IMG/VR virus record: IMGVR_UViG_3300047552_002051
Span: 1-35,422 of that record
Reading direction: 5' to 3' (one strand)
DNA length: 35,422 nt
Source of the DNA: a virus
Shown here: piece after piece, positions 1-35,422 of the stretch
Layout of the letters: the number at the start of each line of letters is the position of its first letter
How positions within the stretch are numbered: position 1 is the first letter of the stretch
Position numbers and translations under genes: made by a program
Notes under the pieces: model-generated
The model's database searches: none
What the model was told of the DNA's origin: nothing
The model's input: the letters and a program-made list of their open reading frames with translations, nothing else

Positions 1-22
1 GACTATAGGAGTAAACCAGTTA
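1..22 (+). promoter_or_regulatory. Truncated promoter at window edge (copy of the 10.5-kb promoter)
   Basis: The first 22 bases match 10517-10538, where they form the end of the -10 box (TAGACT) and the transcript start of a full TTGACA-18-TAGACT promoter. The window therefore opens inside the -10 box of another member of this promoter family. The -35 box and operator would lie just outside. It probably drives the small genes that start at 37. Confidence 0.6.
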
Positions 23-36
23 AGGATGGTTAGGTT

Positions 37-165
37 ATGAGGACTAAAGAACAATTGGAACGTCAACTTGAGATACTCACCCTATCTCAAGCTAGTGACC
101 CTGTAACAGAAGGTCGCAAAGCTTACTTAGAGGAAGTGATTCGTAAACAGGGTAAGGAGTCCTAA
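37..165 (+). CDS. Small hypothetical protein (42 aa)
   Basis: The ORF starts at ATG 37, right behind the truncated promoter, and ends in TAA two bases before the next ATG at 168. The product is charged and probably helical, with MRTKEQLERQLEILTL at its start and EEVIRKQGKES at its end. It resembles the short helical proteins common in early phage operons. Its stop-proximal GGAG serves as the ribosome binding site of the next gene. No family recognised. Compact spacing and promoter support a real gene; function unknown. Confidence 0.5.
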   Translation: MRTKEQLERQLEILTLSQASDPVTEGRKAYLEEVIRKQGKES

Positions 166-167
166 CT

Positions 168-374
168 ATGCGAGTTTTACCCTGCAATGTCGTAGCTTAT
201 GTAGCTCGTCAGACTAACCAACACCCCAAGGTAGTATTTAGCCAACTTTACCGCATTTATACCTATGGCTCACACTGGTTAGACCCCTTAGACACCCTTG
301 ACCTCATATCAGGGTTAGGTGGTGTAGTGCAAGAGGGTGACACTGTTGACCAGGGTTATCTACACGTCTACTAA
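168..374 (+). CDS. Small hypothetical protein (68 aa)
   Basis: ATG 168 lies two bases after the previous stop, with AAGGAG about 8 bases upstream, so translation is probably coupled. The protein carries several aromatic residues (YRIYTYGSHW) and an acidic C-terminal half. No signal peptide, membrane segment or metal motif is visible. I do not recognise the family. It is the second gene of an early regulatory cluster ahead of a ribbon-helix-helix gene. Confidence 0.55.
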   Translation: MRVLPCNVVAYVARQTNQHPKVVFSQLYRIYTYGSHWLDPLDTLDLISGLGGVVQEGDTVDQGYLHVY

Positions 375-425
375 CCACCTAGTGGGTACTACTATTTACA
401 GACAACCATTCTATTGAGTAGCAAC

Positions 426-575
426 ATGAGAGTTAAGCGACTAACCAAAACATCGACAGTAAGGTTTGAGCCAGCTATGTGGGAAGAGATAGAAACCTTT
501 TGTACTGACCACAGCTTATCCGTAGCGGCATTTTTACGAGATTGCGCCATAAGACACGTTAGAGAGCATATCTAG
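426..575 (+). CDS. Ribbon-helix-helix (CopG/Arc-like) DNA-binding protein, 49 aa
   Basis: Translation from ATG 426 gives a basic N-terminal strand (RVKRLTKTSTVRFEP), then a helix (MWEEIETFC) and a second helix (SVAAFLRDCAIRHVREHI). This is the strand-helix-helix layout of RHH repressors at their usual size. Such proteins bind short operators as dimers and often autoregulate. It is one of four RHH-type genes in the window (also 15546, 20874 and 27934), none an obvious duplicate of another. The target is unknown; the dispersed TACTA-NNN-TAGTA sites are candidates by inference only. Confidence 0.65.
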   Translation: MRVKRLTKTSTVRFEPAMWEEIETFCTDHSLSVAAFLRDCAIRHVREHI

Positions 576-649
576 CCCTTGTAGGCTGTCCTGGGTGGGA
601 TGACAATAAAAGACCCCAATCTGTAAAATAATACAAACTGAGGTACACA

Positions 650-1393
650 ATGAAACGCTCAAGCTTTAGTTTAGGTGATGTGACTGTTAACTGCTTTCTG
701 ACTGACTCAGGTGAGTATTTGTACTCCCTTACTGATGTTAGCTCTATTCTCAATAAGCATCGAAATAGCGCGCTCAGGTTTGTCAACTCTGAGGAGTTCA
801 AACAAGGTCAGGGTAAGGGTTTAGTCGTGTTACGTCACTCGGAGACTATTGATAATGGTCGTGGAATACTAACCGTCACCTACTCGTTAGTACCCAGTTG
901 GGTAGTTACTGAGTACCTGTTACACCATGCCATGAGTAACGGGGATAAGTTAGCAGGTCAGGTCATAAGCTTACTTGCCCGAGAATCACTCGATAAGCGT
1001 GCCTCACTGGTACTAGATGGCAACACTCAGGCAGTACAAGATAAGACTGATACCGAGTTAGCCAAATTGCACCAGTACCGAACAGAACAACTTAAGCTTA
1101 AGGCAGGTACGCTGTTTACCAACTGGATGCGAGTTCAAAAGTTCAATACTACCCTAACACACGACTACCTGACCAGTAAGTTAGTGGGACGTACTGCCAA
1201 ACAATCACGAGAGCTACCTTTGACCTACCCTGACCGCACTACAGTAGGATTAAACCACTACCCTAGTAATGAGTGTGAGCAGATGGAGCTACTAACCCTA
1301 GTCAAGCTGTATTGTGCCAGTAACTTAGGCTACCGCAAAGGTTGGACATACCAGGACTACATTGATTATGCTATTGACAAGCTAGCTATCTAA
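650..1393 (+). CDS. KilA-N/Bro-like phage regulator, paralogue A (247 aa)
   Basis: The N-terminus (about residues 5-35) has GEYLYSLTDVSSILNK, a small strand pair followed by an HTH-like helix as in Bro/antirepressor N-domains. The C-terminal third has HDYLTSKL, then RTAKQSRELPL, then GLNHY and a final TYQDYIDYAI helix. The same C-terminal pattern recurs in the genes at 34390 and 35211, and the N-terminal pattern recurs at 27259. These genes form a shuffled paralogous family. A GAGG ribosome binding site precedes ATG 650, and a weak promoter (TTGTAG 579-584, GACAAT 602-607) may lie upstream. A DNA-binding regulatory role is likely but inferred. Confidence 0.6.
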   Translation: MKRSSFSLGDVTVNCFLTDSGEYLYSLTDVSSILNKHRNSALRFVNSEEFKQGQGKGLVVLRHSETIDNGRGILTVTYSLVPSWVVTEYLLHHAMSNGDKLAGQVISLLARESLDKRASLVLDGNTQAVQDKTDTELAKLHQYRTEQLKLKAGTLFTNWMRVQKFNTTLTHDYLTSKLVGRTAKQSRELPLTYPDRTTVGLNHYPSNECEQMELLTLVKLYCASNLGYRKGWTYQDYIDYAIDKLAI

Positions 1394-1430
1394 GGTTAGA
1401 ATAGGGGTAGTTTACCACACCACTACCCTT

Positions 1431-1607
1431 ATGAGCAGCATAATTGAGAAAAAGGAACTGATTGAAGTCAAAAAGCAGCAAATAGCCCTGTTAAAAGCCG
1501 AGATAGCTACCCTAGTAGGTGAGCTTAAGTCAGATGGTTACGGGCTACTGGATGACTTCCGAGTGACCTGCATCAAATTAGAAAACCTAGACATCTTGGG
1601 AGAGTAG
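1431..1607 (+). CDS. Small coiled-coil protein (58 aa)
   Basis: The ORF runs from ATG 1431 to TAG 1605-1607. The first 35 residues are highly charged and heptad-like (EKKELIEVKKQQIALLKAEI), consistent with a short coiled coil. The remainder (GYGLLDDFRVTCIKLENLDILGE) looks like a small strand-helix segment. No Shine-Dalgarno is seen; a TAGAAT -10-like box at 1397-1402 would give a very short leader. Five bases separate it from the next gene. Function unknown. Confidence 0.5.
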   Translation: MSSIIEKKELIEVKKQQIALLKAEIATLVGELKSDGYGLLDDFRVTCIKLENLDILGE

Positions 1608-1612
1608 ACATT

Positions 1613-1786
1613 ATGTGTCTTAGCGATTACGTCAGAGTTTACCAGGACTTAGCCTTTAAGCGTTCAATGTTCCCTAGTGATGGTTGTGACTGGGACTACT
1701 ATACTTCCAAAATAGATGACCTGTTGGAAGAGGCACAAAACTCGCTAACTGATACCGAGTTCAACCAATTACTGGGATACGTCTAG
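1613..1786 (+). CDS. Small acidic hypothetical protein (57 aa)
   Basis: ATG 1613 follows the previous stop by five bases, suggesting co-transcription. The product is acidic and aromatic-rich (DGCDWDYYTSKIDDLLEEAQ) with a predicted helical C-terminal half. No known motif. It ends at TAG 1784-1786, just before the promoter/operator pair of the sigma-like gene. Confidence 0.5.
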   Translation: MCLSDYVRVYQDLAFKRSMFPSDGCDWDYYTSKIDDLLEEAQNSLTDTEFNQLLGYV

Positions 1787-1806
1787 CCAAAGCTCCAGGT
1801 TTGTGT

Positions 1807-1841
1807 TATACTAGGGTAGTACACCAACTATTACCCTAGTA
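1807..1841 (+). promoter_or_regulatory. Promoter -10 with paired palindromic operators upstream of the sigma-like gene
   Basis: A TATACT -10 box (1807-1812) overlaps a perfect palindrome TACTAGGGTAGTA (1809-1821). A second copy with one mismatch, TATTACCCTAGTA, occupies 1829-1841. The two centres are 20 bp apart, about two helical turns, and the pair ends three bases before the start codon. No convincing -35 box is present. The arrangement fits an operator pair that would block both initiation and early elongation. Confidence 0.6.
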
Positions 1842-1844
1842 CAA

Positions 1845-2255
1845 ATGGATTACAGTGAAGTCATAGAGGCAACTAAACAACAGTGTTGCAAGATGGCATC
1901 AGTATACCGCCAGGATGCTTGCGAGTTACTTAGCTTCTGCCTTACTAAGCTACCAGGTCTAGTATCACGCATTGACACCTCTAAGCCACCTAGACAGCAA
2001 CTAAGCTATGTTAAGCGTAGCATTACTGGTTACTGTCTGCACTACCTTAGAGACCATGCTACCCTCATCAGAACCCCTAGAGGCAACTTGCCCTTTAAAG
2101 TCAGTGAGCTAACACCGTTACTAGGGGGGTCTGCTGATACTACCCTAGTAGACACCTTGCCTGATTGGGCAACCTATGTACTAGAGGAGTGTACTGATAC
2201 TACCCTAGTAAAACGGTTTGCAAATGCCTACTTAGCCACCTATTACCCAGCCTAA
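1845..2255 (+). CDS. Sigma-70 region 2-like protein (136 aa), putative phage sigma factor
   Basis: Residues 40-80 read RIDTSKPPRQQLSYVKRSIT then GYCLHYLRDHATLIRTPRG. This parallels sigma regions 2.2-2.4, where a FDxSxxxxFxxYA stretch precedes IRGxIxxYLRD and a basic arginine-proline segment. Residues 1-40 would be the preceding helices. Region 4 is absent and the protein is far shorter than a housekeeping sigma. It might redirect host RNA polymerase, but this rests on pattern similarity alone. The coding sequence itself contains two perfect 13-bp palindromes (2138-2150 and 2198-2210), each encoding DTTLV. An unrelated helical protein cannot be excluded. Confidence 0.5.
   Translation: MDYSEVIEATKQQCCKMASVYRQDACELLSFCLTKLPGLVSRIDTSKPPRQQLSYVKRSITGYCLHYLRDHATLIRTPRGNLPFKVSELTPLLGGSADTTLVDTLPDWATYVLEECTDTTLVKRFANAYLATYYPA
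2138..2150. repeat. Dispersed palindrome TACTACCCTAGTA inside a CDS
   Basis: Exact copy within the sigma-like gene, encoding D-T-T-L-V-D. Confidence 0.8.
2198..2210. repeat. Dispersed palindrome TACTACCCTAGTA inside a CDS
   Basis: Second exact copy in the same gene, 60 bp (20 codons) after the first and in the same codon phase (D-T-T-L-V-K). Confidence 0.8.
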
Positions 2256-2259
2256 GATT

Positions 2260-2451
2260 GTGACCAATATTATCTGGTTTGTGTTACTACCATTTAGCAT
2301 AGGTGAGATTGCCTATCACAGCCAACAGCTATTTACACTCATAGCGGGTTGTAGCGTAATGTTTGCGGCACTCTATCGAGACAGGCTACCACCCCACTAC
2401 CGCGAGATTGCCTTTGCCTTATTCAGCTTCCTACTGGGGGTGTTCCTATGA
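2260..2451 (+). CDS. Small membrane protein, two transmembrane segments (63 aa)
   Basis: The GTG start at 2260 follows the upstream stop by four bases. Residues 3-15 plus 22-40 and residues 48-63 are strongly hydrophobic, separated by a basic loop (YRDRLPPHYRE). Size and topology fit a holin-like or other small phage membrane protein, but no holin family can be named and no endolysin is visible nearby. The stop overlaps the next start (ATGA), so the two are translationally coupled. Confidence 0.55.
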   Translation: MTNIIWFVLLPFSIGEIAYHSQQLFTLIAGCSVMFAALYRDRLPPHYREIAFALFSFLLGVFL

Positions 2452-2948
2452 AACGCAACTTTAGACTATTGGAGATAATGGTACTGTCTACTTGGGTTAT
2501 GACCTTTTTTATTGGCTACAAACCCGAGCTAATCCGAGCCATTACCGTGATAGTGGGTATGGCAGTTACCGTACCTAAGCTTTACTCTGGTATTGTTAGG
2601 CGAGAGTCACCCAATAAGTATCCAACATTAGATAGTGTTGTAGCTAACTTCTCGGTTGTCAACTTAAGAGCCACTGCCAAAGACCTGGACTGCCTAAGCT
2701 ACCCTGGCTTAGAGGCACTAGCAGACCCCCTAGCTACTACCCTAGTAGTGGCACTATCAGAGTACAGTACCGAGATGTTAGCCAAGGGTAAACACCTAAT
2801 GGTTGTCAATGGTGACATAGAGGGAGTACCTACTGTGTACCTGGGGTCAGAGGCATACAAGATAACTACTACCCCCATTAAGACCTCCATACCCTGTATC
2901 CTGATAATGCCTGACAGTAGCCGCCAAATACCCCTAAACATAGGGTAG
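2448..2948 (+). CDS. Membrane-anchored hypothetical protein (166 aa)
   Basis: ATG 2448 overlaps the preceding stop. Residues 8-45 contain one or two hydrophobic segments (LEIMVLSTWVMTFFIGY and a second around AITVIVGMAVTV), followed by a soluble domain of about 115 residues with alternating strands (GDIEGVPTVYLGSEAYKI). It was probably made as a membrane pair with the 63-aa protein before it. One perfect 13-bp palindrome lies in frame (2735-2747; A-T-T-L-V-V). Family not recognised. Confidence 0.55.
   Translation: MKRNFRLLEIMVLSTWVMTFFIGYKPELIRAITVIVGMAVTVPKLYSGIVRRESPNKYPTLDSVVANFSVVNLRATAKDLDCLSYPGLEALADPLATTLVVALSEYSTEMLAKGKHLMVVNGDIEGVPTVYLGSEAYKITTTPIKTSIPCILIMPDSSRQIPLNIG
2735..2747. 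repeat. Dispersed palindrome TACTACCCTAGTA inside a CDS
   Basis: Exact copy encoding A-T-T-L-V-V. Confidence 0.8.
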
Positions 2949-3095
2949 CTCTAACCCACCTAGTTGGTCTAGGATGTCCCAAAAGGCATCCTCTGTCTCA
3001 TACTCTAAGCATATGTACTCACTGTGTAATTGTCTATCTACTAGGGATAGCTCAAGGTATACGGTGAGTGCTTTTATTTGGTTGTTGGTTAACAT
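2934..3095 (-). CDS. Small acidic hypothetical protein, antisense to its neighbours (53 aa)
   Basis: On the minus strand, ATG at 3095 opens a 53-codon frame ending in TAG at 2934-2936. It overlaps the tail of the plus-strand gene by 15 bp. The translation looks protein-like: a helical first half (MLTNQIKALTVYLELSLVD) and an acidic second half (YETEDAFWDILDQLGGL). A promoter-like TATACT joined to a perfect palindrome lies just upstream on the same strand. The frame and promoter support each other. Function unknown. Confidence 0.5.
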   Translation of the reverse strand: MLTNNQIKALTVYLELSLVDRQLHSEYICLEYETEDAFWDILDQLGGLELPYV

Positions 3096-3117
3096 GGTTA
3101 CTGACCTACTACTGGCT

Positions 3118-3132
3118 TACTACCCTAGTATA
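3118..3132 (-). promoter_or_regulatory. Minus-strand -10 box fused to a palindromic operator
   Basis: On the minus strand this reads TATACTAGGGTAGTA, with TATACT (3127-3132) merged with a perfect 13-bp palindrome (3118-3130). It has the same geometry as the sites at 1807 and 5544, but on the opposite strand, and it faces the 53-aa gene. Confidence 0.55.
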
Positions 3133-3171
3133 ACACACTACTGGCGGGTTTAGGTAATTTTGGTTTACCCC

Positions 3172-3201
3172 TTGCCATTACTGAGGTGGTAGTGTTATAC
3201 T
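3172..3201 (+). promoter_or_regulatory. Family-I promoter (TTGCCA-18-TATACT)
   Basis: The -35 box TTGCCA (3172-3177) and -10 box TATACT (3196-3201) are 18 bp apart. The spacer and downstream bases (TGTAGGAGTAAC) align with the promoters at 9655 and 10491. The spacer palindrome is degenerate here (TACTGAGGTGGTA). It drives the 3233-5525 gene pair, which has an AAGG ribosome binding site. Confidence 0.65.
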
Positions 3202-3232
3202 GTAGGAGTAACAGAGAAAAGGACTCAAGGTC

Positions 3233-3883
3233 ATGGCTACAGTATGGGACTTAGCAGAACAGTTGGAAATTGAGACACAAGAAGCAGGTATGAACTTAGG
3301 TTTTGCCTTTGACTTTACCGAGAGAGCTAATGTTGAGACATTGCCAGACAGCCTACCCAGTAAAGCAGCTATGTTAGAGGTACTGGGGGGGTGTCGCTAC
3401 ACTAAGGCAGTAGATAGCTTAAGCCGTAGTGAGTGTTACCTCTACTTAGGTCACGCTAAGAAGTGGCACAAAGCAGCTTTTGATAGTAGCGAGGCGGTAC
3501 AGTTTGCCAAAGGGTTAGCTCAAGATGTGGGTAAAAAGTTCAACTTGTCCGGTGTGCCTCTGGCTATCTTGCGTAATATGGTACTGGACATTTACCCCAA
3601 TGCCTTGCCAACCCTAATCAGCAAAAGCAAAACCACAGCTACTAGCACTATGGTCAACTACCGGGATATGCAAGATACCTTACGAGTAGTCAAACAGATG
3701 GGTCTGACCAGTGTCAAAATTAAACTCAACGGTACAGCTAGCCAGATGTATGACACTATGGCTCAAGTGTTTGGACAGGACTGGGTTAGCAACTGGGGGG
3801 ATATTAGCAATACCACCCGAGTGTACCTAGAGACAGTCAAGAAAACCGCTAACACATTAAAGGCATTTATACCCAATGTTTAA
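3233..3883 (+). CDS. Hypothetical soluble protein, partner of the FtsK-like ATPase (216 aa)
   Basis: ATG 3233 has AAGG five bases upstream and a full promoter behind it. The protein is mostly helical with no membrane segment; the C-terminal part (DTLRVVKQMGLTSVKIKL to KTANTLKAFIPNV) suggests a small alpha/beta domain. It overlaps the ATPase gene by 8 bp, so the two are co-expressed and may act as one unit, for example as DNA-binding adaptor and motor. I recognise no family. Confidence 0.5.
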   Translation: MATVWDLAEQLEIETQEAGMNLGFAFDFTERANVETLPDSLPSKAAMLEVLGGCRYTKAVDSLSRSECYLYLGHAKKWHKAAFDSSEAVQFAKGLAQDVGKKFNLSGVPLAILRNMVLDIYPNALPTLISKSKTTATSTMVNYRDMQDTLRVVKQMGLTSVKIKLNGTASQMYDTMAQVFGQDWVSNWGDISNTTRVYLETVKKTANTLKAFIPNV

Positions 3884-5525
3884 CTTATTCCAAAGTCAAC
3901 CCTTTACCACCTATTATGACGTGTCTACTGGTCAGGTATTGACAGTGCCTAACAGTGAGTACCGTAGACAACTTTGGCAACTTAAGGGCGAGTTAGAGCC
4001 TTTCTCAAGTGCCATACTGATACCCAAGGTCAGCCAGCAACATCGCCTGGAGTTTGACCAGGTAACACCCCAGACAGGTATACAGTTGTACCGACAAGTC
4101 AACCTAGAGGCACTGCTAGCCAATCTATGCCTACTACGCACCTTTGTAGTTACCGAGATGCCTAAGCTACTACAAGCCGCCTACAAACCCCCTGTAGTGT
4201 CGCTAGAGGACAAGTTACGAGAAGTAGGGTATCAGCTAAGAGAGCAGCTAGCCCTGGTAACTCAAGATTACACCCAACTAGCTAAGGACTATGATGAGTT
4301 ATTGGCTCGCAACTGTGAACTAGAGTCACTTTTGGGTGACAAGTGGGCAGATATTAAGACAATAATAGCTAAGTTTGCCGAGGTCAACATCAGCGTCAGG
4401 TTCTTAGAGTCGTACAGTGAAGCAGACAGCCACGTGTTTGTTTTTAAAAACGTTGGTTTGCAGGTAGATGACAGTAAGCTTAAGAGGGTAGCAGACAGTA
4501 TGCCAGGTCTTTTGAACTGGGTAACTAACCCACCTAGCTATGAGGTAAGTAAGGGCGAGATAGTGCTAGAGTTTGACACCCGTGATATTGAGCAAAAGTT
4601 AGATGCCGTACAACAGGAGTGGCTACCAACCTTAGCTCAGTGTGAAGAAAACCTTATGGTCTTTGGGGCTAGGGGTAGCGGTAAGACTAGCCTAGTTAAC
4701 AACTATGTGGCAGTCACCCTAAACCAAATACCAGATGCCCAGGTTGAGTATTTGCAACCTAAGCCAGAGTCAGATACACCTCTTGGGTTAGTGCCTACTG
4801 CCATAGGGTTTGACGAGTGCTTTGCAAGGCATAGCTGGCTAATGGGTGAATATATGAGGCGTAATGAAGCCAACATGGCTGCTATTAAGGCAAACCAACC
4901 TATGCCTCACTTTGACCCCATCTTTGCCATCTATGAGGAGTTGCAGACAATGGTTATGAAGCATCCTAACCCCAAGGTCTTTTGTAAGGAGATAGAGACT
5001 GCCGTAAGCTTTGGCAGAACTTTGGGGCTTAACTTCTTGTGTACTGCTCAAGTAGCCTCTATTCGTAACTTCCCCGGTTGGACAAAAGCCAGCCTTACCC
5101 AGTATAACAGACTGTATATTGGTGAGGCAATTAAGACAGCTATCGATTATGCCCCAACACTTGAGGACAAAAAAGCAATCAGGGAACAGTATGCCCTCTA
5201 TCGTGCCAGTAACCGACAGTTTTATGGGCTTCTGATGCGTCCCAATGGTTTAACTATGGTGTATGACTTGCCATTACCCAATAGTTACCAGTTTGATACC
5301 GAGACCACTACTCGCTTTTTGGTGCAGTGTAAGCGACGTAACTTTGATGGTCACCTGGCTCTTAACCCGCACCTTCGAGATATGGTTACTGGGGGGGTAC
5401 TGCAATGCCCTAGCTGTAACTCAACTAAGTGGATACCTAGCAAGTACACCAATGCCCCTGGTACTAAGGTAGTATTGAGGTGTTATGCTAGTGACTGTAG
5501 CACTAAGCTAAACTTTAACCAGTAA
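3876..5525 (+). CDS. FtsK/HerA-type DNA-translocating ATPase with zinc ribbon (549 aa)
   Basis: Residues 109-155 form a coiled coil. Residues about 165-235 resemble the alpha/beta domain preceding the motor in FtsK/SpoIIIE. Walker A is GARGSGKTS (264-272), and a Walker B-like stretch IFAIYEELQ lies near 349-357. The segment GLNFLCTAQ would supply the sensor region. The C-terminus has a four-cysteine zinc ribbon (CPSC, then two cysteines near 538-543). Known relatives pump DNA in chromosome segregation, conjugation or packaging. Since a TerL is also encoded here, a role in plasmid-like segregation or a second packaging step is inferred. It is unusual for a tailed phage. Confidence 0.65.
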   Translation: MFNLFQSQPFTTYYDVSTGQVLTVPNSEYRRQLWQLKGELEPFSSAILIPKVSQQHRLEFDQVTPQTGIQLYRQVNLEALLANLCLLRTFVVTEMPKLLQAAYKPPVVSLEDKLREVGYQLREQLALVTQDYTQLAKDYDELLARNCELESLLGDKWADIKTIIAKFAEVNISVRFLESYSEADSHVFVFKNVGLQVDDSKLKRVADSMPGLLNWVTNPPSYEVSKGEIVLEFDTRDIEQKLDAVQQEWLPTLAQCEENLMVFGARGSGKTSLVNNYVAVTLNQIPDAQVEYLQPKPESDTPLGLVPTAIGFDECFARHSWLMGEYMRRNEANMAAIKANQPMPHFDPIFAIYEELQTMVMKHPNPKVFCKEIETAVSFGRTLGLNFLCTAQVASIRNFPGWTKASLTQYNRLYIGEAIKTAIDYAPTLEDKKAIREQYALYRASNRQFYGLLMRPNGLTMVYDLPLPNSYQFDTETTTRFLVQCKRRNFDGHLALNPHLRDMVTGGVLQCPSCNSTKWIPSKYTNAPGTKVVLRCYASDCSTKLNFNQ

Positions 5526-5543
5526 TTACTGCCGGGGTTGTGC

Positions 5544-5558
5544 TATACTAGGGTAGTA
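5544..5558 (+). promoter_or_regulatory. -10 box fused to a palindromic operator
   Basis: TATACT (5544-5549) continues directly into TACTAGGGTAGTA (5546-5558), the same arrangement as at 1807. The start codon at 5576 follows closely. No -35 box is evident. Confidence 0.6.
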
Positions 5559-5575
5559 CCAATAACAACGCTAGA

Positions 5576-5737
5576 ATGAGCAGACCCAAAGGTATCGTGG
5601 AGTATTTATGGCTACCCGTTAGCCTACTGACGTTAATCACCATTATTTGGACAGCAGAAAATGACTTACAACTCGTATCAGGACTTTATCGTAACCTACA
5701 GCAACACGTTTCACAAGGTCAGTGCAGACAACCTTAG
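5576..5737 (+). CDS. Small single-span membrane protein (53 aa)
   Basis: The frame runs from ATG 5576 to TAG 5735-5737. Residues 9-28 (EYLWLPVSLLTLITIIW) form one hydrophobic segment, followed by a polar tail. It overlaps the start of the MazG-like gene by 77 bp in another frame, which makes coding status less certain. The promoter directly upstream and the clear membrane helix argue for it. No family identified. Confidence 0.4.
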   Translation: MSRPKGIVEYLWLPVSLLTLITIIWTAENDLQLVSGLYRNLQQHVSQGQCRQP

Positions 5738-6170
5738 CTGTTATGTTGTATCGCTACTTGAGGAAACCGCAGAGACTCTAGAGGTATTACTGCCAGGGTC
5801 TGACACTACTAAGGTAGTAAAAGAGTTAGGTGACTGTCTGGCTTATATGTCACTAATATGTTATGTGTTAGGTAAACCCCTAGACAGCTTTATGAGTACG
5901 TTACCAGGTGGCATTGGTGATGGCTCTGGGGTTCTTGACCTGGTGCAATACCAAGTAAGCCTAGCAGGGTGTTACAAGCGCATTCTACGGGGTGACAGGG
6001 GCTTCACTATGGACACTTTGCTACTGTGTGTTATCCAACTTGTGCCTATTGCTCGTAAGATAGCCTTAGCTCACTCTACCACTATTGATGGTGTTATGGC
6101 AGTAAACAGGGTCAAGTTGATGGCTAGAATGGCTAATGGGACTCAAAAGGGTTCCGGTAGTGACCGCTAG
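5661..6170 (+). CDS. MazG-like nucleotide pyrophosphohydrolase (169 aa)
   Basis: The helical motif LLEETAETLE (E34, E35, E38) followed by VKELGDCLAY (E55, D58) is the EExxE...ExxD magnesium site of the all-alpha MazG/dUTPase superfamily. The C-terminal VNRVKLMARMANG..GSG fits the substrate-loop end of phage MazG-like proteins. Such enzymes cleave (d)NTPs to monophosphates plus pyrophosphate, and in cyanophages they are linked to nucleotide supply or starvation signalling. A near-palindrome with perfect arms (5807-5819) is embedded in frame between the two halves of the active site (DTTKVV). Confidence 0.75.
   Translation: MTYNSYQDFIVTYSNTFHKVSADNLSCYVVSLLEETAETLEVLLPGSDTTKVVKELGDCLAYMSLICYVLGKPLDSFMSTLPGGIGDGSGVLDLVQYQVSLAGCYKRILRGDRGFTMDTLLLCVIQLVPIARKIALAHSTTIDGVMAVNRVKLMARMANGTQKGSGSDR
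5807..5819. repeat. Dispersed palindrome TACTAAGGTAGTA inside mazG-like CDS
   Basis: Perfect arms with core AGG; encodes D-T-T-K-V-V in the same codon phase as the other coding copies. Confidence 0.75.
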
Positions 6171-6278
6171 CCCTAACCTCGGGGTACTACTAGGGTGGCT
6201 CTATACTACCCTAGTAACGCTAAGGCATTAGCCTGGGTACTACTTATTAGACCATATTAAGTAAACCTATGGGTTAAT
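6171..6278 (+). promoter_or_regulatory. Leader of the capsid operon with palindrome and stem-loop repeat
   Basis: No gene is seen in these 108 bases. They hold an imperfect palindrome (TACTAGGGTGGCT at about 6188), a perfect one (6204-6216) and a GCTAAGGCATTAGC inverted repeat (6219-6232 region). About 30 bases from 6211 recur on the minus strand near 28393-28420. A weak -10 (about 6256-6261, TATTAA) may serve the capsid genes. Confidence 0.45.
6204..6216. repeat. Dispersed palindrome TACTACCCTAGTA, intergenic
   Basis: Exact copy in the leader before the capsid protease gene. Confidence 0.8.
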
Positions 6279-7277
6279 GTGAATAGCATAAAACGAGTTA
6301 ATGTATTAAAGGTTGACCCCAGTGTTGGAGTTACTAGGGACATGGTAGAGGGGCTAGCCTCAAGTTATGGGGAGTCAGGACATCGCGCCCCTGTAGTCTT
6401 AGGGCATCCAAAAGACAACGCCCCGGCTTGGGGTTGGGTGACAGCTTGTGAAGCAGAGGGCGACAACCTATTCTGTGACTTAGATGTAACCCCCGAGTTT
6501 CACACCCTGTTGTCTGAAGGTAGGTTTAGAGAGCGTTCTGTAGCCTTCTACGATAGTCAACCCCCTGTCCTACGGCATCTAGGCTTCTTAGGAGCCACAC
6601 CGCCAAAGGTCAAAGGTTTAGAGCCTATTAACCTAAGCGAGTACGACAACTCCACCACCGAGTATAAATACCTAGAACAATCAATAGAGCCAAACATGGA
6701 AGAATTTCTTAAGCCTGTGGTGCTGTTTGCACTATCTGAGCAGTTACCAGGACTTACCGCTAAGTCATTCAAAACTGAACCCGTACTCAAGGGGTCTGAC
6801 ACTATTACCGGAGTAGTGACCCTTAGCGACAATAGCGAGTACAACTACACCCTAACCAAGAGTGACCATAATGGGTGGGTAGCTAACACTACCTTGAGTA
6901 ACCCCGAGGTTATTGAGTTATCAGAGCGAGTAAAACAACTTGAGTCTTTACTAGCTGAGTCTGCCAATACTAAGCTAGTAGATAGCATCTATGACGACAA
7001 TAAGTTGACTGAAGCTATCTTGCCTAAGTGTGACTGTCACAAGTTACTGGCAGAGGACACCACTGGTGTAGCAGTAAAGTTACTTCAGAACTTGCCGCCT
7101 CTTGTCACCCCTGACACTGTTGGTACTAGCCAGGTAGTAGACTACCCTAGTAGTAGTAGTGGTCAGTTTGAGTTTGCAGAGAATACACTTTATGAGGTAG
7201 TGCAAGCCAAAGCCCTAGCCCTGGGACTAGACCCTAAAAACCCGGTACACTTTACCCAAGCTTTTCAATCGCTATGA
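6279..7277 (+). CDS. Mu gpI-like head maturation protease/scaffold (332 aa)
   Basis: The GTG start at 6279 gives an N-terminal domain (about 1-125) with GHPKDNAPAWGWV, FCDLDV, FRERSVAFY and a final GLEPINLSE. This is the pattern of Mu gpI-type capsid proteases, which cut scaffold and head proteins during assembly. Residues 140-332 look like a scaffold: a coiled coil (VIELSERVKQLESLLAES) and acidic, low-complexity linkers. An internal ATG at residue 139 (MEEFLKP) could yield a separate scaffold as in Mu Z, though no strong ribosome binding site is visible. It overlaps the cement gene (ATGA). Confidence 0.75.
   Translation: MNSIKRVNVLKVDPSVGVTRDMVEGLASSYGESGHRAPVVLGHPKDNAPAWGWVTACEAEGDNLFCDLDVTPEFHTLLSEGRFRERSVAFYDSQPPVLRHLGFLGATPPKVKGLEPINLSEYDNSTTEYKYLEQSIEPNMEEFLKPVVLFALSEQLPGLTAKSFKTEPVLKGSDTITGVVTLSDNSEYNYTLTKSDHNGWVANTTLSNPEVIELSERVKQLESLLAESANTKLVDSIYDDNKLTEAILPKCDCHKLLAEDTTGVAVKLLQNLPPLVTPDTVGTSQVVDYPSSSSGQFEFAENTLYEVVQAKALALGLDPKNPVHFTQAFQSL
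6968..6980. repeat. Dispersed palindrome TACTAAGCTAGTA inside a CDS
   Basis: Perfect arms with core AGC in the scaffold half of the protease gene; encodes N-T-K-L-V-D. Confidence 0.75.
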
Positions 7278-7597
7278 TTAACACACTTGTCCTGTCTATT
7301 AAAGCTACGGCAGCTTTGACTGCTAACTCGGTTTGTCGGTTTAGTGGCGGTTACTCTGGCACTACTCCCTATCTTGGGGTAGTACACTCTGACACCGCTA
7401 TTGGTGATATGGCTTCTGTTACCGTTACTGGCTTGTATCCTGTCAAACTGGCGGCTGGTCAAACTGTAGCAGTAGGTGAGGTACTGGGTATCAATGCCTC
7501 TGGTCTAGGAGTAGCCAACAATAACGTTGGTAAGGTTGCTGACTTTAAACCCGTGTTGTTTTCAGAGGCAGGTTTTGCCTATGTCGTACTAGCTTAA
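7274..7597 (+). CDS. Capsid cement/decoration protein, DUF2190-like (107 aa)
   Basis: The protein is a small all-beta domain rich in Gly, Ala, Val and Thr. Its pattern, a hydrophobic start (LVLSIKATAALTANSVCRF), then GVVHSDTAIGDMASVTVTG and VGEVLGINASGLG, fits DUF2190-type cement proteins that plug the capsid lattice. Its size (about 105-115 aa) and position between protease and major capsid gene are canonical. The start codon overlaps the protease stop. Confidence 0.75.
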   Translation: MINTLVLSIKATAALTANSVCRFSGGYSGTTPYLGVVHSDTAIGDMASVTVTGLYPVKLAAGQTVAVGEVLGINASGLGVANNNVGKVADFKPVLFSEAGFAYVVLA

Positions 7598-7601
7598 GAA
7601 A

Positions 7602-8579
7602 ATGTTAAATTTAAATCAGACTCGCATCATTGACCCTCTGTTAACTAACCTGGCACACGGGTACATCAACCCTATTCCAGGAGTAGCAGATTTTATTGCA
7701 CCACCTGTACCTGTCAACCAACGGTCAGGACAAGTTATCCAGTTTGGTAAGGAGGACTTTGCCATTAGAGCTACAAGACGCGCCCCTGGTGCTGATATCT
7801 TACGCTCTAACCCTAGTTACAAGCCTGTACTGTTCAGCCTCTATCAGGATGCTTTGGGCATTGAGGTCCCTTATGAGCATATTGAGGAAGCAGGTGCAGC
7901 TAACTTGCCTCAGTTACAGCAGATTGCCTTAACTCAAGTGCTTAACCAACTGATGTTAGGTTGGGAAGCTGAGGTTATCGATATTGCCACCAATGCCGCT
8001 AACTTTGAGACCAGTCTGACCTCAAGCCCTAGTGTCAAATGGGATGCTACCACTGGTGACCCCTTTAAAGACGTGATTGGGGCAAAAGAGGCAGTACGTT
8101 CTCAAAGTGCCGTCTACCCTAATAGTATGGTGCTGTCACCCACTGTATTCCACGCCTTACAACAAAATGCTAAGATTCGGGAACAGTTTCAGCCTACCTC
8201 TAGTCGTGTTATTGGCTTAGAGGACTTAGCGGCTTACTTTGGGTTGTCCCGAGGTATCCGCATTGCTGAAAAAGTCAAACTCAATGCTGATGGTAGTTTT
8301 GCAGACCTTATGGGTGACACTGCCTTACTATTCTATGCCCCACCCAGTAACGCGGCATCTAGCCTTAGCCCGAGTAACAGTATGTTGTCTGCGGGTATGC
8401 CTAGCTTTATGTACAGCTATGTCCACCGCAACTACCCTGTAGTCACCCCTATGCGTAACGATGATGACCGCCGAGTCGTTAAAGCTGAGGTACTGTATGA
8501 GCATCAGGCTGTAGTTACTGGTATTGGTATGACAGGCAAGGCAGGGGCTGCCTACTTACTGACCAACATCCTAACCTAA
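7602..8579 (+). CDS. Major capsid protein (325 aa)
   Basis: Length, position and sequence fit an HK97-fold major head protein of the Mu-like/cement-associated type. It has an N-terminal arm, then GQVIQFGKEDFAI and RRAPGADI (E-loop region). A helix follows (LPQLQQIALTQVLNQLMLGWE), then PNSMVLSPTVFHAL in the P domain, and a C-terminal strand region ending GAAYLLTNIL. It starts four bases after the cement gene stop, without a clear Shine-Dalgarno. A hairpin follows the stop. Confidence 0.85.
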   Translation: MLNLNQTRIIDPLLTNLAHGYINPIPGVADFIAPPVPVNQRSGQVIQFGKEDFAIRATRRAPGADILRSNPSYKPVLFSLYQDALGIEVPYEHIEEAGAANLPQLQQIALTQVLNQLMLGWEAEVIDIATNAANFETSLTSSPSVKWDATTGDPFKDVIGAKEAVRSQSAVYPNSMVLSPTVFHALQQNAKIREQFQPTSSRVIGLEDLAAYFGLSRGIRIAEKVKLNADGSFADLMGDTALLFYAPPSNAASSLSPSNSMLSAGMPSFMYSYVHRNYPVVTPMRNDDDRRVVKAEVLYEHQAVVTGIGMTGKAGAAYLLTNILT

Positions 8580-8592
8580 GCCTTTGGCTTGC

Positions 8593-8626
8593 TTACTAGG
8601 GTACTATTGAGGTAGTACCTTAGTAA
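8593..8626 (+). terminator. Strong hairpin after the major capsid gene
   Basis: TTACTAGGGTACTA (8593-8606) can pair with TAGTACCTTAGTAA (8613-8626) over 14 bp with one G-U pair and a six-base loop. There is no U-tract, so attenuation or an mRNA-stabilising 3' end for the capsid transcript is more likely than full termination. Its arms are built from the same TACTAGGG units as the dispersed palindrome. Confidence 0.5.
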
Positions 8627-8638
8627 CCTTAAAAGTGT

Positions 8639-8944
8639 ATGGCAGTGGCAACAGTTAGCCAATTTATTGAGTATGTGGGACATCAGGAGGCAGTACAGCT
8701 TACCCACATAGACAACCCTGATATTGACAGTGTGGATTATGCTAAGGTTCAGGCAGGGTTAGATAGTGCCTACAACCTGTTGACCCAAAAGGTTAGCCCT
8801 AGCTGGTCAATGTTTGCAGAGGCACAAATACGCCTAACCCGCAAGTTACTCGACCCCTATACCACTAGGGAGGTAGTAACTATGGGCTATGATGAGGTAT
8901 GGGAGTGGATAGCTAACCGAACTAAGCTAATATTATGGATATAA
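8639..8944 (+). CDS. gp36-like head-tail connector (DUF1320-like, 101 aa)
   Basis: The gene lies right after the major capsid gene. The helical pattern (SVDYAKVQAGLDSAYNLL, then a long helix with AEAQIRLTRKLLDP, then a C-terminal basic/aromatic end) fits Mu gp36-type adaptor proteins that bridge portal and tail. No Shine-Dalgarno is seen before ATG 8639. It overlaps the next gene by 10 bp. The family call rests on position and helix pattern. Confidence 0.6.
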   Translation: MAVATVSQFIEYVGHQEAVQLTHIDNPDIDSVDYAKVQAGLDSAYNLLTQKVSPSWSMFAEAQIRLTRKLLDPYTTREVVTMGYDEVWEWIANRTKLILWI

Positions 8945-9654
8945 ATGCTCTGGTCAGTAGGGACAAAGCCTATTTTAACAACCTAGTTACTCAAGGTACT
9001 CTGACAGTATTCTTGAGTGAGTCTAACCTCAACCTCATAGCCACTGCCACAGTAGTCGCAAGTGATACGGGTAGCCTAGTAACCATTACAGCCCCTTTTA
9101 ACCCCCAAAGTTCAACCCGAGTGTCACTATTGCAGGTACTCGAGAAGTCCCCTAGTGACCCTACCGAGTACGCCTCTGTCTGGACTTCAGTGGATACCAC
9201 TACTTTGAGCCCTAGCCCTACCTCGGTACAAATAGGAGACCTTTTTACCATAGGCACAAATACTTACCAGGTGATGGCAAAGGTGGGTAGCAGTGTGACC
9301 TTTAGTACGCCTGTTAGCGAGGTGGCTGTGTTTTATGCTAACGTAGCTAGCCCTGACGTAACCTACCAATGGCAACTATCGGAAGATAACGGTGTTACTT
9401 GGGTAGACATTGTTGGGGCTACAGAACGCAGCTATGAGCCGCTAGCAGGTGATGTAGGTGACAACCTTAGAGTCATTATTAGCTATGTCGATGGACAAGG
9501 CACAATAGAACAGCCTACCCTAGCACCCCCAGAGACCCAACCCTCTGTCATCTACCCTGTCTACCCCATTATCGCTGACATTGAGTTAGATGTGGTTAGG
9601 ACTTATGCCCCTAACCTAGTTACCGAGCTAATGGTACAAATTACCTCCACCTAG
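8935..9654 (+). CDS. Structural protein with C-terminal Ig-like domain (239 aa)
   Basis: Residues 1-135 are beta-rich. Residues about 140-200 have VTYQWQLSEDNGVTWVDI, then YEPLAGDVGDNLRVIISYVD, the signature of phage Ig-like domains in which Y-W and a final Y-V core strands pack together. Such domains decorate capsids or tail tubes and bind host surface sugars weakly. The overlap with the connector gene puts it in the head-completion module; tail-tube or decoration roles are both possible. Confidence 0.6.
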   Translation: MDINALVSRDKAYFNNLVTQGTLTVFLSESNLNLIATATVVASDTGSLVTITAPFNPQSSTRVSLLQVLEKSPSDPTEYASVWTSVDTTTLSPSPTSVQIGDLFTIGTNTYQVMAKVGSSVTFSTPVSEVAVFYANVASPDVTYQWQLSEDNGVTWVDIVGATERSYEPLAGDVGDNLRVIISYVDGQGTIEQPTLAPPETQPSVIYPVYPIIADIELDVVRTYAPNLVTELMVQITST

Positions 9655-9684
9655 TTGACATTACTGGGGTAGTAGTGTTAGACT
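9655..9684 (+). promoter_or_regulatory. Family-I promoter with operator in the spacer (TTGACA-18-TAGACT)
   Basis: Consensus -35 TTGACA (9655-9660), an 18-bp spacer and TAGACT (9679-9684). The spacer holds TACTGGGGTAGTA (9662-9674), one mismatch from the dispersed palindrome. The promoter is almost identical to the one at 10491 and now drives only a pseudogene. Confidence 0.75.
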
Positions 9685-9714
9685 GTAGGAGTAACTAAGA
9701 GTTAGGTGAGTCAG

Positions 9715-10055
9715 ATGGCTAGCTTAGAAATCAGAGAATTTAATAACCAAGATGGGTATGTTTGCCTAACTGACATGGCTCTCAACATCTTGGGAGTTAC
9801 TAAGGCACTACCAGGGGTATCCAAGAGTATTATGGAGTAGCCGAGTTAGCAGAACAGTTGGGTTACAGCCCTGTATTGGTAGCTAAACATCGGTCAAGCT
9901 TAGGATGATTTGTTAAGAAAACCTTAAGCGACACTCAGTGCCACCGTGAGACTCGGTTCGTTAATGGCACTATGCGTCCGGTACTGGTTTACCCTCAAGG
10001 TAACTCCCAAGTTAACGCTGCTATCACAAACTACCTCAGTTGTCAAGACTTATAA
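9715..10055 (+). pseudogene. Broken copy of the antirepressor-like gene
   Basis: ATG 9715 opens a 41-codon frame (MASLEIREFNNQDGYVCLTD...) ending at TAG 9838. From 9837, in the +2 frame, the sequence reads VAELAEQLGYSPVLVAKHRS, almost the same as the C-terminal HTH of the intact gene at 10550 (VAELAEQLGYSPVQVAKYRS). An in-frame TGA follows (9906-9908), then KKTL...RFVNGTMRPVLVYPQGN to TAA 10053-10055, again matching the intact RLVNGTYRPVNLYDK. An internal deletion, a frameshift and a nonsense codon have therefore inactivated a paralogue. Confidence 0.8.
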
Positions 10056-10070
10056 GCAATACTCATAGAA

Positions 10071-10109
10071 ACCCCCTAGACCTATCAGAAATGGTGATAG
10101 CTAGGGGGT
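10071..10109 (+). terminator. Long hairpin after the pseudogene
   Basis: ACCCCCTAG (10071-10079) pairs with CTAGGGGGT (10101-10109), and an inner CTATCA pairs with TGATAG around a seven-base loop. It is stable, but no U-tract follows. Confidence 0.55.
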
Positions 10110-10138
10110 TGGCAGTTGGGTTGGGGTTAGGTTATAAT
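10109..10138 (+). promoter_or_regulatory. Promoter TTGGCA-18-TATAAT
   Basis: TTGGCA (10109-10114) and TATAAT (10133-10138) are 18 bp apart. The bases from the -10 on (TATAATTGAGATATAACAAAG) nearly match the minus-strand promoter at 16809, so this is a second conserved promoter type lacking the palindrome. Confidence 0.6.
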
Positions 10139-10171
10139 TGAGATATAACAAAGAGACAAGGATTACCGACC

Positions 10172-10402
10172 ATGAAGACCACTACTGCCAGCCACATCCG
10201 CAAACTCTTAGCCTCTTATGAGCATTGTATCACGATGGCTCAGGATTGTCAAGAGGGTAGCCAGGAACAAATTGATTGGTATAACTTATCAGATGGCATC
10301 GGTGACATAATCGCTACTTATGAGGGAGGACTAGCACAACTTAAGCGTAATATCACTAACCGACAGTCTCAATCTGCTTATGGTTTCTACCCTAAGCCAT
10401 AA
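10172..10402 (+). CDS. Small helical hypothetical protein (76 aa)
   Basis: The gene has its own promoter (10109-10138), an ACAAGGAT-type ribosome binding site and ATG 10172. The product is helical (IRKLLASYEHCITMAQDC, then DGIGDIIATYEGGLAQLKRN) with no cysteine or metal motif. It is monocistronic: a hairpin precedes it and two follow. That isolation between antirepressor copies suggests a regulatory or moron-like gene; function unknown. Confidence 0.6.
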   Translation: MKTTTASHIRKLLASYEHCITMAQDCQEGSQEQIDWYNLSDGIGDIIATYEGGLAQLKRNITNRQSQSAYGFYPKP

Positions 10403-10416
10403 CCTAGGCTAATATC

Positions 10417-10441
10417 AGGGGAGTTTATCGATAGCTCCCCT
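10417..10441 (+). terminator. Hairpin after the 76-aa gene
   Basis: AGGGGAG (10417-10423) pairs with CTCCCCT (10435-10441). The 11-base loop contains the palindrome ATCGAT. Weak T-content follows, so the second hairpin just downstream is the stronger terminator. Confidence 0.5.
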
Positions 10442-10459
10442 ACCATAAGTAAATCTGAT

Positions 10460-10488
10460 AACCCTGGTATTGACACTAGGGGTTTTTT
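10460..10488 (+). terminator. Rho-independent terminator
   Basis: CCCTGGT (10462-10468) pairs with ACTAGGG (10475-10481), including one G-U pair, and is followed by GTTTTTT. It isolates the 76-aa gene from the promoter that begins three bases later. Confidence 0.7.
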
Positions 10489-10490
10489 GC

Positions 10491-10520
10491 TTGACATTAC
10501 TAGGGTAGTAGTGTTAGACT
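10491..10520 (+). promoter_or_regulatory. Family-I promoter with perfect palindrome in the spacer
   Basis: TTGACA (10491-10496), an 18-bp spacer and TAGACT (10515-10520). A perfect TACTAGGGTAGTA occupies 10498-10510, exactly between the two boxes where a bound protein would exclude RNA polymerase. It is the clearest evidence that the palindrome is an operator. Confidence 0.8.
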
Positions 10521-10549
10521 ATAGGAGTAAACCAGTTAGGGTTCCAACT

Positions 10550-11272
10550 ATGAGTAACTTACAACGATATGATGTTGATGGTTTTGAGTTAGTTATCGAC
10601 ACTCAAACAGGCGAGTCTTTTGCTACCACCTCTGGTTATGCTCGGATGGTGGGTAAGGACAAATCTACCATATCTCGGCGGTTACAAGGTGTTGAGCAAG
10701 GAGAGCTAAAAACGGCTGAACTCCTTACCCCAGGCGGGTTACAAGGTGTTGCACTTATCCCTGAATCTCTGATTGTCCAATGGGTAGTCAAGGATAGCCC
10801 CGAGTTAGCTACCAAAATGTTACGGGCTGGGGTTCGGGTTTTCTTACACCACCTGGCTGGCTTTAAAGTGACATCAGAAGCTACTCAGGTAGTACCGACA
10901 CTACCCCCTAGTGACATCCGACTAGCTAACCTTAAAGCTAGCTTAGAGTATTTTGACATTGACATCAGTAACCCTCGCCTTAAGCAATCATTACAAGACT
11001 TGGCACTCAACACTATTGGCATACTACCCCCAGTAAGCAACTCTACTACTTATTTAGGGGTAGCCGAGTTAGCAGAACAGCTAGGTTACAGTCCGGTACA
11101 GGTAGCTAAGTATCGCTCTCAGTTGGGCAAGTACGTTGTACAGGTTACAGGCATTGAGCCAATCAAAGAGAAACGCCTGGTTAATGGTACTTACCGCCCT
11201 GTCAACCTGTATGACAAGTGTAACCATGATGTAGTGGATGCCATTAACGCCTTTTTTGAGAATGCTGGTTAA
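10550..11272 (+). CDS. Phage antirepressor/Rha-like regulator (240 aa)
   Basis: ATG 10550 is preferred over an in-frame TTG at 10487, which lies upstream of the promoter. Residues 20-50 include FATTSGYARMVGKDKSTISRR, an HTH-like segment. Residues about 70-110 have WVVKDSPELATKMLRAGVRV then FLHHLAGF, typical of phage antirepressor/Bro-type proteins. A second HTH lies near 190-220 (YLGVAELAEQLGYSPVQVAK). It is monocistronic, with terminators on both sides. A DNA-binding or repressor-neutralising role is likely. Its broken duplicate lies at 9715. Confidence 0.7.
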   Translation: MSNLQRYDVDGFELVIDTQTGESFATTSGYARMVGKDKSTISRRLQGVEQGELKTAELLTPGGLQGVALIPESLIVQWVVKDSPELATKMLRAGVRVFLHHLAGFKVTSEATQVVPTLPPSDIRLANLKASLEYFDIDISNPRLKQSLQDLALNTIGILPPVSNSTTYLGVAELAEQLGYSPVQVAKYRSQLGKYVVQVTGIEPIKEKRLVNGTYRPVNLYDKCNHDVVDAINAFFENAG

Positions 11273-11298
11273 TCTAAATCTTAATTTACTCACCTAGT

Positions 11299-11328
11299 AC
11301 CCCTCTACCTTACCAGTAGAGGGGTTTT
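11299..11328 (+). terminator. Rho-independent terminator after the antirepressor-like gene
   Basis: ACCCCTCTAC pairs perfectly with GTAGAGGGGT around a seven-base loop and runs into TTTT. Confidence 0.8.
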
Positions 11329-11329
11329 A

Positions 11330-11422
11330 CATCGTGACCGCATACCCCCAAAATTGGCTGAAACCCTTGCTGCTATTGGTTTAGACAGTGATCCGGGTGT
11401 TCGGGAGCTACTATGCCAGTAG
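11330..11422 (+). pseudogene. Possible gene remnant (30 codons)
   Basis: This stretch has no start codon but reads HRDRIPPKLAETLAAIGL then DSDPGVRELLCQ and a stop. The composition is protein-like, and the frame begins right after the terminator of the preceding gene. It may be the 3' end of a deleted gene. No parent was recognised in the window. Confidence 0.3.
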
Positions 11423-11429
11423 TGGGTAC

Positions 11430-11441
11430 TACTAGGTAGTA
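11430..11441. promoter_or_regulatory. Variant palindrome TACTAGGTAGTA before the fibre genes
   Basis: Perfect arms with a two-base core, 15 bp upstream of ATG 11456. Its position suggests control of the fibre operon. Confidence 0.45.
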
Positions 11442-11455
11442 AACTTAGCCATATT

Positions 11456-11896
11456 ATGAAGAACATTTATACTTACTCTAGGGGTAGTATCACTACTAGC
11501 GGAGTAGACAAAACATTATTTACTGGTGGCAGAGAGGGACTCATAGTGACGGCAGTAACCAACCTTGGGTTAACCCTAAAGCTGTGGGCAGAGGGTGACA
11601 ACTTGCCTGTTACCTTGACTGGTAGCCTAGTAGGTCTAGGGCTAGGTTGGGGCGACAAGTTACTGGCTAATGGTACAGGTAGTCTAGCAGTAACTTTTTG
11701 GGGTAGCCTAGATAGCACTGTCCAGATTGTCAACACTAACCAACTAGAGGTCATAGTAGGTGCGCCTGTTGACTTTGCCAAAGCTGGTACTGTGGGGGGT
11801 GTGGCAGTATCCGCCAGTAGCCCCATTTGGATGAGACCTGGCATTTATACTGATTATGCTTTTAGCCTAGATGCTAATGGTAAGGTAATATGGTAA
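11456..11896 (+). CDS. Glycine-rich beta structural protein (146 aa)
   Basis: The protein is beta-rich and Gly/Thr/Leu-rich (GLTLKLWAEGDNLPVTLTGS, GTGSLAVTFWGSLDSTVQIV) and lacks charged helices, as in phage tail or neck accessory proteins. It overlaps the large fibre gene by 7 bp (ATGG/TAA), so both belong to one virion operon. A role as fibre connector or baseplate protein is inferred from context only. Confidence 0.55.
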   Translation: MKNIYTYSRGSITTSGVDKTLFTGGREGLIVTAVTNLGLTLKLWAEGDNLPVTLTGSLVGLGLGWGDKLLANGTGSLAVTFWGSLDSTVQIVNTNQLEVIVGAPVDFAKAGTVGGVAVSASSPIWMRPGIYTDYAFSLDANGKVIW

Positions 11897-14133
11897 CTAT
11901 TGTTGGACAAGTATTAGAACCCTCGGGACTAGCCACTACAGCACCCTTTAAGGTGTGGCTGGTAAATTATGGCACTGACCCTGTAAACCACCGCCTGTAT
12001 GTCAGCCCTAGCCCACAGATAGTGACCCCAGACCCCATAACTGGTCAATTTGAGTTTGAGGTGTGGGCTAACGTTACTGCTGATGTACCCTGCTACTACC
12101 GAGTACAGTTTGACTTTGGATTGCAACTTAAGCTAGCCGTGCCAGCCAGTGACACCCCCTTAGAGTTTACTGACCTAATCATAGATGAGACCATTGAGTT
12201 ACTGCCTGGTATCCTTAGCAGGGTGGCTAGGTTAGAGTCAACAGGGGGAGTAGTTATACCTACTCAAAACTTCTCTGTAGGGGGTTGGTTAACTAGCCCA
12301 CCTGTGGCATATGACGGTACTGCACCAGTAGTCATACCAGTAGATAGCATCAATAGTCAAGGGCTTACTGGGGTAATACCTAAACCCCTACTGAGTGGTA
12401 GCTACAATATTACCCTAGACAATGCCTTGAGTTTCGGGCAAGGGCTTACCGCTACCTCTGGTAGTTACTCTGGGGGTAGTGCCAATTCTGTATCAGTAGA
12501 TGCCACTATTGCCAGACGCTCTGATGTGGCTATGAGTGACCCCCGAGAATGGCTAGCAAGTACAGTTAGTCAATTAGAGGCAGAGACGGGTACAGGCGTA
12601 GGTCGTAGAGCATGGACACCCGAGAGAGTCTTTCAGGCTATTACTGCATGGGTATCTCAATACCTACCTAGTGCAACCTTGGGTGAGGCGGAGTTAGGCA
12701 CTGGCACAAATAACCTTAGTTGGTCACCTAGCAAGATTACTGCCCTAGTGTCAGCATATACCAGTAGTAATGGGGTTACGAGTGTAGCTGGCAAGGTTGG
12801 GGATGTGTCCCTAGTACCTACCGATATTGTAGGCTTAGGTGACGTAACCAATGCAAGTAATTTACTCACGGGGTCTGTCAATAGTACCTTAGTACCTTTG
12901 GCTCAAAGTGCCACTAGGTTGGCAACAGCCAGGACTGTTAATGGTGTACCTTTTGATGGTACTGCTAACATAGTAGTGCCTACCCCCAGTAGTTTGACCT
13001 TTGGTACTGGACTAACTGGCGGGGTGTTTAATGGTAGCACTGCCACAACACTGGCTATTGATACTGGGGTAGTAGTGCAACAGTCCGATAGTAGACTGAC
13101 TGATGCCCGAGAGTGGTCAGCTAGCACTGTCACCCAAGCTGAGGCAGAAGCAGGTACTGCTACAACTAGACGGGCATGGACTGCTCAAAGGGTTACTCAA
13201 ACCATAGCTGCATGGTGGGCTAGTAGTGCCAACAAGGTTAAACTAGACAGTATTGCAACAGGGGCGCAAGTTAACACAGTCACAAGTGTGGCAGGTAAGA
13301 CAGGGGTAGTGACACTGGTCAAGGGTGACGTGGGTTTGGGTAATGTGGTTAACTCTGACCAAACTAATGCCAGTAACTTGGCTACAGGTGTCGTAGCTGA
13401 TGCTCGGCTCAGTTCTAATGTGGTTTTAAAAAACCAATCACCTGTGTTTACGGGTGGTAGAGTGACTCTAGGGAGACAAAATTCAGTGTCAGAGGGTGGT
13501 GAACTACAGATAAACTACCCCGAGAATAATGGTAGCACCACTACCTCAAGTTGGTATATTGACTGTCAGGGTACGGCTAGTAGCCCAAACCTTAGATTTT
13601 ATACTACGGATAGTGTAGGGGTGTCATCTACTGTTCTCCAATTAGCGCCTTCCGTAGTTAACGCTACCTCGACAACATCCGCAGCAAGTATTAAGACAGC
13701 AGGGGGTATTGCTTGCGCTCAAGACATTTACGCCAACAAAGTCATCTACACCCAAAGCGATGTCATTAGCTTTACCCCCTATCTAGAGGGTACTGGGTGG
13801 GGTTATGGGATACAACAGGGCGAGTATACCCGTACAGGCAGAGTGGTACACTTTTACTGTAGGCTAGATGTAAACCAAGTGGGGGTTGGTGGGCTTAGGG
13901 TACTAGGTTTACCATTTAACTGTAACAGTAATAGCTTTTCTGTAAATATGCGTACCACTGGCTTTCAAAACATACCCACTGGTGCTGTTTATACCCCTTA
14001 TGTGGAGGTAAATAAAACATCTATTGTTTTAAACTTTACACAAAATGGCTCAGTCGCCACTAATTTCACCCCCTTTTACTATACCTCCGCTTGCACAATG
14101 TATTTAGCTGGTCACTACATCACCAGCTCATAG
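11890..14133 (+). CDS. Tail fibre/appendage protein (747 aa)
   Basis: Residues 1-110 form a beta-rich virion-attachment region. The middle contains at least two copies of a fibre repeat: VTSVAGKVGDVSLV...GLGDVTNASNL near residue 297 and VTSVAGKTGVVTLV...GLGNVVNSDQTNASNL near 465. These are common in phage trimeric fibres. RTVNGVPFDGTANIVVP is another typical fibre segment. The C-terminal 120 residues (YLEGTGWGYGIQQGEYTRTG) look like a globular receptor-binding tip. The gene converges on the thymidylate synthase gene with a 6-bp overlap. Adsorption to the host surface is the expected role. Confidence 0.8.
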   Translation: MVTIVGQVLEPSGLATTAPFKVWLVNYGTDPVNHRLYVSPSPQIVTPDPITGQFEFEVWANVTADVPCYYRVQFDFGLQLKLAVPASDTPLEFTDLIIDETIELLPGILSRVARLESTGGVVIPTQNFSVGGWLTSPPVAYDGTAPVVIPVDSINSQGLTGVIPKPLLSGSYNITLDNALSFGQGLTATSGSYSGGSANSVSVDATIARRSDVAMSDPREWLASTVSQLEAETGTGVGRRAWTPERVFQAITAWVSQYLPSATLGEAELGTGTNNLSWSPSKITALVSAYTSSNGVTSVAGKVGDVSLVPTDIVGLGDVTNASNLLTGSVNSTLVPLAQSATRLATARTVNGVPFDGTANIVVPTPSSLTFGTGLTGGVFNGSTATTLAIDTGVVVQQSDSRLTDAREWSASTVTQAEAEAGTATTRRAWTAQRVTQTIAAWWASSANKVKLDSIATGAQVNTVTSVAGKTGVVTLVKGDVGLGNVVNSDQTNASNLATGVVADARLSSNVVLKNQSPVFTGGRVTLGRQNSVSEGGELQINYPENNGSTTTSSWYIDCQGTASSPNLRFYTTDSVGVSSTVLQLAPSVVNATSTTSAASIKTAGGIACAQDIYANKVIYTQSDVISFTPYLEGTGWGYGIQQGEYTRTGRVVHFYCRLDVNQVGVGGLRVLGLPFNCNSNSFSVNMRTTGFQNIPTGAVYTPYVEVNKTSIVLNFTQNGSVATNFTPFYYTSACTMYLAGHYITSS

Positions 14134-15282
14134 GGTCAAAATAGCGTTAGCCAGCCAAAAAGCATGACCAGTGCTTAAGTCAGGGTGATTTTTACTAATG
14201 TACCTTTGCAATAGTGCCTTAGTACCACAAGTATAGACCAAAGTATCGTTCAGGTAGCACTCATACTTACCATCCTTTGTGACCTTAAAGTAAAAGTAGC
14301 CTTGAGGGTCACACACAAACCCCCCAGTGCTAGGTCTGTCCCAATCATACACATGGGCATTTATACTTACTATGGTTAGCTTTCGGTTATCTAATGTTGG
14401 AAACCACTGGTAAAAGCAATAGGCTAGGGCTTGAGTGTTCATTAGCCATGCCCTGCCAATATCGTGTGAGCGAAAGATAGCTGTCAACTCGTTGTCAAAG
14501 TAATTTAGCTGAGTCAGACAAGGTATGCCCGCAGGTTCACCCCCCGAGGTACACTGGTCTAGTAGTGTCACTACCCTTTGAGTGCTGAACTCTACACCTT
14601 CTGTTATCTTGTGCAGTTGGGGCATTATCTTTTGACCATAAGTGTAGCTAACACCAGGGTCACTAGGGGGGTCTGCTAATACCCATTGGGTAAAATACTC
14701 TTGCCAATCAGGTAGAGGTGGGTTAGTTAGGGTTACTACTTGGTTAGTCAGTGCTGTAAACTTGCGGTCTGCATAGTGCTTACCTTGGGTCAATACCTTG
14801 TGCATTAGAGATTGCTGATATCTGACATACACATCAGAATTGCCGCCAGCATTATTACTCGGGGGGTACTGCAATGCTGCCTTAGTAAACCCTGTTGGTA
14901 CTGCCAAAGGTTCAACAGGTAAGTCAAAAGTGACACTGACTGCAAGCCCCGACCCCTTGATTGCATCATAAGCGGCTTTAAAACTTTGGCTAACCAGGTC
15001 ATAGCGAGTTAGGGCTAGTAGGTAAACACGGTCTACTAGAGGGTTACTGGTAATACTGTTGAGTAACAGTTTAACGCCTGCCTCTGCATTGTACAAAGTC
15101 CCTTTGGCAAGTAAGTTGGGTACAATGTCCCAGTCAAACCTACTAGGCTTACTCCAACCTGTCACCAATATAGCATAAGTCCCATTGGTACTAGGCTGGG
15201 GGTTTGGGTTTACTTGAACATAACCATTACCGTTGTTTGGCGGACTATCAGAAACTGTCACTAAACTGTCAACACTATACAT
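14128..15282 (-). CDS. Archaeal-type thymidylate synthase-like protein with DUF4346-like tail (384 aa)
   Basis: ATG 15282 is chosen over an upstream TTG (15303). Residues 37-120 (YAILVTGWSK..., NAEAGVKLLLNSITSNP) resemble the MtrA-like domain seen beside archaeal TS. Residues 240-315 carry the TS core: catalytic Cys255 in IPCLTQLNYFDNEL, phosphate-binding FRSHD (about 270-274), the dUMP-selecting Asn near 282 (AWLMN) and the HVY near 310. An Asn rather than Asp there fits dUMP as substrate, so TS or dUMP hydroxymethylase. The end (GFVCDPQGYFYFKV...ALLQRYIS) looks like DUF4346. The tmk gene lies upstream in the same strand group. The residue-level assignment is by eye. Confidence 0.65.
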   Translation of the reverse strand: MYSVDSLVTVSDSPPNNGNGYVQVNPNPQPSTNGTYAILVTGWSKPSRFDWDIVPNLLAKGTLYNAEAGVKLLLNSITSNPLVDRVYLLALTRYDLVSQSFKAAYDAIKGSGLAVSVTFDLPVEPLAVPTGFTKAALQYPPSNNAGGNSDVYVRYQQSLMHKVLTQGKHYADRKFTALTNQVVTLTNPPLPDWQEYFTQWVLADPPSDPGVSYTYGQKIMPQLHKITEGVEFSTQRVVTLLDQCTSGGEPAGIPCLTQLNYFDNELTAIFRSHDIGRAWLMNTQALAYCFYQWFPTLDNRKLTIVSINAHVYDWDRPSTGGFVCDPQGYFYFKVTKDGKYECYLNDTLVYTCGTKALLQRYISKNHPDLSTGHAFWLANAILTL

Positions 15283-15323
15283 GGTACTAAGGGGGTAGCT
15301 CAATACTACCCCAGTAAGGTTTA

Positions 15324-15509
15324 CTATTTGGCTGATAACAGGAGTTGGGCTAAGTCATGCTTATCGCCACAATCAACAAATTCATCAAACTGTTTACGAG
15401 CTAAAGTTAGCTGATGAGAGCGGTAATAGTAAGCATTGCTCAACTTAACGTCACCTAGTGCTAAGTCAATAGTCAGCTTACCACCCGTGTTGTCAAATTT
15501 TAGGGACAA
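15324..15509 (-). CDS. Small beta-strand protein whose true start needs a frameshift (61+ aa)
   Basis: The longest clean frame starts at TTG 15509. Better start signals lie at ATG 15549, which has AAGGA upstream and overlaps the preceding stop (ATGA), but that frame ends after 18 codons. Removing one A from the six-A run just after that ATG would fuse it to this frame (MKNCVTTATLTFTLSLKFDN...). The reading frame remains open across the gap. The body alternates strands (GGKLTIDLALGDVKL) and ends in a helix. Function unknown. Confidence 0.45.
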   Translation of the reverse strand: MSLKFDNTGGKLTIDLALGDVKLSNAYYYRSHQLTLARKQFDEFVDCGDKHDLAQLLLSAK

Positions 15510-15545
15510 AGTGAAAGTTAGCGTAGCTGTTGTAACACAGTTTTT

Positions 15546-15839
15546 TCATAGTTTTCCTTCTATCCAAATATCGTGGACACTGGCTCTTACACGGCTTATC
15601 AACTCAACTTGACTACTGGTTAAACCTAACTCATGGACTTGCGTACCATCCAGTAAGGTACAAAAGGCGTTAATAATATCATACACTGACAATCCCGTAT
15701 CCTCCACTATGATGCAATCAGAGGGTAGTAGCAACCCTGCTAATAGGTCTGATATCACCTCATTGGGGGTTGTCTCGCTATCCTTACAGTAGTCCTCTAA
15801 AGCCCTTTGTAGCTCGGTAGGTATTTGTACTAGCAGCAT
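15546..15839 (-). CDS. Ribbon-helix-helix-like regulator with acidic C-terminal part (97 aa)
   Basis: The first 40 residues, LLVQIPTELQRALEDYC then TTPNEVISDLLAGLLL, show the strand-helix-helix pattern of RHH proteins. The remaining 55 residues are an extra domain (DIINAFCTLLDG, SSQVELISRVRASVHDIW). It overlaps tmk by 10 bp upstream and the next gene by an ATGA. An RHH protein inside a nucleotide-metabolism operon could autoregulate it. Confidence is limited because the first strand is short. Confidence 0.5.
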   Translation of the reverse strand: MLLVQIPTELQRALEDYCKDSETTPNEVISDLLAGLLLPSDCIIVEDTGLSVYDIINAFCTLLDGTQVHELGLTSSQVELISRVRASVHDIWIEGKL

Positions 15840-16339
15840 AGTCTTTTTTCCTTAAGTTGGGTTAATAGTTGCGAGTAAACCATATTTTGGGTTAAGTTAG
15901 CGTTAATTACAATATCCCACCCTAGTTGATGGTAGCCATTAATTAACTCTTGCTTTACCCCTAGACTAGCCAAGTCGTACCCTAGTGGGTCAACCTCAGC
16001 CCTAGCTATGGCTCTATCTAGTGACACCTGGGCAGACACATCTAGCAGTATACTGATGTTAGCCATAGGTAGCCTGTTGGCTGTCTGTAGGTACAGGTTT
16101 AGCGGCATCCCATAAACCAGGCTACTAGGTAGGTATCGGTCAAGTACCCAATCCTGGTCAGGTGTAGGTGGGTTTTCTATCAGGTCATAAGCCATAGCCA
16201 ACTGTAAATTATGGTTAGCTAGCTTTTGGTCAAGGTCATAGGGGTAGTGTCGGTAGGTGTACCCTAGCTCAGTAGCTAACCTTTTAGCTAGGGTGGTTTT
16301 ACCGCTACCATCAATACCCTCGATAACAATAATAGTCAT
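15830..16339 (-). CDS. tmk: Thymidylate kinase (dTMP kinase, 169 aa)
   Basis: The P-loop GIDGSGKT (8-15) follows the hydrophobic strand TIIVIE. DRYLPSSLVYG (67-77) matches the DR(Y/F) substrate motif of TMP kinases, and SLDRAIAR supplies the lid-type arginines. The enzyme phosphorylates dTMP to dTDP with ATP. At 169 aa it is shorter than the bacterial enzyme (about 205-215 aa), mostly in the C-terminal part. It overlaps its upstream neighbour at TAATG and lies beside the thymidylate synthase-like gene, so together they would make dTDP. Confidence 0.85.
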   Translation of the reverse strand: MTIIVIEGIDGSGKTTLAKRLATELGYTYRHYPYDLDQKLANHNLQLAMAYDLIENPPTPDQDWVLDRYLPSSLVYGMPLNLYLQTANRLPMANISILLDVSAQVSLDRAIARAEVDPLGYDLASLGVKQELINGYHQLGWDIVINANLTQNMVYSQLLTQLKEKRLCC

Positions 16340-16782
16340 TAGCTAATAGCTCCTAAGTACAAATCTTGAGTAGTAAGAGGCATAACAGACTTAGCGTAGT
16401 CCCCTAAAGTCAAAACCTCAGTCTCAACTAGGGTGGACAACTGGTAACGGTTACGGTACTCTACCTTGTAGTAGCCTGACTTAAGCCGAGTGGTGATTAC
16501 TTTGACCTGTGACTCTAGTTTACGCAAGCTAAGGGCATAACGCACTGCCTCTAAGTATTGGTTACGGTATTTGACCCATGACCCATCAGTTTGTGACTTG
16601 ACCCGCAGTGTGCCATCAATGTCTACTAACCACTTGCGTACCACTACTTTACCGTTAGCTGGGTTAACAGTGCTAATGTAACCGTGCTGAGTAGAGCAAA
16701 AGCTAACTCGGTGATTGGCTAACTCTACTGGCTGAATGGTTTGGCGGGTTTTGGTTAATGCTGCCCAAAAGATGTCGGTCAT
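16339..16782 (-). CDS. Hypothetical protein, first gene of the tmk operon (147 aa)
   Basis: The gene has a consensus promoter and an AAGGAG ribosome binding site, the best expression signals in the window. The protein is basic and strand-rich (GYISTVNPANGKVVVRKW, KSGYYKVEYRNRYQLSTLV) with a Leu/Ser C-terminus. No catalytic motif or membrane segment is visible. It may bind DNA or RNA, given its charge, but no family is recognised. Confidence 0.6.
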   Translation of the reverse strand: MTDIFWAALTKTRQTIQPVELANHRVSFCSTQHGYISTVNPANGKVVVRKWLVDIDGTLRVKSQTDGSWVKYRNQYLEAVRYALSLRKLESQVKVITTRLKSGYYKVEYRNRYQLSTLVETEVLTLGDYAKSVMPLTTQDLYLGAIS

Positions 16783-16808
16783 TGGTCTTTCTCCTTTGCT
16801 ATATCTCG

Positions 16809-16837
16809 ATTATATCCTAGCTAGTCTCAACTGTCAA
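16809..16837 (-). promoter_or_regulatory. Strong minus-strand promoter TTGACA-17-TATAAT
   Basis: TTGACA (16832-16837) and TATAAT (16809-16814) are both consensus and 17 bp apart. The downstream bases match the promoter at 10133. It drives the tmk operon. The -35 box lies about 20 bp from the palindrome at 16859 that faces the portal gene. Confidence 0.8.
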
Positions 16838-16858
16838 CCCCTAACTAACATCGGGTAC

Positions 16859-16871
16859 TACTAGGGTAGTA
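16859..16871. promoter_or_regulatory. Perfect palindromic operator in the divergent tmk/portal region
   Basis: TACTAGGGTAGTA lies between the minus-strand promoter and ATG 16889. A TAGTAT box just downstream (about 16876-16881) could be the portal -10, placing the operator across its promoter and giving a leaderless or near-leaderless portal mRNA. Confidence 0.55.
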
Positions 16872-16888
16872 GCAGTAGTATAGCAGTA

Positions 16889-17905
16889 ATGTCAATATTA
16901 AAGTCAGAGGTTGCCTACCCTTATTACCCAGGCAAGTATAGCCTATACCCCGAGTACACTAACCTAACATCAGAGGCAGAGTTACGTCAGGTGCTTTTTG
17001 ATGGTAAGGTCATAGAGTGCCTACAGAGTTTACTGGGGGAGTTGTTGCAGTACCCCTTGAGTAACCTAGAACCTAAGTCAGGCAAAGACCAACTAGAGAC
17101 AGTGATGCAGGTCACAGATAGCCTTGACCTTAATCACATCGCCTTGAGTGTGGCTAGTGCCATGATAACGGGCTACTCTGTCAGTGAGCTAGTATGGGGT
17201 AAAGTGGGTGACAAGTTGTTGCCTACTAAGTTACTGCCGAGAGACTTAGAGGTACTTAGGTATCAGTTTAGTGACCCTACTAGGGGGGTAGTGCCATACC
17301 TTTGGGTAAGAGGTCAGGAGATAGCGATACCACCTCGTAAGTTCATAATAACTAGATATTGGTCGATACCCAATAGTGACCCTTATGGTAATGGGCTAGG
17401 AGAGGCATTGTATCCACTGGTCAAGCTTAGGGGTCAAGCTATCCTAGACTGGGGTAAGTTTAGTAGCACCTATGCCGAGCCAGTTAGGGTAGGTACTTAC
17501 CCTGTTAATGCGTCAGATGAGGAGATACAGCAGTTTAATAAGTTTATCCAAGCTTTGGGTACAGCTAGGGCTGTTACTTTGCCAGAGGGTTTTACTGTTG
17601 AGTACATTGACCCCCCCAAGAGTACCACAGGGCTACAGGCTGACCTTTACAACACCATCAATCAAGATATTAGCCTACTGATATTAGGTGAGGCTACGGC
17701 AGGCAAAACAGACCCTGGAAATAAAGCAAAAGATACGGTTAGTGCTGACTTAAGGTCTACCAGAGCCAAGATGTTAGGCAGGTTACTCACTGACACCCTC
17801 AATACTACCCTAGTAACTTGGATACAGCAGTTAAACTACCCCCTATTGCCACCTTGTAAACTGGCTTTTGATTATGGACAAGTGGAGCGACAAGTACCTC
17901 AATAA
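16889..17905 (+). CDS. Phage portal protein, DUF935/Mu gp29-like (338 aa)
   Basis: The portal signature includes a crown/stem region with GYSVSELVWG and RKFIITRY, then DPYGNGLGEALYPLVKLRGQ and GTYPVNASDEEIQQF. This matches DUF935 portals, which form the dodecameric ring through which DNA enters the head. At 338 aa it is shorter than the usual 450-520 aa, mainly at the C-terminal barrel. It overlaps the next gene. In Mu-like phages TerL lies upstream on the same strand; here TerL is downstream and convergent. Confidence 0.85.
   Translation: MSILKSEVAYPYYPGKYSLYPEYTNLTSEAELRQVLFDGKVIECLQSLLGELLQYPLSNLEPKSGKDQLETVMQVTDSLDLNHIALSVASAMITGYSVSELVWGKVGDKLLPTKLLPRDLEVLRYQFSDPTRGVVPYLWVRGQEIAIPPRKFIITRYWSIPNSDPYGNGLGEALYPLVKLRGQAILDWGKFSSTYAEPVRVGTYPVNASDEEIQQFNKFIQALGTARAVTLPEGFTVEYIDPPKSTTGLQADLYNTINQDISLLILGEATAGKTDPGNKAKDTVSADLRSTRAKMLGRLLTDTLNTTLVTWIQQLNYPLLPPCKLAFDYGQVERQVPQ
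17803..17815. repeat. Dispersed palindrome TACTACCCTAGTA inside the portal CDS
   Basis: Exact copy; encodes N-T-T-L-V-T near the portal C-terminus, in the usual codon phase. Confidence 0.75.
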
Positions 17906-18203
17906 GTTGACAGAAGGTGACTTACTCACCCAGTACCTAGCTACCCGGCTAGTAGACTTGGCTAGGACTAATCTGCTGACTAGCTCCAATATGGATGGTA
18001 GCCCTATGACCACCAACAAAAATACAGGCAAGCCCCTGATTGACACTGGGGCTATGCTAGGGTCTATTGCTAGGGTTGACTCAAGTGCTGTAGTAAATGT
18101 CCCCTATGCTGCCAAGGTACAAAGTGAGACTGGTAACTACTTTATCACTAAGCCACCGGTAGCACTACTAGGGGGGTGGCTAGAAGACTTCCTTAGTAAA
18201 TAA
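17874..18203 (+). CDS. Virion morphogenesis/gp10-like protein (109 aa)
   Basis: ATG 17874 is preferred to TTG 17868. The motif PLIDTGAMLGSI followed by VPYAAKVQSETG is shared by Mu gpG-type and HK97 gp10-type proteins, which act in head-tail joining or head completion. Its length is typical for the gp10 group. It overlaps the portal gene by 32 bp and converges with the TerL gene, sharing 11 bp at the ends. Confidence 0.65.
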   Translation: MDKWSDKYLNKLTEGDLLTQYLATRLVDLARTNLLTSSNMDGSPMTTNKNTGKPLIDTGAMLGSIARVDSSAVVNVPYAAKVQSETGNYFITKPPVALLGGWLEDFLSK

Positions 18204-19395
18204 TCTTTGCTTGACCCAACCTGTTACTGCTAGGGTGTTGCTGTCCTAGTTGGGTAACTTGCCATTGCCTAATACAATCTAGCTGTTGACTGCTAGGCGT
18301 TACCCCTACTGGTACACTTGTGGTGATACTGGGGTAGTAGTCGGGTATTGGCTTAGTAGGTACTAGGGTAAGCTGGTATGGCAGTAGTGACTTGAGACCA
18401 GGGGTAGTAGCGATAGGATGGTTGGTATACAGCGTGTTAACATATGGCAACTCTTTGAGTCTTAGCAGTAGGTCATTGAGGGTATCGCAGTCTACTAGGT
18501 GGGTACAACAGTGTTGGTGAAATAAGCCTAGAGTTCCATTGTACCAAAGCCCACTACTGGGTGGGTAGTCAGGTGGTGTGTGAGTAAAGGTCACGTTAGA
18601 TACAGAGTCAGGGGGTTGTCCCTGGTAAAGAGCTAGCCAGTCATACTCGGTACAACTTCGCTTTATTTCCAATAGCCTGCTTTGGGGGTAGAACTCGGGA
18701 AACAATGCGTCACCCAAGTTACGCTTTAAAGGGTCACTGCTAGGGTCTGTACAGAGGGCGGGTAAGTTGATGTACTCCCACCCTAGTTCTTCGGTAACGA
18801 TGCCAACCAAGTCATCAGAAGTCCACCTAGTCATCAGTATTATTACACTACCACCAGGTAACACTCGGCTAAACAAGGTACTGCCAAAGAACTCCCTAAC
18901 TACCTTCTTAAAGGCGGGACTGTGGGCTTCTTGACGGTTCTTAACGATATCATCGATAACCATTAGGTCAGCCCCAAAGCCCGTAATAGCACCACCTACA
19001 CCTACCCCCTTGTACCTACCATCTGACACTGTACGCCACTTAGAGCCACTCTTGCCGTCACCTGTTGGTACTGCTAGGGGATACAGGTACTTGTAGAGTG
19101 GACTGCTCATTAGGCTTCTAACGTCTACCCCAAAGTCAGAGGCAAGGTCAGCCCCATAACATATCTGCATTACTTGAGCATCAGGCTTGCGACCAAAGTA
19201 CCAGGCAGGCAGGGCTTTACTGATTATCTCTGACTTGCCGTGTCTAGGTGGTATACTGATGGCTAACCTAGCATTGCCCTCAAGCAAAGCATTCTGGATT
19301 TTACTGCATAGGTATCGGTGGACTAGGCTAGTAACATAATTAGGGTTGGTGGCTCCAATAAATGCTAGCAGGTTATTGTCTATTACGTCTTTCAC
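18193..19395 (-). CDS. Terminase large subunit ATPase, nuclease domain not recognisable (400 aa)
   Basis: The GTG start is at 19395. Walker A is PPRHGKSE (49-56), Walker B is LMVIDD (144-149), and the coupling motif is LMTRW (188-191). The ATPase domain ends at LYQGQPPDS (about 257-264). In TerL an RNase H-like nuclease with several acidic residues should follow, but the last 135 residues (many Pro, Thr, Gln and Ser; YPPSSGLWYNG, TNHPIATTPGL) show no such motif. The motor translocates DNA into the prohead through the portal. Cleavage may be supplied in trans (PD-(D/E)XK at 21172, HNH at 33364) or by a diverged fold. Confidence 0.8.
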   Translation of the reverse strand: MKDVIDNNLLAFIGATNPNYVTSLVHRYLCSKIQNALLEGNARLAISIPPRHGKSEIISKALPAWYFGRKPDAQVMQICYGADLASDFGVDVRSLMSSPLYKYLYPLAVPTGDGKSGSKWRTVSDGRYKGVGVGGAITGFGADLMVIDDIVKNRQEAHSPAFKKVVREFFGSTLFSRVLPGGSVIILMTRWTSDDLVGIVTEELGWEYINLPALCTDPSSDPLKRNLGDALFPEFYPQSRLLEIKRSCTEYDWLALYQGQPPDSVSNVTFTHTPPDYPPSSGLWYNGTLGLFHQHCCTHLVDCDTLNDLLLRLKELPYVNTLYTNHPIATTPGLKSLLPYQLTLVPTKPIPDYYPSITTSVPVGVTPSSQQLDCIRQWQVTQLGQQHPSSNRLGQAKIIY

Positions 19396-19407
19396 AAGTT
19401 ACTCATA

Positions 19408-19425
19408 GGACGCTAAAGCGTTAGC
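19408..19425. repeat. Inverted repeat CGCTAAAGCGTTAGC
   Basis: A short stem-loop sequence that shares GCTAA-NGCN-TTAGC with copies near 6219 and 28397. It lies just upstream of the TerL start. Confidence 0.4.
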
Positions 19426-19461
19426 TTTGGTATACCCCTAGTACCCCACCCTAGCATAAAG

Positions 19462-19478
19462 AAAACCCCTGACAAGGG
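19462..19478 (-). terminator. Minor terminator between the repressor and TerL
   Basis: On the minus strand CCCTTGTCAGGGG forms a four-to-five-bp stem followed by TTTTC. It lies downstream of the Xre-type gene, which would uncouple it from TerL. Confidence 0.4.
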
Positions 19479-19530
19479 TCAAGGGTCTAGGTACATCCAC
19501 AGGGTTCTCAAGCAAGGTTAAGAACTATCT

Positions 19531-19914
19531 CTATTGTAGCATACTTTTGAGTTTAGTGGCTACCTTTATGATTCCGGGTTTATTGGTGGATGCTAGCAAC
19601 TCCTCTAGTAGCTCAATAGTAATGCAGTCAGGGGTCACATTAAGCTTACCTGCTAAGTAAGCCTTATCTCTGGCTATTGTGTCCCCGGGGTCGGGGCTAG
19701 AGGTGACTTCTGGCATAAATAGGTAATCTAGGCTACATTCTAGGGTTTGAGCCAGTTGAATGGCAGCTTGCAAGCTCAACTTACGTCTACCTGATAAGTA
19801 GGATGCCAGTGTGTCATACTTTATACCTGATGTTTTTGATAGGGTCTCTATGGTTAGACCCCTGACTTTTATTTGGGCAAACACTTTTACTAACTTATCT
19901 CGGTTATCACTCAT
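19531..19914 (-). CDS. Xre/Cro-CI-family transcription regulator (127 aa)
   Basis: MSDNRDKL at 19914 is chosen over an ATG 33 bases upstream because AAGGA precedes it and a -10-like box (TAGAAT, 19938-19943) sits over the upstream ATG. The HTH is LTIETLSKTSGIKYDTLASY then LSGRRKLSLQAAIQLAQTL, the usual five-helix Xre domain. A C-terminal half of 60 residues (CITIELLEELLAS, GIIKVATKLKSML) may oligomerise. It is the most likely lysogeny-type repressor here, although no divergent cro gene is seen. A TGT-rich inverted repeat lies in its promoter. Confidence 0.75.
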   Translation of the reverse strand: MSDNRDKLVKVFAQIKVRGLTIETLSKTSGIKYDTLASYLSGRRKLSLQAAIQLAQTLECSLDYLFMPEVTSSPDPGDTIARDKAYLAGKLNVTPDCITIELLEELLASTNKPGIIKVATKLKSMLQ

Positions 19915-19951
19915 GGTTCCTTGATTATGTTTAATCCATTCTAACACAGTT

Positions 19952-19965
19952 TGTTCAAATGTACA
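19952..19965. promoter_or_regulatory. Inverted repeat in the repressor promoter
   Basis: TGTTCAAATGTACA is self-complementary at 10 of 14 positions and lies just upstream of the -10-like box of the Xre gene. It could be the repressor's own operator and is unrelated to the dispersed 13-bp palindrome. Confidence 0.35.
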
Positions 19966-19992
19966 CCAAAACCAGAGTAGTGGTTACTCCGG
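19966..19992 (-). terminator. Terminator after the zinc-ribbon gene
   Basis: On the minus strand GAGTA pairs with TACTC, flanked by CC/GG, and TTTT follows. It lies just downstream of the stop at 20011. Confidence 0.55.
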
Positions 19993-20016
19993 TAGCTTGG
20001 TGTCTGGTGCTTATGG
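19992..20016. repeat. 25-bp inverted repeat, left arm
   Basis: The 25 bases here are exactly the reverse complement of 21105-21129. The arm includes the stop codon of the zinc-ribbon gene. See the right arm for the segment enclosed. Confidence 0.85.
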
Positions 20017-20610
20017 TGTGGTAAAGTTAGTGTTGCAGTCCTTACACTTAAACTTGAGTGACCCTTTGGCAGAGTTACAGTTAGGACACTTACCAGATTC
20101 AAAGTGAGCTAAGATAGCCTCTAACTCGGGGCTAGGTGACTCTTTAAGCCAATCTTCCTTTGTCCGGTTCTCTAGCTCAACTAACTTAGCATCTACTGCC
20201 TCATCCGATAATGTCACCCACTGACCATCTACCAGGGTACTACCCCAGTTGTCACAAATAGTGAACCATTTACCGATTGCCTCTGACTTACTCAAGGGTA
20301 CTACTGGTAGGCTATCTCGGTATGCCTTCTGTAACTTACAGTAAGCTTTGTAGTCCGATTCTAGGGTACTCTTAAGAGGTGATAAGCTAGGGTCTACTAC
20401 CATAGTACCGAGGTTTTGCAGTAGTAGGTCAGGGTAGTCAAACTCTTGAGTGTCACCTAGTAGGTTAAACAGGTCAACCAATAAGTTATTGTGGGCTAGT
20501 ATTAGCTCAATTTGTGCCTCTGTGTGACCCATAGTAAGCTTATCTACCCAAAAGCACAAGGGTTCGGGTAAGGAGTTAGTCCAATTCTCGTATCCAATGA
20601 AGTCAAACAT
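20011..20610 (-). CDS. Hypothetical protein with C-terminal zinc ribbon (199 aa)
   Basis: Residues 1-165 are acidic and helical (TEAQIELILAHNNLLVDLFN, SDYKAYCKLQKAYRD). The last 27 residues hold CPNCN then CKDCN, a four-cysteine zinc ribbon. Such ribbons serve DNA, RNA or protein contacts in phage regulators and replication proteins. It lies within the 1.1-kb segment bounded by the 25-bp inverted repeat, with a terminator directly after it. Family not recognised. Confidence 0.6.
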   Translation of the reverse strand: MFDFIGYENWTNSLPEPLCFWVDKLTMGHTEAQIELILAHNNLLVDLFNLLGDTQEFDYPDLLLQNLGTMVVDPSLSPLKSTLESDYKAYCKLQKAYRDSLPVVPLSKSEAIGKWFTICDNWGSTLVDGQWVTLSDEAVDAKLVELENRTKEDWLKESPSPELEAILAHFESGKCPNCNSAKGSLKFKCKDCNTNFTTP

Positions 20611-20639
20611 ATGTTATAATTGATGTGTACTTAGGTTAG

Positions 20640-20665
20640 CCCCTGCTGATAACAGGGGTATTTTT
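20640..20665 (+). terminator. Plus-strand terminator-like hairpin without a plus-strand gene
   Basis: CCCCTG (20640-20645) pairs with CAGGGG (20653-20658), followed by TATTTTT. A TATAAT box lies on the same strand at 20615-20620, so a tiny transcript of about 40 nt is possible. No -35 box is seen. Confidence 0.4.
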
Positions 20666-20670
20666 GTGTC

Positions 20671-20871
20671 TTAGTTGCCGTGAACGTCAAGGTTAGGGTT
20701 TTGGGATTCCTGCCAATCAGTCCAAACATCACTCTCATCCTCAAACCAAGAGGGCTTTTGAACGGTTACTTCCTCTCGTGTCTCATCATTGACCCAAATA
20801 GAGACATAATACCTGTCCTCTAATTTGGTGTGACCTGTTGAGTCAAAATCGTTATATCGAATAGTTTTCAT
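20671..20871 (-). CDS. Small acidic hypothetical protein (66 aa)
   Basis: The start at 20871 (MKTIRYNDFDSTG) lies two bases after the stop of the RHH gene upstream, so the pair is probably coupled. A longer frame up to 20943 exists but overlaps that RHH gene. The protein is strand-rich, then acidic and tryptophan-rich (SWFEDESDVWTDWQES). Its pairing with a DNA-binding partner recalls a two-gene antitoxin or anti-repressor unit, but no toxin family is recognised. Confidence 0.5.
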   Translation of the reverse strand: MKTIRYNDFDSTGHTKLEDRYYVSIWVNDETREEVTVQKPSWFEDESDVWTDWQESQNPNLDVHGN

Positions 20872-20873
20872 AG

Positions 20874-21032
20874 TTAGGCGGTTAGGTAAGGTTGTAGGGT
20901 CTCTCTGATGAACTCTGATAAAGTTATGTGACGTTTTGAGCATAGGTCACATAAGGTGTTGTAATCGGAATCACTAACCACAGTGGCGACTGTCTTAGTT
21001 AGCTTAATTGGTCTAGGGTGATATTTCCTCAT
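20874..21032 (-). CDS. Ribbon-helix-helix protein (52 aa)
   Basis: ATG 21032 gives a strand (LTKTVATVVSDSDYNTL) and the helix pair CDLCSKRHITLSEFIRETLQ, the RHH arrangement ending in the usual SEFIRE(T/A)L helix. Two cysteines in CDLC are unusual. The gene lies inside the inverted-repeat segment and upstream of the 66-aa gene. It is likely a DNA-binding repressor of its own operon. Confidence 0.6.
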   Translation of the reverse strand: MRKYHPRPIKLTKTVATVVSDSDYNTLCDLCSKRHITLSEFIRETLQPYLTA

Positions 21033-21171
21033 GGTCGTTAATTTAGATTAATGTGTGTGTGCTATAAAGTAGTACCCACTTCTCATAATCACAAGGCTAA
21101 CCCCCCATAAGCACCAGACACCAAGCTACTGGATAAAACCCTAACCTAAATTAGCGGTACAATTGTACAAT
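21033..21171. promoter_or_regulatory. Intergenic region with 25-bp repeat and GTACAATTGTAC palindrome
   Basis: No gene is seen. It contains the right arm of the inverted repeat (21105-21129), a perfect 12-bp palindrome GTACAATTGTAC near 21154-21165 and a TATAGC -10-like box on the minus strand before the RHH gene. Confidence 0.5.
21105..21129. repeat. 25-bp inverted repeat, right arm
   Basis: Exact inverted copy of 19992-20016. The two arms enclose about 1.09 kb holding three small genes (zinc ribbon, 66-aa and RHH). No transposase is present, so an invertible or mobilisable cassette is only a possibility. Confidence 0.85.
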
Positions 21172-21678
21172 CTAGGGTAATTCAATTAACCCAATGTCCA
21201 ACCCTTGCAGGACATCCTTAGCGACCTGTGGCACTGTACCTATCAGAGCTACTACAGGGGTTCTGCCAGTAGTATAGGAGTAGGCTAGCACTTGACCCAT
21301 AGCATGCTTCCAGTTAGCAGCCTTTTTAACCTCTATGACCAACTCTGGAGTCATAATGTCTACAATGCCCGTTTCTATGGCTACCTCTTTGGCAGAGTCA
21401 GGGTAGGTGTGCCAAAGGTAGTCACGATAGACCCACTCTGGCACTACCCCTGATATCCCATAAGTGAGCCAGAGTAGTACCATAAGGTAGTGGTCAGAGT
21501 AACCCCGTAGGCTACCCTGGGGGTCTAGGACTCTGTATCCTAAGCTAGGCTTACCCACATATCTACCACCGCTACGGTCACTAGGGGGGTATCGCAGTAG
21601 TGTGGCAGTAACAAAAGTAGGTGACTCAAACCTAACTGAATCACCCACGCTCTTAGGTATAAATACTAATCTGTCCAT
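21172..21678 (-). CDS. PD-(D/E)XK-fold nuclease (168 aa)
   Basis: The C-terminal half has GIVDIMT (D107) and VIEVKK (E116-K118), with a preceding Glu (98 or 102) and GQVLAY (Q129), the core of PD-(D/E)XK nucleases such as VRR-NUC/Holliday-type enzymes. The N-terminal half (about 1-75) includes RYPPSDRSGGRY, a proline-serine insert encoded by a variant of the GGGGGGT motif. It could resolve replication junctions or cut packaging DNA. The gene follows nrdB by 7 bp in the replication operon. Confidence 0.65.
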   Translation of the reverse strand: MDRLVFIPKSVGDSVRFESPTFVTATLLRYPPSDRSGGRYVGKPSLGYRVLDPQGSLRGYSDHYLMVLLWLTYGISGVVPEWVYRDYLWHTYPDSAKEVAIETGIVDIMTPELVIEVKKAANWKHAMGQVLAYSYTTGRTPVVALIGTVPQVAKDVLQGLDIGLIELP

Positions 21679-21685
21679 AGCTAGC

Positions 21686-22510
21686 TTACGCTATTGTCTC
21701 GCTGTTGGTATCACGGAGTGAGTACATATACTCATTGGGTAACTCAAAAGGTAGGTGATGGAAAGAGTACCAGGTTAGGTTATCGAACCGAGGGCTAGCC
21801 ATATCAGCCACTAACTCTCGGCTATACTCCTTAAGGTGAGGCAGTGATAGCCCCTTGGGTACGCCGTCTAACCCATCTCCCCACACCCATTCTAAGGTGG
21901 TATCGATAAGCCCCTGAACGTCACTAGAGGGTTGACCCCAGTACCCTAACCCTGAACTAACGGCAACATTGGTCTGAACGTGTCGGTACTCGTCCTCTGC
22001 TACTGCCATTGCTAGCCGCGATAACGAGGGGCTACCTACTATTCTCAATAACCCTAAGCTAATGAGAAAGACGCTGACCTCAAGTAAGCCAGCTATGTGT
22101 ACTGGGTGGGTATTGGCAGAGTCACTTAGTGCAAGCCAATCAGTAACCAGAGAGTTGAGTTTAGGGCAAGTTACCGAACCATAAGTAGTTTGAGCATACT
22201 GAAACCCTCGATAGTGCCTACCCTCATCACTAGCATTAGACAGTAATAGGGGTGTTAACTCTTTGTCGGCTTTGGGTAGGTGTCGTCTAACGCCTTTTAC
22301 TACCATAGTACCGACCTCTACCTCTAGTTTAAGGGCTAGGGTGATTAGGCGTTGTACTAGGCTAATGGCTTGGGGGTCTGCTACCCTGTCAACACTTGAG
22401 TAGAGGCATATTGGGTAGTAGTCTACTGCCTGGGGTATCCAGTAGGTAGGCACTAACTCTCCTACTTGGTTGACTTTGCATCGTGACTGATAAAGTTTTC
22501 TAATGGACAT
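21686..22510 (-). CDS. nrdB: Ribonucleotide reductase small (beta) subunit-like ferritin-fold protein (274 aa)
   Basis: ATG 22510 is preferred to an upstream TTG. The six metal ligands of a di-iron ferritin-fold site are visible: a Glu in LEVEVG (residue 63 or 65), DEGRH (E96, H99), LLEVSV (E144) and EDEYRH (E174, H177). This is the (E, ExxH)x2 pattern of RNR beta subunits and relatives. It is shorter than NrdB (about 340-375 aa), and the radical-site Tyr is not obvious. Pairing with the NrdA-like gene upstream in the same operon makes beta subunit the best call; another di-iron oxidase is the alternative. Confidence 0.65.
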   Translation of the reverse strand: MSIRKLYQSRCKVNQVGELVPTYWIPQAVDYYPICLYSSVDRVADPQAISLVQRLITLALKLEVEVGTMVVKGVRRHLPKADKELTPLLLSNASDEGRHYRGFQYAQTTYGSVTCPKLNSLVTDWLALSDSANTHPVHIAGLLEVSVFLISLGLLRIVGSPSLSRLAMAVAEDEYRHVQTNVAVSSGLGYWGQPSSDVQGLIDTTLEWVWGDGLDGVPKGLSLPHLKEYSRELVADMASPRFDNLTWYSFHHLPFELPNEYMYSLRDTNSETIA

Positions 22511-22739
22511 AGGTTGCAAATAAGCGGCTAAGTTGAATATCTAACTTTGGAAACCCTAAGCCGGTGTCAAGGGTGTCTATTGCTAATGATACCTCATTAT
22601 TGTGGCTAGTGTCAAGGTCAACAGCTATTATGTCAGAGGTAGAAAACAGGACACTATGGGTGCTTTTGAGGCTAGTGTCCTGTAACCGGGGTGTCAATAC
22701 TGACTCTATGTTGGGGTTGTTAGTTTGAGAGAATGGCAT
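22500..22739 (-). CDS. Small hypothetical protein between RNR genes (79 aa)
   Basis: MPFSQTNN at 22739 is taken as start. A longer frame to 22823 overlaps the upstream gene by over 100 bp. The product has strand-helix character (DIIAVDLDTSHNNEVSLAIDTLD) and ends 11 bp inside the nrdB frame, suggesting coupling. No family recognised. A gene in this slot could be an RNR accessory (compare thioredoxin-like NrdH, whose motif is absent). Confidence 0.45.
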   Translation of the reverse strand: MPFSQTNNPNIESVLTPRLQDTSLKSTHSVLFSTSDIIAVDLDTSHNNEVSLAIDTLDTGLGFPKLDIQLSRLFATYVH

Positions 22740-23023
22740 AACTCGGTTAGGTGGGTTAGATGGGCATCCACCCAAGTACCCTGGTTTAACCCTTGTAGGT
22801 ACATCAGGAAACCCAACTTCCACTCAAAAGCGTCACCATCACCCCCATGCAATATTATTAAGGCTTCGGGGTCAATGCTTAGGTAGTAGGCGAACTCGTT
22901 ATCCCGAGCCTTAAGAGCATGGCTACTTTGCAACACCTCAAACAGTATTTGTGCCTTTTCTTGGTTATCGCAAGGTGACACGATAATCCCTAGACTGTGG
23001 AGTAAGAAATCTAAGTCCAACAT
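22706..23023 (-). CDS. Hypothetical protein downstream of nrdA (105 aa)
   Basis: ATG 23023 follows the NrdA stop by 5 bp. The protein is helical, moderately acidic, and has a repeated H-L-T-H-L-T element (DAHLTHLTELCH). No motif identified. It overlaps the next gene by 34 bp. Its position between alpha and beta subunits suggests a link to nucleotide reduction, though this is inference only. Confidence 0.5.
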   Translation of the reverse strand: MLDLDFLLHSLGIIVSPCDNQEKAQILFEVLQSSHALKARDNEFAYYLSIDPEALIILHGGDGDAFEWKLGFLMYLQGLNQGTWVDAHLTHLTELCHSLKLTTPT

Positions 23024-23028
23024 GGTGG

Positions 23029-24612
23029 TTAGTCCTCACAAGAGGAACAGAGTTTAACAGGCTGAATAACTTTGCGTCCGTAGTCTTGGGTATTGTAATC
23101 TTTGCTTAGGTTGTAGTACAGGGTAGGTAGTGAGCTATTGTACCAGTGGCTAAAGCTAGCTGGGGTAAAGTCAGCATAGGTGTCGTAGCTAATGGCATGA
23201 GGTCGCCCATAGTTAGCCATCATCTGATACCACCCTTGGCATAACTTAAAGTGTTGATGAGGAGTCAGGCGAGTTTCACAGTTGCCATAGTCATAAGTCC
23301 TGACTGTCTCATTAGCGGCTTGGGACATACGGTTGACAAAGCGGCTAAATGGGGCAAAGATACCTCTGGCAACAGTAAACCCATTAATATCTGTCTCTCG
23401 GTAACTATGACTTTGGGCTGGCTCTACAGTGTGTAATTTACTAAACAAGGGTAGACCTAACTCCGCACAATACTCGTCAGCAGCCGAGACACTTTGGGAA
23501 TAAGCCCACTTAAGCTCCCGTACCAGGTCTAACTTAGTGTCACCCCATAACGCGCTAATAAAGGTATCGTAGCTAATACCCAGGTTAGCTAGCAGGTTAG
23601 CTAGACCCATCACGTCTACGGCTATTTGGTTGTCCTGTTCTAGTGATGCCCACATAGTAGCCCGCTCTGGATGCAATTGTCGCCACTCCCAATGGGTGTA
23701 GATGGCTTGACGAGTAGCTTCTGCAAATAGTGACCCCAAGGCACTAATATCAGTCACTTTGCCTAGATTGATGCGGTAGATAAGGCAAGTACCCCGGTCT
23801 TTTAAGAAGATGCCCTGGCACACATTAGCATAACCTTTACCTGGCTGGTGCTTTTGTAAGAACATGGACTCGGTATTAACTTTGTCAATGATTAGTGCCT
23901 CTAGCTGGGGGTCAGGCTTGCGGGTCAATATCACACCTTTCTTGTGTGACCCTGGTAAACTTACTAGCGGTACATTGAGGTAGTCCATGAGTAAGGGTGA
24001 TTGGTCACTACAGGCACTGGTAATGATGCCTTTTTTGTAACCACCTCTCAAAATTACGCTATTGACAGTACCAAACAACTTGAGTAGGCTATGGACAGTT
24101 TGACGCTGTATGTGGTACTCTAGGGCATCAAACAGTTGGGCAAAGATAACTGCACCACTAGCCACTAACCCTTTACTATTGACTGTATCTCGGGGTCTTA
24201 ACTTACTAAGGTCTACTGCTATCTTGAGGTTAAGGTCACAGTTAGCTAGTACCGCAGTGACACCTATTAGGATACTCTCGATGCTGTCCTCTACCTCTAT
24301 TACCAGAGTGTCAGGGTGATAGTTGGCATTAAGTCGCTCTGGATATTGCACTTCATCAAAAAAGGCAGAGTCAGAATTGTCCTTAATATCTAAGTACAGT
24401 TGGAAGTCGGGTTTGGGTGTACCTAGCTGAAACGTATCAGTGATTACAATCTTGACTCCCGCCCCTGCCTTGAGTGACTTAACGGCAAAAGTCAGTAACT
24501 CGGATAAGTCGGTGTCAGCTTGGAGTGTTGCAAGGGTGCAACTAAAGGGGAGTCTGTCACCCCCCTTGTCTGACAGATAGCTTTGTACTCGTTCGGGTTT
24601 TGTGATAATCAT
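23029..24612 (-). CDS. nrdA: Ribonucleotide reductase large (alpha) subunit, compact (527 aa)
   Basis: RNR landmarks appear in order: FSC (C25, first redox Cys), LSKLRPRD...GLVASG, ANVCQG (N263, C265) and GTCLIYRINLG (C276, second redox Cys). Then come VDVMGLANLLANLGISYD, HTVEPAQSHS (like TxAPTxTxS) and a C-terminal CSSC (522-525). It reduces ribonucleotides with the beta subunit. The NxCxE motif has Gly267 in place of the catalytic Glu. Size is well below the usual 700-760 aa, and no ATP-cone is seen at the N-terminus. It overlaps the helicase stop by TAATG. Confidence 0.8.
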   Translation of the reverse strand: MIITKPERVQSYLSDKGGDRLPFSCTLATLQADTDLSELLTFAVKSLKAGAGVKIVITDTFQLGTPKPDFQLYLDIKDNSDSAFFDEVQYPERLNANYHPDTLVIEVEDSIESILIGVTAVLANCDLNLKIAVDLSKLRPRDTVNSKGLVASGAVIFAQLFDALEYHIQRQTVHSLLKLFGTVNSVILRGGYKKGIITSACSDQSPLLMDYLNVPLVSLPGSHKKGVILTRKPDPQLEALIIDKVNTESMFLQKHQPGKGYANVCQGIFLKDRGTCLIYRINLGKVTDISALGSLFAEATRQAIYTHWEWRQLHPERATMWASLEQDNQIAVDVMGLANLLANLGISYDTFISALWGDTKLDLVRELKWAYSQSVSAADEYCAELGLPLFSKLHTVEPAQSHSYRETDINGFTVARGIFAPFSRFVNRMSQAANETVRTYDYGNCETRLTPHQHFKLCQGWYQMMANYGRPHAISYDTYADFTPASFSHWYNSSLPTLYYNLSKDYNTQDYGRKVIQPVKLCSSCED

Positions 24613-26450
24613 TAGTGATTGTTGATTGACCAGAAACTATCCTTAGTATAGCACACATCGGTAGGGAGTGCAACAGGTTTCTCGGGCTTATGGGTAATAA
24701 TGCTAGCTGCTAATTCCTTAAGCCGCCCAAAGGTGAAACTATTGGAGATTAGCTGAGTCCAACGAGGCAAGGTGACATCAGGGCGACCGTAGCATTGGTT
24801 TCCATCGGACAAGCTGAGGCACTCAAACACTTCTCGCATACGGTAGTTAGGTGACTTCATGTTGGCTCGGTTCTGACTCATATCATAGGCTATGGGTAAG
24901 CTCAATGGGTCAACTAACGCTAACCCTTGGATTGGATGCCAGCCTGGAATCACTGTTCGACCATCTACATCAGTTAGGGTGTCCATTAGCTCATAAGCCA
25001 TTGCCTGATAGTCCTCAGACTGCTTTAAGTATATCATGCCAGCAATCCCCCGGTTAAGGGTGTCAAGGTTCAGCTTGGGGCTTACAGGGGCATCTGGTGA
25101 CATGATTAGGTTGCCTAGTGCAATAGCGGCTAGTACACCATCTAGGGGGTCTGCATTGGACTTATTAGCTGATGCCTCTAACTCTTTTACTCGTTTCTCC
25201 AGTTTGTGTGCGTTACTGTTGGTATACTTGCAAAACTCGTCAGTAGCCAGCCTTAAAGCCCAAAGCATAATAGTCGAGATGTCTACCCCCAATTCTTTGG
25301 CTAACCGGGGAATCTTAACAAAAGGCAACTCGGCTTCTGTAAGTACCCCCTCTGGCACTGTTTCACAAATAGTGACCCGAGAGCGCATACCGTCATCCAT
25401 ACCCCAAAACAGACGACGCTCTAACCGATTAGCGTTGATTAGTAAGGCAGTGGTACATTTGGTGCTTACTGCATCCTTACCCTTGTCCTCTGTTGCTACA
25501 ACGCCACCTGTTGCCATTACCTTGGCTACCGGACTAGACAGCTCTTTGGCTAGGTTGTCGCTATTCTCGTCATCTCGGTAACTTAGGTCACTCGTAAAGG
25601 CTTCTCGCAAGTTAAACCGACCTGACAGTGGTGGTACAGAGTTACACACCGAGTAGCCAGCCACATCTAAGGCATCCGTAACGTATTTGAACAGCGTACT
25701 CTTACCTTGACCCGGGTATTGACCGTCTACTACCAGGATATTGCGGTAGGTATGCAGTAACGTCTCCCCGGTAAATGGGTCTGTAGTGCCACTATGTCCC
25801 ACACAAACACGTCCTAAGAACAGCTTAACTTGTTCTAACTGAGCATCCCGGAAGATGGTAAAGATATCGCCAAACTCCAGGGCTTGTACCTCGGGGCTAA
25901 ATTGCTCTCGAGCTGGCAACACCTTAGCAACACTACCCTTGACCCGGGGGCGGCTATCACCCCGATAATTCTTATCAGACATCTCCTTAGTGGGTAATGT
26001 CCAACCTTTCTCAAACTCAATAAGGTCACGTAACTTAGCCTTAGAAGCCCGAGCATGGGGGTCATACAAACCCTTAGCATACTCAATCTGGTTAGTAGTT
26101 AGGGCATCGGTGTCTGCTAACACACCTGTCAACTCCCGACGCTGATACAAACTACTGTAATATTTAGGTAGCAGTTGGCTCTGATTGTTTTTAGGCTGAA
26201 TACCCTTAAGAGACGTAAACAGGGGGTCTGCTATCAGCTTAACGTCAATCAACTCATTGTCTAACTCATAACCATTCTGTCTTAGCTTACTACGGATAGC
26301 CTCTAAGTCGAGTAAGTAGTCCAGCTCGTAGCCTAACTTTTGCTCTTTGGGCATTCTGTTGACTGTAGAACCATTACCAGACATCGGCTCATCGCTATCT
26401 TGGTACTTGAGGGGAATGGACTCTTGGTATGGGTACTTACGGTTAGACAT
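24612..26450 (-). CDS. SF3-like replicative helicase/primase-type ATPase (612 aa)
   Basis: Walker A is GQYPGQGKST (243-252). YRDDENSD (291-298) would supply the acidic Walker B. LLINANRL (337-343) acts as sensor 1 and DGMRSR (353-358) provides arginine fingers. This is the order of D5/SF3-type phage and plasmid helicases that open an origin. The N-terminal 180 residues are charged and helical and could hold a primase or DNA-binding part, but no primase motif is recognised. It is the first replication gene after a strong promoter, with an AAAGGA ribosome binding site. Confidence 0.65.
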   Translation of the reverse strand: MSNRKYPYQESIPLKYQDSDEPMSGNGSTVNRMPKEQKLGYELDYLLDLEAIRSKLRQNGYELDNELIDVKLIADPLFTSLKGIQPKNNQSQLLPKYYSSLYQRRELTGVLADTDALTTNQIEYAKGLYDPHARASKAKLRDLIEFEKGWTLPTKEMSDKNYRGDSRPRVKGSVAKVLPAREQFSPEVQALEFGDIFTIFRDAQLEQVKLFLGRVCVGHSGTTDPFTGETLLHTYRNILVVDGQYPGQGKSTLFKYVTDALDVAGYSVCNSVPPLSGRFNLREAFTSDLSYRDDENSDNLAKELSSPVAKVMATGGVVATEDKGKDAVSTKCTTALLINANRLERRLFWGMDDGMRSRVTICETVPEGVLTEAELPFVKIPRLAKELGVDISTIMLWALRLATDEFCKYTNSNAHKLEKRVKELEASANKSNADPLDGVLAAIALGNLIMSPDAPVSPKLNLDTLNRGIAGMIYLKQSEDYQAMAYELMDTLTDVDGRTVIPGWHPIQGLALVDPLSLPIAYDMSQNRANMKSPNYRMREVFECLSLSDGNQCYGRPDVTLPRWTQLISNSFTFGRLKELAASIITHKPEKPVALPTDVCYTKDSFWSINNH

Positions 26451-26486
26451 GATGTTTTCCTTTGGGTGTTTTGTTGTTCTGTATCC

Positions 26487-26515
26487 ATTATAATCCCCCC
26501 TAAACCAAACGTCAA
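26487..26515 (-). promoter_or_regulatory. Minus-strand promoter TTGACG-17-TATAAT
   Basis: TTGACG (26510-26515) and TATAAT (26487-26492) have 17-bp spacing. It drives the helicase-NrdA-NrdB-nuclease operon. Confidence 0.7.
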
Positions 26516-26537
26516 GGGGGATTTTTGATATCTAACG

Positions 26538-27224
26538 TTAGTCAACTAACAGGCAGTCAGCTACCATGTGACCTTGGGATGACTTGTATGACTCTTTGAC
26601 TACCAGGGTTTTGTTCACCGGGTTAATGCCAAGGGACAAACGCTTGTTTAAAAAGGTATTACTCCAGAAGTCACCCGAATCACCCAAAGTAATGATGTGT
26701 TTCTTACCGAACTTAGTCTCAATGACCTTGTGTGCCGTTACAGGGTAGTTCCCGGGTGTCAGCTCTGATAACTTATGAGTAGGGGCAAAGCTGTTATCGG
26801 TAATTTTGGCTAACCGTTCAGTCACACCCCCTAAAGATAGGTTTTTAAGCTTGTCATCTTGCCATACCGGGAACCCAACACCCTGCACATAAGCCACCAA
26901 AATAACCTTACCTCCTTCGCTAACCTCCTCAAAACCGTACTGGGTATTTGTACCTAGTGTTACCCACTCGCTACGGTTACTAAACCCACCCCATAGCAGA
27001 GTTGGCTCCCCTTTTACCGATGCTACTTGGCTAGGCAACACTCGCTTAATGTAGCCTGACTCATAGTTAGCAATTATGGGGCTTACTGTGGCACTAGGGT
27101 TAACTGCCTTAAGCATAGCAGTGAACTCGGGCTTAATAGCGTCCCAAGGTAATGCTGCATAGACTTGGCTATGGTCATGGGTAGCAGTAAGGACTTCGGG
27201 CTTGACAATGGTTTCGATATTCAT
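26538..27224 (-). CDS. Hypothetical replication-region protein (228 aa)
   Basis: MNIETIVKP at 27224 is chosen; a longer frame to 27278 overlaps the upstream gene and its promoter. The C-terminal half (GNYPVTAHKVIETKF then GKKHIITLGDSGDFWSN) has an alternating-strand pattern compatible with an OB fold, so a single-stranded DNA-binding role is possible. It would suit its place ahead of the helicase, but this is structural guesswork. Its own TATAAT lies at 27258-27263. Confidence 0.5.
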   Translation of the reverse strand: MNIETIVKPEVLTATHDHSQVYAALPWDAIKPEFTAMLKAVNPSATVSPIIANYESGYIKRVLPSQVASVKGEPTLLWGGFSNRSEWVTLGTNTQYGFEEVSEGGKVILVAYVQGVGFPVWQDDKLKNLSLGGVTERLAKITDNSFAPTHKLSELTPGNYPVTAHKVIETKFGKKHIITLGDSGDFWSNTFLNKRLSLGINPVNKTLVVKESYKSSQGHMVADCLLVD

Positions 27225-27257
27225 AACGCTTTGGTTGTTTGCTTGGTTTATACTACC

Positions 27258-27263
27258 ATTATA
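27258..27263 (-). promoter_or_regulatory. -10 box TATAAT for the 228-aa gene
   Basis: TATAAT on the minus strand, preceded by GTGT as in other promoters here, overlaps the stop of the upstream gene. No clear -35 box is seen. Confidence 0.4.
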
Positions 27264-27849
27264 ACACCTTGTACTCAAACTGCTGATTTAAGTAACTTAT
27301 GGCTTTGCTAGCTGTCATAACTTCTACTGATGATACCGGGTTGCCCTTGGCATCAACCATAGTCAGCTTACCACTGGTAGGGGCTAGACACTTTACTGCA
27401 CATAGTCCCTTGGGGTCACTGCTGTCTGACAACTGAACCTCTTGCCCTGCCTGATGTACGCTAAAGAACTCACCTTTATGGTTGGTCAAGTAGTGGTTAG
27501 CTAGCTTACTCTTGTCCTCTGCTACTACCCCAGTAGTAACTAGACCTAAGAACTCTAGCTGTTTGTCCAACTTGCGACGCTTCGGTAACTCACTTGTAAT
27601 ATACTCAACTACATTCATCTGTTTGACCTTCTGGTTTACTGTAATAGGTAGTACCCAAGCTAACGCCTCACCGTTACTCGGGGTATACCTCGGTACTACC
27701 CTAGTAAACCCAACACACCTACTGTCTTTATGCTTGCGGACGATTAAACGCCCTTCTGGTAAGGCTTTGACGGTATCTGATTGGAGCCACATACGGGCGG
27801 TACTTTCTCCCTTATTGATAACGTTACCCATATCAGCCAATGAGTACAA
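27259..27849 (-). CDS. KilA/Bro-like regulator, paralogue D, start disrupted (196 aa)
   Basis: In frame upstream of the first TTG (27849), codons to 27906 read SFQLGNVTVNCF then ESEQGEYLYSLADM. This matches the start of paralogue A (SFSLGDVTVNCF...GEYLYSLTDV). No usual start codon lies in that stretch. A GTG at 27913 would fit if the T at 27907 were absent. Downstream, NKGESTARMWLQS is the HTH-like helix; the C-terminus (SVHQAGQEVQLSD, LTMVDAKGNP) differs from paralogue A. A palindrome lies in frame (27694-27706). Confidence 0.5.
   Translation of the reverse strand: MYSLADMGNVINKGESTARMWLQSDTVKALPEGRLIVRKHKDSRCVGFTRVVPRYTPSNGEALAWVLPITVNQKVKQMNVVEYITSELPKRRKLDKQLEFLGLVTTGVVAEDKSKLANHYLTNHKGEFFSVHQAGQEVQLSDSSDPKGLCAVKCLAPTSGKLTMVDAKGNPVSSVEVMTASKAISYLNQQFEYKVL
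27694..27706. repeat. Dispersed palindrome inside paralogue D
   Basis: Exact copy, read T-R-V-V on the coding (minus) strand; a one-mismatch copy lies at 27523-27535 in the same gene. Confidence 0.75.
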
Positions 27850-27933
27850 ATACTCACCTTGTTCTGACTCAAAGCAGTTAACCGTAACATTACCTAATTG
27901 GAAACTAGCTCACTTAGCTAATAATGTCTACAA

Positions 27934-28155
27934 CTAAATGGAGTTCATCAGTAGCAGAGCCAAGTCACGCAACTGCTGTCTACTGGTAGGGTAGTCTGGT
28001 ATGCCAGAAGTAACCTTAGCTAGCTTCTCTGCTACTGCCTCTCGGATAAAGTCTTGTACTGATAGGTTGGACTCTGTACTGTTGCAGTAGTCCACTACTC
28101 GGGAGTAGACTGACTCATCTAGTCTGATGTGTTGGGTCTTAGTTAGCTTTGCCAT
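27934..28155 (-). CDS. Ribbon-helix-helix regulator (73 aa)
   Basis: LTKTQHIRLDESVYSRVVDYC forms the strand and first helix, and NLSVQDFIREAVAEKLAK the second helix, a textbook CopG/Arc-type layout. The last 20 residues are an extra tail. A palindrome with perfect arms (28186-28198) lies 31 bp upstream of ATG 28155, where an autoregulatory operator would be. This is the best-placed RHH candidate for binding the 13-bp palindrome. Confidence 0.7.
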   Translation of the reverse strand: MAKLTKTQHIRLDESVYSRVVDYCNSTESNLSVQDFIREAVAEKLAKVTSGIPDYPTSRQQLRDLALLLMNSI

Positions 28156-28185
28156 AACCTTTGGTTTACTGGTAGGGTGTTGTAA

Positions 28186-28198
28186 TACTACTATAGTA
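28186..28198. promoter_or_regulatory. Palindrome TACTACTATAGTA upstream of an RHH gene
   Basis: Perfect arms with core CTA (TAG on the other strand). It overlaps the stop of the 56-aa gene and precedes the RHH gene. Confidence 0.6.
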
Positions 28199-28361
28199 AC
28201 ACACTCTCGTCAGGGTTGGTAAGTCTATCATAGTGTAGAGTAGCCAGAAACAAGGCTTCACCATAGCCCGATTCCCCATAACTCTTACGTAAATCAGTCA
28301 GAAACACCTTGTACAGCTCCCTAAGAAGGTCAGGGGCATATGGTGGCAGTTCTTCACTCAT
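28191..28361 (-). CDS. Small hypothetical protein (56 aa)
   Basis: On the minus strand, ATG 28361 gives SEELPPYAPDLLRELYKVFL then DLRKSYGESGYGEALFLATLHYD. The composition is typical of a helical protein. A TATAAT box (28387-28392) followed by GTAGGAGTAGA, like the transcript start of the family-I promoters, lies about 30 bp upstream. It forms an operon with the RHH gene downstream. Function unknown. Confidence 0.5.
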   Translation of the reverse strand: MSEELPPYAPDLLRELYKVFLTDLRKSYGESGYGEALFLATLHYDRLTNPDESVLL

Positions 28362-28386
28362 GCTTTTACCTGTTGTCTACTCCTAC

Positions 28387-28420
28387 ATTATACCCAGGCT
28401 AACGCCTTAGTGTTACTAGG
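28387..28420 (-). promoter_or_regulatory. Promoter region with repeated CTAAGGC-TTAGCC element
   Basis: Upstream of the TATAAT (28387-28392) the minus strand carries a stretch of about 30 bases that nearly repeats 6211-6240, including the GCTAA/TTAGC stem. The shared block suggests a common regulatory input for this small operon and the capsid operon. Confidence 0.45.
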
Positions 28421-28503
28421 GTACTGCCTAGCTACCCCTTGAGTAAACCCCTGGTAGTCAATAGCTAGGGTGGCGGTTTTACGTTAGGTGACAGAAAACT
28501 TTC

Positions 28504-28541
28504 TTGACACCCTGGTGTTAGCCTTGGGTACTAACCTAGTA
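28504..28541 (+). promoter_or_regulatory. Promoter and palindrome before the second virion operon
   Basis: TTGACA (28504-28509) is followed after 19 bp by TACTAA, which is also the left arm of a palindrome with perfect arms and core ACC (28529-28541). The start codon of the operon's first gene is at 28565. Confidence 0.5.
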
Positions 28542-28564
28542 GTGCTAATAGTAAGGCAGTAGAA

Positions 28565-29110
28565 GTGACCAAATATTTGACTTTGAGGTTGACAGATGGT
28601 AGGTGGGTAACAATACAGCGACTAAGTTGCTATGGCAGGGTTGACTTTGCCTACCACTTAGGTCAATGCTATGAGTTACTCGAGGGATACCGTGATACCC
28701 CCCTAGTAGACCTGTATTGCCAGAATGACCAGTTTAAGTACCATTGTGACCAGTGCCTAACCCTTAGCGGGCTACCTCCAGATAAGCTATCAGATACTCA
28801 GCTAGTAGGGCTATTGTTCAGTAGTAGCGATGCTCCTTATGGAGTGCTTAACCAGTTCAATTATGACTTAGAGAAGGCTACAGCTCAAGCCAAAGCCCCA
28901 TCTAAGCCTGACACCAAGGGTAGCTTACTAGGTAAGCTTTGGAAGTCTCTAGGTGACTTACAGTTAGCTCTTAGGGTAGTACAAGAGTTACCTACTGATG
29001 TACTAGAGGACGCTTTGTATGAGATGAAGCCCGACACTGACAAAAACAAGGATAAGGCGAGAGCGACACTTGAGAGGCTTCAGAAAGGGGCTAGGGGCAA
29101 TGGGTTATAG
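28565..29110 (+). CDS. Hypothetical virion-operon protein (181 aa)
   Basis: The GTG start at 28565 opens the second structural operon. The first 100 residues are mixed alpha/beta (LTLRLTDGRWVTIQRLSCYG; PYGVLNQFNYDL). The last 80 are a lysine-rich helical tail (KLWKSLGDLQLALRVVQELP, KNKDKARATLERLQKG). Tail assembly chaperone or scaffold is plausible from its position before fibre-like genes. No motif is decisive. Confidence 0.5.
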   Translation: MTKYLTLRLTDGRWVTIQRLSCYGRVDFAYHLGQCYELLEGYRDTPLVDLYCQNDQFKYHCDQCLTLSGLPPDKLSDTQLVGLLFSSSDAPYGVLNQFNYDLEKATAQAKAPSKPDTKGSLLGKLWKSLGDLQLALRVVQELPTDVLEDALYEMKPDTDKNKDKARATLERLQKGARGNGL

Positions 29111-30071
29111 ATTTGTCAGGATGATAGGTTCGGGGCTTGCAGAGGTCACTAACCCCCAAGGTCGTACTATTAGGGTAGCTGTACCCCCTAGCAGTAACTT
29201 TAGGTCAGGGCAAGAAGTGACACCTACTTTTGACAAGTGTTGTTGTCCTACTGGGCTAGTAGTGCCTACCCCTAGCAGTAGCTTGTTTAAACCCTTTAAG
29301 GATGTGTTGCAACCTAGACGGGTTAGCACTAACCAGGTGAAGCCAAGCCTACCTGTTAAACCCATACTTATCCAGGCTTTTAGGGAGATATCAACTGAGA
29401 ATCTAAGTTTAGATGAGGCTGAGAAAAAAGAACCCTTAATAAAACTGTATAATTACTTCTATGTTGACCGGGACTATTGCCCAAAGGTTTATAAAGATGG
29501 TTACTTAGTAGGTACATACATAAAGGTGATATCCACTACAGAGCAAGGTAAAGTTACAATTGATTACCAATTAATCAAGTATGACCCCCTTTATCATCCA
29601 TTGCCTAACAAACTGTTCTACTTAGAGACAGGTAGCTTTGGTACAGCTTATGGTAAAAGGGGGGTGTTTGCTTGGGAACCCCCATCAATACTTGAGTTGT
29701 ATGATGATAATAGTAATATCTACCTAACCCCTGAAGGGTACATTTTAAATGAGGATAGTGATGGGTTGTTTAGCTTTATGGATGAACAAGGCAAGGTACA
29801 AATGTATGAGTCTACACCTATTACCCTAGTAGACTTTGCAGATGATACCAAATTAAGTAATAACACCTTTTTAGGTGAAACGCTAATTATTGATACTCAA
29901 GGGTTTGACCCCAATAATATCCTGGATGCGGAGGTAGAAAACCTTAAAGCTAGCGAAGTAATCTCAGTAATGGCTCCATCAAAGTATTTATTTAAAAGCC
30001 CTACTACAGAACCCATATCGGCTTTTGACGCTATTTTTTCTTATGACACCTTAACCTATGACCCTGTTTAA
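29100..30071 (+). CDS. Hypothetical structural protein (323 aa)
   Basis: ATG 29100 is chosen because it overlaps the previous stop; an upstream in-frame start at 29070 lies deeper in that gene. The N-terminus (SGLAEVTNPQGRTIRVAVPP) looks like a small beta barrel, followed by CCC near residue 48. The rest is acidic and strand-rich (NIYLTPEGYILNEDSDGLF). Base composition from 29.4 to 30.05 kb is more AT-rich than its surroundings, hinting at a separate origin. Baseplate or tail-tip accessory is the best guess. Confidence 0.5.
   Translation: MGYRFVRMIGSGLAEVTNPQGRTIRVAVPPSSNFRSGQEVTPTFDKCCCPTGLVVPTPSSSLFKPFKDVLQPRRVSTNQVKPSLPVKPILIQAFREISTENLSLDEAEKKEPLIKLYNYFYVDRDYCPKVYKDGYLVGTYIKVISTTEQGKVTIDYQLIKYDPLYHPLPNKLFYLETGSFGTAYGKRGVFAWEPPSILELYDDNSNIYLTPEGYILNEDSDGLFSFMDEQGKVQMYESTPITLVDFADDTKLSNNTFLGETLIIDTQGFDPNNILDAEVENLKASEVISVMAPSKYLFKSPTTEPISAFDAIFSYDTLTYDPV
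29819..29831. repeat. Near-copy of the dispersed palindrome
   Basis: TATTACCCTAGTA, one mismatch; encodes P-I-T-L-V-D in the usual phase. Confidence 0.55.
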
Positions 30072-31407
30072 TCAACTACCCCAAGTCAACACCGCTAACT
30101 CCGAGTTACTAGCCTACCAGTCCACTACTGGTGCAGTAAGCAGAGTACCTAACGACTACCAGGCAATACTTGACGGCATTATTACTAATATGGTATTGGC
30201 TAACCAGACCAGTAGCAGCACCCTGGCTAACCACATCAGTAATGCCAACTTGCACATCCCAATTAGTGACACAACTACTACTGGGGTATCCACATGGTCT
30301 AGCAGTAAAATAGCTAGTGCCATAGCTGGTTCTGACATCTGGTTCAACTTAGACGATGTGCCAGAGGGTGACACTAACCTTTACTACACCGAGGCTAGGG
30401 GTAGACAACTAGCCACCAACCTCGGGTTAGGTATAAATACTGTTGACCATCAGGCAATAGCAACTCAACTGGCTAGCGTACTGCTAGGGTTCAATAGCAC
30501 AGTGTTTAGGTACGACTTAGACCCTAGAGAGACAGACAGGGATGTATCTATTACGGTAGACGGTGTGACAACTGTAGGTTACTTTGAAGTTACTCCAGGG
30601 GTACATGAGGTATCTAGCCAGTACAGTAAGGAGTGGGTGTGCCAAGCCCTAGCTCACAAGGTATATATTAGTGTTAATGGTACTCAATCCTTACAAATAA
30701 CCCCCAAGTTAACCCTAGATGCTTTTACTGATGGCACTACCAATAAGTTTTGGTCTGAATCTACTCTAGGGGATAGCGACTACCTGACTAGTGTGGCTAA
30801 TCACTTAGGGGCTGGATTCAATGATGCACACGTACCCATAGGGGACAATCAGTTTGCAGCTACTGATAGCACCTGGTCTAGTAGTAAGATACAGTCAGAG
30901 GTCATAGGAGCCATTGCCACCAATGCCACCTTTACCGCCACCAAAGAGATAGCCATAGCACACGAGATTGCCAACTCTGGTAGTAGACCCTCTGGCAACT
31001 ACAATTGGTTAACAGACCCAACCAGTAGCCAGTTTACCCACTACATTAAGCGTAGGTGTCAAACCCAAACTTACCGTAACCAGGTAACGATAAGTGCCGA
31101 TAGCTTTCAGTTGCGTACTGGTAGATGGTTGGTATACTGGGTTAGTAACACCGCCCTAAACCCCTACTTTACCAACATTACCAACATCGCCACCTATCTG
31201 GCTGACAACTCAACACCCAAGGTGGCACTACTGGCATACCCCAGTGTAGTCACAGTAACCGCAACTAGCCAGACCTTTTGCCTTGTCACTAGGTTTACGG
31301 CTGACCAGGCTTACAGCACCACCTACCGTAACACTTGGCTAATGCCAAGGTCAGTGCCAGGGGTACAGGAGTTATACAGCATATTACACATAGAGAGAAT
31401 CAGCTAA
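30058..31407 (+). CDS. Tail fibre/appendage-like protein (449 aa)
   Basis: A Ser/Thr/Asn-rich start (TANSELLAYQSTTGAVSRVP) is followed by GVSTWSSSKIASAIAG, then FNLDDVPEGDTNLYYTEARG, an element common in phage fibres. DSTWSSSKIQSEVIG near residue 280 echoes the first serine-rich segment, giving an internal repeat. It overlaps the previous gene by 14 bp. The C-terminus (ATSQTFCLVTRFTADQAYST) may be the surface-exposed tip. Confidence 0.65.
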   Translation: MTLFNQLPQVNTANSELLAYQSTTGAVSRVPNDYQAILDGIITNMVLANQTSSSTLANHISNANLHIPISDTTTTGVSTWSSSKIASAIAGSDIWFNLDDVPEGDTNLYYTEARGRQLATNLGLGINTVDHQAIATQLASVLLGFNSTVFRYDLDPRETDRDVSITVDGVTTVGYFEVTPGVHEVSSQYSKEWVCQALAHKVYISVNGTQSLQITPKLTLDAFTDGTTNKFWSESTLGDSDYLTSVANHLGAGFNDAHVPIGDNQFAATDSTWSSSKIQSEVIGAIATNATFTATKEIAIAHEIANSGSRPSGNYNWLTDPTSSQFTHYIKRRCQTQTYRNQVTISADSFQLRTGRWLVYWVSNTALNPYFTNITNIATYLADNSTPKVALLAYPSVVTVTATSQTFCLVTRFTADQAYSTTYRNTWLMPRSVPGVQELYSILHIERIS

Positions 31408-31410
31408 CCC

Positions 31411-32556
31411 ATGCTTACTACCCTAGCCTTTGACAATACCGCCAGTAGCCTCTTTAGGCAGTTGCTGGAACCCATAGCCTTTCCTACTAGGGCAGTAGAC
31501 AGCTATACCCCCAGTAGCTTACAAAGCCACATTGACCAGGTACATCCAGGCGGTAACTTTGCAGGTATGACCAGTCTAGCCATTAGTGATGCCATATTGC
31601 AATACCAGGGCAGTAACTCTGATTGGGTACAAGCCCCAGTTGGGTTTGGGTTTATGGCTGATGCTGACCTAACACCTCTCTTTAATATTGGTTTACTGGC
31701 TGACTATCCGGGTGTTGGGGGAGCGTGGCACTACTTCACCACTAACCCGGTAACTTGGGTAAATGTAGTCTATGATACAGAGTCCCATAAGCTAAATCAG
31801 TTTTGGGTAGATGTCAGTAGTAATGTTTATGTCCAGTGGTATAAGCCCCTTGGCATCAACTACCAACCTAGCGATAGGATTAAGGTACTCAACTTCAACT
31901 CGGTACACGCACCCGACCCTACTATTAACCCTAGCCAACTACCTAGTGGCTTTACTGAGGTAGTACCTGGACACTATGCCAGTAACCCTGCTTTTGTGAC
32001 AGCTAGTGGTAGCCAGATAAGACCCAACAATACTAGCTACATGCGGCAATACTACTTGAGTGCAGACAGTGTGCCAGTAGGTAGCCCTGGTTTATTTGAG
32101 GAGTCAGAGGCTATAGCTAACCCCACCATCAGTGCCGCACTAGCCCACATAGTAGATACTAATGTCCACATCGGCTTAGATTTGACCAAAGTAGCCCCTA
32201 ATAAGGTTTACAGCAGCCAGTACATCAGATATGCCTTAAGCCCTAACTACTACCTCTACAATGGTATGGGTGGGGATGCCTGGTTAGACACCCAAGGTAA
32301 CTTACAGTCCCCCATCCTGGATTTACCCCTTATCCAACATTGGATAGCCTATGGGACAAATGGGGGTAAGGTGACAGACCCTAACACTGGTGAGGTCATA
32401 GCAGCCCCTGTAAACAACACAAATGAGGTAAGGTGTATGTTTACCCTACCTCTTGGTGCTATGCCTGTAGTTGACGGTGATATCGTGCTAAGATGCCTTA
32501 ACCCTCAAGTTGGCTTTACTCTCTTAACAGACCATCTATTGCCAGACCCTGTTTAA
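31411..32556 (+). CDS. Appendage/fibre-associated protein (381 aa)
   Basis: The gene follows the fibre gene by three bases. The protein is aromatic and proline-rich (GFGFMADADLTPLFNIGLLA, WHYFTTNPVTWVNVVYD) with Gly/Asn loops, consistent with a beta-structured receptor-binding or fibre-tip protein. The start TPSSLQSHIDQVHPGGN resembles the collar-type segments of fibres. Its 3' end overlaps nblA on the opposite strand by 41 bp. Confidence 0.55.
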   Translation: MLTTLAFDNTASSLFRQLLEPIAFPTRAVDSYTPSSLQSHIDQVHPGGNFAGMTSLAISDAILQYQGSNSDWVQAPVGFGFMADADLTPLFNIGLLADYPGVGGAWHYFTTNPVTWVNVVYDTESHKLNQFWVDVSSNVYVQWYKPLGINYQPSDRIKVLNFNSVHAPDPTINPSQLPSGFTEVVPGHYASNPAFVTASGSQIRPNNTSYMRQYYLSADSVPVGSPGLFEESEAIANPTISAALAHIVDTNVHIGLDLTKVAPNKVYSSQYIRYALSPNYYLYNGMGGDAWLDTQGNLQSPILDLPLIQHWIAYGTNGGKVTDPNTGEVIAAPVNNTNEVRCMFTLPLGAMPVVDGDIVLRCLNPQVGFTLLTDHLLPDPV

Positions 32557-32701
32557 GTATCTCTCGGGTTACTGCCTTAGTAGCTAGGTGTATATGCAGT
32601 AAGTCCTTATAAAGGCTAATTGCCTGTTCCCTACTGCACTTGTCAATAAGGTCACAATGTTGACGATATACCAGCTCTAATTCCAAGGGTAAGTTGTTCA
32701 T
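32516..32701 (-). CDS. nblA: Phycobilisome degradation protein NblA (61 aa)
   Basis: LPLELELVYRQHCDLIDKCS then REQAISLYKDLLHIHLATKA matches NblA, where a short IELxxEQxF segment precedes S+EQA and a long helix ending in LLK (here EILKQ). NblA dimers bind phycobiliproteins and deliver them to Clp protease. Length (59-65 aa in the family) fits. AAAGGAG lies seven bases before ATG 32701. Its first 50 bp overlap the exonuclease 3' end, and its last 41 bp overlap the fibre gene antisense. In freshwater cyanophages NblA is an auxiliary gene that frees amino acids and reduces light harvesting. Confidence 0.8.
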   Translation of the reverse strand: MNNLPLELELVYRQHCDLIDKCSREQAISLYKDLLHIHLATKAVTREILKQGLAIDGLLRE

Positions 32702-33377
32702 AGGTCTCCTTTACTAGACTAAACAGTTCAGTTAAATTGTAGCCTGCTAACACTAGCTGCTCTAACCACTGATGCCCCTGTAGTGATATTAGGTCAGTAC
32801 CGAGGTAGGGTGGTAGATTATCGCTAGTGTCACCCAGGCAGTGCTTAAGACGTACTATTTGGGTAACATTGGTCATTAGGATATCGTGCCTCTTGTATGC
32901 CCAATCTAGCACTTGTCTTTCATGCCTGACCTGTGGCAAGTGTTGCCCAAAGTTTACCCAAGTGACCTTATGGTAATCACTAACCAGTTGACACCAATCA
33001 GTATCAGTGCTAATCAGGTACAAAGGTGGCTTTACTGCTAGGGTGTTGTGGTAGTGTACCAGTAAACCAGCTAAGTCGTCAGCCTCTAACCCATCTACCT
33101 GTAACTTGGGGCAACTGCTATCTAGCCCTATCTTGACAATATCGTTGAACAAAGGGTCACGATAAGTCGGTCTGTTAGCCTTGTACTCGGGGAATACTCT
33201 AGTACGCCAGTAGGGTTTACTGTCTACTAACAACAAGGGTGTTACAATGGTGTGGTTATCTACTGCCTGGGTAGTGGCAGACTCCCATAGTAACCTGATG
33301 TCAGAGTCAGAGTCAGGTCTAGCTCCCAAGATGGCATGAGCTAACCCATAAAAGTCAATGGCTTTAATAGCTGTCAC
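32652..33377 (-). CDS. 5'-3' exonuclease/flap endonuclease (241 aa)
   Basis: Acidic metal ligands of the PIN/FEN fold are visible: IDFYG (D8), LLVDSKP (D52), GLEADDLAG (E98, D100, D101) and STDTDW (D125, D127). GDTSDNLP (182-189) is the helix-3-turn-helix DNA-binding signature of Pol I-type exonucleases. It would remove primers or trim flaps during phage replication. The GTG start at 33377 has AAAGGAG upstream. Length is near T5-type exonuclease but lacks part of the C-terminus. Confidence 0.85.
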   Translation of the reverse strand: MTAIKAIDFYGLAHAILGARPDSDSDIRLLWESATTQAVDNHTIVTPLLLVDSKPYWRTRVFPEYKANRPTYRDPLFNDIVKIGLDSSCPKLQVDGLEADDLAGLLVHYHNTLAVKPPLYLISTDTDWCQLVSDYHKVTWVNFGQHLPQVRHERQVLDWAYKRHDILMTNVTQIVRLKHCLGDTSDNLPPYLGTDLISLQGHQWLEQLVLAGYNLTELFSLVKETYEQLTLGIRAGISSTL

Positions 33378-33858
33378 AGATTCTGGCTCCTTTCCTAATG
33401 TTTTCTTCAGGTGTCAATAGTTGGAATCTAGCATGAGTGAGATGGTACTCGCAAAAGCTAGGGTAGTGAACAGAGGTGACTTTTGACCAGGATAAATTGT
33501 TTAATTTGAGCCAGTCCTCTACCAATGCGCTAAATGGGTAGATGTGGTCAACGTGCAAGCCTTTTACCCTAAGTGGCACTATTTGCTCATCTACTGCCTT
33601 TCTAAGCCTCTCTAGACACCTAACCTTGATTGACTTGTTGCTAGCAAGTTGACCCTTGGGTAATGGTATGGGCTTAGGTTTAGTGGTTTTCCATGCTAGA
33701 ATCATCTTAGTACCATTATAACACCCCAAGGTAAAGTAGTCAATATGTGGCTCAAGTTTGGCATAGCGAGTCAGCTTTTGCATCTTACTCCTAACCCATG
33801 CCTCATACTCGGGTGGTAGCTGGCTATCCAGGGGTAGCTTGTATATCTCGGTTAGCAT
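33364..33858 (-). CDS. HNH endonuclease (164 aa)
   Basis: LHVDHIYPFS (H102, D104, H105) supplies the first catalytic segment. TPEENIRKGAR (N153, K156) supplies the second, as in the GmrSD/phage-type HNH branch that ends in N-x-x-K. The N-terminal half is basic and could bind DNA. It overlaps the exonuclease gene by 14 bp, so they are co-expressed. Homing nuclease, packaging nuclease and host-DNA degradation are all possible; the neighbouring exonuclease favours a replication or packaging role. Confidence 0.7.
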   Translation of the reverse strand: MLTEIYKLPLDSQLPPEYEAWVRSKMQKLTRYAKLEPHIDYFTLGCYNGTKMILAWKTTKPKPIPLPKGQLASNKSIKVRCLERLRKAVDEQIVPLRVKGLHVDHIYPFSALVEDWLKLNNLSWSKVTSVHYPSFCEYHLTHARFQLLTPEENIRKGARICDSY

Positions 33859-33974
33859 ACAATCATTGGGTAAATTGTTCTACCCAAAGTACCCAACCTG
33901 TGTAATATTAAGTAGGTGACAGTGTTTTTATCGTAGAGTATATCCATAAGGATAAGTATGAGTACCTATCTAAG
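33859..33974 (+). promoter_or_regulatory. Divergent region with promoter-like sequence and six-codon leader ORF
   Basis: GTGACA (33916-33921) and TATATC (33939-33944) are 17 bp apart. AAGGAT precedes ATG 33958, which begins MSTYLR and stops at TGA 33976-33978. That TGA overlaps the GTG 33975 of the next gene. The region also has TTGGGTA and TACCCAA arms (about 33867-33889) that can pair. Confidence 0.4.
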
Positions 33975-34235
33975 GTGACAAAGGTTGGTCGTAAGTATTT
34001 ATACGCTGCTAGTGAAGACTTACAGTTTGACCTAAACCCTACTTCGGGGGGTTACTGGAGTAATGTTAGTAATTACCCTGATATTCGATTGTATGCTAGC
34101 CAAGATGTTTATGAGGCACACCAAAACCTCGTTAAACTAAGGCAGAGTATTTATGCCTACTTTAGCGGCTACTCGGCTAGTAGTCAACTAACCCTAAAGC
34201 AGTGTGGGCTTAGAACTACCCTAGTATGCAGGTAG
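33975..34235 (+). CDS. Hypothetical protein, reached through a short leader ORF (86 aa)
   Basis: The GTG at 33975 overlaps the stop of a six-codon leader that has the good ribosome binding site. It begins TKVGRKYLYAASEDLQFDL, then a DVYEAHQNLVKLRQSIYAYF helix. Either coupled re-initiation or a single-base frameshift after MSTYLR would be needed for full expression. A palindrome with one mismatch at 34214-34226 provides the final T-T-L-V codons. No family recognised. Confidence 0.45.
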   Translation: MTKVGRKYLYAASEDLQFDLNPTSGGYWSNVSNYPDIRLYASQDVYEAHQNLVKLRQSIYAYFSGYSASSQLTLKQCGLRTTLVCR

Positions 34236-34287
34236 TCTAGTAGTAACCTTTGGCTATCGGTTAACTCGCCTACTACTACTAGGCTAC
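34232..34287 (+). repeat. Inverted repeat after the 86-aa gene
   Basis: GTAGTCTAGTAGTA (34232-34245) and TACTACTAGGCTAC (34274-34287) are complementary over 14 bp with one mismatch and a 28-base loop. The arms contain CTAGTAGTA units as in the dispersed palindrome. Confidence 0.5.
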
Positions 34288-34336
34288 TACTGCAATACCC
34301 CTTGAGTGACACTAGAACTTGGGGTAATAACGACAA

Positions 34337-34370
34337 AGGCATCAAAGAAAGTAACTCTGATGCCTGTTTT
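34337..34370 (+). terminator. Terminator after the 86-aa gene
   Basis: AGGCATCA (34337-34344) pairs with TGATGCCT (34358-34365), followed by GTTTT. It lies between the convergent genes ending at 34235 and 34390. Confidence 0.65.
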
Positions 34371-34389
34371 GGATTATCGCAGCATAGCT

Positions 34390-35124
34390 CTAGCACACCA
34401 TTGTTAGGGTAGCAATGGCTCTGTCAATAGCGTCCTGGTAAGTCTCACCTGATCGATAGCTCTGACGACTTAGAATGTCCTTTACTTGTCCAATAGTAAA
34501 CAAAGGTTTAGCATGGGTCTCCTGGTAGTGGTCTAGACCAATCTTACAGTTATCGCCAGCGCATAAGGGTAACTTACGAGCATCAGAAGCAGTAAGGTCA
34601 GCTAGCCGCTTAGTTAGGTACTCATGTGACCAACGACCATGATAGCCACAAGCCTTGTACCAGTTAACGAAACCCTGATGGTACTCTACTGACTCCTTAC
34701 GGGCTTCTTTTACTGTTAGTGCCTTAGCCTCTACTTTGCTGTAACTTAGGTCAGGTGTTAGTGTACCCTCAAACCGGATGTCAAGGGCTTGAGTCATTAG
34801 CACTGGTACTAAGGTCAAGGCTACTATGTTACCACTTGCATACTCGTGCAGTACAATCTGATTGAACACTGTGGTATCAATAGCTACAATTTTTTGAGTA
34901 CCGCCATCAGTAGCGGCTAGCATTTTCCGCACCTTTGACTCGGCTCCCAGAGCAAGTTTCAGCCAATTAGCGGTTAGCATTTTCCGCACCTTTGACTCAT
35001 CTAGTTTAAGCACTAGGGCAGTCTGACGAATACTGATTACCCAATCACCTAACTCTGATTTGTATCCGGTTAACTCGATGCCATTGACTGTGATAATGGA
35101 CTTAGGGGCGATAAAGTGAGACAT
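34390..35124 (-). CDS. KilA/Bro-like regulator, paralogue B, with duplicated HTH segment (244 aa)
   Basis: ATG 35124 has AAGGA about nine bases upstream. The C-terminal third (HEYLTKRLADL...RKLPL...GLDHY...TYQDAIDRAI) is shared with paralogue A and the partial gene at 35211. Near residues 40-75 a 19-residue unit beginning ESKVRKML occurs twice in tandem (57-bp repeat at 34912-34998), in the region of the HTH. The N-terminal region differs from paralogue A. It is probably a DNA-binding phage regulator. Confidence 0.6.
   Translation of the reverse strand: MSHFIAPKSIITVNGIELTGYKSELGDWVISIRQTALVLKLDESKVRKMLTANWLKLALGAESKVRKMLAATDGGTQKIVAIDTTVFNQIVLHEYASGNIVALTLVPVLMTQALDIRFEGTLTPDLSYSKVEAKALTVKEARKESVEYHQGFVNWYKACGYHGRWSHEYLTKRLADLTASDARKLPLCAGDNCKIGLDHYQETHAKPLFTIGQVKDILSRQSYRSGETYQDAIDRAIATLTMVC
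34912..34998. repeat. 57-bp tandem duplication
   Basis: Bases 34912-34941 and 34969-34998 agree at 29 of 30 positions with a 57-bp period (19 codons), so the reading frame of paralogue B is kept. Confidence 0.75.
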
Positions 35125-35210
35125 TTGTAGTATCCTTGTAGTATTGTAGTGAACAAGGTGGTCACAGGTTGGCTATTCCTGTCCTTAAAGCCTTAGCTAT
35201 TGTAAGTACC

Positions 35211-35422
35211 CTAGAGAGGTTTGGTTACTGCACTTACAGCCTCGTTAATATATTCTTTGTAGGTGTAGCCCTTGCGTGACTTGGTGTAGTTAGTGGCACA
35301 ATACAGCTTAACTTGAGTCAGGGTGTCCATCTCTGGGGCTTCTGTATCCTGCCAGTGATTAATACCTACTTCACCCAAGCCATCACAGGTCTGGGGTAAC
35401 AGTCGTGACTCTTTAGCTGTAC
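35211..35422 (-). CDS. KilA/Bro-like regulator, paralogue C, N-terminus beyond the window
   Basis: The open frame enters from the right edge and reads TAKESRLLPQ, then GEVGINHWQDTEAPEMD and KGYTYKEYINEAVSAV to the TAG at 35211-35213. It matches the C-terminus of paralogue A (TAKQSRELPL...KLYCASNLGY...TYQDYIDYAI). Only about 70 residues are visible. It lies upstream of paralogue B on the same strand, so the two are neighbouring duplicates. Confidence 0.65.
   Translation of the reverse strand, partial: TAKESRLLPQTCDGLGEVGINHWQDTEAPEMDTLTQVKLYCATNYTKSRKGYTYKEYINEAVSAVTKPL

Follow-up and report, generated by a model that had tools for sequence, protein, structure and literature searches.

Introduction

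Repressor-binding sites that occur many times over a phage genome are known from phage P1, in which operators for C1 are dispersed, and from phage phiC31, in which conserved inverted repeats overlap promoters. To our knowledge, the P1 and phiC31 sites number fewer than 30 copies and are not densely embedded in coding sequence. Neighbouring palindromic half-operators, occupied by pairs of dimers and overlapping the -35 and -10 boxes, are typical for ribbon-helix-helix (RHH) proteins of the Arc/MetJ/CopG type, 434-type helix-turn-helix (HTH) repressors, and the controller proteins of restriction systems. In cluster A mycobacteriophages, repressors of the L5/Bxb1 type employ stoperators, asymmetric 13-mers present just over 20 to about 30 times per genome, which are located in promoters or in short stretches between genes and function in a single orientation (PMC9283540; PMC6550527).

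The stretch of DNA analysed here, called the window throughout, is a whole IMG/VR virus record (IMGVR_UViG_3300047552_002051; 35,422 bases, classed as linear), which carries a repeated 32-bp element. Like stoperators, which come nearest to it among known systems, this element is a single site that recurs over a phage genome, both at promoters and away from them, and its consensus drifts between related phages, as the stoperator consensus drifts together with its repressor. It differs from the asymmetric stoperators in being a symmetric double palindrome of 32 bp with about 85 to 100 copies, and from their promoter and intergenic location in that 53 of its 64 exact copies lie within genes. As it shares neither the asymmetry nor the location of stoperators, we do not class it as a stoperator system, although it may work in a related way. 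As in P1 and phiC31, many sites are dispersed over the genome, but the copies are more numerous and mostly in genes. The paired-dimer operators named above are local, with one or a few per replicon, unlike the element of the window.

Results

The window encodes a tailed phage with a capsid protein and a protease, portal, terminase, primase, ribonucleotide-reductase-like proteins, and a thymidylate kinase. Its closest cultured primases all belong to cyanophages, as do the top capsid matches, and judged by these two proteins the genome looks cyanophage-like. No integrase was noticed in the window, and the searches returned no bacterial genome matching this phage. Among relatives with a long contig, IMG/VR 3300001256_000037 (loci L017 and L018), hereafter rel6, comes closest; its capsid protein is 72% identical to that of the window, and it has many orthologous proteins in common with the window. 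Locus L005 represents this same virus (99.8%). A 3-kb piece, L004, shows 85% nucleotide identity to the window. Searches for further relatives by primase, reductase, and terminase led to rel6 or to distant phages only.

The element can be written as TACT-N5-AGTA-N6-TACT-N5-AGTA and consists of two 13-bp palindromes whose centres lie 19 bp apart (consensus tTACTrsnGkrGTA-N6-TACymCnsyAGTAa). A spacing analysis of tetranucleotide pairs found its outer arms, TACT-N24-AGTA (28 bases apart), in 64 copies in the 35.4 kb as compared with 3.6 expected, a pattern which is palindromic and reads alike on both strands. In the same analysis TACT is followed by AGTA 9 bases later 42 times and, this half-site spacing excepted, no nearby spacing exceeds 14 (spacing 29). 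With a symmetric weight matrix derived from the window, 99 sites are found at a threshold reached about 4 times in order-2 simulations, and 85 sites versus about 0.75 at a stricter threshold. The window thus holds about 85 to 100 sites, as compared with about 1 to 5 in simulated sequence, at a density of 2.4 to 2.8 per kb or one per about 360-420 bp. In the matrix, information amounts to 1.1-1.9 bits per position in the outer arms and to 0.35-0.74 in the inner arms; since the inner arms are the weaker, the element is not simply two equal operators. The top matrix score (32.9) belongs to 15285-15316, and a CACT variant at 21579-21610 scores 32.3; the sites named in this text are a selection from the approximately 99 matrix sites.

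The genome is rich in the words TACT, CTAG, and TAGTA, and two of the promoters described below (9655 and 10491) precede partly duplicated genes, as one would expect if the element were a by-product of codon or oligonucleotide bias and the promoters copies of one ordinary, duplicated promoter. However, the signal is limited to spacings 9 and 28 (and 29), and neither the order-2 simulations nor a shuffle of synonymous codons within genes, which lowers the in-gene count from 50 to 4.4 +/- 1.9, reproduces it. On the grounds of spacing specificity and synonymous shuffles, chance and codon bias were rejected, and we regard such an origin as scarcely credible.

Among the 64 exact copies, 10 are noncoding, which is near the noncoding share of the genome (11%). 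Elements are spaced at random along the genome, are distributed uniformly within genes, and are shared alike by rightward and leftward genes. They use two reading frames, the third being nearly empty, probably because the consensus would risk stop codons there. In-gene sites are found at 2119-2150, 2179-2210, 3381-3412, 5788-5819, 6784-6815, 6949-6980, 12863-12894, 13062-13093, 14856-14887, 17784-17815, 17923-17954, 18327-18358, 19302-19333, 27675-27706, 28677-28708, 30107-30138, 31953-31984, and 33261-33292, and intergenic ones at 6185-6216 and 11287-11318. One frame of the element encodes a recurring T-x-G-x-x-x-Y-P-P-S-like peptide in unrelated proteins (e.g., at 14856, 21579, and 27981), which could pass for a protein motif if the proteins alone were read.

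Comparison with the relatives bears on how these copies arose. In alignments with rel6, protein stretches that are conserved and mostly free of gaps contain the in-gene sites 7045-7076 (without indel), 8847-8878, 11661-11692, 22298, 23962-23993, and, within the primase, 25214-25245 and 25728-25759; other sites fall in variable linkers with gaps nearby. At 11661-11692 rel6 has an element at the same codons (29702), and the site at 14193-14224, also in a gene, corresponds to a weaker rel6 element at the same aligned stretch (26711). As sites in conserved protein stretches come without indels, they arose in place. In L004, the intergenic site at 8594-8625 is identical, the in-gene site at 7124-7155 retains its outer arms with a diverged interior, and some sites have been gained, lost, or changed through point changes. 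Element arms are kept there in 22 of 27 cases as compared with 51 of 88 for isolated tetramers (p=0.02), a figure that pools both directions of comparison and is indicative only.

The copies might have spread into genes and intergenic regions by insertion, as mobile or amplified palindromic repeats. In favour of this, 10 of the 64, the three promoters included, resemble another copy beyond the element more than column-shuffled controls do; some long, near-identical intergenic repeats of rel6 (L005 matches several places in rel6) point in the same direction. The other 54 copies are no more alike than the controls, flanks share almost no sequence, interiors are variable, and most in-gene copies align ungapped in conserved proteins, all of which, together with the point changes seen in L004, speaks against insertion. 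It was rejected for most sites, as the protein alignments are ungapped and sites are not present or absent in the manner of insertions, and as a general origin we consider it highly improbable.

An inverted repeat could also fold on either strand, so that elements might act as RNA hairpins or DNA cruciforms in termination, processing, or attenuation. Yet the 64 copies show no base-pair covariation between positions 5-9 and 24-28, no Rfam match was obtained, and the element is used alike in genes of both directions. We hold such a role to be very unlikely; with covariation absent from these positions, double-stranded DNA recognised by a protein is a better fit than an RNA hairpin. As judged from the sequence, selection acts on the element as a site in the DNA.

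The earlier note on this DNA had started from promoters at 3172, 9655, and 10491 with 18-bp spacers, which direct reading and scanning of the sequence bear out. They read TTGCCA-18-TATACT (3172-3210, + strand, with the element at 3179-3210), TTGACA-18-TAGACT (9655-9693, +, element 9662-9693), and TTGACA-18-TAGACT (10491-10529, +, element 10498-10529). Each matches the consensus at 10 of 12 positions and has TG preceding the -10 box (extended -10), so that all three qualify by sequence as sigma-70-type promoters, for which -35 and -10 hexamers at 16-18 bp plus an extended -10 were taken as diagnostic. The truncated copy proposed at base 1 is likewise present: bases 1-13 (+ strand; GACTATAGGAGTA) match 10517-10529, the right half of promoter and element, and the repeat finder (D15) reports 96% identity over 25 nt. 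These promoters are partly related by descent through a gene duplication (D16) and therefore do not represent three fully independent events. Downstream of the 9655 promoter, 9715-10051 is a disrupted copy of a 10550-11272-like gene, 82% identical over a stretch of 68 nt, and a terminator-like hairpin at 10462-10481 closes the unit preceding the 10491 promoter. A perfect TTGACA-17-TATAAT match occurs on the minus strand (16837-16809), upstream of 16339-16782. The stretch 10512-10530 (GACTATAGGAG) bears a superficial likeness to a T7-type promoter core; no single-subunit RNA polymerase was noticed.

A palindrome does occupy the promoter spacer as described before, namely TACTGGGGTAGTA at 9655 and TACTAGGGTAGTA at 10491, and the spacer of 3172 holds TACTGAGGTGGTA. 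This 13-bp palindrome is not the unit: at the 10491 promoter the actual unit is the 32-bp double palindrome 10498-10529, whose left palindrome is the spacer and whose right one begins in the -10 box (TAGACT) and finishes with TATAGGAGTA. The TRTAGGAGTAA after the -10 box is conserved, as had been observed, but it belongs to the second palindrome copy and is no separate block. Similarly, the view that an operator rather than a random repeat is present holds insofar as a DNA-level site under selection is fused to -10 boxes. The position in the spacer is not its defining evidence, because in other cases (1804; 3135 on the minus strand) the palindrome extends downstream from within the -10 box, and most copies lie away from promoters. 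An operator confined to the spacer misses the second half of the site as well as its genome-wide distribution.

Fusion of the palindrome to extended -10 boxes goes beyond these promoters and involves at least six in the window. The pattern TGYTAKACT-N5-AGTA occurs 6 times in the window (1804+, 3193+, 5541+, 9676+, 10512+, and 3135-) as compared with 0.017 expected, and with the spacer arm added it occurs 4 times versus 0 in 60 simulations. At 1804-1841 (+), the palindrome 1809-1821, which belongs to a 33-bp variant (spacing 29) running downstream, is joined to an extended -10; at 5527-5558 (+), TGCTATACT is fused to the right half of the element and the -35 is weak; and at 3099-3135 (-), a leftward extended -10 is fused to the element 3099-3130, again running downstream. 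A further leftward arrangement (28379-28445, -) consists of TATAAT-GTAGGAGTA (TATAATGTAGGAGTA at 28392-) with the element 28414-28445 just upstream. In rel6, the fusion of extended -10 and palindrome occurs twice as compared with 0.03 expected. The fusions at window 1804 and rel6 1779 (-) precede orthologous genes and, with a palindrome that overlaps the -10 box and is conserved between relatives, qualify as promoters with a putative overlapping operator. The rel6 orthologue of 26538-27278 is preceded, at 13019, by TTGACA, TATACT, and ATAGGAGTAA; this promoter repeats TATACTATAGGAGTAA and comes without the spacer palindrome. In these fusions the -10 box itself thus incorporates one half-site of the proposed operator, the spacer palindrome being one of at least two geometries. 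A scan of viral contigs for the fused-promoter pattern found it, outside the relative, only in contigs without enrichment of the element, consistent with chance.

When rel6 is scanned with the matrix of the window, 30 sites are found versus 3.25 in simulations, and a matrix retrained on rel6 gives 35 sites with a shifted consensus, in which position 5 is nearly always A and position 3 is C or G. There are no sites in rel6 between 4.2 and 13.5 kb. At 1914, 3283, 17430, 17892, 33423, and 33480, the element is contained in longer, near-identical intergenic repeats, which suggests local amplification at these places. No comparable dyad was found in the distant capsid or terminase relatives nor in A-HIS1, YPCBV-1, and Pam1.

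Three proteins of the window come into question as binders. The first is a small RHH-like protein (27934-28155, -), whose rel6 homologue is 35% identical and passes the Pfam RHH_4 cut-off (25.7 vs 25), whereas the window copies stay below it; a predicted model shows the two helices at low confidence, and Foldseek gave no PDB match. An element lies within its gene (27981-28012), and the rel6 homologue has one at the aligned place; a second site just upstream of the gene start (28167-28198) says little, because many intergenic regions hold one. Two more short RHH-like reading frames, at 426-575 (+) and 20895-21032 (-), have LTKT in common with this protein. The second is a Bro-N/DdrC-like winged-helix protein (34390-35124, -) with a 48% identical homologue in rel6 and a paralogue at 650-1393; its alignment with 10550-11272 is weak. 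Its model (pLDDT 68) matches DdrC, a DNA-binding protein of Deinococcus, with Z 7.7-8.2, a likeness at the level of fold: whole-chain superposition is poor, and the N-terminal domain alone gives an rmsd of 3.5 over 89 residues. It also matches viral models named Bro-N with E around 1e-4. The RHH-like and Bro-N-like proteins are thus candidate binders conserved in rel6, as far as homology and predicted folds indicate. The third is an XRE/HTH_3 repressor-like protein (19531-19947, -), for which no homologue was found in the rel6 contig, which may be incomplete. Of an inverted repeat with 76-nt arms (19948-20023 and 21098-21173; 75% complementary), one arm closely precedes the gene of this XRE repressor and the other contains GTACAATTGTAC; the repeat may be a separate operator pair for this repressor.

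Discussion

We lean towards the view that the element is the genome-wide site of a sequence-specific, phage-encoded protein which acts as a repressor at promoters and elsewhere coats the genome. Such a protein would bind as two adjacent dimers (a dimer of dimers), for which a symmetric site with exact spacing and variable interior, placed within genes, is what one would expect to be needed. At promoters, where the -10 hexamer includes the half-site TACT, the bound protein would exclude the sigma factor and so repress; by way of the many in-gene sites it would also be able to cover the genome, in lysogeny or early in infection. Silencing might proceed through a block of initiation and elongation, through DNA condensation, or both. 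As the sites, unlike stoperators, are random along the genome and uniform in genes, we find genome-wide coating or condensation no less plausible than a block of elongation. Against a purely regulatory set speaks that sites are not concentrated at operon starts or in gaps.

The same random spacing, the lack of preference within genes, the high density of mostly in-gene sites, and the fold-level likeness of the Bro-N-like candidate to DdrC would also suit an element whose role is structural for the whole genome, i.e., in condensation, packaging, partition, or marking of own DNA, with the promoter fusions as a secondary use. Such primacy of structure is doubtful, since chance would hardly produce the -10 fusions, one of which is kept at orthologous genes of the relative, and since rel6 keeps far fewer sites and has a stretch of its genome without any, which a uniform lattice would not predict. 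Recognition by a cyanobacterial host regulator or nucleoid protein instead of a phage protein might be considered for a phage that looks cyanobacterial by its primase and capsid protein. We judge it unlikely: NtcA, LexA, CRP, and HIP1 motifs are not enriched in the window, where GTA-N8-TAC (NtcA-like spacing) occurs 29 times versus 25 expected and a LexA-like pattern twice, the phages of the window and rel6 differ in consensus, and the element was found in no tested phage outside this lineage.

Returning to a phage-encoded binder, we put forward as a tentative extension that a 32-bp recognition code, spread genome-wide and mostly in genes, gives a single viral protein the means to coat, condense, or tag the DNA of the phage as a kind of dedicated viral chromatin, to which promoters are wired through their -10 boxes. 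Dispersed operators known from phages comprise a few tens of intergenic sites; new here is a double palindrome at 2.4 to 2.8 per kb in coding sequence that is fused to -10 boxes. If this is true, a recognition code at the DNA level constrains most genes of a virus, at the cost of free codon choice in them. The element offers a handle on silencing, condensation, or self-recognition of small phage genomes and a target for finding its binder.
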